Source: Diphasiastrum complanatum (Eukaryota; Streptophyta; Lycopodiopsida; Lycopodiales; Lycopodiaceae). Taken from it: 64,000 nucleotides of DNA. The stretch is taken from the NCBI GenBank assembly GCA_029204225.1, contig CM055111.1, positions 17,159,019 to 17,223,018 on the forward strand. The letters are read 5' to 3'. Shown in pieces: positions 1 to 64,000 of the stretch. The translations under genes were made by a program, and so were the position numbers. The notes beneath the pieces were generated by a model, which had not been told where the DNA came from, ran no database searches, and saw only the letters and a list, made by a program, of their open reading frames with translations. How positions within the stretch are numbered: the first letter of the stretch is position 1; every line of letters begins with the position of its first letter.

Positions 1-1561
1 AGCGGATTACAGGATAAGCTCACAAGAAGGGATGAGGAGAATAAAGCGTTGTTAGATCGCAATGCACAATGTTTTGAGAGAATAACGAAACTCTAGAGAG
101 AAGCCGGTGGAATGCAAACATACATGTGATTGAATATGAGAGAAATTTATTACAAACCCAGCTCGATAGCATCACTACAAGCGGACCAGTCCATAGTGAC
201 AACACGAGACTCAAGGAATGGACAAAGAATATTCTACACACCCATGTCATGGACAAACTGGAACAGTTTGTGGAAGAGCAGGGATATTTGCAAGAGGAGA
301 ACATGCAACTGGAAAAGAAATTAGCTGAACACGAGGGTTGTTATCGGTGGCACACCATTGCAATAACTAGTTGTCGCATCCAGAAGCAGTTCAAGAGCAG
401 GCAAACCTACAACAATCTATGGCCGATATGCAGCACTTAAAACAACACTTGTCTGACTTACAAGGCACACTTCAAGACAAAGAAATAGAGTGGTAGAAAT
501 TACAAGAAGATGCAAAGGGCTTATTGAAGAACATTGCGGATTTGATAGATCAACTCAAACTTAGATGAGATTCTGTGCAAGTGGATACAAGTCAACACCA
601 ACATAGCCAAGCTATGGGAAAGTCAATAGAACATAGCCCCGTCGGGCGAAAAGACCTAGAACAAGATTGGGAAGGAAGGTAAACAGCACATACAAGGCTT
701 TACAGCCTTGGATACATCAACGCAACATCGAACATGCATGGAATATTGACTATTTGTTCTTGTCAAAGGTGGATATCACAACAGAAGAGTGAGATGAGCC
801 ATGGGGGCTATGTGAGTTATATGAGTTCTGGTAGAATTTGGAGTTGAAAGAACAAATGATTTGTACTTGGGCATTCTTACAAGGCTAGATGAAGATATAT
901 ATATATGAAGTCGAACATGCCTTACCGATACATAATGACTTGCACTATCAAACCATTAAGAAGTGCGCAAGGTTTACAACATGGCAGCAAGATCTTGTAA
1001 CAAGTTTGATGCGGTGTATGCTACGGTGGCAAGGCATATAAAAATCACATACCCATTATTATTGCAGCTATATTACTGATGAGAAGAGGGTTTCCAAGAG
1101 GAAAATCTACAAAGCAACTTAGAATTTCCACACTCACGGCGCTTTCCAATTCATGGACTTTGTTGTGATTGCTATACAACAGACACGGGAGTTGTTTGTC
1201 AACAAACGCTATACGATGATAACCACTGAATGGCTGGATAAGACAATGCTAATAGACCACGATTAGTATCCAGTGTTATGGATGAAAAACAAAATTTGCT
1301 GCTCCAACCTATTTGGCATGGACTAGCCATGCTCGTACTAGAAACACGAAACTGGACATCGTCGCAACTGCAACAACATTGATAGAAATGTCATGGTCAA
1401 AGAAAATAGCTAGTGAATTTAAATTGCTTACCATTGATTCACAAGAAAAGGGTGAACATGTAAGTCATTTCTTGGGGGTACATACATCCGACGAGAGTGA
1501 CAGTGAGCATCATAACAAGGAGGTTAAACGAAGAAAGAAGATGAAGAAGACTCAGACTTGA
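1..1561 (+). pseudogene. Broken coiled-coil gene of unknown family (left copy)
   Basis: The frames are collinear but interrupted. The first third is rich in E, K, Q and L with heptad-like spacing (for example EEQGYLQEENMQLEKKLAEH, about 270-330), which predicts a coiled coil. A second block (about 640-1,080) is basic and then Trp/Tyr-rich, including an LFLSKVDIT-type stretch. A last part (1,140-1,561) ends in an Asp/Glu/Lys-rich tail before a TGA. Several TAG/TGA codons sit where Trp or Gln codons would fit, and there is a frameshift near 125 and another near 1,310. I do not recognise the family. The same gene is broken in the right copy, so most damage predates the duplication. Confidence 0.55.
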
Positions 1562-1649
1562 CACTCGGTGGAACTAGTGTTTTTCCACCGGGGAATATGT
1601 GTTAGGTCCATTTTGGCCATTACAATGTACATTGTAAATACAGAGTGAA

Positions 1650-1920
1650 TTCAAATATAATTGACGGCCTATTAGTTATGTATTTAAAGTTGTCTAAATT
1701 TAATAAATTAGAGTAATTTAAACTCATAGTTAAACTAGAGTAATTTAAAACTCATAGTTAAATTTACCTTAGTAAATTTACCTTAGTTTAATTTAAACTA
1801 GAGTAATTTAAACTCATAGTTAAATTTACCTTAGTAAGGTATAAAGTACATACATGTAACTCATATATTGGTTAAAGCTATTCAATGGAGCGGTGCATTT
1901 GTAATTTCTAGAGGTGTGTT
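1650..1920. repeat. AT-rich tandem repeat block, left copy only
   Basis: About 270 bases between two points that are adjacent in the right copy (near 45,435). It contains two to three imperfect repeats of a unit built on AATTTAAACTAGAGTAATTT and CATAGTTAAATTTACCTTAG. No coding potential is visible. It may be an insertion in this copy or a loss from the other. No clear terminal repeats were found. Confidence 0.6.
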
Positions 1921-2150
1921 TGTCCACTCCGTAGAGTAACAAAGATTATCTTTTTTGAACTATGTCCTCCGCATCCATGTATTAATTACATTGAATGCTT
2001 GTCACCTAATTAGAAAAGCAGTTGTACTTGAGAGTATATGGCTTTTGTGACAACTATACATAGTATATACGGTCAATGAATCATTATCGTTGATGCGGAC
2101 GAGGACGTCACTGGAATGTTCCTCGTTTATTTTAGACGAACTTCGGGATT

Positions 2151-2281
<131 letters not shown>

Positions 2282-2689
2282 GTTTTTGCAAGAAGCCGAA
2301 GGTGCCCTTAAAAAGGCAAAGATGTCTTGAAAACAGTTTAACTCATGAAAGTAGATGACCTTCAAAAATTTTCTCTCTCTTCGCATTTTTAAAAAAAATG
2401 CGAAAAAGCCGAAGGTGTTGAAAACAATTAAACTTTTGAACTGCACAAGCTAAACTTTTGAGCTATGCAAGTGTCGCATTTCGGGAAAATGAGAAAAAGC
2501 CGAAGCTGTTGAGAACATAATGTATTTTTGCAGACTGTCGAAAAAGTAATGTATTTTTGCGGACTTGTTCTTAATGTTAATTTCGTGAAGATGGCCAAGT
2601 AATCAATGACTTCAAGTTATTGAGCTTAACATGAACTTCAAATTATGATAGGATTGGTTATCCTCCTTTGCTAGAGATTAGCTAGAAGC

Positions 2690-3498
2690 CCGTTGTAGAG
2701 GTTCTTCAAATAAATTGGTTGTCTAAATTTGTGATTCCTACAGGTATCAGATGAGGAGATGTAGAACCAAAGTTGGTTTCACCTGACCCTAGATCAATGA
2801 TCAATAAACATGCAGGAAGAATCATGAAATAGAAATTAGTCATTAACCAAGGAGGCAACTGTGGGCTTAATTTCCAACAGAAATTAGCGCACAACAATGC
2901 TTGATCCCAAAATGGCTTATCAAGTTTAGCACTTAACCTCATGGCTTTGGCACTTTCACATAAAGTCCTATTCTTCTTTTCAGCCACTTTGTGGGGTCCT
3001 TGGTGTTGTATACTCCCTCTTGATCCCATGCTCATCACAAAAGGCCTTGAACTTGGTAGATATGTACTCTCCACCATTGTCACTCCTTAAACACTTGATC
3101 CTTGTGGAAAATTGATTCTCCCTTGCATTCTTGAACTTGACAAAGACATCATACACTTCATCCTTGCTCTTTACTAGATAGATCCAACAAAATCTACTAA
3201 AATCATCAATGAATGTTACATCCATCTTAGTTCCACTATTGCTAATAGTAGTAAATCCATATATATCCCAATGTACAAGTTGAAAAGGCTTTGTAGATCT
3301 ATAAATAGATCTAGTATAAGGTAGTCTATGTGACTTAGAAAAAGCACAACACTCACAAACATGCTTGACATTACTTAAGGAACTTGGAAGACCAATGACA
3401 ACCTTCTTCCTTGCCATTACCTCCAATGACTTGAAGTTGAGGTGTCCCATCCTTTTGTGACTTGAAGTTGAGCCGCCCCCAAAGACTTTCCTAGCCAA
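2690..3498 (-). pseudogene. Ty1/copia integrase fragment (left copy)
   Basis: Minus-strand translation shows a GAG-pre-integrase zinc module (His near HLNFKSLEVM, then CECCAFSKSH) and an integrase core with FIDDFSRFCWIY and LRSDNGGEYISTKF, which carries the second catalytic Asp. The AEKKNRTL motif that should follow is in another frame, so a frameshift lies near 2,985-3,080. The downstream end stops before any reverse transcriptase. The first catalytic Asp is read in HWDIYGF. This is a dead remnant. Its protease part lies beyond a repeat insertion at 3,918-4,121. Confidence 0.85.
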
Positions 3499-3606
3499 GG
3501 CCTTCTATCTATCATCTCTCTTTCTCTCTCTCTTTCCTAAGTTGGGTGTGAATAGCTTTGGCTGCACTCGAGCCCCCAAAGCCTCTCTCGACCTAGGCGT
3601 TCTCTC

Positions 3607-3663
<57 letters not shown>

Positions 3664-3930
3664 ATGCAAGTGAAGACGGAGTTGACGCTCTCAATGTTCG
3701 GACCCTATGCTACATTGACGACACAACAATGGTGCCGTTGTCAAAGCCTTTCCTAGCCAAGGCCTTCTATCTCTCCTCTCTTTCTCTCTCACCTTCCTAG
3801 GTTGGGTGTGAATAGCTTTGAGTAGGCGCTCAAGCCCCCAAAGCCTCTCTCTCTCTCTCTCTCTGCCCCTTTTGCTATGCAGGTGAAGGTGGGGTTGACG
3901 CTCCCAACGTTCGAACCCTATGCTACATTG
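3473..3930. repeat. CT-rich minisatellite splitting a copia protease (left copy)
   Basis: About two and a half units of a roughly 190-250 bp repeat. Each unit carries a TTTCCTAGCCAAGGCCTTCT block, a TTGGGTGTGAATAGCTTTG block, a long CT tract, and a block ending in a CCCTATGCTACATTGAC-like string. The array sits between the protease active-site part of a copia fragment (right) and its integrase part (left). The right copy has the same arrangement at about 47,300-47,880 with longer CT tracts. Confidence 0.8.
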
Positions 3931-4121
3931 ACACAACAGAAGTACTCTTTGTAAATAGTCATGTGTGAACTTACTCCACTATCAATCCACCATGGAAATA
4001 GATCTCCATCATTAGCAAGCATGTATGAAGACAACACAAAAGCATCATCATTTTCATCTTGAACATCCAAACCATCCTCATCAAGAATAAGCCTACCAAA
4101 TTTGAACTTGTTTTGAGACAT
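3918..4121 (-). pseudogene. Copia protease active-site fragment (left copy)
   Basis: The minus-strand frame contains WWIDSGVSSHMT, the copia aspartic protease motif, in which the usual DSGAS/DSGCS has become DSGVS. It is preceded by an acidic stretch. The rest of the protease is cut off by the CT minisatellite. No gag or zinc knuckle is found upstream before the CACTA end at 4,172. Confidence 0.8.
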
Positions 4122-4171
4122 TTATAGAGAGGGTTATAGAGAGAGTCAAGGTGGGCAGAGGCATTTCAGGA

Positions 4172-4245
4172 CACTCTGCTAACCAAGGGTAATACCGAGA
4201 CTGATGAAAAAAAGGCCCCTCGGTATAAACCACAATATAAAACAG
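4172..4245. mobile_element. Probable CACTA transposon terminus (left copy)
   Basis: The sequence opens with CACT and carries the inverted pair ATACCGAG / CTCGGTAT about 20 bases apart. This resembles the accGAGGG-type terminal and subterminal repeats of plant CACTA elements. The DUF4216 transposase part begins about 250 bases inside, on the strand pointing toward this end, as expected for the 3' end of such an element. The other terminus was not found. The third to fifth bases depart from canonical CACTA. Confidence 0.5.
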
Positions 4246-4499
4246 AATGTAAATGGATCTCACTTTTGGAATTTGTTACCTATCAACACATTGAATTCCA
4301 TTTTCTATCAACATTGGTTGCCATATGCACAAGTGAATAAAGAAATTTATGTATCACAAAAAAATGATGATCACAAATTGTGTACTCACATGCATCTACT
4401 TTTTGTTCGATGTCGACTAGTCAATTACTAAAGTGTTATTGCATCTATGAGCAATATGATTAATATCACAATGAGTTAAAATACATCGTATTGTGTCAC

Positions 4500-5460
4500 T
4501 TATTTATTTGGTAGTTCATCATTATCATTTTTTACATCATTATGCGACAAATCTGCCAAACCAAATGAGTCTATCTCTACTTCTATCCAAATATCTCTTA
4601 TAGCTTCATCATTAATAAGTTGATCTTCAAAAGCTAATGGCGACGGTTGCAACGAGTGAGACCAAGAAGGTGTGTTGTGTGTTGTTGATCCATCCGATGA
4701 TGATGCATCACGCTCAACATCATCATTAACTTGTAAAGCTTGCACATGATCATCCTCCAAAAATGTGTTATCGAATCCTTCATCACGATCTTGTTCATGA
4801 GGTGCATCAACTAGCAGTGCCATGTCCTCCACGACATCTCTATCTTCAAAAATTCTTTTACTTCGAGGAGTGACTTGAATCACGTATGACCATCTGGAAC
4901 GATCGGGGTGAAGGCCACCTGTAATTGATCGATGTTACCATAAACATTGACTCGTAATTAATATCCATAGATTTGTTACAGTTGGTTGGGTATTACTATA
5001 CACAATATACATTTTTTGTAGTATACTGAAAATCGACGGATTGACAACAAAAGAGCATAGACATCTTGGAGACATAGAAGAAATGTACATGCTCACATGG
5101 TTGATGAAAAACAATTGTATCGCTTTGATCTGTCCAAAGCTTGGCAGATTCAATGGCAAAATAACTACTCTCATCTCTGACAGTTGCATTGGGATCATTG
5201 CAAATAACTTTGAACCATTTGACATCAAATATGAAAAAGTTGAATTGTCTAAATCCAACTTCAAAGATGCCATTGATTGTCCCACAATAATCAAGTTGAG
5301 AAGAGAGTAAACTAGTGTCCGTTGTGCTTGCTCGACTCTCTTGGGTAAAATTTGCCATAACTCCACAATCGTACGTATTTCTATTTTTGTCAATATGCTC
5401 TGTACGAAAGTGTCATCCATGCGTCCACACAGTGCATTGTATTTTTTGTACTGAACGAAA
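4500..5460 (-). pseudogene. CACTA (En/Spm) transposase C-terminus with DUF4216 (left copy)
   Basis: Reading leftward, the frame from about 5,400 has FRTEHIDKNRNTYDCGVM, then LDYCGTINGIFEV, FDVKWFKV and an HVHFFYV stretch. This matches the order seen in DUF4216 of plant CACTA TNP2/TNPD proteins (YYG, lysine-Trp-Phe core, Q/E-V-x-Y-V). After a stop-containing, possibly intronic gap, WSYVIQVTPRSK and an acidic tail (4,500-4,883) follow. The DUF4218 and main transposase domains are absent because the fragment ends at the palindrome array. Confidence 0.7.
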
Positions 5461-5540
5461 TGGAACTAAATGTCACAAGAACACATGTAGCAAATATCCA
5501 CGCACAACACAAAGGAAGAGTCACGAGAAAAAAAAATTCT

Positions 5541-5990
5541 CGTGGATATAGTCGTGGATAGGCATGGATATATGCATGGATACGGTGCATGGATTATCCA
5601 TGCATGGATGTTCCACTCAAGTGTCATTTCCAACAGCAGATCGGCCGAATGTCGTGAAATTCAAACTGCGTGGATTATCCACGCCAACTCCGACAACCGG
5701 CAGCCGGGCAAACCTCTGACACCCAGAGCCGGAAATATAGATTTTTATTTCGCATGGATAATCCACGCCATAGTAAGATTTTTTAAAAAAAGGCTTGGCT
5801 TTTGCGTGGATATTGCATGGCAAATTATCCACGCATGGATTATCCACACGAAATTTTTTTATCCACGTGAAATCCAGAGAGCTGGGGTCGTGGATACCGA
5901 GTGGATAAATTTTTTTTTATCCATGCGGTATCCATGCGATTAAGTCTCTGGATTTTGCGTGGATTATCCACGCGTGGATAATCCATGCAG
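5541..5990. repeat. Array of 17-bp palindromes, consensus GCRTGGATTATCCAYGC
   Basis: At least six near-perfect copies lie at 5,587-5,603, 5,668-5,684, 5,752-5,768, 5,833-5,849, 5,957-5,973 and 5,972-5,988. Many half-sites (CGTGGATA, TATCCACG, TATCCATGC) lie between them. Copies occur in tandem and overlapping, the last two sharing bases. The right copy keeps only about 140 bases of it (49,490-49,627). It lies beside the CACTA remnant, so subterminal transposase-binding repeats are one explanation. Palindromic foldback DNA is another. Confidence 0.8.
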
Positions 5991-6639
5991 ATTTTTTTAA
6001 CCCAAAAAAAGAAACATTTGGCGCAAACCAAAATGTGGTTTGCTCCTAAACTAGAGGGCGACTTCCTTTTTCTGTTGTGTGTGAGAGAGAAAAAGAGAGT
6101 ATAGATGGGAGTGATGATGAGATGGGGATGAATGTGAGTGAGAAGATTGATAGTGTTTTGGTTCATTGATGGATGTTAGTAGTATGTGTTTTGTGATCAT
6201 ATGTTTAAAGATCTTTTTTGTTTGTGATGTAGGCTTGGATATGAAAAATGAAAAAAGAGCTTTCATTGCAAAGGATTGAAAGATCAAGTGCATGCAAAAG
6301 GAAAAGCAAAGATTAAAAACAATGGAGATACAATAGTAAAGGTAAATTCACATTTATTTTGATTCATTTGCCATGCAAATCATGTGCTAAAATAGATACA
6401 TTACATTGAATTCATCAATAGATACATTTGCATTCCATAGATGTGCAATAAATAGACTATACATTGCATTGAATACATCAATAAATACATTTGCATTCAA
6501 TAGATGCACATTCAATAGACTATTAGGTATATATTGTTATTGATATTGACATCAATTGCACTTTATTTGTTATTTGAATATGAGAGTGTAATTTTTCTTG
6601 CAAATTTATTCTTACAATGACATTTGATTGGAATTATGA

Positions 6640-7200
6640 ATTCTAGGGAAGTTATCGTATCTCCACATGATTTGGAGAAAGAAAAAAAATTGAGCTCTAT
6701 CACAGAAAAAAGGAACAAGCAAGACTAAAGTACAATGAACAACTATTGATTGGTTCATCTTCATGCTCTTCCATCAGTCGACGTAGACCGCCTATTGATC
6801 CATCACATGTATGTATATTGATTTATGTCATAATTTTTTTATTTGTAATAGTGATGTACTCCGAGTTGGTTGAGGATTGTGATATAGTATATTGCTCTTT
6901 GGAAAGCCAAGACAACACTCCATCACAAATAAGGTTGCAAATGCACTAAATGTATAAGGACTATTTTGTCAATTTTTGTCACTTGTTCCAAATTTGTCAA
7001 TTTTCACTTAAATGACACTGAAAGAATTTGTGCGATTTGCGATTGGATTATTGGACCAATTCCAACCAGAATATGATGAGTAGATACCATGTACATGCGC
7101 ACAATGCAAAAGCCTTTGGATTCGGACAAGGAGGATTGTCAACGATCATATTTGGCTAATGGAGTGCACACAGAGAATCCAACAGTATGAGAGATAAACT
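6640..7200 (+). pseudogene. Exon fragments incl. a possible Transpos_assoc-like zinc module (left copy)
   Basis: A basic exon-like frame near 6,700-6,810 (LKYNEQLLIGSSSCSSISRR) runs into a GTATGT donor-like site. Near 7,018-7,190 the frame reads LKEFVRFAIGLLDQF, one stop, then IPCTCAQCKS and VNDHIW. The Cys-x-Cys-x2-Cys ... His layout recalls the transposase-associated domain at the N-terminus of plant CACTA proteins. It is on the strand opposite to the DUF4216 remnant, so the two are not one collinear gene. The assignment is tentative. Confidence 0.4.
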
Positions 7201-7301
7201 CTTTAAAGTTTTTTTTGGAAATGCTTTAATCTTTGACCCTTATGACACTTCAAGGTTTGGCCAATAAATATTGATCGATAGGATGAGTGCCACGATACTT
7301 T

Positions 7302-7467
7302 GAAGTTAATCTCTCACTTGCTTCTAAAAGGGAAAATCCAAACAGAATAATTAGATGAAGTTAATCTCTCACTTGCTTCTAAAAGGAAAAATCCAAATAG
7401 AATGATTAGATGAAGTTAATCTCTCACTTGCTTCTAAAAGAAAAAAATCCAAATGGAATGATTAGAT
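7302..7467. repeat. Three tandem 55-bp repeats (left copy)
   Basis: Units begin at 7,302, 7,357 and 7,412 with GAAGTTAATCTCTCACTTGC and end near TTAGATG. Three units are also present at the same place in the right copy (52,145-52,310), so the array predates the duplication. No coding function is seen. Confidence 0.95.
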
Positions 7468-7518
7468 GTAGTTTATCTTGATTTCCATATCCAATCACCC
7501 ATAATAGACTCATTCACG

Positions 7519-7522
<4 letters not shown>

Positions 7523-7562
<40 letters not shown>
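7523..7562. repeat. (GA)n microsatellite
   Basis: A GA tract of about 40 bases. The equivalent tract in the right copy (52,374-52,432) is longer and runs into a GT tract. Between here and 8,224 I see no gene, only a short (GT)n at 8,005-8,020. Confidence 0.95.
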
Positions 7563-7564
<2 letters not shown>

Positions 7565-8223
7565 TTCAAGAAAGCCGGCATTCTTAAGGAATGGAACCAG
7601 CATCTTTTTCCCAAAACCCACAACTACAAAATTTTGCAAGATATTTTACGTGATAAATTTGAGATTTTATAGAGGAAAACTGGCAAGTAGAAGCATATCT
7701 CCTGTCAGTAGCCGGAATACTCCTTAAGGTATGGGAATTTTAAGGGAAACCTCAAAAAAAATTTCCGAACACTGGAGAGAGAGTTAAATGTAACCTACAC
7801 TCCCAATTCTAGGAAGGTGTGAAGCCATTGTTTTCTTCTGTTAAAGGCATGGTTCAAATGCTTTTGTTGGAAGATGAGTTCCACAAAAAAGCCCAAACCC
7901 CACAGGGAGGGAGCATGTGGTGACATTTTGGAGTAGGATATAATTGTGTGGTTCGGGAGTTTTGATTAGCACTCTGTAATGTTCTCATGAAGTGTGTTTA
8001 GGGTGTGTGTGTGTGTGTGTTTCATGCTATCCGTTTATGATTTGTGTTATATATTAATTTATGTTTCATGCTTGTGTTATATATTAATTCAATCCATGTC
8101 TCCAAATCTCTTTAACATTCTTACCACCCAACCACACCTATCCTAGAAGTTGCACATGAGTCCTCCACGATACTCCACGTGGATTCCACAAACTCGACCA
8201 CCCTTTAAAAAGGAGAACACGTC

Positions 8224-8929
8224 TTGAACCTTACTATGACTAGTTTGAAAGATAATTGCAAATTTCTGCACACTGTTGATGTGTCAAAAGACATTCTAGG
8301 TTCTTTGTCTTATCTTCCTCTTCCACCTAGCTTGCAAACATTAATAAAAACTTTCATTAGGAGTAGATATTCATGTTGGCCACTCCAATCACCATTACCA
8401 TTTAATGGAACACCATTTACGTATTGGGGTCGAATGTATAGGATCATGCCTAGTGAACACTTTCCTGAGGCTGGTTTGGGCCTTTTTGCATTGATAGTAT
8501 TGAGGTCCCTCTAAATAGTGTTGTGACATTGATGCCATATGCAAGACATCAATACAACTGGGGTGATTGGCATGCTTTGTGTCATCACCAATGGAGGATG
8601 CAAGCATATGGCTTGAATTCAAATGCTTGTTCTTTAGAGGAGCAACGCATGCAAGGAGGCAACATCTCAAGGGCAAATCGTACATACATTAATGGACATC
8701 AAGATGTGCATGAAAACATTGCTGCATATATAAATAGTTCCATTGGCCACCCTCTATTGACAAATTGTGCACCAATGGAAAAGAAGAATGTTTTACTAGG
8801 AATGTAAAGGGTACTTATGTAATGGTCTGTGCCACTAAATCTATTAGGTTTGGGAAGGAATTGTTCATCAAGTATAGTTTCAACCATCCTTTACCCAAAT
8901 GTTTGCAAAAGATAATAAGTCAAATGTGA
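8224..8929 (+). pseudogene. SET-domain protein pseudogene (left copy)
   Basis: Two adjacent frames together read as a SET (protein lysine methyltransferase) domain. The first (to about 8,514) has WGRMYRIMPSEHFPEAGLGL, matching the AGLGLFA start of SET. The second has LMPYARHQYNWGDWH and HENIAAYINS, equivalent to the GNIARFINHS motif, and the end carries a (K)ELFIKYSF-like GEELF.Y motif. One missing base near 8,497 separates the two frames and is shared with the right copy. A 13-base deletion near 8,768, private to this copy, removes the NCDFEE part and shifts frame again. The tyrosine of the C-terminal motif is present. Function is lost. The family is sure, the subfamily unknown. Confidence 0.75.
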
Positions 8930-9290
8930 AGATTTAAATTTTTGTTGATATGCAGAGATGTATAATCCATGCATCTTGTATTTGGTTTGTGTCATTAAAT
9001 ATGTCAAATATTAGGAGCATTATTCGTCATTTGCCTAGATGTTTACATAAGATAAGAAGTGAAAGCTCATGAATGTGAAATCCATAAATATGTAAATATG
9101 TAGAAGCGTGCAATTCTTTGAGTTCATTGAATATTAACAAGTTGAAATGAAAAATGGTCTAATAGATACATTGATATGTTCCTACTTTTTAAACAAAGAG
9201 GTAATTTATATTCATATGCAACATTTATCAAGTATTGGAAGGAAATGTTTATCAAGCATTGTTTCAACCTACTTCTTGTTATTTTGGTAC

Positions 9291-10000
9291 ATAGGATTCT
9301 TCATCCTCATTTAGCGTTGGAGACAATAATCCTCATAATGGTCGATGTAGACGACGAATGCAATACAACGGTCCTCATATAAAGCAATTACCTCGTCGTC
9401 TACATCAAGGCTTAAAAGAGATGATGGAAATTGATGAGCACATTAATCAAGAGACCAATGCATCTGAATCTAGCTCATCTAGATCTACTTCTTCACAAAC
9501 AAGTTCCAACGATGAAAATGAGCTTCCAATGGTCAAGTTAAATGGAGCACTAAGAAGTATATATGGCTTACATCCTCAATATCGGAGTATTGTAGAAAAC
9601 TATCTACAAACTACTTCTCTCCAGCCTGGGTTTCGATTAAGGGAAACTATGGAATATGTTTTAAAGTACGAGCAACGAGAACAAAGGCTTAAGCTGGAAG
9701 CTGAAAGGAAAGAAGAACAATCTAGGTGGTTTGAGAAAATGAACATGCGAATTCAGAACCTAGTGAGTGTATATACTAAAGCATCAACAGATCGACAATG
9801 GGAATGAAAGGGAAGAAACTTATGAAGATGAAGATGATACCAACAATGAGTCTAATGAGCAAAGTGACAACGACGAAGCGGATGAGCGAAGCAAGGACAA
9901 TGATTCGGATGAGCAAAGTGACAATGAAAGTCAAGTCCCAGGTCTAGAAATAGTTGCAGACAACAAAAGTATCAAAAGATTTGCATTGGTATTAAGGTTC
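9291..10000 (+). pseudogene. Acidic, coiled-coil reading frame of unknown family (left copy)
   Basis: The frame opens at a splice-acceptor-like ACATAG (9,290) with DSSSSFSVGDNNPHNGRCRR and continues for about 170 codons to 9,807. It holds a Ser-rich stretch, then LNGALRSIYGLHPQYRS, then a charged helix (EQREQRLKLEAERKEEQSRW). A second frame from 9,767 is Asp/Glu/Ser-rich with repeats of DEQSDN. In the right copy the acidic frame continues for another 120 codons. Here it is cut by the 1.44-kb loss at 9,970. It follows the SET domain in the same orientation and could have been part of the same gene. Confidence 0.5.
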
Positions 10001-10338
10001 AAAGTGGCATTTGGCCTTGACTTGCATTTATGTTTGACGGTTCCATTCTTTGAGTTGCCAGTCCTCTTCCAAGTGACATACTAGAGCAATCTTGGGTCAA
10101 AATTGACCGTTCCTAAAAGGCAAAGAGATTTTTCTATTAGTCATTATATTGATAAGTACATTAAAATGTTGGATTGTTCTACTATCAAAATTGATTCATC
10201 TGAATAATCGATCCTTAATCTAGATCTATTCATTATCCAGTTTTGTAGTTTTATTCGTGTTTCTACACAATCTATAGAAATACTCGAGAATCGCTCAATA
10301 GATGGCTCCGACATATCAGATAAGGCTAAAAGCATGGT

Positions 10339-11049
10339 TTGGTGGTACAACATAGACTTTCAATGACACTACCTTTTTTGGGTATAAATCTATTTATGTT
10401 TTCTATTGGAGGAGAGATCCATTGTAGTCAGCTTGGACATGTTATGAAATTCTGCCTTGAGCAACAGAAAGGCACAACTCAATTGATTGAGATGTCAGGT
10501 AAAGAAAATCTTAAGCTAGAGATCAATATAGTTAATTGTGAGTGCGATTGTTCTCTTAGTACTACCTCATTCTTGCCAAATGATCTATTTCATTTGAAGG
10601 GCACTGTAAATGGACATGAAGTTAGTATTTTAGTGGACAGTGGATCTACTCATAATTTTATTAACTCTAGTCTTGTGCAGAAACTCGGCCTCAAAACTGA
10701 AGTCAGTAATCATAGATATCGAGTATATCTAGCTTCAGGTGCAGAGTTGGAAATGTGAGATGCTAAAGTTCCAAGGCTCCCAATTTGGATCCAAGATTAT
10801 AGAGAGTTTGAGAAGCATGTTCTCTCCTTTCAGGAGGATAAAGAAATAGTTACATTGTTTGGAGACAATTTTGTACATCCATCTGGGATGAGTTCATTTG
10901 TTAATGTGATGGAAATTTTTTATTCACATTATGAAGTTTATTCTTTATTTGCCAAGCCAATTTTGGATTTATCTAAAATGCATCTAAGTAGTTTTGAATT
11001 GTCAAAAATTCTAAACTCGGTAGACTTAGATCAGGAGCAAAAATTCTAA
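10339..11049 (+). pseudogene. Ty3/gypsy gag zinc-knuckle and protease fragment (left copy)
   Basis: A decayed knuckle (IHCSQLGHVMKFC) is followed by HLKGTVNGHEVSILVDSGST, the retropepsin active site with flap-side residues typical of gypsy polyproteins, and then HNFINSSLVQKLGL. A stop at 10,756 and an 86-base deletion near 10,805 remove the DLILG-x-x-WL-like block that the right copy keeps. The tail (10,855-11,049) ends in a TAA before an LTR-like stretch. Confidence 0.8.
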
Positions 11050-11210
11050 ACACCCGACTCCACTACATTCAAATAAGTCACAACTGTATCAATTAATCAA
11101 CCTTTAAGTGCTATCCTCTTGGGGTTCGACATCAAATAATACACAGTTCTATCATATCTCTATTAATATATCATGACATATGCCAATTTTGGCGCCGTTG
11201 TCGGAGATAG
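11050..11210 (+). mobile_element. LTR end and tRNA-Asp-type primer-binding site (left copy)
   Basis: TGGCGCCGTTGTCGGAGA at 11,190-11,207 closely matches the widely used plant Ty3/gypsy primer-binding site complementary to the 3' end of tRNA-Asp. The bases before it (CTTGGGGTTCGACATC and following) resemble the end of such an LTR. The internal domain expected after a PBS is missing: the next recognisable sequence is copia RNase H. This is therefore a truncated element joined to another. Confidence 0.65.
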
Positions 11211-11261
11211 CCAAATAAAGTTGATACAAACTGACAAATCCACCATTTCTAGTGTATGTTA

Positions 11262-11439
11262 GACAGAGTTGCTTGACTAGCACAAACACTTCCTACAACA
11301 ATCTATTGTGACAATCAAAGCACAATAGCGTTATCTCTCAATCCAAGATTTGACTCTCAAAGGAAACATATTGAAAACATGTATCATTACTTTAGAGAGA
11401 AAGTGCATAACAAGGAAGTAGCATTGGTTTTTTGCAAAA
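11262..11439 (+). pseudogene. Copia RNase H fragment, part 1 (left copy)
   Basis: The plus frame reads TIYCDNQSTIALSLNPRF and then RKHIENMYHYFREKVHNKEV, the classic copia RNase H region with the DNQSAI and HI(D/E)..YHF.RE motifs. The frame is interrupted at 11,440 by a TGTTAG-starting LTR and resumes at 12,242. Confidence 0.85.
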
Positions 11440-12241
11440 TGTTAGCATCTATGCTAACACTACAAAAAACAAAAAAAGAGAAATAAAACTTTGTGGCATG
11501 TATTTTGTAAGTTCATGTATGAGTGTGTGTTAATAAATTTCCATCATGGCATGTGTTTTGTAAGCCCATGAGTAAAAGCATAAATAATAATAAAAAAGCT
11601 TAACCTTAGAGTTAGAACTGACTTAGGAAACCTAAGATTAGAAATATGTTGTCTTAAGTTTTTCTAAGTTCATAAGTTTTGAGGTTCTAAATCCTAAGAA
11701 GTTCTAGAAAGGCTACAAATAGATTAGTCCCATACGTTAGTGGATACTTATGGAAGACCCTCCTTGCCATAAAAGGAGAGGTATTTGCCTTGTAAATAAC
11801 ACTTTTGAGATTATGCTAATCTCTCTTGAGATTATCTTGCTATTTCACTTGTGTTCCCATTGGAAGGTGCATAGCTTGAGGGAAGGTGCTCAGGCCTCCT
11901 CTTGCCTCCTTTCATTGGTTCTTTTATTGTGGCATGTTTATTTATTGATGTTTAGTTTAGCCGCAATCTATCATTTTAATCCCTTTTAATTTAGGATCTA
12001 GCTTAATCACCTTGTTAGTTGGGGAAGCCTTAGTAAGGTTTTGTTTCTTGTCCTCTTAGTTAGTTTCATTTCTATTTCGAGCACTAGTTGGATAAGCCTT
12101 AGTGCTTCCATCATTGTTTTCTATTTTCGCATTTCCGTTTGAAGCTTGGTAGAAACTTAGAAAGTGGACGATCCTCTCTATAATACACCACATCGTGAGT
12201 AGATCTAGCCAAACATTCACAGATCAGATTTAATTCCAACA
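11440..12241. mobile_element. Solo LTR inserted in copia RNase H (left copy)
   Basis: About 802 bases begin TGTTAG and end CCAACA, the TG...CA ends of an LTR. They lie exactly between two halves of a collinear copia RNase H frame. No internal domain is present, so it looks like a solo LTR left by LTR-LTR recombination. Flanking bases (CAAAA before, GCAGA after) are not a clean target duplication. The right copy has the same insertion at 58,111-58,923. The short ORF at 11,750-11,989 lies inside it and is not a gene. Confidence 0.75.
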
Positions 12242-12440
12242 GCAGAACAAACTACATGGCAGCAGATTACTTCACAAAGGCTCTATCCAAGGAGCAACAT
12301 CTCAAATTTAATGATATGTTAAATCTGAAGGTGACTCAGGCCGACAATTTGGAGTCGGCCGACATATCTGAGGCAGCCAACAATTCAGACCTTAATATTT
12401 TTCACCTTTGCAAATTTTTGTGTCTTAACCATTTCTAGGC
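12242..12440 (+). pseudogene. Copia RNase H C-terminus, part 2 (left copy)
   Basis: The frame reads TNYMAADYFTKALSKEQHLK, matching the ADIFTKAL motif close to the end of copia polyproteins. It continues into a low-complexity tail and stops at 12,436. From 12,440 to 12,620 the DNA has several imperfect repeats built on GGCACCTTCGG, and up to 12,950 I see no gene. Confidence 0.8.
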
Positions 12441-12952
12441 ACCTTCACCCTTTTTGCGCCTTCGGGATTTTTGCACCTTAACCGTTGTAAGGCACCTTCG
12501 TATTTTTATGCCTCCACTTTTTGGGGCACCTTCGGGATGTGCATGCCTTCACTGTTCAAAGGCACTTTCGGATTTTTCGGTTTTTTTCAACAGTGGCAGA
12601 CCGACGTCGCCAACTTATCATAAACCCTAAAAATAACTGGACCACTAAATAACCCAAGGGCGGTTACCCACTTTGTACATATACAAAGACTGGCATAAAT
12701 AGCATTCAATGATTGTAAGATATTTTTTGAAGACACTTGTATATATAAACTAGCTAAATCTGGCTATGCACATGTTGCTTTTAACATTATTAGAGTTTCT
12801 GTTGCTAGCGGTATCACTTTCAACAAGCTGATATTTCAAGCCATTGTACTCACTGTTGATATTAATCAGAGTGCAATCTTCTGTCTCACTACTGTATTGT
12901 TCATTTGCGCAATTTTGAATGAATGATCCATTTTGAATATTTCTGCTGCTCA

Positions 12953-14290
12953 CTATTGCATTTCTGCTCCTACACACCTACGCTCAAAGCTTCGAGCTTC
13001 TGTTGCATGTCCTCTCACAACATGCACGAATTTACCAGGTGCAAGTTTAATTAGCTCTGTTGAATCTGGTAAAATAATATCTTCCATCATATTGGCCTTC
13101 GTATGGCCATGAATTTTGAGCATGGTTGTCTCCACAGATTTATTCGTGTCGTCAACTTGGGGTTTATTACCAAATTCTTGTTCGGATTCGTTAGATTTGT
13201 CAGATTCATCGTCAGCATCATGATCATAATCTTCAAAATTCTTGTCAGCAACTATTGGTTCTTTAAAAGAAATATTCGCTTCAGTAATGCAGACGTCGAA
13301 AAATTCTTCTTCATCATCCGATAAATCATTATTCTCATAGCATTCAAAATATTTAACTTCGATATATGAATTAGTATAAAATATATTGAGTGCATAAGAA
13401 AAATCCTTAGAGGTAATGGACATTGGAGTTTCTCCTTGATATCTGTCTCAACTCCAAGTTATAATTTGTTCTACTACCTTTCCACAATTATTAGTTTTGG
13501 GAGTTTGGAATCTTAGTTCTCTGGACTTCCATGTACACTTGCATTAGATTAATAAAGCCAAGGCCATCCAATCAGCACAACATAAGAGGGCAAACCGAGT
13601 GGTTTGATAACAATAAAGTTCATCGTAAAAGGCTTGGATTATATATATATAGTGATGTCCTTTAATTCACCAACAAGCTTTCTTCGTGTTGAATTGGCCA
13701 ACTTGATATTTCCTTGAGTTGGTTGAATATCAGTCAAACCTAGGGATGAACAATGTCTTTTGTTATAATATTGACACTCGAACCTGATTTGATTGGCACA
13801 TTTTTGATTAAACATCCAACAATTGTAAAGTCGATTTCTGGTGCACCGAGATCTCCCAAATCAACAAATAGTATGCCAACATCTACTAGAGAAATTCTTT
13901 TTTTCTTTTTAGGAACAGAAAGACCTTTTAATCGTTTGAGATAATAAGTGTTGTCTCCCAACAATTGTTCGTCAAAAGTTATATTGGGACAAAAAGAGAC
14001 AATATCAATTGCAATTATGTTTTCACTTTCGTGATAGGCTTGTCAATCGTGGCATCAAAAAATTTGGTCTTCTTGATTTCACATCCTCTTCCTTGAATGT
14101 GACTTTCTTCTCTACAACAACTGTTTGTAATTTGGAATTGATAATTTCTTTAGCTTCTGCAAAAATATTCTTCGAAAATAGCTTGGTGGCATCATGATCA
14201 TAATTAGGATCATCGTTAAGATCTTCTTTCGTTACGGATTTGTGCGATGATTTCTTCTTCGAGGAATTTCTTTTTTTCTTCGAAGAAACT
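12953..14290 (-). pseudogene. Ty3/gypsy-type protease region, minus strand (left copy)
   Basis: Reading leftward: a Lys/Asp-rich part with IVSF.PNITFDEQLLGD, then KKKKRISLVDVGILFVDLGD, then IDFTIVGCLIKNVPI with SGSSVNI, a retropepsin active site in which Asp is replaced (SGSS for DSGSS or DTGSS). Downstream come remains of the IGWPWL (LGRPWL) motif and an acidic stretch (12,953-13,423). A one-base loss near 13,745, not present in the right copy, breaks the frame after the active site. It is opposite in strand to the gypsy fragment at 10,339. Confidence 0.7.
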
Positions 14291-14299
14291 ATCGAGTCA

Positions 14300-14530
14300 A
14301 GTTTCGAGGAGCCTTAGGTTGATGTCTGCAAGCAGTTGCCTTAGCGAAATCACTTCTTTGGTTGCATTTGTGATAGCCATGTATTCAAATTTCGTTGATG
14401 ATAATGCAACTGAGGTCTGCTTCTAACTGTTCCATGAGATTGGGCCTTGGTTGTATAAAAATACAAATCTAGAAGTTGATTTTATGGTAGCGACATATTC
14501 TGCCTGTGTAGGCTTCAAGGATGTTGGCGG
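14300..14530 (-). pseudogene. Copia RNase H fragment, minus strand (left copy)
   Basis: A degraded copy of the frame that is open at 60,986-61,207 in the right copy: PTQAKYVATIKSTSRFVF, then QKQTSVALSSTKFEYMA and LRQLLADI. It is the SSKKQ...ALSSTEAEY block of copia RNase H. It ends at both sides without further polyprotein. From 14,530 to 14,830 I see no gene. Confidence 0.75.
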
Positions 14531-14832
14531 TTTGGCTTCCTCCGTAGCAGATCATTAGAGAAAATATGGGCCCAAAGAGGGCCCTATAAGAAATGCCATG
14601 TAGGAGAGAGAAAAATAATTATAAAGTAATTATAATATCATTTTCTAACTTATTTACACATCTGCCTGCACTACTTTCCATGTAAATGAATGCACCTTAG
14701 TTTAGTCACATCAAACTCACTGGTGTTTAACCACAGTTAAAATATAATTTTTCAAAATGCTGAAATATTCCCTCCCAATAGTTGGGAACACTCAAAAATT
14801 TGAATTAGGAGTGACATTTCCAAAAAAAGCCT

Positions 14833-16291
14833 ATGCCATCTCTATCTCCAGCAGAGTTGTTACCGCCATCTCGAGTTTTGTTTTTGTCATTATGTTGTTT
14901 GTTACTATACTATTGTACTGATGACAAACTTTATCATCTTCATGTGGATCTGTCACCAAAATATGCTCCGCTCAGGACGAGAAATTCAAAACAACCCAAA
15001 TTGTCAACTTCTGATATGGTCCAATACAGGGAGGAAAAGCTAAAACATGTAGATTTATGGTCATCAGGAACATTGTATCCTATTAGTCCATGTTCATTGT
15101 AGCATCCAGATTTTCATTCGGTGATTCAGTTAATGATCTATGCGAGTCATGGTACAAATGGCCTTTTGGGTTACTGTGAGAATTTGATGCTCTATGGGAA
15201 TGCACATTGAATGCAAAGAATACATTATTTGGAAGAGGAATCGAGGAAAATATCAGAGTGCGAAGAAAAATCTACAAAGATGAAAACTTGTTTGGATAAA
15301 AATGAGATGCTCAAGGAGGAGATCCAAAGGTTGAAATCTTCTTTGCATCATTATACAACTAGTAATGATGAGATAAAAATTGCATTTCAATCCATCCATA
15401 TCTCATTTTTATCTCTTGTTAAAGATATGGATGTGCTCAACAGAAAGGTCCGAAGCAACAAGAAACAAAGACTGGTAAACAAGGATATATGTGATCTATC
15501 ATCCAAAGGAGGTCATAGAAAAAGATGAATCCATTCATTCAAGTAAGTTATAGCTTATTTGGTACTGAAAATTGCTTGAACTTTTTGATTTATTCATAAT
15601 CACTAATTTTGTTATTTATTCATTTCAACTTTCTGTTGATTTGTTTATTATATAGTGCTGTGAATACTATGAGTGTCCTAATTTCTACTGACATTTTCAT
15701 GAGCATTATGTTTGCAATGCAGATCAGCATTGGTTGTTGAAGACCATTTGGCCGATGAGATTTCAATTGGAAACTCACTAGGCTCTATCTTGACTTCTAA
15801 ATCTATGAAATCAATGTTAAATAATAATAAAATGAAAAAGATTAAGGCTTTACTTACTGATAGCATTATGGATGAAGTTGGAAAAATATTAGACACTATA
15901 TTGCTTCAGGGGGCATGTGACTTTTCTAGCATCAGTAGGGAAGCATATGCAACAATGTTTAAGATGATAAAGGAGGCATTTGCACAGGTAAATATTAAAA
16001 AGTTTCCAATCCCACGACCATTTCATCTTTTAAAAAAAAGACATGTTAAACCATGGTATGCAGACAATAGTTGGTAATCCATCTCACATCAATGAAGTGT
16101 ATTGCTCGAAAGGAGAAAGTCTAGCATATAACAATTCCAACAGTTTATTTATTGACATTCAATGGTTTTACAGAAGAATCCGAATTCGTCATAATACAAA
16201 ATGGACGGATTATAAAAAATTTCAAAAAGCATGCAAATTTATACAAGCCAGTAGGCTATACACACACAATAAAATTTTGTATATTAAATAA
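14833..16291 (+). pseudogene. Unrecognised intron-containing gene (left copy, broken)
   Basis: The frame starts MPSLSPAELLPPSRVL with a hydrophobic stretch (LFLSLCCLLLYYC) that could be a signal or membrane anchor. It continues through LYHLHVDLSPKYAPLRTRN and a Lys/Glu-rich coiled coil (15,211-15,528). A GTAAGT donor at 15,543 and a TGCAG acceptor before 15,723 define a 180-base intron that joins the frames. Exon 2 includes SALVVEDHLADEISIGNSLG and FPIPRPF. Faults private to this copy are TAG at about 15,100 where the other copy has CAG, TGA just before the donor, and an A-run frameshift near 16,035. I do not recognise the family. Confidence 0.6.
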
Positions 16292-16540
16292 AAATATTTA
16301 CAAAGTACAATTCAGCAGTATGTAGTCTGCTTCCAATATTTTTTCCAATGAAAGTTACAACTTAGAATCATGCAACAATTTTCTTCTTTCGTATGGATCC
16401 AATAGCTCATAGTTTTCATGCTTACTCAGATCAATAAGTAGCATACACTGCAAAATTAGATGATCTGAGCATGGAATTCACTGCTCCATATCCTAAAATT
16501 TTAACCGCAATAGTTTTCTTTACAAAAATTATTTTATGCA

Positions 16541-17827
16541 CCTTATTTCATAAAATTATGTCCTCCAAGAAAATGAGATAGTGCCTTGATTGCCATAATC
16601 ATAGTTTCACCATGTTGATGAAACTTTAAATGGGCAACACTTATTTCATTATTCTTGAAAGACATTAGATAGTGCCCGAGTGCATGATCTCTTGAAAATT
16701 CTCCCGCAGAAGCTTCCCTCCTCGACGAATTGCGAAATCATCAAGGAAAATTGTTTTCTGAAATGATAAAAAACAAAGTAAGCTCTAGTATGTAATCTGA
16801 CATAACAAATCTACTAGTACTTGATAAGAGACAAAAACTTACGCATTTGGCTTTGTCTTCTCTGATTATTGTCTCTCCATCAATATTATGTCCACCTTTT
16901 GATGTCAATATTGTTGGTGAATAGATAGTTGGCTGTGGAAAACCAAGTTGACTTTGGATTCTAAGAAACTCCTCCTTGGAAGGTAGATCATCTTCTTTGT
17001 TGCACATTTCCTCCACAACCATTTGCAAGCAATCTTTCCCTAAATAAAACTTATCAGTATATACATTGTCAACACCCAGGAGAAGATCATCAGCATCAAA
17101 ATCAATTATATCCAAAAATTCATCAAGCTCTTTGCTCAAAATGCAAAGAGTCTCAGCTTCAGTGAAGCCAAAACGATCCGATATATCCGATATTTTCAAA
17201 AAGGAATTATTATCTATAATATAAGTAGGCAAAGTGATCAAAGATTTATCAGAAAGAGAAAGGGTAGTGGGTGTTCTAGGGCCTATAAAAATAGCCCTAT
17301 TTCGAACAGGATCAAAATCAGAACAATCATCTAAATGAACCCTTGTGTCAATAAAAAAGGTATCTATATCTACAATCTTTGACTTTACCACTAAAAGAAG
17401 TTGTTTTAGAAGTGGAGGGCACAGAGTCCAAATCGTCAGAAATATTTAACAAAAGAAAAAAAACAAAAGCAGACTGAAAATCAACAAATCTACATTTTTT
17501 ATTGTGAATTGGGCACTCATCTACAGACTTGAAATCATTATGTAACTTGGTAAACATTCTATCAAGCTTAGCTTTGTAGATATGCTTGTCGAGTGCCACC
17601 AGGTCCTGATAATGAATCATGTCTTTATTCTGAGACCTGAATAATGGCGTACTGAGCAGGGACTTAAATCTGAGATATATTCCAAAAAATGCCTCCACAC
17701 TAGGGCCCTCAGTTACAGAAGGTAGAATAAAAAGAAAAGGAGAAAAAAGTGATTTGAAATAGTCCAACCTATCAGTATTACCAAATTCATTAAATAAAGA
17801 AAACAAACTGGATTCAAAATTAGACAT
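16541..17827 (-). pseudogene. Unrecognised minus-strand gene beside a tandem promoter array
   Basis: ATG at 17,827 starts MSNFESSLFSLFNEFGNTDR. The frame shifts by one near 17,380 (FSGKVK then SKIVDIDTFF) and continues to a GTAAGT donor at 16,842. After an 85-base intron, exon 2 (from 16,757) reads KTIFLDDFAIRRGGKLLREN and then, in another frame, DHALGHYLMSFKNNEIS to a stop near 16,541. Total would be about 380-400 residues, acidic in the middle. The family is unknown. The 3' part (to 16,991) lies in the duplicated segment and the 5' part does not, so the right copy is truncated. It ends tail-to-tail with the plus-strand gene before it. Confidence 0.55.
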
Positions 17828-19260
17828 TTTAAACAAAAATAATAGAACTGAAGTTTCAAATATCACTCTCAGACGCAAACCCCAAGTCAAACAAGCACGT
17901 CAAGGCAACGTGCGTTCGAGAGAGATGTTCGAAGCTGGAGTATTGGATCCGAGCGCAAGAACAACGAGCAAGAAAGAAAAGGGATACGAAACGCACTTGA
18001 ATGCGATACCGGAGGATGCAATATCAGATCCAGACGCATAATAGTCAACGAGGTGTAACCAGAGGAAGCGGCGCGCTTGAAATCAATATCCAGCAAAGCA
18101 ATCGTAAATTTGCGTGAAAATCCGAACCGAAAAAGACCTATTTATATTAAATTTTTTGCACGTGTGGAGGAGTGGCGAAGGAACATGTGTCGACATGTGA
18201 TTGGCCAAAATAAAGCGTCGTACTTTGAATGATTGATCTGACATCTATCACGTGTGAGAATGACACGCGTCGATAAGGGATTCGTGCACGTGTCTCAGCC
18301 CACGTGTCCCCATAATTGGGTCATCATTATCAGTACGGAATTTCCACATGGTCTAGTCATCTGACGACACGTGTCTTGGCCGTCTTTTCACACATGCAAA
18401 ATTTAGCGAAAATTCATTAAAAAAAGAAAGCAAACTAGATTCAAAATTAGCATTTTAAACAAAAATAACAGAACTGAAGGTCCAAATATCGCTCTCAAGC
18501 GCAAACCCTAGGTCCGACAAGCACGTCAAATCAACGTGCACTCGAGAGAGATATTTGAAGTCCGAGTATCGGATCTGAGCGCAAGGAAAACGAGCAGAAA
18601 CGAAAAGGGTTGCGAGACGTACTCAAATGCGATACCGGACGATGTAGTATTGGATCCAAGCACATATTAGCCAACAAGATGTAATGAGAGCAAGCGGTGC
18701 ATTTGAAATCGATATTCGGCAATGCAATCATGGATTTGCGTGAAAATCCGAGCCCAAAAAGACATATTTATAAAAAGAAATGTGTGGAGGACTGGCGAAG
18801 GAACACGTATCAACTTGTGATTAGCCAAAATAAATGCACCGTACCTAGTATGATTGATCTAACATATGTCACGTGCGTGAATGACACGTGTCGATTAGGG
18901 ATTCGCACACGTGTCTCAGCCCACGTGGCCTCATACTTGACTCATCATTGCTAGTACGGACATTCCACGTGGTCTAATCATCTGACGACACGTGTCTCAG
19001 CCGTCTTTTCACACGTGCAAAAATTTTGTATATATAAGTCCTCGAAATTTTCATTTTTTTTCGCAAAGTTTTCGCTTTTAGCTCCCGATATCGCTCTCAA
19101 CTGCGCTCTTTCATCTTTCAAGCTTCTGCCCTCTCACAGTGCGCTCGAGTCCGATACCGCCTGATGTGCAATATCGCTTTCGAGCGCACATCTCTTTTTT
19201 GCAAACAATCTCTGTAGATCTTGTGTTCGAAACCGATATTCAGTGCTGGTATCGATCTCA
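17806..19260. repeat. Tandem array of ~610-bp units (two full, one partial)
   Basis: Unit 1 (about 17,806-18,420) and unit 2 (about 18,421-19,040) align along their length, both starting near AACAAACTGGATTCAAAATT-like sequence. The region 19,041-19,260 aligns with the start of the units, for example the GATACCG...GATGT...TAT[C/T]GG blocks at 18,003, 18,630 and 19,155. A short motif near TATYGGATCYRAGCGCA recurs several times per unit. The array forms the leader and upstream region of both flanking genes. The short minus-strand ORFs in units 1 and 2 (17,887-18,096, 18,531-18,731) are similar to each other, as expected of repeat units. Confidence 0.85.
18120..19040. promoter_or_regulatory. Divergent G-box-rich promoter region
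   Basis: Twelve CACGTG hexamers lie at 18,159, 18,249, 18,287, 18,301, 18,368, 18,870, 18,885, 18,908, 18,922, 18,966, 18,989 and 19,013. Three are GACACGTGTC palindromes. G-boxes of this kind bind plant bZIP and bHLH factors. TATA-like boxes point both ways: TATATATAAG at 19,029-19,038 toward the H3-like frame, and AATATAAATA (minus, near 18,138-18,150) with TTTATAAATA (minus, near 18,764-18,775) toward the minus-strand gene. Activity is inferred, not shown. Confidence 0.55.
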
Positions 19261-19344
19261 AGCGCCCTTTCATCGCAAAGTTTTTTGTTTTGATCCACTT
19301 TTGTTTTGTTCAAACTTCTTTCTATTAATTTTCTTCTTCCGAGA

Positions 19345-19893
19345 ATGATGGCCAGGACCAAATCCACCGCCCGTGCCATCACCACTATACATCCATCCCA
19401 TTCTCGTGTTCCCCCTGGTATTGACTGTAGGTGTGGCAGGAAGCAGGTCTGGCTAAGGGAAACTAGAAAACTCCAGAGATCAACTGAATTGTTGATCCCT
19501 AGAGCTCCTTTCGGCCAATCTGTATGGAATGTCACTCTATCACTTGGCCTGGATGTTTGTTTTGTCGTGACAGCCATGCAGGCCTTGTAGGGTGCTGTAG
19601 ACGATTTTCTGTCCTAGTTTTTTCAAGATACTTGTGTTTTGGCAGTGCATGGTAAGCGTGTCACCATCATGCCAAAGGATTTCATCATTCTCAAAAGGCT
19701 TCGGGACAGATATTCTGGTCTACATGTTGATAATCCCAGCACCTCTAGAGACCTGCCTCTGGATAGAACCAACGTGCCTACTACCTCTAGGAGGAAGAGA
19801 AGCAAGCTGTCCCCAAGAAGGCTGGATCTCGAAGGCCAGCTGCCTCTCTTCCTCCTAGATGTATCCCGGCCAAGAGACCCTGTGTCTTTCTGA
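19345..19893 (+). pseudogene. Histone H3-like pseudogene with C-terminal extension
   Basis: The frame from ATG 19,345 starts MMARTKSTAR, the H3 N-terminus with Lys4 kept but Lys9-Ser10 replaced by Ala-Ile. The tail is about ten residues shorter than H3. The histone fold follows: WLRETRKLQRSTELLI (alpha-N) and, after two in-frame TAG codons (19,588 and 19,615), AVHGKRVTIMPKDF near the H3 C-terminus. The stretch from STELLI to the end of helix 2's start has the same length as in canonical H3, so loop 1 is not lengthened as in CENH3. Where H3 ends, the frame continues about 60 codons (basic, Ser/Arg-rich) to TGA. No intron. Either a decayed divergent H3 variant or a chimeric retrocopy. Confidence 0.8.
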
Positions 19894-20390
19894 GCTCTGA
19901 GTCAGATGTTGCACGAGCTACTTTGCGGAGTAGTAACGAGGAGCTGAGCGACAAACTCAGCAATGCCATTACCAACAAGGAGAGTGCCCAAGCAAATCAA
20001 AGCAGCTTCAGGACCTTGTTGCCTAGCTATAGAATTCTATAGACTCTACTGAGGAAAGGCAACCAAATCTATAAGAAACAAGCCGAAGAGACAATTCTAT
20101 GGCGGATAAGTGCCAAAGTCACATTGGGAGCTTGTGTATCTCATGGGAGATACAAGATCGACCCAACAACTTGGAAAGGTATTTAAGAAAAATTATCCAG
20201 ACCTTCCAACTGCAATATTTGCAACCCTAGATGGTTTCATATGAGAAATTGAAAGAAGAACTGGAAGAGGCTAAGTTTCAATCAAGCCAAATCCAGAATT
20301 TTGAAGATAAAGAACATGTCCAGCGCCAAGACCAGTCTACTCAGATGGATGAGCCAGCTAAAGATACATCAGAGAAGGCCATCTAGACAA
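19790..20390 (+). pseudogene. Basic and coiled-coil tail region following the H3-like frame
   Basis: One base off the H3-like frame, 19,800-20,040 reads a Lys/Arg/Pro-rich stretch and then FLSSESDVARATLRSSNEEL and further helical, charged sequence. After a break, 20,230-20,385 reads VSYEKLKEELEEAKFQSSQI and on to a TAG. If the frameshifts are secondary, the ancestral protein was an H3 fold followed by a long basic and coiled-coil tail. An independent gene fragment fused next to H3 is equally possible. Confidence 0.4.
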
Positions 20391-20399
20391 ATATTGTTT

Positions 20400-22350
20400 T
20401 TAAGCAAATCCAGAAAGATTTAAGATCCAATTTCCTACTCTATCACAGGTTAACCTGAACTCTATATCTGCTTCTGTGTAGTCAATCCCCTCTAGACACA
20501 ACCAAAGTTATAAGAGCCTGCCATATTCATAAAAAATAATAAGATGATGGGTGTCCAGCAATGTTTGTATGGAGTTCCGAGTAAGGCAGTGATGTTGAAT
20601 CTCAACAAAGAGCAGTTTTCTCCTTCAATCCATTTATAATCTATCAAACTTGTTTACACGCTGTACAAAATTGTGCCGAGCCGAATCATAGCCCTACTTA
20701 GCTCTAACTTTAAGATTTTAACAAAACGAGATTAAGAATAATGCACGAGAATAACAGAGAAAATGTCACAAGAGGTTATCCATTGCTTTCATTCCCAGCA
20801 AGACGTGTTCGCGCCAACTAATTGAGTCTTTTTGTGAAGCATACACCTTTTTAGCTTCAAATCTTATGCTACATTTATGCTTTTCTACTACAGGTAAGTT
20901 TTGTACAAGCATGGTTATTTTAAAGTATTTATATTGTTATGGTATGATGATTTTTTTTGGGGTGGAGAGGAGTTTTGCAATGCTCTTCCACCTAGGCATA
21001 AACAAAGGCCCTTCCCTACTGTCAAATAAGCGAGAAGTGTTTTGTTTATTTTAAAATTTCAAAAAATTGTAGTGACAATCTGCACAAATTTTTGTATGAA
21101 AGGGTATGTGCAAAAAAAGTTGTGATATTGTGAACATTGTTATTTCAAAAAATTGCCTTCGATATGGACTCAATAATCTCTTTGTTAATCAAAACTCTAA
21201 TTTCATAATAGGTAGGAAATTGTGGAGAATTTGGGTTACATTTGCAAGTGTGTGTCCTTGGAGAGAGAGACTTCCTTGGGCTTGGGACTTGACACTTTTC
21301 AAGTAAATGTGTGCGAGTTATGTGAGCTTATGATCTGCTAAATCACATATTTTAACAATCTCCAATTGTTGGATATTTTGTTTGTTGAAAATGAATTGCA
21401 CAGTTAGACTCATTTACAAATATATCTTTGTATTGATAATGTTGCATATTATAAAGATGTGAAATAGCATAAATATAACATCATTTGTAACCCTATTCTA
21501 CATTAGTAAGTTGCATTCAAACAACCCAATGAAGTTTGAAATTCTATTCATTAAGCTTGAATTCAAAAAGATGAGCAGACATAGTCGTTTGATTAACAAC
21601 CAACAACCTTAAGATGTCAAGACCTTGACATCACATAGAACAACTCTTGTTAACTTAGTATTGGTTGGTAAATAAACATCTCTTCATTCACATGGAAGCC
21701 TTCTAATCTCAAGTAAACATAATATATTTGCTTACATTTGGTGTATTTTTGTTTTTGTTTTTGATGATTTTCTATTAATCCATGCATTTGCAAGAGGGCT
21801 CTTTTGAAATCATAATATTGTATGTCATCCAAGTTGCATCACTATCAAAACTTTCAATGACATAAAAATCGGACAAACTTGATTTTTGTCTCATCTTGTT
21901 TCGATTACGACCATTACCAACTTGTTGTTTTGATATGTGTGGACTTGGATTAGGTACAATTGCAATGTTGTCATTAGGATCCAAGGAAGCCTCTGGCTCA
22001 TTCTAACATAATGTTTCACTTAGAATTTGCTTCAAACAGGAACAAAGATCATGCTACATAGTAACACAAACAGAAAACACTCTCCACACCAAGCTCACAT
22101 AGCAACTGTATTTCTCAAAATGAAAATACACTATACATATAGTTCATCACTCAAGCAACCCATGCATGACCCAGGTTGTCGTTGACAGGACGCGTGTCCC
22201 ATCGCCTCGTGGCGAGGCCAACTGATCCTTATCTACTGATAGGACCCATAGTACAGTAACACAGTGATTCTACTTTAATTCTAACTGTCTCCCTTAAAGT
22301 AGAGTCTACTTTCTATACAGTCATATACATAGCTTTAAAGTCAACAAACT
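20400..22350. other. Intergenic, no supported gene
   Basis: AT-rich DNA with short unrelated reading frames. A minus frame at 21,775-21,984 (DPNDNIAIVPNPSPHISKQQ) looks protein-like but has no recognised motif. The 22,190-22,350 part, just past the truncated copia RT, may hold LTR remains, but I cannot mark its ends. Confidence 0.4.
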
Positions 22351-25055
22351 TTAAGTACATAGAGTATTCCACTTACATACTGGCACAAAGGTCTCCTCAT
22401 AGTCGATCCCTTTACTTTGTGCATACCCTTTGATCACCAATCTTGCTTTGTGCTTTGCTATACTTCCATCTGCATGGTACTTAGTCCTATATACCCATTT
22501 ACAACCAATGGGTTTCTTGTCAACTGGTGGTTCCACTAAGTCCCATGTGTTATGCTTAGCAATTGACTCCATTCCCTCTCCCATGTCCTTGACCCAATTG
22601 TCATGATCCTTCTCTTCACCATAAGTTGAAGGTTCTTTGCTTTGAATAATGCTAGATAAGAGAGCATAATTTGCTTCATACCTTTCAGGTTGTGTCTTCT
22701 CTCTTGTTGATCTTTGTAGCTCTCCCTGGCTAGATGATCCCGGAAAGTCATCCATGTCACGGTTCTCCAACAATCTCTCAAACCACTTAGGGAGCTTTCT
22801 GTCAGGTGATCGGCTTCCTGGTGAAAATGTATCCCACGGTATATCTTTCTCCTTGCATTTGTCACTTGCAACTTCAATCCTTCTTGCACTAAAGGGTTTG
22901 TCCCTACCTCTCCAACCTGTGTCTTGAGGTTGAGTAGTAGTATCTTGAGGTGTATCCTTGTGTCCATCCCTAGAAAAGTCAATAAATGGATCATCATCAC
23001 TAGGAAAGTCAATAAATGGATCATCATCAGGAGGTATCCTCACTATACCATCTTTCCCACTGGATGTGTCTCTCTTCTCAGCATCCTCGTCTTCATACAT
23101 CTTAGATTCATCAAAGATGACATCACGACTGACATGTATTTTGTTCTCCACTGGATCAAAACATCTATACCCCTTCACACGATTATCATATCCTAGGAAT
23201 ATACACTTGACAGCTTTCACATCAAGCTTACGTCTCCCTTTCTTAGGAATGTGTACAAAGGCCTTACATCCAAAGATTCGCAAGTGGTCTACCTTTGGCT
23301 TCTTCTTCATGAATGCCTCCTCAGGTGTTATCTTTGGTATGGCAATGGTAGGACTTCTATTTTGAAGATAGACCGTGGTACTACATGCTTCTGACCAAAA
23401 ATATTATGGTAGTTTCATCTCAGCTAGCATAGATGTAGCACTTTCCACAATCGTACAATTCTTGCGCCCAGCTACACCATTGAGTGTAGGAGTATGAGCT
23501 TGCATAAATTGTCTTTTGATTCCACATTTATCACAAAGATCATTGAAGTCATTAGACTTATACTCACCTCCACTATCTGATCTTAGAACTTTGATCTTCC
23601 TACCTGTCTGATTTTCGACCAATGCTTTGAAGCTCTTGAAATTGTCAAATGCATCCAATTTCTTCTTCAAGAAGTAAATCCACATCTTACGTGACATATC
23701 ATCAATAAAGGTCATGAAATAGAAGTCTTCATAGGCCCACATAAATCTGTGTGGATCAAATCCAAGATGTTCTTTGCTCTAGCAACACCACCTTTATTGA
23801 ACTTCTCTCGATGCTGCTTCCCATACACACATGATTCACACATCGACTTCAAGTGGTCTTCTATCATAGGCAATCATCTCACCATTTCCAATTTCCTCAT
23901 CAAACTGAGGCTTTCTAAGTTTTGATTAGTAATAACACCAACTGAAAGTAAATTTTTCTTCAAACTTGGTACGTAAAGTACCTCCCTGATCATCCTGCTT
24001 TTGTCATCAAGTAGTTGGATTGAAACGGTGCCTATCACCTTGATCTTGCACACATCACCATTTGCTTGTGAAATGGATGTTCCATTATCCAACACTTTCA
24101 AGCTACTGAACCAATCATTGTTACCTGTCATGTGTCTTGTGACTCCTGAGTCAATGTACCACGCTTGATCATCTTGATTAGATGACAATACTGATATGAA
24201 GATGCTAGAGTCTTCAATCTCACCCTCATCGACAATGCTAGCTTGCTTTGGTTTTCCCTTGTCTGATTCTGCCAGGAATTTCCGACATTCACTCTTCCAA
24301 TGGCCCTTTTTACCGCAATGGAAGCACTTTCCCTTCTTCTTGGTCTTGCTAGAAGAACTCTCATCCTCCTGAGTCTTGGCCAATTGCTGCTTAGAATTCT
24401 TCTTGCCCTTGCCCTTGCCTTATTTTTGGCGTGTCGCAATTGCCTGATCATCAGTGTTTTGAAATCTAGCTTTCACCATTTCTCGTCATTGCTCTTCCTA
24501 CATCAAGATTCTTATGAGCTCGTCAAAGGTTGGCAATCTTTCTCGTGATGTTATTCCACTCACAAACATCTGATAGGGTTCTACAATGCCACACAATGCA
24601 TTATGCACCAGTTCCACATCACATATGTGCTCACCAATAGAGTGCAATTCATCCCTCATTGTCTTGATTCTGGTCATGTACGTCTAAATGTGCTCTCCTT
24701 GCTCCATGCGGGCACTATTCAATTTTGACTTCAGAAACATGATTCTTGATGGATTTGACAATTTGAACTGCTCCTTTAGCACATCCCATGCCTGTCTAGG
24801 TGTAACAACATCACAAATGTGAGTAATGATGTGATTCTTCACTGACAAGTTAATGAAGGTCAAAGCTTTCCTCACCTTGTTATTGAACACTTTGATTTCA
24901 GTTTCATTTGGCGGTCTTCTCTCATCACAAGTGACGACATCCCACACATCCCTCTCCATCAATATGTTTTTCATTTTGAATTTCCACACTACATAGTTGA
25001 AAATCCCGTCCAATTTGCTACTTTCACTCAAAATGGACTCTCCCATGTTTGCCAT
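22351..25055 (-). pseudogene. Ty1/copia gag-protease-integrase-RT(start), minus strand
   Basis: Leftward order: gag from ATG 25,055 (LDGIFNYVVWKFKMKNILME, then a UBN2-type region); zinc knuckle CFHCGKKGHWKSEC near 24,330; protease AWYIDSGVTRHMTGN; GAG-pre-integrase CESCVYGKQHR near 23,830; integrase with HTDLCGPM (another frame) and LRSDSGGEYKSNDF; post-integrase KVDHLRIFGCKAFVHIPKKG; then the RT start KPIGCKWVYRTK and GIDYEETFVPV at 22,360. Frameshifts and stops lie near 24,420, 23,750 and 23,400. The element stops inside RT motif 1, so most RT and all RNase H are missing. DSGV replaces the usual DSGA/DSGC. Confidence 0.9.
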
Positions 25056-26000
25056 CGCAAAACTGCTTGAAACTTCAACCGTAGGCTAAAAGCTGTATGT
25101 CGAGGCGCTAAAAGCTATATGCCGAGGGCAACTGCAATGTCAGAAATTGAATATAATGACCTGCTATTTTCTCCTTATCAGGCCACTTACTGGTTTTTTG
25201 CCAAATTGAAAGCCAAATCGGCGTCGCCTTCCGAAATGCACTTTGTTGCCAACTCCCAACTACGTGCCCAATGGAATGGTGAAATCACTTTTGGTGCACT
25301 CCGAACACTTTCTCCGCTGCAATCACTCTGTTTTGCAGTACCGTACTTGCAGGTACAGTCCGGGTGCCCTTTGTTTGGAGGTTATAGCCTTTCGTTTGAG
25401 TCAAATAGGCTTAAGGACTAGAAAATAAGGGTTTTTCTAGTTTTTGAACTATTTTTTCAGCTTGAAGAAACTTCAACCTTCAAGAAAATTCGGACCCAAC
25501 TCCAGTTTCAAAGTTACTTTTTATTTTTTCAATGTTCCTTTTGTCGTAAAATTTTTTTTACCTACACCTTTCGAGCGGAAGGTGCATGTAATAAGGTAAA
25601 ATTTGGTGCATGTAAAAAGATTTTGCCATAATTATGCTCCCACAAATTCTGTCGTGGAGGCAACACCATTCTCTTTATTAAAAAGTTAAAATTGAGATTA
25701 AGACAAAAAAAAAGAAGAGGTTTCACATAATCCACTACACTTTTTTTATTTAGATTGGAGTTTTCGCATTGATAGATTGGTAAAAGAAGGGCCTTTCCCT
25801 TTCATTTTTATTTTGAGTTCTGAACATTTGGGCCCGTAGAATAGAATTTGTAAATAGTTCACCAAGTTTACACATGAAGTACAAGGCCCTTACATCTCAA
25901 CAATATAGCAACCAAGGTTTGAGTATTTGTGGACTTGACCACAATAAACAACTATATCCAACTCACACCACTATGAACTTTCTTTTTTAGCAAGAAAAAA
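25056..26000. other. Intergenic, possible copia 5' leader, no gene
   Basis: Directly upstream (on the minus strand) of the copia gag start. It contains a near-repeat of GGCTAAAAGCTGTATGTCGAG and GGCGCTAAAAGCTATATGCCGAG (25,083-25,130). No tRNA-Met-type primer site or clear LTR end was seen. The rest is AT-rich with no coding evidence. Confidence 0.4.
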
Positions 26001-26009
26001 ATTGGATGT

Positions 26010-26410
26010 TTAGTAGCCCGTTGGAAGAGCCCGTGCTTGTGAAAGAAGTCAAGTTGCTTACCTTTTTCATCATAAGTGAGTCTCAAAGTTTGTTGCCTTT
26101 GCCTTGATGTCCTCCTTGGCTTTTAATTTGCAGTAGGCTCTTCAATATCAACATCCAAAGTATCATCAAGAATGTTAGATCCAACATGCACACCACCACT
26201 TGAAGACACTTTTGGAAAGTTTCCCTCATAAAAAATGACATCTCTTCCAATGACCACGTTCTTAGTTGAAGGAATCAAATTTTTGTAAGCCTTGCTCAAC
26301 TCACTTTAACCAACAAAAATACCGTTTCTTGAAGATGGATCCTCCTTTGTCCTATCATCAAGAGTGATATTGATATAGCAAATGCATCCAAAAGTTTTAC
26401 GAACCTGAAC
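26010..26410 (-). pseudogene. Copia post-integrase fragment, minus strand
   Basis: The minus-strand frame, with one stop, reads KTFGCICYINITLDDRTKED, then NGIFVG, SKAYKNLIPSTKNVVIGRDV and an Arg-rich RRTSRQRQQTL stretch. This is the region between copia integrase and RT, with the FGC..Y, G(I/V)FVGYSE and RDVIF motifs. It is a fragment only. A similar region of a different family member lies at 32,247-32,640. Confidence 0.75.
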
Positions 26411-26717
26411 GCAATAAGAAGATAGATTGATTCAGTATGAAAATGAAACATATGTAAATGAGTACAACAAGTGTGGATTGAAGCTGTGTACTCTGAGCTA
26501 TCTCTGAGTGACTTTCGAATTTCAAAAGTATTGGTGCAAGCAACATATGGCATTCTTCCTCCTCGTTTCTAAATTCTACATAACGATATGCAAAATTTGC
26601 ACATATGGGACTCAATTGTTCCTGATAGAAGACTGTCTTGAACTTAATACTTTCTCAGGACAACCTAGTTTCCCCAATTAGAATATTCGACTAGAATATA
26701 TTGTATAAGATGGTACA

Positions 26718-26960
26718 TTGATAATTTGTCTCCATGTCATTACAACAACTATCAGGAACAACATGAAGACGATACGAGAATTGTCCGAGTGCCAAAATCA
26801 GGAGGCCAACATTGATACTACTTATGCTAATGAGAAAATCTCCCAATGCATTTCAAAAATCGATGATTACCCCACATTGCAAGCAGAAAGATTCTTAGAT
26901 GCCCTTGAAATGAAATTGACTTTTGAGCTCGTACAGAAATTGCCAAAGCGCAAGACTTAA
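26718..26960 (+). other. Short reading frame, possible MYB/SANT-like transposase-accessory C-terminus
   Basis: The frame reads IRELSECQNQEANIDTTYAN, ISQCISKIDDYPTLQ and FLDALEMKLTFELVQKLPKR, then stops. The spacing of a Cys-Ile helix and an F/L-rich helix ending in K-R resembles the C-terminal part of plant MYB/SANT-like (PF12776-type) proteins. This is weak. It could equally be chance coding in transposon debris. Confidence 0.2.
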
Positions 26961-27404
26961 ATTCTTCAAAAAACTTTTGAGGTGGTAGGAATTGATCCCA
27001 AACTTCCTTAGGATCAAATTTTGTGCTGCTCCCACATCATTAGAGGAGTTCTAAATCCAAAAAAGACCCTTTGTAAAGTTTATTTTTATATTTTTTCTTG
27101 AATTTTTCTTACAAATGGACCAATCAAAACACTCAAATTTGAAATCTACGTAATGTAACTTTTTGAGTCCACATTTTGATTCCATACTAAAAATGGCATA
27201 ACTTTTTAGTAGTAAGTCCAAATTTAGCAAAGTTTGGTGCACTTGATCATTTGCCATTGATTACATTTGAATTTGTTTCATGGAATCTAATTAATCTAGG
27301 TTGAGTTCAAGTTCTATTAAGGTTAAAAACAGATCTTGAAAGTACACCAAGAAGGAAGAAAGAAATTAAGTCATTTTTTTTGTCCAAAAATAGCCGAAAT
27401 TGGC

Positions 27405-27755
27405 AAGATTTGATTATAAGTAGATTTCACATCATCTTATCTTCATTCCAACTTTGTGAGAGAGTGCTAGAACTCAGATTATAAGTCCATTTGTTGGATT
27501 AGAAATCTAATTTGAGTGAAACACTACAAGAAAGAGACCTTTGTGAGTTTCTAGAGACAATCAAATCCATTTCTTGGCAAGATTTGTTTGAAAGTAGTTT
27601 TCATTTCATCTTATCTTCATTCCAGCTTTGTGAGGAGTGATAGAACTATGATTATGAGTCCATTTTTTGGATTAGAAATCAAATTTGAGTGAAACACTGC
27701 AAGTGTGAGACCTTTGTGAGTTTCAAGTCAATCAAATCAATTTCTTGTTTGTAGA
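27405..27755. repeat. Tandem ~177-bp duplication upstream of copia gag
   Basis: The units begin near 27,405 and 27,582 (AAGATTTG...) and both contain TCATCTTATCTTCATTCCA, GGATTAGAAATC and GAGACCTTTGTGAGTTTC. They lie just before the gag start at 27,769, where the LTR end and leader of the element should be. Confidence 0.85.
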
Positions 27756-27768
27756 AGTCACTAGTAAG

Positions 27769-29308
27769 ATGGGATCTACTGGAGCATACCTTCTAGAAGC
27801 TAGTGAGAGATTGAATTCTACAAATTATGCTATTTGGAAGGTTAGGATGGAGTCACTCTTGGTGCTCCAAGACCTTTATGAGTCTTGATTGAAGATGAAG
27901 ATGAACCTCTAGGTGCACATGTGTTAGCTAGATACAAGGAGAGATCTAGGCTTGCACTTCACTGTGTGAAGATGAATGTGAGCAATGATTTGTTGAGGGA
28001 AGTATCGTCATGTAAAAGTTCTAAAGAGGCTTGGGAGTCTTTAGAATCAATCTATGAATCTACAACACTTCTAGAGTTCTTATGCTTAGAAATCAGATTT
28101 TGCAAAGCATGAGGAGAAGCAAGGAGACTGCACAGGATTATGTGCTTAGAATCATGTCTCTAAATAGGGAGTTGGCTTCCATTGGAGAGAAGATTCATGA
28201 TGGAGAGCTCGTAAAAAATTTTCTTAATGGTCTAGGAGATGACTTTGCAAATTTGGTCCAAGTTTTGCCATCCAAGACACTTTGCCAACTATAGAAAAAC
28301 TTCATAGTGTATTAGTGGCTGAAGAGTGTAGGATGCAAGGCAAGAATGAGTTCATTGTCTTTGTAGGATGGAGATGAGAAAGCCAATTTCTCATTCAAGA
28401 GCAAAAAGAAGACCAATGGAAAGAAGAAGCATCCCAGGGAGGCCAAAGAAGAGGATGATGTATCAAGCTCAAAGGACAAGTCAAAGCAAAAATGCTTCTT
28501 TTGTGGAAAGAAGGGGCATTATGCATCCGAATGCTACAAGAAGCTAAGAACAAAAAAAGAGGAGGGCAAACAAGAGAACCTTGCATATGAAGAGGATGGA
28601 GATGAGGAGATCTCATCTTTGATGGCATCTACATCCACTCCAACAAGCAAAAGCAACTCAAAGGACCTTGGTAGATTGATAGTGGGGCTAGCTCCCACAT
28701 GACTTTCCAAAAGGACACATTCTCAACCTTACACTCTTTCAATGTGCTAATAAATTTGTTTCTTTAGCAAATGATCAAGAATGTAAGATAGATGGTATTG
28801 GTATCATCTCATTAAGTCTAGGATCTAGAAAAAGGATGGATCTAGACAATGTCCTTTTTGTACCATCAATTACCAAGAGCTTGCTTAGTGTTGGACAACT
28901 AATAGATGATGTTTTAGATGTCCACTTCAAGCATGGAGTTTGTTCCATCATGAAGAATTTGTTTGTTTAAGTTGGATGCTAAAATTGCTATGGCAAAAGT
29001 GAAAATCATTCATTCAAATGTACACTCTTTTTCTCATGTATCAAGTAGTGATGATAAGATGCATGAAACATTATTAGATGTTTATACAAGAGATGCTTGG
29101 ATCCATCTAGTATCTTGTGTGAATGAAAGTGAGATCAACAACCTTGGTGTCAATGATCTTGCAAGGATTGAGGAGGAGCAACGAAGTGATGGAGATCTTG
29201 AGGATCCACCTCAAAGGTCAAGTGCTCCAAGAAGATCCACAAAGGCAAGGGCCGAGCCTTCAAGGCTCACTTATCTTGGCAAAGGTAATCAAGGGAAAGA
29301 TTCTTAGC
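27769..29308 (+). pseudogene. Copia gag-protease unit lacking integrase and RT
   Basis: The start MGSTGAYLLEASERLNSTNY is a copia gag N-terminus. After a frameshift at 27,886, gag continues (DEPLGAHVLARY, KEAWESLESIYES, MSLNRELASIGEKIHDGELV). Then come the zinc knuckle CFFCGKKGHYASEC (about 28,495-28,536), the protease motif DSGASSHMTFQKDTF (28,678-28,720) and LDNVLFVPSITKSLLSVGQL. After 28,970 it jumps to the integrase-RT linker RSSAPRRSTKARAEPSRLTY, so the whole integrase is deleted. No RT follows. Confidence 0.85.
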
Positions 29309-29337
29309 CATTCACTTTCGACACTTTTCTTACTTCA

Positions 29338-30030
29338 ATGCTTGATGAACCATTTTGCTATGAGATCTATATGAGGCATACCGAGGTATGCTATGAGAAC
29401 TACATGAGGCAACTTGGGGGCTTCATCAAGAAGGAAGTTGAAGATAAGATGTGTAATGACTCATTTGAGAACAAGTTTTTATGTCTTAGTGATCTAAAAA
29501 TTGTTATGGACCAATTAAGAGTAAATTGGTTGTTTGATCAAATGAGTGCTCTCATATTTAGGAAGAGCAACAATGAGTTAATCACTCATTGTTTTGAAAC
29601 ATGTGTTTTTTCTTTTGGAGAGGCAAATTGTAAGCTTCTTATGAGAATAAGTGAAACATCCTTGAAGGACACTTATATCCATAAGCAAGTATGTAGCCTC
29701 ATGAAGTTCAAGATCACTTGTAATTACAAGATTAGGAAAATCATGCATACTTTTGATGGTTTGTGGACTAGTCATTTTAGCATGATAAATCTTGGTAATA
29801 GTGGCAAGTACATGTTTTGTGATCTTGATCAATGTGACTTTCACAAGACATGGAGACATCAGATTTCCTTCAAAGAGAAGCATCAAGATCAAGGAAGAGA
29901 AAGTTTCAAGTTCATGCATCTTCACTCAACATGGAATAAATCAAGTGCAAAGGTGCAAGGAAGAATCAAGCCTCTTCAATTCATCTTGGAGGAGATCAAG
30001 ATCAAAGAAGCTCTATCTCGGATATGGTGA
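29338..30030 (+). CDS. 230-codon ORF of unknown function after an RT-less copia unit
   Basis: An uninterrupted frame from ATG 29,338 to TGA 30,028, rich in Cys, Lys and Phe: MLDEPFCYEIYMRHTEVCYE at the start, then KKEVEDKMCNDSFENKF, LDQCDFHKTWRHQ and LQFILEEIKIKEALSRIW at the end. No known domain is recognised. It sits where RT would be in a copia element, in the same orientation, and may be an extra ORF of a non-autonomous element. An in-frame length of 230 codons in AT-rich DNA suggests that it codes, or did until recently. Confidence 0.4.
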   Translation: MLDEPFCYEIYMRHTEVCYENYMRQLGGFIKKEVEDKMCNDSFENKFLCLSDLKIVMDQLRVNWLFDQMSALIFRKSNNELITHCFETCVFSFGEANCKLLMRISETSLKDTYIHKQVCSLMKFKITCNYKIRKIMHTFDGLWTSHFSMINLGNSGKYMFCDLDQCDFHKTWRHQISFKEKHQDQGRESFKFMHLHSTWNKSSAKVQGRIKPLQFILEEIKIKEALSRIW

Positions 30031-31930
30031 TAAATCATGTCATCATCTTTAGGGGCTCATTAGTCATTTTCTGAACCTGAATATGATTTATTTCTGATGT
30101 TAAGATCAGGTCTTAGAATTGTATATAGATACATTATTGTTTCCAAGGCTAGATCTAGGATCTAGGATAGGGTTTCATTTTAGGGCAAGAAGGGTGAGTT
30201 AACTTCCTTATTACATGCTCAAAATCCATCTAACTTCAAGAAGGAATTAAATTGCTATGTATTCCAAGCTCCCATAGTGAGAAGATAGAAAAAATTTTGG
30301 AGCTCATTGGCAATCTCAAGCTAGTTCACTATGTAAATTGATTTTTTGTGATCCAAATGAAACCAAATCGGCCGTACTACAGCCTGTAGTAAACACATTT
30401 GGACTCGGATTTGGGTCTTTGATCTTGTTTATTGACTATCCATACTTGTTATGTGTCAAATTGCTAATCCAGATCAAGATTTATTGTCTAGTTTTTTATG
30501 AATTGTTAAGCAAGCACATAATCTCTCTTGTGGATCTTCTAAGATTCATTTTTGGTCCTTAAAGTACTGTACTTTCACAGGTCCCAGTCCAATCTTAATG
30601 AGGCTAGAGAAAAGTTTGCGGCCGTAGAAAAATGGTCTGTAAAAATGTTTTGCGGCTTTTCAGCCAGTTGTAAAAATAGTCAGCATAGCCATGCTAAAAT
30701 TTTGCATGTACAAAGTTGTTTTACTAATATATGATTAATCGGTTATTTAAAAGAGCCCTAGTCATGAATGTTGTAGCAGCCAATTTCGAGAAAAGAACCA
30801 ACAAGTTTATGAACAGTAGATAATGTTTGATAACAGAGAAAATATATCTATTGTAAATAGGCATCAAAATCATTCACAGATCACACACCATAGACAGAAT
30901 GTTGCAATTTTTTTTTTTTTGTTTACAACAACAATTTCAGGCACTGTTTGTTTCCCAGATCAGCACGTCGGTGCAAGAGAGGTATTCTCTCTTACGAGGA
31001 ACTAGCTACTGCTGATTCTATATCTGTTTGTATGACAATGTGTGTCTGCTACTTCGTGACTAACAATGACGCATTAAAAAAAAAAACCAGCACATCTCCC
31101 GCGTTCATCCTGTTTATATAGGAACAGAGAGAAGGGAGTTTATGCTAATCATTTGACTACAAGAAATTGGTTAAGCTCATTCTAGTGATTTCCAATTGTG
31201 CATTGTCGTTGTCGTCATCCGTGGAGTCTGTTCTCCATGTTGGTACTTCGTTGATCTTGCATGGTACTTAGGTCATGAAGATCCGCCACTTTTGCAGCCA
31301 TCTGTGAGTCGTATGTGACCGTAATCATTTCCTTGCGGTGTCTCTACGGTCGTGAAGGTTCTTTGGAGTCTGAGACCTTTGGCAAGCAACCATAGATAGA
31401 ACACAATAGGGGCTTATGTGCTGCTCGGGTGGTTCATCTTTTCGAGAGGGGTGAAACATTGTAAATCGTTAGTGTAAACCTTGTGGTGGCCTTCAGTCAG
31501 CTTCCTTCGTGGACTGCTTTGTGTTTGTTTCATAGGTGACCGCAAGCTCCAGCTTGGCGGTGGCCTTTGGTTTACTTCGCATTGGACCATAGGCTAGACT
31601 CTTTTAAAGTCGTTTGCATTGCAGTTGTGGTTATCTACAATTTTTGCCTGTTGGTAGTTCCCATGTATTTCTGCAGGTTCTGGTTCATAAGCTAGCAATG
31701 CTTTGTGGGTATAAACTTCATGTTTCTTAAAGTTCTAACCATGGTGGTTTGAAGGCAAAGAAACAAGTTGGTGAGCTTTGTTCAATGTCAAAGTTAGAAA
31801 GTTTGTCTTATTATTAGATCTAGCTCAACATCTAAGATGCATTTTCATTTAATACATTTGGATGTGCATTGTAAGAGTGCTTTGAGTAATGGAGGAGCAA
31901 AGATGTTTGTGAACTTGCATTAAACTTGCA
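30031..31930. other. Noncoding, likely LTR remains
   Basis: 30,031-30,300 contains short repeats (AGATCTAGGATCTAGGATAGGG) typical of copia 3' non-coding or LTR sequence. The rest has no reading frame with recognisable content. A poly-T/poly-A pair is seen at 30,909 and 31,075. Confidence 0.4.
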
Positions 31931-32640
31931 TTGGTGACTTTAGTAGATATTTTTGGACTTTTCTAAAGAGTGAGGATTTCATACTTGATGTCTTTCTCAA
32001 GTTCAAGAATGTTGTGGAGAGTCAATTCAACAGTGAAGATCAAGTGCTTAAAGTTGGCAAATGAAGACCTATCAACAAAGTTCAAAGATGTTTGTGTGGC
32101 ACATGGGATCAAGAGGGATCTTTCAAACTCAAAGGCTATACATAGTCTGGAAGAGAGGAAGATCAATCTTTTTGAAAGAGCCAAATCATGAGGGTGAATG
32201 CAATCTTCATAAGTCTTATGGGGTGAAGCTTTGATGTATACTAAGTTTGTTTTCATTAGATACTCAAATGAAGACTTATATGGTTGGTAAGAAGCCAAGT
32301 TTGGAGCATTTGAAGATCTTTGGTAGTACTTGCTATGTCAACTCATCTTTTGAATTCTTGAAGGGAATATGTGTTGGCTATAGTGAAGTAATGAAAGCTT
32401 ATAGGGTTTACATTCCTAAGTCAAACAAAGTTCACATTTCTAAGGATGTTGTCTTTGAAGAGGAGATTGTGGAGAAGATTGATGTTGTTGATGTTGATCA
32501 ATCTAGCATTTCTGATGGTGATAAAGATGGTTCTTTGGATGGTGATGGTGGAGATGCATCTCCAAGTCAAGCTCTGAGAAGATCCTCAAGGGAAAGATAA
32601 AAGCCATCTAGGCTTCCATATGATGAGAAAGGCAAGCAAG
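31930..32640 (+). pseudogene. Copia integrase end and linker fragment, plus strand
   Basis: Broken frames give SRYFWTFLKSEDFILDVFLK (integrase core), LANEDLSTKFKDVCVAHGIK, and then an open frame (32,247-32,600) with KPSLEHLKIFGSTCYV, GICVGYSEVMKAYRVYIPKS and VHISKDVVFEEE. An acidic linker ends in RRSSRER. It resembles the piece missing from the gag-protease unit at 27,769-29,308, so the two may come from one family. Confidence 0.8.
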
Positions 32641-32999
32641 TTGAAGGTAAAAACTTTGCTTTACTATTACGTCCATATCCAGTATGAGGGATTTAGAATA
32701 ATTCCTTACATGGATGGCCAGTCACTCTAGTGTATGTGGTTATTAGTTATGCCTTGTCATTTTGGGCTTGGCCGATAAAGTAATTAATAATCATATGAGG
32801 GCCTAGACCTATAATTGGACATATGAGCACTTGCATGATATTTGACTGCAAGGGGGTCAATTGCTTATTCAGGTTACATGTGGATCCTAAGAGAAATATT
32901 CTCTCCTCTTGGGAGAGAATATATACTAGTGGAAAGTCGCCCATCTACCTATTGGATTTTTTTATCCTTGAATGTAGAAATGTCTGGATGTTGTCATCA

Positions 33000-33410
33000 T
33001 CACGGTATTTCAATTCTTCAAATGTAGAAGCTGAGTTGCCTAGCACAAATCTTGTTGGCGCTCTTCATTCTCTTGTTGATCTTCTAGGAGATCCTTCTGG
33101 TAGTGCAATGCTCTTGTCTTTATCTGTTTTGCTAGGTCCAGAACCAATTCGATTTACAGGTGTTGTAGCAATAGGCTGGCATGCGAATATTTCTTCATCT
33201 GATTCGTTGCTCGAATGAGGTGCGACTTCGTCTGAGTGTTCATCCTCTGCTCTCTCTGTCACGGTTCGTAGATCCTAGTATTGTCTATCAAGGAATTCAT
33301 AACTGATAGGATTATTGTTGGCCATTGTTCTGCTCTCATCGAATTTGACGTCTCTGATTGTCTTCACTATGTTTACCTCTGGCACATAGATTCTCTAAAA
33401 ATAAGTATTT
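33000..33410 (-). pseudogene. Copia integrase-RT linker fragment, minus strand
   Basis: The minus-strand frame reads RIYVPEVNIVKTIRDVKFDE, then an acidic Ser-rich stretch (DEVAPHSSNESDEEIF) and SPRRSTRE. This is the V..S.DV.FDE ... RRSTRE layout of the copia linker. One stop lies near 33,278. Short fragment only. Confidence 0.65.
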
Positions 33411-35339
33411 ACCTTGCATCGATTCTTAGACATTAATGACATGTTTTATTCAAGAAATTTGTACTTTCATACATTTCAAGAGAATGGCTAGGCCTTTGTG
33501 AAGCGTATAGCATAACTTTCTTGCTTTTCTTTCTTATGTCCCCATCAAGAAAACTTGGCACTATACCACAATTTTCCTGTTTTCATCTATTACGTCCTCA
33601 TTTTGTGCATCAAATTGGAGTTAAACTCATGACCTAATTAAAGGAGAGAAAATAAAGTAATAAGCAGCTCACCACTTATTAAAAGTAAACTATCTTATTA
33701 TGTACTTTATTTCTCTTGCATGTCCTCATTTGTGTGGCTAACTCCTAACTTCAAAGAGAATAAATGAGGTCCTCACCAACTCACCACCTAATCAAGCAAA
33801 GAACTATTTATAAGCTATAGACTATGGATTTAGCTTGATAATACCTTGATGCATACATACAAATACCAAAACTCTCTATGATCTAGAAAATCTAAGGTTT
33901 GCATTCCACCAACTAGCTTGTTGTTGTACATAAAGCTTCATCCGCGAAAAAACATAATGTTAAATCATACTTCAAAGTTTTATGGAGATTCATTTCTAGA
34001 AAAGAAAAAGACGTCAATTCTCTCTTAGAGAAACCATGTTTGGAGCTCATTGGAGGTTGTCTCTTAAAAAAAAATGTCTCAAAATCTATGCTTCAAACAT
34101 TACATTTATCCTCATCCTCAAGCCTCATAAGGATCATTGTAAATTCTTAGACAAATCTTCTCATGTACTAGGTTATTATCATTATTTAAACAATTTACAA
34201 AGTACATTTCTAGATCTACGTTATGAACGATTTATTTTATGAGCAATACCATCACATTTTAGTTTTCCAATAAACTTCTCATATTGACATCTAATGAGAG
34301 ATAAGCACCTAACACTAAATCTTGTGCCAACAACCCAATTATTGGCTGCCACATAGCACATGAGCCTTGTGACATCTAGGCATTGGATGTCCTCATAGAA
34401 TTTATGACCAAAGTCCACTAGTATAAAAACTTTCACAAATTAAGTAACCTTTATTGGTTGTCATGCAAAGTCCACTCAAAATAAACATGTAACAAAATTC
34501 ACACTTAGACATCAAACTCGAAAAGGGGTCTTAGGCCTTCAACATGGTTGGGCCTTCCTTGCTCAAGGGTTCCACAGCCCTTGAGGACCTAGAGCAAAGG
34601 TCCTCTCACATTGTAAATTTGTAACTACCTTTGCTTATACAAAATTAATTAAAAAATAGAAGAATATCATAAATTAAGCTTATAACTAAGCGGACAAAAT
34701 TTACTTATATGTCACGTTTGTGTGTCGGATTTGCAAGAAAGAAATAGACGCGAGATAATATCTTTGAGCGGTTTGTTCCCAAAATGAAATAGCGCATTAC
34801 CACTTTCAACTTTCGATTCTAATCAACGTGATTCTGTACTGCGCGATAAATAATCAATGGACTGACGGAGATCAGAACCGCAAAATCGTGAAATGGACGA
34901 GAGAGTTTATACACAAATGGCAGGCTTTTGATTCGGATGTGCCTAGGGGATAGTTGACAGCAAAGAAGCTTATACGGATCACAGATCAGTGGAAAGCGGA
35001 TCTTAAAGCTAGTGAAAATGCAAATAGAACTTGCACACAATTTCCTGCTCTCCAAGATATTTTAGCAACTTTTGTCCTCATACTTCTTAAGACGTAGTGC
35101 TAAGAAACTAATCTCGTTAGAAAACTAAAACTGCTACTAATTCTATTTAACTTTTTATATTAAGGAGGCTTTGAGCCTTTGGCCCAAGTTTCCGCCCACG
35201 AGTGGGGCAGGGAAGCGAATGGAATCTGAGTAGTCAAGCCCAGCACACGCACAGTAGACCACCGCACCAAGCGTGGGCCTATTATTTATATCTACTTAGA
35301 TTGAATTACGCATTTGGCGAACAAAATATTAAGCACTGA
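33411..35339. other. Intergenic, no supported gene
   Basis: AT-rich DNA downstream of the EamA gene. No recognised motif in any frame. The 34,500-34,640 part has small repeats of CCTTGAGGACC and GGTCCT. No terminator or polyadenylation signal could be marked with confidence. Confidence 0.4.
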
Positions 35340-38269
35340 TCATGCGCCAATATCACAGACATGCTCTTCAGTGCACAGAAAACATGGAGATCCAACATTT
35401 ACAGCCGTATTATGAACTTCGGCGCATTGTGGAGGTTTAAAAATGGTGGTAAAGTCGGATAGACAATCCGTGTTCTCTTGAAATATGACATCTACATCTT
35501 TGACAAGCCTCTCAGTTTGAGCAGTATAGAACGGAGATTTTAGTTGAGATATTAACATGACTCCTGGAAGATGATCAGCACTGAGGAGCGTCGATGCCAG
35601 GACATTTTCCATCAAATAGCCTTCATCTGGCCTGGAAAATACCTGTCGACGATTCAAATGGCTACTCTGATCTCTGTTCTGTCTAGTAAGGCCCTGATCA
35701 TTTTGGTATGGTTGAGAACTATTGGTACGCTGTTCAGAAGTCATTTTGTTAGTCCACATAGTTGCTAGCAGAATCATTGGCGCTCCCACAAGTTCAAGCT
35801 CGCTCGGAGATTTGTGTCGGAGAAGTGTAGAGAAAAATGCACCCCAGACCGGAAAAGTCATGTAAATCAAAGTGGCGACAGATGCGTTCACTCCACGCAG
35901 AGCTCGTATTTCCAACCAGCTGCAAATTCCACCACAGACGATGCCATTGTAGATTAATGGAAGCCATGGTAAATGTTGAGCCAGTGTTGTAAAGTCTAAA
36001 CCCCAATCACTAGAACTGGTGCATAGGTTGCATATCTCCCAGAAAAAGCTGAGGACAGACAATACGGCCGACTGCATGGCATTTAAACGCTTTGCATCCA
36101 ATGCTTTAGCGATTCCAAAGACTTCTGATCGAAATATTTGCAGAGCAGAAATTAATGAACTCGCGAAAACCCACGGGTTTCCACGTTGTGGAACAATGAT
36201 GCCTTTCCACCCTGAACCTTCTTCCTCCAGCACACCCATACCTAACAGGGAAAATCAATGTTTGATTAGTGACATGAACCGCTCATCTGGGATAGGTTAT
36301 CGACACCTCCAGAAATACCATGCACTGAATGCCTTTTACCATGTAGTACATCTGAGAGCTTCTACTAGTTAACTTCCTGAATGACTAAATATTTGATAGC
36401 TGATATTAGACAGATTACCAGATAGTGCTATAAAGGTAGAAAGCCACTTGACTCCAGTTACCAACCGGCCAGCGCAAAGTTTCATCAAGGGAACAAGCAT
36501 CACCTGCTATCCATGCATTGTTCGCTTGAAGGAGAGAAAGACATGTAAACAAAAGTTTTGTGTCTTCTAATTTTTATATGAAATGATGGAAAGAGTTTTG
36601 TAAAAAGACAAAACCGCAAGATCATAACGATAGAGATAATCAAACAATAAACACTTCATTTTCATCACTTTCATAATATTGCATTGCCATAAGTTTGTAT
36701 CTCAAGATCCATGTTCCTAACGTTTGGCACTAGTATTTAGAATTACGTACGTACAATGCTACGATATGTCTTACGTTGTACATTGCATTGCAGTATGGTT
36801 TCAAGGCGGGGAAAAGATTCTTAATATTTTCAGGTCAATGTAATCATTGTCTTTTAGCATCATCTTTGTTGAAGCACTTACGATGAGTGTATACAGCAAC
36901 GGCGCATCGTTCAAACCATCCCCGTTTGCACCGAATGTTCGGATGATGCTATATAGGAATGACCATGAGCCTAGCTCCACTCCTGCTCTGATAAGTGTAG
37001 GGTCCAGATCCTTCAAAGCGCTAATCAAAGCTGGAAAATGAACCAACAGGACCGATATAGACCGTAAAAGAGAACTGAAGCTTGGAGGCATGCCAGGTGT
37101 GGCGTCATCAGCAATCTCTGTTGCAGCAATACCCGAACCGTATAGAGCAGCTAATAGGTTCAACAGCATCAGAGCGATGACTTGCTTACTCTTGGCCAGT
37201 TTCCTTATTCTTTTCAACCAGGCGAATTTATGGAGGCCGGAGTCTACTTCCAGAACGTTTCCAAACAATCTTTGAGATGACGCCTGCGACAACCAATATC
37301 AACTATAAAGCGTGAACAATTTTGGAAGAAAACATGAATATAATGTAGTGGAACAAACAGTTATGCTAAAAGTCGGATCATCTGTTCACTAATTCAACAC
37401 CTCGTAGACTTTCATTAACCTCGCATCAAATGGAAATATGCAGGTAAAAATTACTACATAACGTTCTAGGTAAAGACGGATCAATCAATAGAGTTTCATT
37501 AACCTTATATAAAAACTCAATCATCATGCGAGTAAAGACATAAAATATACACGTGAAGAAATAGTACCTAACGTTTTAGTTAGAAGACGGATCAAAGGAA
37601 GATCAATCAGACTTGGGCATTCGATCAAATTGGATTGAAATTTCAAATGCATTTGTACTTACTAGCTGTGGACGGATGGCGCCGATGTAATTTGAGGGAT
37701 TTGCATTGTGAGGTGCTTGGTCCACTGCTGCGTATGGCCATTCGTTTTCAGGGATCGTGAATTGTCTTTTTTACCAGACTCCTACTATCGTCCTCTTTCA
37801 CACGGTATCTACTATCTTTCTTTTGTCTTGCCTTCAAGATGTGTTTTTCTATGTCAAATCTAAGACATACACATCTACATTGCGGTCGTTTGCAGCAATC
37901 TATCGAACCCATATAACTCCATCTGCGATCTACATCGGCTGCGAAATAGGTAAATTTCTTCGACGATCTTGCAAGGGAATTAGATCTGTGGCAAGAGTAG
38001 TTGAGTACAGGATATTGTGCTTGGTGGAGACGAGAAGCTACAACACATTTCCTGTTTGCCACACACGGCCTGTCATTGTACACAGAGTAACTATCAAGAA
38101 CACGTGTAGAGCTAGAAGCTGATGTATAAGACGAAACGTTATTTATTCTTTTTCTTCGTACGAGACATTGTATAGCTCGAACTGAACACTTAAGTCGAGT
38201 GCCAGATATTGAAGTGCGTCGAAAATAATGTTTTGGAGCAAAAGTCACGGCATTTAATTGCAGAAACAT
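35340..38269 (-). CDS. EamA/DMT-family transporter, probably plastid-targeted, four exons, one frameshift
   Basis: Exons: 38,269-37,663, 37,283-36,882, 36,503-36,419 and 36,241-35,340, with GTAAGT donors at introns 1 and 2, a GTAAT donor at intron 3, and AG acceptors throughout. Phases join cleanly (TLI|VMLVPLM; LSG|MGVLEEE). Exon 1 is Ser/Arg/Thr-rich with few acidic residues, like a chloroplast transit peptide. Exons 2-4 hold two EamA repeats of about five membrane spans each (IALMLLNLLAALYGSG; VGAPMILLATMWTN is the last span). A ~125-residue hydrophilic C-terminal tail follows. Length is about 664 residues. An A6 run on the coding strand (37,767-37,772) has one base too many for the frame to continue, so exon 1 ends in a stop as written. 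This is a real lesion or a homopolymer sequencing error. The substrate is unknown; relatives move small metabolites. Confidence 0.8.
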
Positions 38270-38310
38270 TCCCTATTTCTTAAAAGCACCCAAACTCGTT
38301 CGACGTGCAG

Positions 38311-38317
38311 CTTATAT
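38311..38317 (-). promoter_or_regulatory. Candidate TATA box of the EamA gene
   Basis: ATATAAG on the minus strand about 45 bases before the ATG at 38,269. This would place transcription start about 15 bases before the ATG, an unusually short leader, so the true promoter could be elsewhere. Confidence 0.3.
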
Positions 38318-38419
38318 GACAGCAGAGCCAAATTGAGTGCTTCAAACTTTTCCCGCATAAAGAATTAATCTGCTTTACAACTCTACGAACAAGCCCTACG
38401 TGTTCTTCACTTATTATAC

Positions 38420-41030
38420 AGTCAGTTGGATGTATTTTGGAGATCAACCTTTGATGAGCTAGTTGTTTTTTTTATCTGCCAGTGATAAAATGTCTGATAT
38501 TTAGTCAATTATCAAGCGATGACTTGATCTGTTGAAACAAGAAGTCATGCAAAATATCTAAGCTTTGTATGTACTGTATGAAAGCATTCACAATGTCCTG
38601 CGACGATCTACACTTATACAGGTTTGAAGATCGATCCAGCAATAACTATACATGTATGTCTGATCTTATTATATTCTCGATCAAGCAGGAAGGCTTGTGT
38701 TGCACGTAGCACAAAAGTCCAGAGTTCAGAGTCGGCTCTGACTATGTCTCACGAGTCTCCTCGTATGCGATTCCCGAATCCCATGGGATCCGAAATATTC
38801 TTCCACAAAAAGGGCGAAAAAACTGATGGCAGGCATTGCTGCAGGGCCCAGTCGTGCAATTCTGAACATGGGCGAGAATACCAATAATAATAATATCTGA
38901 CGTGACCTGTGCAAGCATACAACACCGTCCGTGAGGCAGCTGCGTGGCGTTGGTGCTTAGACAGTAGTCCTCTCACTTGGACTCATGAAAGGAAATTAGG
39001 AAACCGACTCCCTAAATATTTCTTATGTGAGAGGTCGGTCCGCGTCGGAGGCTGGAGCCCGAGGTCTTAGCGTCGTGGTCCTTTGCAGCCAAAAAAGAGG
39101 AGTCCGAGAAGATTCGTATTGATTTAGAGAGTCTATCAAAAAGAATTGGAAGAAGCCTCACACACAAAAACCCCTTGCTTCTAGGAGCTTCTATTACATG
39201 TGGCATCCAAGATTTTGAAATTGGAGTTATTTAAGCTTACTTTATCGTTTAGGTATTAAAAAAGGATTTGCCCATCATAGTGGGATGTACTGGGTAGAGT
39301 TGTTGATTGCCACCAAAAAGGTGAAGTCTTGAATCCCGACCACTATGCTATGTAGTAACATCTAAGGAGGCTAGCTTTGTAAATGGCATTGCCAAGTTGT
39401 ATATGTTGTATATAACGACTACTAGTTGCTTAATATGTATGCAAAAAAAAAAATTCATTTTAGCAACATAATTTCGACATAAAATTATGGTGAGTTTGTC
39501 AAGTGAAGTTGTAACTAAAGAGTGATCTTACTAAGTGTAAAATGAAAGGATCTTTCTCAAGCATAAAATTTAAAGGATAATGATGAAATCCTTTATTCAT
39601 GGCTGAAATTTTTAAATTAGGTTTCCCTCCAATTTGTTTATAGGTTTTTAAAAAAATTTGCCTTCAAAATCCTGCGTCCCAAATTTTTTGCCAATAAAAT
39701 GCAAAAATGGATGTAGAATCCCAAAGAGATATTCCATAAGAATGAAGGAGAGAAGAATGAGAGAGATGAAATGCTCCCACGCTTGTAGCCTATTTATAAT
39801 AGCCTTTTGTCCTATTTGGATGCTCTTACTCAAGCTTATCAACTTATAGAAGGTTCTAGATCTCTTCCAAACCCTAAATCTAACATGACTAGATTCAATG
39901 CATCTATACTAACCAATTAGGGTAGGTCCAAATTCGACCTTATCAACTTGCCTAAGTTGCCAAAAATTATAAATACACTATTCTTAGCCCTTATTAACTT
40001 TATAAAGTCTATATAGCTCTAAGATTAAAATACATATTGGCCTCAAAATTGCCAAATAAACTCAACATGAAAAATCTTAAACTAGTTGACAAATTTTCAC
40101 ACTCTCTCTTCAACTAGTTCTACCACACAACTTTGATAGAATGATATCCATTCTAAGTATAGACCTTATTTCTATGGTTTTATAATAGCCTTCATAATTG
40201 ATATAGATTCACGAACGAGAATCTTTTGCGGTCCAGTACAAGAGAAGGCAAACAACCAAAACAAAACCAACGACAGAAACGAAACTTTCTCCTGCCTACA
40301 CGCTCCAAAGAGCACCAGTAGGATCATGCAAGTACCCAGAAGTACAGATATATGATCTTATGGTATGACGTCAGCAGATACATTTTAGGTCATGGCTAAT
40401 CTGCCACTCTTATAATTCTCTGATTAGTTGTAGATGCTTAATCACTATAATCTCATATTTACATAGAGCGACCATACTTATTGGATGATACTTGACATAT
40501 AGATCAACAGAATACACATACAGTGTAATGTAGTAGTCTTATGCTAGTAAGCAATCAAGACGAAATACAGACAACAAGTCCGCCTACGTGCGAGACGAGC
40601 TCTGTGATCAGGATCCATAAAGATCTAATTGTCCGCTAGTAAAGCAAGACGATTACTCATGAGAGAACTATGTTTCTCCCACACCAATCCACTATGTGGA
40701 TTTACATGCAGTGCTTGAAGAAAGCAAAGGAAGATCAATATAAATAATATCTCTTGTTGTGTCAAATCTCGAATGCAAATGCTTCTACTGTTAATCGTGT
40801 GTCTGAGTTTTTCTTGTTCATTTTAATTCCACACCTTGGTTGAAACTTTATTGAATGCTGCATTATTTTATAAATGTAGATCAGCAGAGCCAAACTACAT
40901 TCTGGAGGATTGTAGGAGTGATTCAGCTGGCAGTGTCCAGCAATCGCATCTGAACTCCATCCGAGTTGCAAGAGGATCGTGGTTCCTATCATGAAAGCTT
41001 CGCAACTGCAAAATTTAAATTGTGATACAT
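38420..41030. other. Intergenic with one exon-like minus fragment, no gene
   Basis: Mostly AT-rich without recognised coding. At 40,860-41,010 the minus strand has an acceptor-like TTTTGCAG followed by CEAFMIGTTILLQLGWSSDA and CQLNHSYNPPECSLAL, which looks protein-like but matches no family I know. At 39,270-39,400 a tRNA-like pair of boxes is weakly suggested. Neither is firm. Confidence 0.35.
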
Positions 41031-41040
41031 AAATCTAATT

Positions 41041-42030
41041 CTCATCACAACCCCCAGGATATGTCTCAAATTCACTTCCTGATTATGCGTGCAAAATGCA
41101 TAGAAATATCTACGGTCTGAAACAGTCAGCCAGACAATGGTACAAGAAGAAGGATTAAGCCCTGAAATAATTAGGATTCAAGCCACTGTCGGCTGATTCT
41201 AGTGTGTATGTCAGAGTCACAGATGGGTAGATCATCATTGTGGTTGTATATATGGATGACACTCTGATACTTTGCAAGAGTGAGCAACTGATTGCTGAAG
41301 TGAAGACAAACATCTCGAAATATTTCGAGATTGTGGATCTGGGAGAAGCCAAATGTTACCCAGGCTTGCAAATTGAAAGGGACTACGAGGGAGGTAAGCT
41401 ATACCTTCATCGGTCCAGATACACCCAAAAAATCCTAGAGGATTTTGGGATACTGAACTGCAAAGGAGCGAATACTCCAATGCTCGCAGGAACGGTGTTG
41501 ACAAACGATGATTGTCCAAAGACTAAGGAAGAGAGAAAACAGATGCAGCTCACACCTTACAGGAAGTTGATAGATTCGCTGATGTACCTTGTAGACAACA
41601 CACGTCCTGACATCGCTTATGCAGTGTTCAGGGTGAGCCAATTCTGCACGAATCCAAGCTCAACACATTGGAAGATTGCAAAATGAATTTTGCAATATCT
41701 TCAATTGACGAGGGATTACGGGTTGTGTTATTGTCGTGATGCAGGTTTCAGGATGCTTTCCTATAGTGATGCTAGCTGGGCATCCCTAAAGGACAATTGT
41801 AGAAGTGTCTCAAGGGGATGCACCGTCTCATCAAGAGCAGTAGTTCTCTGGGTTAGCAAAAAGCAGACCGTTGTGGCCCAGTCATCCTGCAAAGTAGTGC
41901 GAAGCAGAGTACATTGCAGCAGCAAAGATGGCCAACGAGATAATTTGGCTAAGGCAGTTCCTGGACGAAACAAGGAATGAGCCTCTGGTCTTGCAAATGG
42001 ATAACACCTCTGCAATACCTTTGACGAAAG
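41041..42030 (+). pseudogene. Copia RT-RNase H fragment, plus arm of an inverted pair
   Basis: Frames with several stops give RNIYGLKQSARQWYKKKD, YMDDTLIL (the RT catalytic YxDD, normally YVDD), LGEAKCYPGLQIERDYEGGK, LMYLVDNTRPDIAYAVFRVS and RNase H motifs (SYSDASWASLKDNCRSVS, LWVSKKQTVVAQSSCK, ANEIIWLRQFLDE). The start of RT is missing. It ends at about 42,030, a few bases before a similar fragment in the opposite orientation. Confidence 0.9.
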
Positions 42031-42079
42031 AATATGGAGGAATCATTGTATTTACACATTCTATTTGGTTCTTCATATT

Positions 42080-43755
42080 CTAGTTACATCTTGATATGTA
42101 AAATTGATGTAAGAAATAGTGAAGCATCCAATGTGGATATTTCATGTTCGCAAACCGTTCATCTTCGTCTGCTTTGACTTTCGTGTCCGCGAACTGTTCG
42201 GCTTCGTTTCCTTTGACTTTCATGTTTGCAAAACTTTTTGTGCTTCGTGTCTCCAGATCTTCAAGTTCGCGAATGTCTTCGTTGGGCTGAGGGCTGAAAG
42301 CTAGCAAGGCTTTGTAATTAGAAACATTTTGTTTCTTTAGCTCCCTCTCAAAGCATGATAGCTTTACAATCCTGAGACTGCTCCTTTGTCTCTCCAAGAG
42401 TCCTTTGTCCAGGGCTTTAGTGATGATGTCAGTAACCATGTCTCTCGTTCTGATGAAGGTGGTTTGCAACATCTTCTTCTCAATAAGATCCCTAATCAAG
42501 TGGTACTTGATCGCAATGTGCTTTGTTCTGGAATGGAACACGGGATCTTTTGTCAAGTGTATTGCAGAGGTGTTGTCCATCTGCAAGACCAGGGGCTCGT
42601 TCCTTGTTTCACCCAATTCGTCCAGGAACTGCCTTAGCCAAATTATCTCGTTGGCCATCTTTGCTGTTAAAATGTACTCTGCCTTGCAGGATGACTGGGC
42701 CACAACAGTCTACTTCTTGCTAACCCAGAGAACTGCTACTCCTGATCAAACGGTGCATCCCCCTGAGACGCTTTTACAATTGTCCTTTAGGGATGCCCAG
42801 CTAGCATCAGTGTAGGAAAGCATCCTGAAACCTGCATTATGACAATAACACAACCCGTAATCCCTTGTCAATTGAAGATATTTCGAAATTCCTTTTGCAA
42901 TCTTCCAATGTGTCAAGCTTGGATTCGTGTAGAATTGGCTCATCCTGAACACTGCATAAGCGATGTCAGGGCGTGTGTTGTCTGCAAGGTATATCAGCGA
43001 ACTTATTAGCTTCCTTTAAGGTGTGAGCTGCATATGTTTTCTCTCTTCCTCAGTCTTTGGACAGTCATCATTTGTTAGCACTGTTCCCGCGAGCATTGGA
43101 GTGTTCGCTCCTTTGTAGTTCAGCATCCCAAAGTCTTCTAGGATTTGTTGGGTGTATCTGGACTGGTGAAGGTGTAACTTACCTCCCTTGTAGTCCCTTT
43201 GAATTTGCAAGCCCAGGTAACACCTGGCTTCTTCTAGATCCACGATCTCAAAATGTTTCGAGATGTTTGTCTTTACTTCAGCAATTAGCTGCTCACTCTT
43301 GCAAAGTATCAAAGTGTCATCCACATACACAACCACAATCATGAGCTGTCCATCTGTAACTTTGATATATACATTGGAATCAGCCAACAGAGGCTTGAAT
43401 CCTAATGATTTTAGGGCTTGATCTTTCTTCTTGTACCATTGTCGGGCTGATTGTTTTAGACCGTAGATGCTTCTATGCATTCTGCATGCATAGTCAGGAA
43501 GTGAATTTGAGACATATCCTTGGGGTTGATCCATGTAGACCTCTTCGTCTAATTCGCCATGCAAGAAGTTGTCTTATTGTCCACAATGTGGATCCTGAGG
43601 TCATAAGCTGCTGCATATGCAAATAACAGACGTAGGGATAAATGTTTGACGACAAGAAAGAAGGTTTCAGAGTAGTCAATACCGTATCTCTGAGAAAAAC
43701 CTTTAAGAATTGTAGAAGAAGAAGGGTGAATTACTAGACACAACTATAAGAGAGA
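42080..43755 (-). pseudogene. Copia RT-RNase H fragment, minus arm of an inverted pair
   Basis: From 43,755 leftward: STILKGFSQRYGIDYSETFF (RT start), DLRIHIVDNKTTSCMA, EVYMDQPQGYVSNSLPDYAC, YGLKQSARQWYKKKDQALKS, YVDDTLILCKSEQL (intact catalytic motif) and DIAYAVFRMSQFY-type residues. RNase H follows to the ADIFTK-equivalent TDIITKALDK, then a long Lys/Glu-rich C-terminal tail ending at 42,080. It is more complete than its plus-strand partner, but has breaks near 43,560, 43,010 and 42,740. It abuts the start of the right segmental copy at 43,768. Confidence 0.9.
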
Positions 43756-43767
43756 GAAGTACGTATA

Positions 43768-45347
43768 AGCGGATTACAGGATAAGCTCACAAGAAGGGAT
43801 GAGGAGAATAAAGCGTTGTTAGATCGCAATGCACAATGTTTTGAGAGAATAATGAAACTCTAGAGAGAAGCCGGTGGAATGCAAACATACATGTGATTGA
43901 ATATGAGAGGGATTTATTACAAACCCAACTCGATAGCATCACTATAAGCGGACCAGTCCGTAGTGACAACACGAGACTCAAGGAATGGACAAAGAATATT
44001 CTACACACCCATGTCGTGGACAAATTGGAACAGTTTGTGGAAGAGCAGGGATATTTGCAAGAGGAGAACATGCAACTGGAAAAGAAATTAGTTGAACACG
44101 AGGGTTGTTATCGGTGGCACACCATTGTAATAACTGGTTGTCACATCCAGAAGTAGTTCAAGAGCAGGCAAACCTACAACAATCTATGACCGATGTGCAA
44201 CACTTAAATCAACACTTGTCTGACTTACAAGGCACACTTCAAGACAAAGAAATAGAGTGGTAGAAATTACAGGAAGAGGCAAAGGGCTTATTGAAAAACA
44301 TTGTGGATTTGATAGATCAACTCAAGCTTAGATGAGATTCCGTGCAAGTGGATACAAGTCAACACCAACATAGCCAAGCTATGGGAAAGTCAATAGAAAA
44401 TCAATCCCTGATGGTTGTACCACGTCGGGTGAAAAGGCCTAGAACAAGATTGGGAAGGAAGGTAAATAGCATGTACAAGGCTTTACAGCCTTGGATACAT
44501 CAACGCAACATCGAACATGCATTGAATATTGACTATTTGTTCTTGTCAAAGGTGGATATCACAGCAGAAGAGTGAGATGAGCCATGGGAGCTATGTGAGT
44601 TGTATGAGTTCTGGCAGAATTTGGAGTTGAAAGAACAAACGATTTTGGCTTGGGCATTCTTACAAGGCTGGATGAAGATATATATATATGAAGTCGAACA
44701 CGCCTTACCGATACATAATGACTTGCACTATCAAACCATTAAGAAGTGCGCAAGGTTTACAACATGGGCAGCAAGATCTTGGAACAAGTTTGATGCGGTG
44801 TATGCTACAGTGGCAAGGCATATAAATATCACATACCCATTATTATGGCAGCTATATTACTGATGAGAAGAGGGTTTCCAAGAGGAAAATCGACAATGCA
44901 ACTCAGAATTTCCACACTCACGGCGCTTTCCAATTCATGGACTTTGTTGTGATTGCTATACAACAGACATGGGAGTTGTTTGTCAACAAACGCTATACGA
45001 TGATAACCACTGAATGGCTAGAAAAGACAATGCTAATAGATCATGGTTAGTATCCAGTGTTATGGATGAAAAACAAAATCTGCTGCTCCAACCTATTTGG
45101 CATGGACTAGCCATGCTAGTACCAGAAACACGAAACTGGACATCGTCGCAACTGCAACAACATTGATAGAAATGTCGTGGTCAAAGAAAATAGCCAGGGA
45201 ATTTAAAGTGCTTACCATTGATTCACATGAAAAGGGTGAACCTGTAAGTCATTTCTTGGGGGTACGTACATCCGACGAGAGTGACAGTGAGCATCACCGC
45301 AAGAGGTTAAACGAAGAAAGAAGATGAAGAAGACCCAGACTTGACAC
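43768..45347 (+). pseudogene. Broken coiled-coil gene of unknown family (right copy)
   Basis: Counterpart of the gene at 1-1,561 and somewhat better kept. One frame, interrupted by TAG, TGA and TGA where Trp-like codons fit, runs from about 44,148 (PEVVQEQANLQQSMTDVQHL) to 44,861. It includes VPRRVKRPRTRLGRKVNSMY, LELKEQTILAWAFLQGWMKI and ARHINITYPLLWQLYY. The final acidic part is at 45,097-45,327. It retains ten or so residues around 44,400 that the left copy has lost. Confidence 0.55.
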
Positions 45348-45683
45348 TCGGTGGAACTAGTGTTTTTCCACCAGGGAATATGTGTTAGGTCCATTTTGGC
45401 CATTACAATGTACATTGTAAATACGGATTGAATTCAGGTAATTTGTCCGCTCCGTAGAGTAACAAAGATTATCTTTTTTGAACTATGTCCTCCGCATCCA
45501 TGTATTAATTACATTGAATGCTTGTCACCTAATTAGGAAAGCCATTGTACTTGAAAGTATATGTCTTTTGTGACAACTATACATAGTATATACGGTCAAT
45601 GAATCATTATCGTTCATTATCATTGATGCAGATGAGGACGTCACTGGAACATTCCTCGTTTATTTTAGACGACCTTCGGGATT

Positions 45684-45743
<60 letters not shown>

Positions 45744-46159
45744 ACATTTTTTGCAAGAAGCCGAAGGTGCCCTTAAAAAGGCAAAGATGTCTTGAAAACA
45801 GTTTAACTCATGAAAGTAGATGACCTTCGGAAATTTTCTCTCTCTTCGCATTTTTCGAAAAAATGCGAAAAAGCCGAAGGTGTTGAAAATAGTTAAACTT
45901 TTGAACTGCACAAGCTAAACTTTTGAACTATGCAAGTGTCGCATTTCGGGGAAATGAGAAAAAGCCGAAGCTGTTGAAAACATAATGTATTTCTACAAAC
46001 TGTTGAAAAAGTAATGTATTTCTGCATACTTGTTCTTAATGTTAATTTCGTGAAGATGGCCAAGTATTCAATGACTTCAAGTTATTGAGCTTAACATGAA
46101 CTTGAAATTATGATAGGATTGGTTACCCTCCTTTGCTGGAGATCAGCTGGAAGCCCGTT

Positions 46160-47288
46160 TTAGATGTTCTTCAAATAAATTGGTTGTCTAAATTTGTGAT
46201 TCCTACAGGTATCAGATGAGCAGACGTAGAACCAAAGTTGGTTTCACCTGACCCTAGATCAATGATCAATAAACATGCAGGAAGAATCATGAAATAGAAA
46301 TTAGTCATTAACCAAGGAGGCAACTGTGGGCTTAATTTCCAATAGAAATTAGCGCACAACAATGTTTGATCCCAAAATGGCTTATCCAGTTTAGCAGTTA
46401 ACCTCATGGCTTTGGCACTTCCACATAAAGTCCTATTCTTCTTTTCAGCCACTTTGTGGGGTCCTTGGTGTTGTATACTCCCTCTTGATCCCATGCTCAT
46501 CACAAAAGGCCTTGAACTTGGTAGATATGTACTCTCCACCATTGTCACTCCTTAAGCACTTGATCCTTGTGAAAAATTGATTCTCCCTTGCATTCTTGAA
46601 CTTAACAAAGACATCATTCACTTCATCTTTGCTCTTTAGTAGATACATCCAACAAAATCTACTAAAATTATCAATGAAAGTTACATACATCTTAGCTCCA
46701 CTATTGCTAATTTGATGAATATTCGAATGTATAGCTTGAAAAGGCTTTATAGATATAGATGTAGATCTAGTATAAGGTTGTCTATGAGACTTTGACAAAG
46801 AACAAGACTCACAAACATGATTGATGCTACTTAAGGAACTTAGAAGACCAATCACAACTTGCTTCCTAGCCATTACCTCCAATGACTTGAAGTTGAGGTA
46901 TCTTATAACAAACCTCTTGAATAGGTATTTGCTCCCCTGCAACACATCCAACTTGGTTAGCAATAACACAAGCATCTAGTTTGAACAACTTTCCTTGTTT
47001 TTTACCTTTTTCAATCAAGATATCCTTCCTTTTGATCATACAAGCATCTCCATCAAACTCAACTTTGAGGCCTTTACTTAGCAACTGACTCACACTAAGT
47101 AGATTCTTGGTAATAAATGGAATGAACAAAACATCCTTAAAATGAACATTCCTATTTGTAGAGAGAGAAATAGTAATTCTGCCAATCCCTTTGATTGCAC
47201 ACTCACCATCAATATTGGCCATGTAGATCACCCTCTTGTCATCTCCATATGCCAACAAAGAAGTGAAAAGTGCACCATCTTTACTCAT
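46160..47288 (-). pseudogene. Copia protease C-part and integrase fragment (right copy)
   Basis: It keeps a protease/GAG-pre-integrase section that the left copy lacks: ECAIKGIGRITISLSTNRNV, FKDVLFIPFITKNLLSVSQL and a lysine-rich stretch. The integrase follows with CESCSLSKSH, FIDNFSRFCWMY (first-strand residues, Asp to Asn change) and LRSDNGGEYISTKF. The same frameshift as in the left copy separates AEKKNRTL (46,171-46,548). Confidence 0.85.
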
Positions 47289-47299
47289 TTGACATTCTC

Positions 47300-47307
47300 A
47301 ATCAAAG

Positions 47308-47376
<69 letters not shown>

Positions 47377-47531
47377 GGATCAAATAGCTTTGGGTAGGTG
47401 CTCGAGCCGCCCCCAAAGTCTTTCCTAGCCAAGGCCTTCTATCTGTCATCTCTCTTTCTCTTTCTCTTTCCTAAGTTGGGTGTGAATAGCTTTGGGTGCA
47501 CTCGAGCTCCCAAAGCCTCTCTCGACCTAGG

Positions 47532-47609
<78 letters not shown>

Positions 47610-47880
47610 GCAAGTGAATGCGGGGTTGACGCTCCCAATGTTCAGACCCTATGCTACTTTGACGACACAACAATGGCGCCGTTGTCAAAGCCTTTCCTAG
47701 CCAAGGCCTTCTATCTCTCCTCTCTTTCTCTCTCTCCTTCCTAGGTTGGGTGTGAATAGCTTTGAGTAGGCGCTCAAGCCCCCAAAGCCTCTCTTGACCT
47801 AGGCTTTCTCTCTCTCTCTCTCTCTCTCCCCCTTTTGCTATGCAGGTGAAGGCGGGGTTGATGCTCCCAGCGTTCGAACC
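47300..47880. repeat. CT-rich minisatellite splitting a copia protease (right copy)
   Basis: Same repeat family as 3,473-3,930 but with three CT tracts (about 47,310-47,373, 47,534-47,604, 47,805-47,829), the first two much longer. It separates WWIDSGASSHMT (to the right) from the rest of the protease (to the left). Confidence 0.85.
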
Positions 47881-48084
47881 CTATGCTACAATGACATAAT
47901 AGAAGTACTCTTTGTAAATAGTCATGTGTGAACTTGCTCCACTATCAATCCACCATGGATCTAGATCTCCATCATTAGCAAGCATGTATGAAGACAACAC
48001 AAAAGCATCATCATTTTCATCTTGAACATCCAAACCATCCTCATCAAGAATAAGCCTACCAAATTTGAACTTGTTTTGAGACAT
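47881..48084 (-). pseudogene. Copia protease active-site fragment (right copy)
   Basis: WWIDSGASSHMTIYKEYFYY keeps the usual DSGAS, which the left copy has changed to DSGVS. Everything else matches. Confidence 0.8.
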
Positions 48085-48134
48085 TTATAGAGAGGGTTAT
48101 AGAGAAAGTCCAGGTGGCCAGAGGTATTTCAGGA

Positions 48135-48830
48135 CACTCTGCTAACCGAGGGTAATACCGAGACTGATGAAAAAAAGGCCCCTCGGTATAAACCACAATA
48201 TAAAACAGAATGTAAATGGATCTCACTTTTGGAATTTGTTACCTATCAACACATTGAATTCCATTTTCTATCAACATTGGTTGCCATATGCACAAGTGAA
48301 TAAAGAAATTTATGTATCACAAAAAAATGATGATCACAAATTATGTACTCACATGCATCTACTTTTTGCTCGATGTCAACTAGTCAATTAATAAAGTGTT
48401 ATTGCATCTATGAGCAATATGATTAATATTACAATGAGTTAAAATACATCGTATTGTGTCACTTATTTATTTGGTAGTTCATCGTTATCATTTTCTACAT
48501 CATTACGCGACAAATTTACCAAACCAAATGAGTCTATCTCTAATTCTATCCAAATATCTCTTATAGCTTCATCATTAATAAGTTGATCTTCAAAAGCTAA
48601 TGGCGACGGTTGCAACGAGTGAGACCAAGAAGGTGTGTCGCGTGTTGTTGATCCATCCGATAATGATGCATCACGCTCAACATCGTCATTAGCTTGTGAA
48701 GCTTGCACATGATCATCCTCCAAAAATGTGTTATTGAATCCATCATCACGATCTTGTTCATGAGGTGCATCAACTAGCAGCGCCATGTCCTCCACGACAT
48801 CTCTATCTTCAAAACTTCTTTTACTTCTGA
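48135..48830 (-). mobile_element. CACTA terminus and acidic C-terminal tail (right copy)
   Basis: The terminus CACTCTGCTAACCGAGGGTA at 48,135 keeps the GAGGG that the left copy has as AAGGG. Then comes the CTCGGTAT partner and, at 48,463-48,795 on the minus strand, the acidic transposase tail. A deletion before the tail removes the VTPRSK part seen in the left copy. Confidence 0.5.
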
Positions 48831-48887
48831 ATCACGTACAACCATCTAGAACGATCGGGGTGAAAGACCACCTGTAATTGATCGATG

Positions 48888-49400
48888 TTACCATAAACAT
48901 TGACTCGTAGTTAATATCCATAGCTTTGTTACAACTGGTTGGGTATTACTATACACAATATACATTTTTTGCAGTACACTGAAAATCGACTGATTGATAA
49001 CAAAAGAGCATAGACATCTTGAAGACATAGAAGAAATGTATCTGCTCACATGGTTGATGAAAAACAAATGTATCGCTTTGATCTGTCCAAAGCTTGGCAG
49101 ATTCAATGGCAAAATAACTCCTCTCATCTCTGATAGTTGCATTGGGATCATTGCAAATAACTTTGAACCATTTGACATCAAATATGAAAAAGTTAAATTG
49201 TCTAAATCCAACTTCAAAGATGCCATTGATTGTCCCACAATAATCAAGTTGAGAAGAGAGTAAACTGGTGTCCGTTGTGCTTGCTTGACTCTCTTGGGTA
49301 AAATTTGCCATGACTCCACAATCGTACGTATTTCTACTTTTGTCAATATGCTCTGTACGAAAGTGTCATCCATGCATCCACACAGTGCATTGTATTTTTT
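48888..49400 (-). pseudogene. CACTA DUF4216 fragment (right copy)
   Basis: Same domain as 4,935-5,460, with LDYCGTINGIFEV, FDVKWFKVICNDP and HFFYVFKM. It ends at the shortened palindrome array. Confidence 0.7.
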
Positions 49401-49489
49401 GTACTGAACGAAATGGAACTAAATGTCACAAGAACACATGTAGCAAATATCCACGCACAAAAAGGAGGAGGCACGGGCAAAAAAATTTC

Positions 49490-49627
49490 GCGTGGATATA
49501 GTCGTGGATAGGCATGGATATATGCATGGATACCGCGTGGATACAATTTTTTTTATCCACGCGGTGTCCATGCGATTAAGTCTCTGGATCTTGCGTGCAT
49601 TATCCACGTGTGGATAATCCATGCAGA
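49490..49627. repeat. Remnant of the 17-bp palindrome array (right copy)
   Basis: Half-sites CGTGGATA, GCATGGATA and TATCCACGCGG, and one TTATCCACGTGTGGATAATC block, remain. About 330 bases and most full palindromes present in the left copy are missing. Confidence 0.8.
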
Positions 49628-50164
49628 TTTTTTTGACCCAAAAAAAAAAACATTTGGTGCAAACCAAAATGTGGTTCGCTCCTAAACTAGAGGTCGACTT
49701 CCTTTTTCTGTTGTGTGTGAGAGAGAAAAAGAGAGTATAGATGGAAGTGAGGATAAGATGGGGATGAATGTGAGTGAGAAGATTGATAGTGTTTAGGATT
49801 TTTAGTTCATTGATGGATGTTAATAGTATGTGTTTTGTGATCATATGTTTTAAGATCTTTTTAGTTTGTGATGTAGGCTTGGATATGAAAAATGAAAAAA
49901 GAGCTTTCACTGCAAAGGATTGAAAGATCAAGTGCATGCAAAAGGAAAAGCAAAGATTAAAAACAATGGAGATACAATAGTAAAGGTAAATTCACATTTA
50001 TTTTGATTCATTTGCCATGCAAATCATGTGCTAAAATAGATACATTGCATTGAATTCACCAAAAGATACATTTGCATTCCATAGATGTGCAATAAATAGA
50101 ATATACATTGCATTGAATACATCAATAAATACATTTGCATTCAATAGATGCACATTCAATAGAC

Positions 50165-51395
50165 TATACATTTGCATTCATGAATTAAAAATATATGCAT
50201 TCAAAATTTTTGCAAGAATGATGTGGTGCCAAAACATTATATTGATTGATTTAAAAAAAAGTACATTGATGAGAGAATAAATTCTCCCTTCATACATTGC
50301 CTTCTACAAGGCCTTACATTTAATTTAAAAACTCTACTCATCATCACTTCCTCCCTCCTCGCTTCCTTCGTCTTGTAGGTGTACGTTCGTGTCCACATCT
50401 TCAAACTCCCCTTTGCTCTCATTCATGCATATATCCATGCCTATCCATGCCTTACATCTAATTTAAAAACTCTACTCATCATCGCTTCCTCCCTCCTTGC
50501 TTCCTTCGTCTTGTAGGTGTATGTTGGTGTCCACATCTTCAAACTCCCCTTTGCTCTCATTCATGTTCTCTTCCACATTTTGCTCCTCAATATTTTCCAC
50601 ATTTTCTTCCACATCACGAACGCTTGAAGTTGTAGAGCCTCTCTACAAAATAAAATCAAAGATTCAATTAAATTGAAATTAAACTTACTTGTAAACCACA
50701 AAGTAAACAATCGCAAAACAATAAAGGTTAAGAGTTTACGATTGGAAACAATCCATGGGATTCCTTAAAAGCCTTAAGGCCGACATATCCATTATCATAA
50801 CCTTGTTTGTACTACGCGGCGGTCGTGTCTTCCAAAATCACTAAGCTACATTCAACAAAAAAACATAGTTAGTAATAAAAAAAATTCACAATCTCACTAT
50901 CATAATCTTTTCTAGATTTTATGAGAATATTTTATTGTAGGATTTTACATAAAATATATTTTTTAATATGATGGAACATAAAAAAATCAATTCAAAGATC
51001 ATTATGGTAGTATTTAATTGTTAAAACTAGTTTTATATTGTTATAAATTTTATTTTTCTTGAGATTTGACATACAAGACAAAATCAGGAGATAAGAAATA
51101 GTACATATTATTATTAAACAAGTAATTTGACAAGTTTTTTAAGATTTTATGACATAATATTATGTCAAATCGGTAGCAATGTTACTAGAATATTAGATTT
51201 ACATTAAGCATAACTAGAATATACATGGATTAGATGTTGGCATGTCTTTAACAAATTTTATTATATTTGTTCAGTACATACAGTCTCACAATGATTACTT
51301 ATGATGTGGTATAGAGTAGTTGGCTACTGTGTGTATATGTCATCGATGATGTTATCATCATCATATAGCGATTCATCTCATGATCGCAATAGCAG
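50165..51395. other. Block present only in the right copy, with minus-strand exon-like pieces
   Basis: It interrupts sequence that is continuous at about 6,526 in the left copy. On the minus strand, 50,860-50,740 reads YKQGYDNGYVGLKAFKESHG up to a GTAAAC site. An acceptor (TTTTGTAG) at 50,643 opens SVRDVEENVENIEEQNVEEN and an acidic C-terminus ending EGGSDDE. Within it, about 130 bases are tandemly duplicated (near 50,311-50,440 and 50,447-50,570). 50,870-51,395 is AT-rich and noncoding. An insertion here and a deletion in the left copy are both possible. Confidence 0.5.
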
Positions 51396-51509
51396 GTATA
51401 TATTGTTATTGATATTGACATCAATTGCACTTTAATTGTTATTTGAATATGAGTGTATAATTTTTCTTGCAAATTTATTCTTACAATGACATTTGATTGG
51501 AATTATGAA

Positions 51510-52040
51510 TTCTAGGGAAATTATCGTACCTCCACATGATTTGGAGAAAAGATAAAAATTGAGCTCTATCACAGAAAAAAGGAACAAGCAAGACTAAAGT
51601 ACAATGAACAACTATTGATTGGTTCATCTTCAAGCTCTTCCATCAGTTGACGTAGACCGCCTATTGATCCATCACATGTATGTATATTGATTTATGTCAT
51701 AATATTTTTATTTGTAATAGTGATGTACTGTGATTTGGTTGAGGATTGCGATACAGTATATTGCCCTTTGGAAAGCCAAGACACCACTCCATCACAAATG
51801 AAGGTTGCAAATGTACTAAATGTACAAAGACTATTTTGTCAATTTTCACTTGAATGACACTGAAAGAATTTGTGCGATTTGCAATTGGATTATTGGACCA
51901 GTTCCAACCAGAATATGATGAGTAGATACCATGCACATGCGCACAATGCACAAGCCTTAGGATTCGGACAAGGAGGATTGTCAACGATCATATTTGGGCC
52001 AATGGAGTGCACACAGAGAATCCAAGAGTATGAGAGATAA
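51510..52040 (+). pseudogene. Exon fragments incl. possible Transpos_assoc-like module (right copy)
   Basis: Counterpart of 6,640-7,200. It keeps VEDCDTVYCPLESQDTTPSQ, IPCTCAQC and VNDHIWANGVHTENPRV, which fits the Cys/His plus downstream tail of the transposase-associated domain slightly better than the left copy. Confidence 0.4.
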
Positions 52041-52144
52041 ACTCTTTAAAGTTTTTTTTGGAAATGCTTTAATCTTTGACCCTTATGACACTTCAAGGTT
52101 TGGCCAATAAATATTGATCGATAGGATGAATGCCACGATACTTT

Positions 52145-52310
52145 GAAGTTAATCTCTCACTTGCTTCTAAAAGGGAAAATCCAAACAGAATAATTAGATG
52201 AAGTTAATCTCTCACTTGCTTCTAAAAGGAAAAATCCAAATAGAATGATTAGATGAAGTTAATCTCTCACTTGCTTCTAGAAGAAAAAATACAAATAGAA
52301 TGATTAGATG
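52145..52310. repeat. Three tandem 55-bp repeats (right copy)
   Basis: Units begin at 52,145, 52,200 and 52,255, as in the left copy. Confidence 0.95.
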
Positions 52311-52370
52311 TAGTTTATCTTGATTTCCATATCCAATCACCCGTAATAGACTCATTCACGTCCGCGCGCG

Positions 52371-52373
<3 letters not shown>

Positions 52374-52420
<47 letters not shown>

Positions 52421-52432
52421 TGTGTGTGTGTG
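52374..52432. repeat. (GA)n(GT)n microsatellite
   Basis: GA tract followed by a GT tract, longer than the left-copy equivalent. A further GT tract lies at 52,874-52,928 and a GA tract at 52,983-53,006. Confidence 0.95.
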
Positions 52433-52980
52433 TTGGGGAAAGTCGGCATTCTTAAGGAATGGAACCGGCATCTTTTCCCCAAAATCTACAACTACAAAAT
52501 TTTGCAGGATATTTTACGTGATAAATTTGAGATTTTATAGAGAAAAACCGGCAAGTAGAAGCATATTCCTTGTCAGTAGCCGGAATACTCCTTAAGATAT
52601 GGGATTTTTGAGGGAAACCTCAGAAAAGTTTCCCGAACACTGGAGAGAGAGTTAAAAGTAACCTACACTCCCAATTCTAGGAAGGTGTGAAGCCATTGTT
52701 TTCTTCTATTCAAGGCGTGGTTCAAATGTTTTTGTTGGAAGATGAGTTCCACAAAAAAGCCCAAACGCCGCAGGGAGGGAGCATGTGGTGACATTTTGGA
52801 GTAGGATATAATTGTGTGGTTCCGGAGTTTTGATTAGCACTCTATAATGTTCTCATGAAGTGTGTTTAGGGTGGGTGTGTGTGTGTGTGCGTGTGTGTGT
52901 GTGTGTGTTTGTGTGTGCATGTGTGTGATTCATGCTGCCGGTTTACGATTTGTGTTATATATTAATTTATGTTTCATGCT

Positions 52981-53215
52981 TGAGAGAGAGAGAGAGAGAG
53001 AGAGAGAAAAAAAAACTGATACATCTAACATTTTCAACTTTTGCAAAAGAAGGAACATAAGTTGGTTTCAAGGAAAAGAGTTGCAAGAGAGATCGAGAAT
53101 ATTATTGATAGGATAAATCACATGAATATTGATTTTGGATCATCATTGGCCTTAGATGATGCTCTTGTTGATGATGACCCCTTGCATGATATAATTACTT
53201 CATGAATGCCTTGTG
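52981..53215 (+). other. Right-copy-only exon-like piece before the SET domain
   Basis: After a GA tract, one frame reads EHKLVSRKRVAREIENIIDR and DFGSSLALDDALVDDDPLHD, then stops near 53,203. It lies upstream of and in line with the SET fragment and may be another exon of that gene. The left copy lacks it. Confidence 0.35.
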
Positions 53216-53352
53216 ATTCAATCCATGTCTCCAAATCTCTTTAACATTCTTACCACCCAACCACACCTATCCTAGAAGTTGCACATGAGTCCTCCACGAT
53301 ACTCCACGTGGATTCCACAAACTCGACCACCCTTTAAAAAGGAGAACACGTC

Positions 53353-54071
53353 TTGAACCTTACTATGACTAGTTTGAAAGATAATTGCAAATTTCTGCGC
53401 ACTGTTGATGTGTCAAAAGACATTCTAGGTTCTTTGTCTTATCTTCCTCTTCCACCTAGCTTGCAAACATTAATAAAAACTTTCATTAGAAGTAGATATT
53501 CATGTTGGCCACTCCAATCACCATTACCATTAAATGGAACACCATTTACGTATTGGGGTCGAATGTATAGGATCATGCCTAGTGAACACTTTCCTAAGGC
53601 TGGTTTGGGCCTTTTTGCATTGATAGTATTGAGGTCCCTCTAAATAGTGTTGTGACATTGATGCCATATGCAAGACATCAATACAACTGGGGTGATTGGC
53701 ATGCTTTGTGTCATCACCAATGGAGGATGCAAGCATATGGCTTGAATTCAAATGCTTGTTCTTTAGAGGAGCAACGCATGCAAGGAGGCAACATCTCAAG
53801 GGCAAATTGTACATACATTGATGGACATCCAAATGTGCATGGAAACATTGCTGCATATATAAATAGTTTCAATGGCCACCCTCTATTGATAAATTGTGAT
53901 TTCGAAGAATGCACCAATGGAAAAGAAGAATGTTTTACTAGGAATGTAAAGGGCACTTATGTAATGGTCTGTGCCACTAGATCTATTAGGTTTGGGGAGG
54001 AATTGTTCATCAAGTATAGTTTCAACCATCCTCTATCCAAATGTTTGCAAAAGATAATAAGTCAAATGTGA
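53353..54071 (+). pseudogene. SET-domain protein pseudogene (right copy, more complete)
   Basis: Same gene as 8,224-8,929 with the same one-base loss between SET halves (near 53,627). The second half is open for 139 codons: HGNIAAYINSFNGHPLLINC, DFEE, and ATRSIRFGEELFIKYSFNHP. These carry the NI..(F/Y)IN and GEEL...Y SET signatures. The NHS/NH Asn-His pair is replaced by NS, so catalytic ability is doubtful even before the frameshift. Confidence 0.8.
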
Positions 54072-54431
54072 AGATTTAAATTTTGTTGATATGCAGAGAT
54101 GTATAATCCATGCATCTTGTATTTGGTTTGTGTCATTGAATATGTCAAATGTTAGGAGCATTATTTGTCGTTTGTCTAGATGTTTACATAAGATAATAAG
54201 TGAAAGCTAATGAATGTGAAATCCATAAATATGTAAATATGTAGAAGCGTGCAATTCTTTGAGTCCATTGAATATTAACAAGTTGAAAAGAAAAATGGTC
54301 TAATAGATACATTGGTATGTTCATACTTTTTAAACAAAGAGGTAATTTATATTCATATGCAACATTTATCAATTATTGGAAGGAAATGTTTATCAAGCAT
54401 TGTTTCAAACTACTTCTTGTTATTTTGGTAT

Positions 54432-55462
54432 ATAGGATTCTTCATCCTCATTTAGCGTTGGAGACAATAATCCTCGTAATGGTCGACGTAGATGACGAAT
54501 GCAATACAACGGTCCTCATATAAAACAATTACCTCGTCGTCAACGTCAAGACTTAAAAGAGATGATGAAAATTGATGAGCACATTAATCAAGAGACTAAT
54601 GCATCTGAATCTAGCTCATCTAGATCTACTTCTTCACAAACAAATTCCAACGATGAAAATGAGCTTCCAATGGTCAAGTTAAATGGAGCACTAAGAAGTA
54701 TATATGGCTTACATCCTCAATATCGGAGTATTATAGAAAACTATCTACAAACTACTTCTCTCCAGCCTGGGTTTCGATTAAGGGAAACTATGGAATATGT
54801 TTTAAAGTACGAGCAACGAGAACAAAGGCTTAAGATGAAAGCTGAAAGGAAAGAAGAACAATCTAGGTGGTTTGAGAAAATGAAGATGCGAATTCAGAAC
54901 TTACTGAGTGTATATACTAAAGCATCAACAGATGGACAATGGGAATGAAAGGGAAGAAACTTATGAAGATGAAGATGATCCCAACAATGAGTCTAATGAG
55001 CAAAGTGACAACGACAAAGCGGATGAGCGAAGCAAGGACAATGATTCGGATGAGCAAAGCGACAATAAAAGTCAAGTCCCAGGTCCAGATATAGTTGCAG
55101 ACAACAAAAGTCCAATTCAAGATTCGGACCAAGTTGCAACAGCAGATGGTAAAAATCAGGATGTGAAGATAATTGAACATCCTTTTGAGTTTAACTTCAA
55201 CCATCAAACTCTCGAACTTGACCTACATCGATGCATTAATCTGGTGAATGATCAAGCAACTATGGGTCATCAAAATGAGAAGATTATTATGCTCAAAGAA
55301 AGTCGATCAAGACGTTCACCAAAATTTCAGAATGAGGACTATATGGCACCGGTATTCCATGGCTTGAAATTGAGTGACTATTTAAAGGATCCGCGATCTG
55401 CGAACCAGTTCAATTTGATTTGGGAGCCTTTGAGAATATTTTTATTTTTGACAACAATCTAA
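54432..55462 (+). pseudogene. Acidic, coiled-coil reading frame (right copy, longer)
   Basis: Counterpart of 9,291-10,000. The acidic frame (54,908-55,462) continues past the left-copy breakpoint with PIQDSDQVATADGKNQ, FEFNFNHQTLELDLHRCINL and DYMAPVFHGLKLSDYLKDPR, and ends at TAA. No family recognised. Confidence 0.5.
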
Positions 55463-55650
55463 TGGAGTATGAGGTATTCAACAACGATATTGTCAACAAT
55501 GAAGAGATTTCATTATTCCATATAATCTAACTTGTATCAATACCTTGGATTATTGTTCAATGTCTCATAACTTCAGTTGGAGAACCCTATTCCCAGAGAT
55601 TCTCTAGAACTCAAAAGCCAATATGTAACTCACGTGCATATTTAGCATGT

Positions 55651-56343
55651 ATGGATGTGAAGAAATATTGGGAATATTCTCTCAGTCAACCAATACTCTA
55701 TAGGAAGCTGATTTTAAAATATGCCATCAATCTATATCAGTTTGTTTGGAGAAGTTCGCATTGCTCAATCGATACTAACTCAGTGAATCTTTCATTCAAT
55801 AATGTCAACAATGATTGTTCATCAATGGTTATTTGGAACAATCGAAACATCAAATCCTTGGTTCAACTTTGGAATGTATTTTCACTATTTGGGATTGATG
55901 CTTCAACAATTTATATGGGCAACTGCAAATTTTATATTTCAAAACGAGAGTCCATTTTAGAGATCAATCAGGTTGAATATCTACAACCACCTATGAATGA
56001 GGTATTGACCAAATTTGAAGAAATATATTGTGGTCAAGAGTATGCCCAGAGACATGTGTCAATATTTATGCCGACTACTTCATTTGGAACATTTATATAC
56101 GAACATCAATTCATGACTACCATTTTTTATGAAAGAATTGTACAAGCAATATGGATCTTTCATCAGCCTCTTCTTCGACCATTATTTTTTCCCAATGGAA
56201 AAGCAAGTTGCAGACCTTCAACAAGCACTTTTCAATTTAGGTACCTACTACCATGTGTCTCAGATTTAGTAGACCCCGTCCATCATACTCTCACATTTTC
56301 ACTTTTACCTTTGTATCATTGCTACCCACCATTGATTTTTTGA
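55651..56343 (+). CDS. 230-codon ORF present only in the right copy
   Basis: Open from ATG 55,651 to TGA. It reads MDVKKYWEYSLSQPILYRKL, then LILKYAINLYQFVWRSSHCS, LVQLWNVFSLFGIDASTIYM and NEVLTKFEEIYCGQEYAQRH. It lies inside the 1.44-kb block that the left copy lacks. No domain is recognised, and the last 60 residues look less protein-like. It could be the next exon of the acidic gene before it. Confidence 0.4.
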   Translation: MDVKKYWEYSLSQPILYRKLILKYAINLYQFVWRSSHCSIDTNSVNLSFNNVNNDCSSMVIWNNRNIKSLVQLWNVFSLFGIDASTIYMGNCKFYISKRESILEINQVEYLQPPMNEVLTKFEEIYCGQEYAQRHVSIFMPTTSFGTFIYEHQFMTTIFYERIVQAIWIFHQPLLRPLFFPNGKASCRPSTSTFQFRYLLPCVSDLVDPVHHTLTFSLLPLYHCYPPLIF

Positions 56344-56949
56344 CACTTGGCAAAAGGTGAATCTAGCTCCTAATTTCTTGTGAATACAATATACGTAATC
56401 CAATTAAAGGCTGACACTTCAGCACAAGTAGCCCATGTGCCTAAATTTTAAAGCTCTCTGAAGGGCTAGAATTTAATCATTTTAGTCTCTGACCGTTAGT
56501 TTTTTGACACGTCATGAAAATTTAAAATTTCTTTGTCATTTGTATACTTCCATCAAAAGATTTGCATTGGTATTAAGGTTCAAAGTGGCATTTGGCCTTG
56601 ACTTGCATTTATGTTTGGCGGTTCCATTCTTTGAGTTGCCAGTCCTCTTCCAAGTGACATACTAGAGCAATCTTGGGTCAAAATTGACCGTTCCTAAAAG
56701 GCAAAGAGATTTTTCTATTAGTCATAATATTGATAAGTACATTAAAATGTTGGATTGTTCTACTATCAAAATTGATTCATCTGAATAATCGATTCTTAAT
56801 CTAGATCTATTCATTATCCAATTTTGTAGTTTTATTCGTGTTTCTACACAATCTATAGAAATACTCGGGAATCGCTCAATATGTGGCTCCGACATATCAG
56901 ATAAGGCTAAAAGCATGGTTTGGTGGTATAACATAGACTTTCAAGGACA

Positions 56950-57717
56950 CTACCTTTTTTGGGTAGAAATCTATTTATGTTTTCTATTGGAGGAGAGATC
57001 CATTGTAGTCAGCTTGGACATGTTATGAAATTCTGCCTTGAGCGACAAAAAGGTGCAGCTCAATTAATTGAGATGTCAGGTTAAGAAAATCTTAAGCTAG
57101 AAATCAATATAGTTAATTGTGAGTGCGATTGTTCTCTTAGTACTACCTCATTCTTGCCAAATGATTTATTTCATTTGAAAGGCACTATAAATGGACATGA
57201 AGTTAGTATTTTAGTGGACAGTGGATCTACTCATAATTTTCTTAACTCTAGTCTTGTGCAGAAACTCGGCCTCAAAACTGAAGTCAGTAACCATCGATAT
57301 CGAGTATATCTAGCTTGAGGTGCAAAGTTGGAAACGTGAGATGCTAAAGTTCCAAGGCTCTCAATTTGGATCCAAGATTATAGAGAGTTAATTGATTTTC
57401 ATGTTTTAGATTTAGCACGTACAGACATAATTCTAGGATACGAGTGGTTATTTAATAAGCATTCTGATATAGATTTTGAGAAGCATGTTCTCTCCTTTCA
57501 GGAGGGTAAAGAAATAGTTACATTGTTTGGAGACAATTTTGTACATCCATCTGGGATGAGTCCATTTGCTAATGTGATGAAAATTTTTTATTCACATTAT
57601 GAAGTTTACTCCTTATTTGCCAAGCCAATTTTGGATTTATCTAAAATGTATCTAAGTAGTTTTGAATTGTCACAAATTCTAAACTCGGTAGACTTAGATC
57701 AGGAGCAAAAATTCTAA
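56950..57717 (+). pseudogene. Ty3/gypsy gag-protease fragment (right copy)
   Basis: Same as 10,339-11,049 but keeps LIDFHVLDLARTDIILGYEW after the active site (the ILG..W motif of retropepsins). It has its own stops at about 57,080 and 57,317. Confidence 0.8.
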
Positions 57718-57719
57718 AC

Positions 57720-57880
57720 ACCCGACTCCACTACATTCGATTAAGTCACAACTATATCAATTAATCAACTTTAAAGTGTTATCCTCTTGGGGTTTGACAT
57801 CAAATACTACACAGTTCTATCATATCTCTATTAATATATCATGACATATGCCAATTTTGGAGCCATTGTCGGGGATAGCC
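57720..57880 (+). mobile_element. LTR end and tRNA-Asp-type primer site (right copy)
   Basis: TGGAGCCATTGTCGGGGA at 57,858-57,875 differs at a few bases from the left copy and from the consensus, in different positions from it. Confidence 0.6.
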
Positions 57881-57944
57881 AAATAAAGTTGATACAAAAT
57901 TGACAAATCCACCACCATTTCTAGTGTATGTTAGACAGAGTTGC

Positions 57945-58110
57945 TTGACTGGCACAAACACTTCCTACAACAATCTATTGTGACAATCAAAGCACAATAG
58001 CGTTATCTCTCAATCCAAGATTTGATTGTCGAAGGAAACATATTGAAAACATGTATTATTACTTTAGAGAGAAAGTGCATAACAAGGAAGTAGCATTGGT
58101 TTTTTACAAA
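57945..58110 (+). pseudogene. Copia RNase H fragment, part 1 (right copy)
   Basis: TIYCDNQSTIALSLNPRF and the following motif are as in the left copy. The frame is cut at 58,111 by the solo LTR. Confidence 0.85.
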
Positions 58111-58923
58111 TGTTAGCATCTATGCTAACACACACAAAAAACAAAAAAAGAGAAATAAAACTCCGTGGCATGTGTTTTGTAAGTCCACGTATGAGTGCCC
58201 GTTAATAAATTTCCATCGTGGCATGTGTTTTGTAAGCCCATGAGTAGAAGCTTAAATAATAATAAAAAAGCTTAAACTTAGATTTAGAATTGACTTAGGA
58301 AACCTAAGATTAAAAATATGTTGTCTTAAGTTTTTCTAAGTTCAAAAGTTTTGAGGTTCTAAATCCTAAGTTAGAAGTTCTAGAAAGGCTAGAAATAGAT
58401 TAGTCCCATATGTTAGTGGATACTTATGCAAGACCCTCCTTGCCGTAAAAGGAGAGTTATTTGTCTTGTAGATAACACTTTTGAGATTATGCTAATCTCT
58501 CTTGAGATTATCTTGCTATTTCACTTGTGTTCCCATTGGAAGGTGCATAGCTCGAGGGAAGGTGCTCAGGCCTCCTCTTGCCTCCTTTCATTGGTTCTTT
58601 TATTGTGGCATGTTAATTTATTGATGTTTAGTTTAGCCGCAATCTATTATTTCAATCCCTTTGGGTGTTAATTTAGAATCTAGCTTAATCACCTTGCTAG
58701 TTGGGGAAGCCTTAGTAAGGTTTTGTTTCTTGTCCTCTTAGTTAGTTTCATTTCTATTTCGAGCACTAGTTGGATAACCCGTAGTGCTTCCATCATTGTT
58801 TTCTATTTCGGCATTTCCGTTTGAAGCTTGGTAGAAACTTAGAAAGTGGACGATCCTCTCTATACTACACCACATCGTGAGTAGATCTAGCCAAACATTC
58901 ACAAATCAGATTTAATTCCAACA
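58111..58923. mobile_element. Solo LTR inserted in copia RNase H (right copy)
   Basis: Starts TGTTAG and ends CCAACA, about 813 bases. Same insertion point as in the left copy, so it predates the duplication. Confidence 0.75.
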
Positions 58924-59120
58924 GCAGAACAAACTACATGGCAGCAGATTACTTCACAAAGGCTCTATCCAAGGAGCAACATCTCAGATTTAATGATATG
59001 TTAAATCTGCAGATGACTCAGGCCGACAATTCGGAGTCGGCCGACAAATCTGAGGCAGCCAACAATTCAAACCTTAACATTTTTCACCTTTGCGAATTTT
59101 TGTGTCTTGACCATTTCTAG
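58924..59120 (+). pseudogene. Copia RNase H C-terminus, part 2 (right copy)
   Basis: MAADYFTKALSKEQHLRFND, then a low-complexity tail. Confidence 0.8.
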
Positions 59121-59639
59121 GCACCTTCATCTTTTTTGCGCCTTCGAGATTTTTGCACCTAAACCGTTGTAAGGAACCTTCGTATTTTTATGCCTCACTT
59201 TTTGGGGAACCTTCGGGATTTGCATGCCTTCACTGTTCAAAGGCACTTTCGGATTTTTCGGTTTTTTTCAACAGTGGCAAACGGATGTCGCCAACTTATC
59301 ATAAACCCTAAAAATAACTGGACTACTAAATATCCCAAGGGCAATTACCCACTTTGTACATATACAAAGACTGGCATAAATAACATTCAATGATTGTAAG
59401 ATATTTTTTGAAGACACTTGTATATATAAACTAGCTAAATCAGGCTATGTACGTGTTGCTTTTAACATTAATAGAGTTTCTGTAGCTAGCGTTATCACTC
59501 TCAACAAGCTGAAGTTATTATTTCAAGCCATTGTACTCACTGTTGATATTAATCAGAGTGCAATCTTCTGTCTCACTATTGTATTGTTCATTTGCGCAAT
59601 TTTGTATGAATGATTCATTTTGAATATTTATGCTGCTCA

Positions 59640-60980
59640 CTATTGCATTTCCACTCCTACACGCCTACGCTCAAAGCTTTGAGCTTCTGCTGCATGTCGT
59701 CTCACAACATGCACGAATTTACCAGGTGCAAGTTCAATTAGCTCTGTTGAATCTGGTAAAATAATATCTTCCATCATATTGGCCTTCGTATGGCCATGAA
59801 TTTTGAGCATGGTTGTCTCCACAGATTTATTCTTGTCGTCAACTTGGGGTTTATTACCGAATTCTTATTCGGATTCGTTAGATTCATGAGATTCATCGTT
59901 AGCATCTTGATCAGAATCTTCAGAATTCTTGTCTGCAACTATTGGTTCTTTAAAAGAAATATCTACTTTAGTAATGCAGACGTCGAAAAATTCTTCTTCA
60001 TCATCCGATAAATCATTATTCTCATAGCATTCAAAATATTTAACTTCGATATATGAATTAGCATAGAATATATTGAGTGCATAAGAAAAATCCTTAGAGG
60101 TAATGGACATTGGAGTTTCTCCTTGATATCTGTCTCAACTCCAAGTTATAATTTGTTCTACTAGCTTTCCACAATTATTAGTTTTGGGAGTTTGGAATCT
60201 TAGTTCTCTGGACTTCCATGTAAACTTGCATTAGATTAATAAAGCCAAGGCCATCCAATCAACACAACATAAGAGGGCAAACCGAGTGGTTTGATAACAA
60301 TAAAGTTCATCGTAAAAGGCTTGGCTTACATATATATAGTGATGTCCTTTAATTCACCAACAAGCTTTCTTCGTGTCGAATTGGCCAACTTGATATTTCC
60401 TTGAGTTGGTTGAATATCAGTCAAACCTAGGGCATGAACAATGTCTTTTGTTATAATATTGACACTCGAACCTGATTCAATTGGCACGTTTTTGATTAAA
60501 CATCCAACAATTGTAAAGTCGATTTCTGGTGCACCGAGATCTCCCAAATCAACAAATAGTATGCCAACATCTACTAGAGAAATTCTTTTTTTCTTTTTAG
60601 GAACAGAAAGACCTTTTAATCGTTTGAGATAATAAGTCTTGTCTCCCAACAATTGTTCGTCGAAAGTTATATTGGGACGAAAAGAGACAATATCAGTTGC
60701 AATTCTGTTTTCACTTTTGTGATAGGCTTGTCAATCGTGGCATAAAAAAATTTGGTCTTCTTGATTTCAACATCATCTTCCTTGAATGTGACTTTCTTCT
60801 CTACAGCAACTGTTTGTAATTCAGAATTGATAATTTCTTTAGCTTCTGCAAAAATATTCTTCGAAAATAGCTTGGTGGCATCATGATCATAATTAGGATC
60901 ATCGTTAAGATCTTCTTTCGTTACGGATTGGTGCGATGATTTCTTCTTCGAGGAATTTCTTTTCTTCTTCGAAGAAACTA
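59640..60980 (-). pseudogene. Ty3/gypsy-type protease region, minus strand (right copy)
   Basis: Open for 108 codons at 60,326-60,652: GAPEIDFTIVGCLIKNVPI, SGSSVNIITKDIVHALGLTD and STRRKLVGELKDI. The VVLIGWPWLY-like motif follows beyond a stop near 60,330, and the acidic linker is at 59,865-60,110. As in the left copy, the protease Asp is replaced. Confidence 0.75.
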
Positions 60981-60985
60981 TCGAG

Positions 60986-61207
60986 TCAAGTTTCGAGGGG
61001 CCTTAGATTGATGTCTGCAAGCAGTTGCCTTAGCGAAATCACTTCTTTGGTTGCATTTGTGATAGCCATGTATTCAAATTTCGTTGATGATAATGCAACT
61101 GAGGTCTGTTTTTGACTGTTCCATGAGATTGGGCCTTGGTTGTATAAAAATACAAATCTAGAAGTTGATTTTATGGTAGCGACATATTTTGCCTGTGTAG
61201 GCTTCAA
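60986..61207 (-). pseudogene. Copia RNase H fragment, minus strand (right copy)
   Basis: Open frame with YNQGPISWNSQKQTSVALSS, TKFEYMAITNATKEVISLRQ and LLADI, a clear copia RNase H block. Confidence 0.85.
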
Positions 61208-61521
61208 GGATGTTGGCGGTTTGGCTTCCTCCGTAGCAGATCATTAGAGAAAATATGGGCCCAAAGAGGGCCCTATAAGAAATGCCATGTAGGAGAGAGA
61301 AAATTAATTATAAAGTAATTATAATATCATTTTCTAACTTATTTACACATCTGCCTGCACTACTTTCCATGTAAATGAATGCACCTTAGTTTAGTCACAT
61401 CAAACTCACTGGTGTTTAACCATAGTTAAAATATAATTTTTCAAAATGCTGAAATATTCCCTCCCAATAGTTGGGAACACTCAAAAATTTGAATTAGGAG
61501 TGACATCTCCGAAAAAAGCCT

Positions 61522-62981
61522 ATGCCATCTCTATCTCCAGCAGAGTTGTTAGCGCCATCTCGAGTTTTGTTACTGTCATTATGTTGTTTGTTACTATACT
61601 ATTGTACTGATGACAAAGCTTTATCATCTTCATGTGGATCTGTCACCAAAATATGCTCCGCTCAGGACGAGAAATTCAAAACAACCCAAATTGTCAACTT
61701 TTGATATGATCCAATACAGGGAGGAAAAGCTAAAACATGTAGATTTATGGTCATCAGGAACATTGTATCCTATTGATCCATGTTCATTGCAGCATCCAGA
61801 TTTTCATTCGGTGATTAAGTTAATGATCTATACGTGTCATGGTACAAATGGCCTTTTGGGTTACTGTGAGAATTTGATGCTCTATGGGAATGCACATTTA
61901 ATGCAAAGAATACATTATTTGGAAGGGGAATCAAGGAAAACATCAAAGGAGTGCGAAGAAAAATCTACAAAGATGAAAACTTGTTTGGATAAAAATGAGA
62001 TGCTCAAGGAGGGGATCCAAAGGTTGAAATCTTCTTTGCATCATTATACAACTAGTAATGATGAGATAAAAATTGCATTTCAATCCATCCATATCTCATT
62101 TTTATCTCTTGTTAAAGATATGGATGTGCTCAACAGAAAGGTCCGAAGCAACAAGAAACAAAGACTGGTAAACAAGGATATATGTGATCTATCATCCAAA
62201 GGAGGTCATAGAAAAAGACGAATCCATGCATTCAAGTGAGTTATAGCTTATTTGGTACTGAAAATTGCTTGAACTTTTTGATTTATTCATAATCACTAAT
62301 TTTGTTATTTATTCATTTCAACTTTCTGTTGATTTGTTTATTATATAGTGCTGTTAATACTATGAGTGTCCTAATTTCTACTGACATTTTCATGAGCATT
62401 ATGTTTGCAATGCAGATCAGCATTGGTTGTTGAAGACCATTTGGCCGATGAGATTTCAATTGGAAACTCACTAGGCTCTATCTTGACTTCTAAATCTATG
62501 AAATCAATATTAAATAATAATAAAATGAAAAAGATTAAGGCTTCAGTTACTGATAGCATTATGGATGAAGTTGAAAACATATTAGACACTACATTGCTTC
62601 AGGGGGCATGTGATTTTTCTAGCATCAGTAGGGAAGCATATGCAACAATGTTTAAGATGATAAAGGAGGCATTTGCACAGGTAAATATTAAAAAGTTTCC
62701 AATCCCACGACCATTTCATCCTTTAAAAAAACGAGACATGTTAAACCATGGTATGCAGACAATAGTTGGTAATCCATCTCATATCAATGAAGTGTATTGC
62801 TCGAAAGGAGAAAGTCTATAACAATTCCAATAGTTTATTTATTGACATTCAATGGTTTTACAGAAGAATTCAAATTCGTCATAATACAAAATCGACGGAT
62901 TATAAAAAATTTCAAAAAGCATGCAAATTTATACAAGCCAGTAGGCTATACACACACAATAAAATTTTGTATATTAAATAA
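61522..62981 (+). pseudogene. Unrecognised intron-containing gene (right copy, broken)
   Basis: Same gene as 14,833-16,291. One extra base near 61,617 breaks the N-terminus, but the frame from 61,610 is then open to the GTGAGT donor at 62,236, including QHPDFHSVIKLMIYTCHG where the left copy has a stop. The intron is 62,236-62,415. Exon 2 reads SALVVEDHLADEISIG ... FPIPRPFHPLKKRDMLNHGM and NPSHINEVYCSKGES. A 4-base loss near 62,818 ends it early. Spliced length would exceed 330 residues with a coiled coil in the middle. Confidence 0.6.
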
Positions 62982-63229
62982 AAATATTTACAAAGTACAA
63001 TTCAGCAGTATGTAGTCTGCTTCCGATATTTTTTCCAATGGAAGTTACAACTTAGAATCATGCAACAATTTTCTTCTTTCGTATGGATCCAATAGCTCAT
63101 AGTTTTCATGCTTACTCAGATCAACGTAAGTAGCATACACTACAAAATGGGATGATCTGAGCATGGAATTCACTGGTCCATATCCTAAAATTTTAACCGC
63201 AGTAGTTGTCTTTACAAAAATTATTTTAT

Positions 63230-63586
63230 GCACCTTATTTCATAAAATTATGTCCTCCAAGAAAATGAGACAGTGCCTTGATTGCCATAATCATAGTTTC
63301 ACCATGTTGATGAAACTTTGAATGTGCAACACTTATCTCATTATTCTTGAAGGACGTTAGATAGTGCCCGAGTGCATAATCTCTTGAAAATTCTCCCGCA
63401 GAAGATCTCTAGTACTTGATAAAAGACAAAAACTTACGCATTCAGCTTTGTCTTCTCTGATTATTGTCTCTTCATCAATATTATGTCCACCTTTTGATGT
63501 CAATATTGTTGGTGAATAGACAGTTGGCCGTGGAAAACCAAGTTGACTTTGGATTCTAAGAAACTCCTCCTTGGAAGGTAGATCAT
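63230..63586 (-). pseudogene. 3' part of the unrecognised minus-strand gene (right copy, truncated)
   Basis: Matches 16,541-16,991 except that about 100 bases holding the intron acceptor are missing (junction near 63,404). The 5' half is replaced by unrelated sequence after 63,586. Confidence 0.6.
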
Positions 63587-64000
63587 GTGAAAAATACAGA
63601 TCCTAAGTGGATCTAAACTCCAAGATCATTGGCTTGAATGCTTGCACTCCAAACTACATAAGCTAGGAATTGGCAACACATTCTATGCTACCTAGAATGC
63701 AAAGAACTTGATCAAAAAGCATTTACCACAAATGAAAACTTCCATAAACATCAAGTGCGGCCCAAAATAGCATTATACAGTCCATAATACATCAGCCTAC
63801 CACTTTTGGAAAGCACCTAAGATCATACACAATAGCTTGAGGACAATACACACAACAATGCTCTCAATGGAGGAAGAAACAATGACAATGATCTATTGAT
63901 CTCAATGAAGCATACAAAAGGTTTCTCCAACCTGTTCTCCACGAATTTCAGCCTAATATAGGTGAGAGAGATGACTCTCTCTCCTCTCTCTAGAACTTAG
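63587..64000. other. Sequence beyond the duplication, possible LTR start
   Basis: Starts (T)GTGAAAAATACAGATCC directly at the breakpoint within a gene. No coding frame is seen. A TG start and abrupt entry into a gene suggest an inserted LTR element whose other end is outside the window. Confidence 0.35.

Follow-up and report, generated by a model that had tools for sequence, protein, structure and literature searches.

The window analyzed here, a stretch of 64,000 nucleotides from Diphasiastrum complanatum, contains a frame that resembles histone H3, has an altered tail and two stop codons, and reads on past the normal end of H3. This raises the question of whether the frame is the remnant of a host H3 variant or belongs to something else. 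In the explanation we prefer, to which we give a probability of roughly 0.6 as a whole (including the role in the element's own chromatin proposed below), the frame is a dead, 3′-truncated gene copy belonging to a mobile element that is dispersed in the genome and bounded by terminal inverted repeats.

H3-like frame of the window

The frame starting at 19345 (MMARTKST...) corresponds to histone H3 along the core, as the sequence-only reading had claimed. The Pfam Histone profile (PF00125; curated cut-off, 26.4 bits) matched the window frame with 56.2 bits (E = 5.4e-15) when the stops were written as X, and it matched L010, a copy from elsewhere in the genome, with 84.4 bits. The two longer pieces between stops also matched this profile individually (E = 2.5e-4 and 4.3e-4), both below the curated cut-off. 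When TAG was read as Q, the best PDB match was H3.1 (8kcb; E = 6.5e-18, residues 33–120). A single-sequence structure prediction of the H3 part of the window gave a mean pLDDT of 34.8 and was discarded. The tail retains ARTK including Lys4 and has Ala-Ile in place of Lys9-Ser10, and the two TAG codons interrupt an H3 part that is free of frameshift to its end; both observations agree with the sequence-only reading. By alignment, both TAG codons are located in what we take to be helix 2. The features of this region are as follows.

19345..19731, plus strand: H3-like domain, dead, with TAG at 19588–19590 (codon 81) and 19615–19617 (codon 90).
19732..19911, plus strand: start of the C-terminal extension (basic linker), thrown out of frame by the loss of one base near 19799.
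19912..20390, plus strand: sequence joined past the breakpoint, outside the element gene, found alongside the H3 part only in the cluster on contig C20 among the scored matches.

The 1-base deletion at ca. 19799/19800 puts the true basic linker (KQAVPKKAGSRRPAASLPPRCIPAKRP...) in another frame, and the window departs from the repeat at ca. 19911–19914. Among the twenty copies described below (L010–L029), only L028, which belongs to the C20 cluster, matches the window beyond this point. The deletion near 19799 is common to L028 and L029, and the break at ca. 19911 is common to L028 only. Since both TAGs occur at glutamine codons, one base was lost near 19799, and the repeat is left at ca. 19911, the window copy is dead. 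The long C-terminal extension described earlier was right in that a genuine basic extension exists in the copies, but it does not form one frame here, and its coiled-coil part is foreign to the gene.

Dispersal in the genome

We searched the 1.745-Gb assembly of the same genome, in which the window occupies C20:17159019–17223018. The candidate counts given here are not equivalent to copy numbers. Using positions 19000–20450 (promoter region and H3) as the query, at least 41 matches were obtained on many contigs, with 40 of 2,514 candidates scored. Thirteen of the 41 rows passed query position 912, all of them on C20 at 17.18–20.14 Mb (12 places). The remaining 28 stopped at 880–912 and were located on C2, C4, C5, C6, C8, C10, C12, C20 (38.5 Mb), C22, C23, and three small contigs. 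The protein query consisting of H3 and the linker gave at least 150 matches (150 of 7,924 candidates scored; E ≤ 3.2e-104 in all 150), and the C-terminal domain query also gave at least 150 (150 of 5,057 candidates scored; E ≤ 1.4e-76 in all 150). Intact paralogues without the stops, which the sequence-only reading had proposed to look for, do exist: 37 of the 150 scored H3 and linker matches had no internal stop by a table count, which ignores frameshifts and in which some rows probably represent duplicate contigs, and complete frames were read in four places.

These results bear on the possibility that the locus is one host gene for an H3 variant that decayed at this site and was multiplied by segmental duplication only. 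The C20 cluster is local (17–20 Mb), and the codon-90 stop was common to all 8 of the 12 cluster places that were read, which speaks for this possibility. However, 28 of the 41 matches lie outside the cluster on many contigs, and fetched copies have defined inverted ends at different flanks, making it very improbable. The earlier suggestion of a decayed lineage-specific variant was correct as to a decayed H3 form, but this form is part of a repeat that is dispersed and has inverted ends, and not a single host gene. An alignment of the extension with an unrelated repeat had been named as evidence against that suggestion; instead, H3 and the true extension were found to be parts of one and the same repeat.

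Duplications were also observed around the element. A stretch of ca. 17–20 kb occurs twice in the window (1–16991 and 43768–63586; 89–97% identity), each time with the left part of the H3 element, and the H3 matches to 19000–20450 also cluster on C20 at 17–20 Mb. L010 and L020 lie on C8 at a distance of ca. 0.9 Mb from each other and share 98% identity over ca. 9.8 kb. Since this identity extends beyond the right end of the element, it probably reflects a recent segmental duplication.

Ends and gene order of the element

Twenty 10-kb copies (L010–L029) were fetched. Eight of them (L010, L011, L014, L015, L016, L018, L022, and L026) align in one piece to the window from ca. 16160 to 19908–19911, four (L012, L017, L020, and L027) match in pieces, and eight match over shorter parts. 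Many copies run on rightward past ca. 19911, and the right end of L010 lies 2.7 kb further. The left end CATTAGAGAAA was found at 14553 of the window and in L020, L021, and L026, at different flanks, while eight copies terminate in the right end TTTCTCTAATG (L010, L012, L018, L020, L021, L026 with one mismatch, L027, and the C10 copy L036). Inverted repeats at independent sites, as in DNA transposons with terminal inverted repeats, were thus present at both ends of L020, L021, and L026 and at the right end of five more. No left end turned up in 700 bp of additional sequence to the left of L010 or in the 12.5 kb of the C10 copy. The two-ended copies are 8,405 bp (L020), 10,047 bp (L026), and 4,288 bp (L021, internally deleted), and as to a target-site duplication, their flanks match (ta/ta) in one of the three and are unlike in the other two. 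The repeat is a dispersed element of unsettled class having inverted ends at different flanks. The ends of the CACTA superfamily begin with CACTA; the ends here begin with CATTAG, and membership in this superfamily was therefore rejected.

From left to right, the element contains a plus-strand gene, a minus-strand gene, two tandem repeats, a TATA-like box, and the H3-fusion gene. The features other than the H3 gene are as follows.

14553..14590, plus strand: left terminal inverted repeat (CATTAGAGAAAATATGGGCCC...), of which 11 bp are perfect and the rest imperfect.
14940..16460 (approximate), plus strand: remnant of the left-hand gene, with a coiled coil followed by a frame at 15712–16077.
16741..17890, minus strand: gene divergent from the H3 gene, also present in L010, L014, L018, L026, and the C10 copy (two frames).
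17783–18404 and 18410–19026, no strand assigned: two tandem repeats of ca. 620 bp upstream of the H3 gene, 82% identical to each other.
19029..19037, plus strand: TATA-like box ca. 315 bp before the H3 start codon, also present in L010, L017, L022, and L027.
61242..63586, plus strand: second copy in the window of the left part of the element, with the H3 part missing.

Between 16159 and 16160, other copies hold ca. 0.5–1.4 kb more, including a CxxC/H stretch. The left-hand plus-strand gene possibly encodes a transposase; no Pfam match above the cut-off was obtained in the frames scanned, and no transposase was recognized in it. The minus-strand gene also had no Pfam match above the cut-off. 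In the tandem repeats of the window, CACGTG occurs 12 times against an expected 0.36, and the tandem repeats of the four copies counted contain 12–16 against an expected 0.35–0.44.

Three other regions of the window gave recognizable frames. A copia-type retrotransposon with gag, integrase, and reverse transcriptase domains lies at 22351–25055 on the minus strand, outside the H3 element. An EamA-transporter-like frame (E = 1.5e-11) was found at 35340–36239 on the minus strand, with a neighboring frame at 36801–37292 that has no Pfam match. A SET-domain frame (53652–54071, plus strand; 23.0 bits, cut-off 22.4) lies in the second duplicated stretch; a link between this frame and the element was considered and then dropped, as the frame is not enclosed by the inverted ends.

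We also considered whether the repeat might be an endogenous DNA virus, or a virus-like element, with an H3 of viral type. Some viruses carry histones, and the medusavirus H3-like protein is 44% identical to H3 (PMC9145170); the present element has genes that fall in no recognized family. On the other hand, no viral hallmark was detected in the frames scanned, which were a part of all frames, apart from the copia domains outside the element. Two further points speak against a virus: the two-ended copies, at 8.4 and 10 kb, have short inverted ends, and the tail still reads ARTKSTAR. We consider this origin improbable. A plasmid collection gave no match, and the H3 query found no relative in viral contigs. 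One viral-contig match to the linker (L001; 58% over 26 residues) was attributed to chance: it lies opposite a minus-strand ORF (4774–5292), and no H3 was present in the nearby frames read.

H3-fusion protein of the better copies

In the better copies, one exon of ca. 370 amino acids encodes an H3 domain followed by a basic linker and then a C-terminal domain. The frame of the C10 copy L036, also found in L034, has 369 amino acids counted from MART, and the majority frame over 21 copies is open for 375 codons. Eight places were picked from the stop-free H3 and linker rows, and complete frames were found in four (L034, L035, L041, and L043), of which L034 and L035 hardly differ from each other. 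Of the others, L042 is frameshifted, L045 carries a stop, and L046 is truncated; L044 was not read. The L017 frame is open for 275 amino acids and is then frameshifted. The protein consists of a 34-residue tail, the H3 core, a linker with KRKQAVPKKAGSRRP, and ca. 165 residues ending in ENK; this last domain had no match in Pfam or PDB.

Of 88 core residues in the majority sequence, 46 agree with canonical H3 (H3.1/H3.3); for L034, the figure is 42 of 84. The majority core keeps R49, R69, R72, R83, F84, H113, K115, R116, T118, K122, D123, and R129, and most residues for contacts to DNA, to H4, and in the H3–H3 four-helix bundle are retained. Of 27 positions for H4 pairing, DNA contact, and the four-helix bundle, 18 were identical in the majority sequence, and the changes were K56R, R63P, K64R, K79G, S86V, C110L, I112V, L126I, and I130L. 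All 21 copies have K4, and one of them (L017) has K9. The only lysines in the majority tail are K4 and K31, and a few copies add lysines at 2 or 30. The protein has neither the canonical modifiable tail with K9, K27, and K36 nor the canonical end at RGERA.

The element protein therefore shares with canonical H3 the histone fold family, the core identity given above, and the ARTK start. It differs in a shorter tail, in K56R and K79G, in ca. 240 extra C-terminal residues, and in being borne by a repeat. With CENH3/CENP-A, it shares a divergent tail and, as in Arabidopsis CENH3, Pro after LLI and Phe after KD; unlike CENH3, it keeps KRVTIMPKD. Identities were 47% and 44% to CENH3/CENP-A and 50% to H3, and loop 1 had the canonical H3 length with no CENH3 insertion. 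A small tree placed three reference histones apart from the element copies with a support of 0.997, by which an origin from CENH3 is not settled. The protein is most likely an element-encoded histone.

Decay of the copies and apparent selection in the H3 domain

At codon 81, 14 of the 21 copies have CAG and 7 have TAG; at codon 90, 10 have CAG, 7 CAA, 3 TAG, and 1 CTG. In the C20 cluster, codon 81 is broken in three of the eight places read (L002, L004, and L005). The usual codon was CAG, CGA, CGG, or TGG at 14 of the 19 stop sites in the 21 copies. This pattern fits deamination of methylated cytosine, and a simple transition excess would give the same; the window copy may accordingly have decayed in part by C-to-T changes at CAG, as expected of methylated DNA.

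The 21 recent copies differed from their majority sequence at 155, 132, and 120 sites of codon positions 1, 2, and 3, respectively. Their nonsynonymous, synonymous, and stop changes were 153:53:4 among singletons and 153:59:13 among shared changes (expected, 0.70:0.26:0.04). Several of these copies are near-duplicates (L014/L015/L019, L024/L025, and L010/L020). The changes among the 21 copies look neutral.

An older copy gave a different result. L030 (1–1587) contains a diverged (ca. 77%) copy of the H3 element, inverted, beside the C6 copy, which is evidence for older subfamilies. Its H3 part (L030 1–420) has a tail without K9 (ARVKSTAHARTY...) and DNASTSRDL after the H3 end, and L030 also matches 17529–17837 of the window, a segment largely within the minus-strand gene, with the order of the two parts preserved. 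Between the H3 part of L030 and eight copies, dN/dS was 0.17–0.22 (dS, 0.83–1.11), whereas pairs among those eight copies gave 0.33–0.74. This comparison covers the H3 part only and uses one older copy, 122 codons, and one stop, and it is in effect one contrast since the eight others are close relatives. The differences between L030 and three copies at codon positions 1, 2, and 3 were 20–22, 23–24, and 44–52, respectively. Based on the low dN/dS of L030 and its third-position excess, set against the neutral changes of the recent copies, it appears that the lineage that moved was under selection in its H3 part and that most copies died later. These results suggest that purifying selection acted on the H3 part during the spread of the element.

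It is also conceivable that an H3 gene was gained by transduplication and is useless cargo. Capture of host genes is known for plant elements (PMC13317346), and the neutral decay of the recent copies speaks for cargo. The diverged copy L030, having a similar altered tail, the same sequence after H3, and the divergent-gene match in the same order, argues against passive capture, as do its dN/dS values and the ca. 370-amino-acid frame complete in four of the eight picked places. We therefore regard such capture as rather unlikely.

Possible role of the element histone

Under the preferred reading of an element-encoded histone, the H3-fusion protein would join nucleosomes with H4 in place of H3. 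It would bring in a tail that lacks the lysines methylated in plants during silencing and that could mostly not carry K9 or K27 methylation. The C-terminal domain may steer the protein to the element, perhaps via the CACGTG-rich repeats, and the element would thereby maintain open chromatin over itself, allowing its expression or transposition. The tail perhaps points to an anti-silencing role. In its full form, this proposal describes a selfish histone, an H3 without K9 and K27 joined to an element-specific targeting domain, which would act on the element's own copies, block H3K9 and H3K27 methylation and the linked DNA methylation, and have been selected across subfamilies. We put it forward tentatively.

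The H3-fusion protein might instead target or package the moving element during transposition, with no opposition to silencing. A C-terminal domain fused to a chromatin protein at many places would suit such a function, and the measurements presented here fit it and an anti-silencing role equally. Nevertheless, the loss of the silencing lysines together with the retention of K4 would be better explained by an effect on histone marks, and a role confined to transposition seems doubtful.

Mobile elements are known to carry anti-silencing proteins. Among these, the VANC proteins of Arabidopsis VANDAL elements (PMC5735166) may offer the nearest working analogy for the element histone, with an accessory gene on a plant element and tandem repeats as suspected targets. 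To our knowledge, VANC is not a histone. Viral histones, such as bracovirus H4 and the medusavirus set (PMC9145170), share the feature of a selfish element with its own histone. In contrast to these, the present element is a plant nuclear repeat, its histone is fused to a domain without matches, and no virus genes were found in the frames scanned. In titles and abstract openings of the open-licence PMC literature, searches on H3 with a C-terminal extension, transposon-carried histones, and anti-silencing returned no such element, nor any cellular mobile element keeping an H3 variant under selection. The word "histone" is absent from the main text of a 2026 review of plant gene capture (PMC13317346).

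The element would make it possible to test directly whether a plant element is protected from silencing simply by an H3 tail on which K9 methylation is impossible. In addition, counts of H3 genes in the Diphasiastrum complanatum genome could be swamped by copies of the element.
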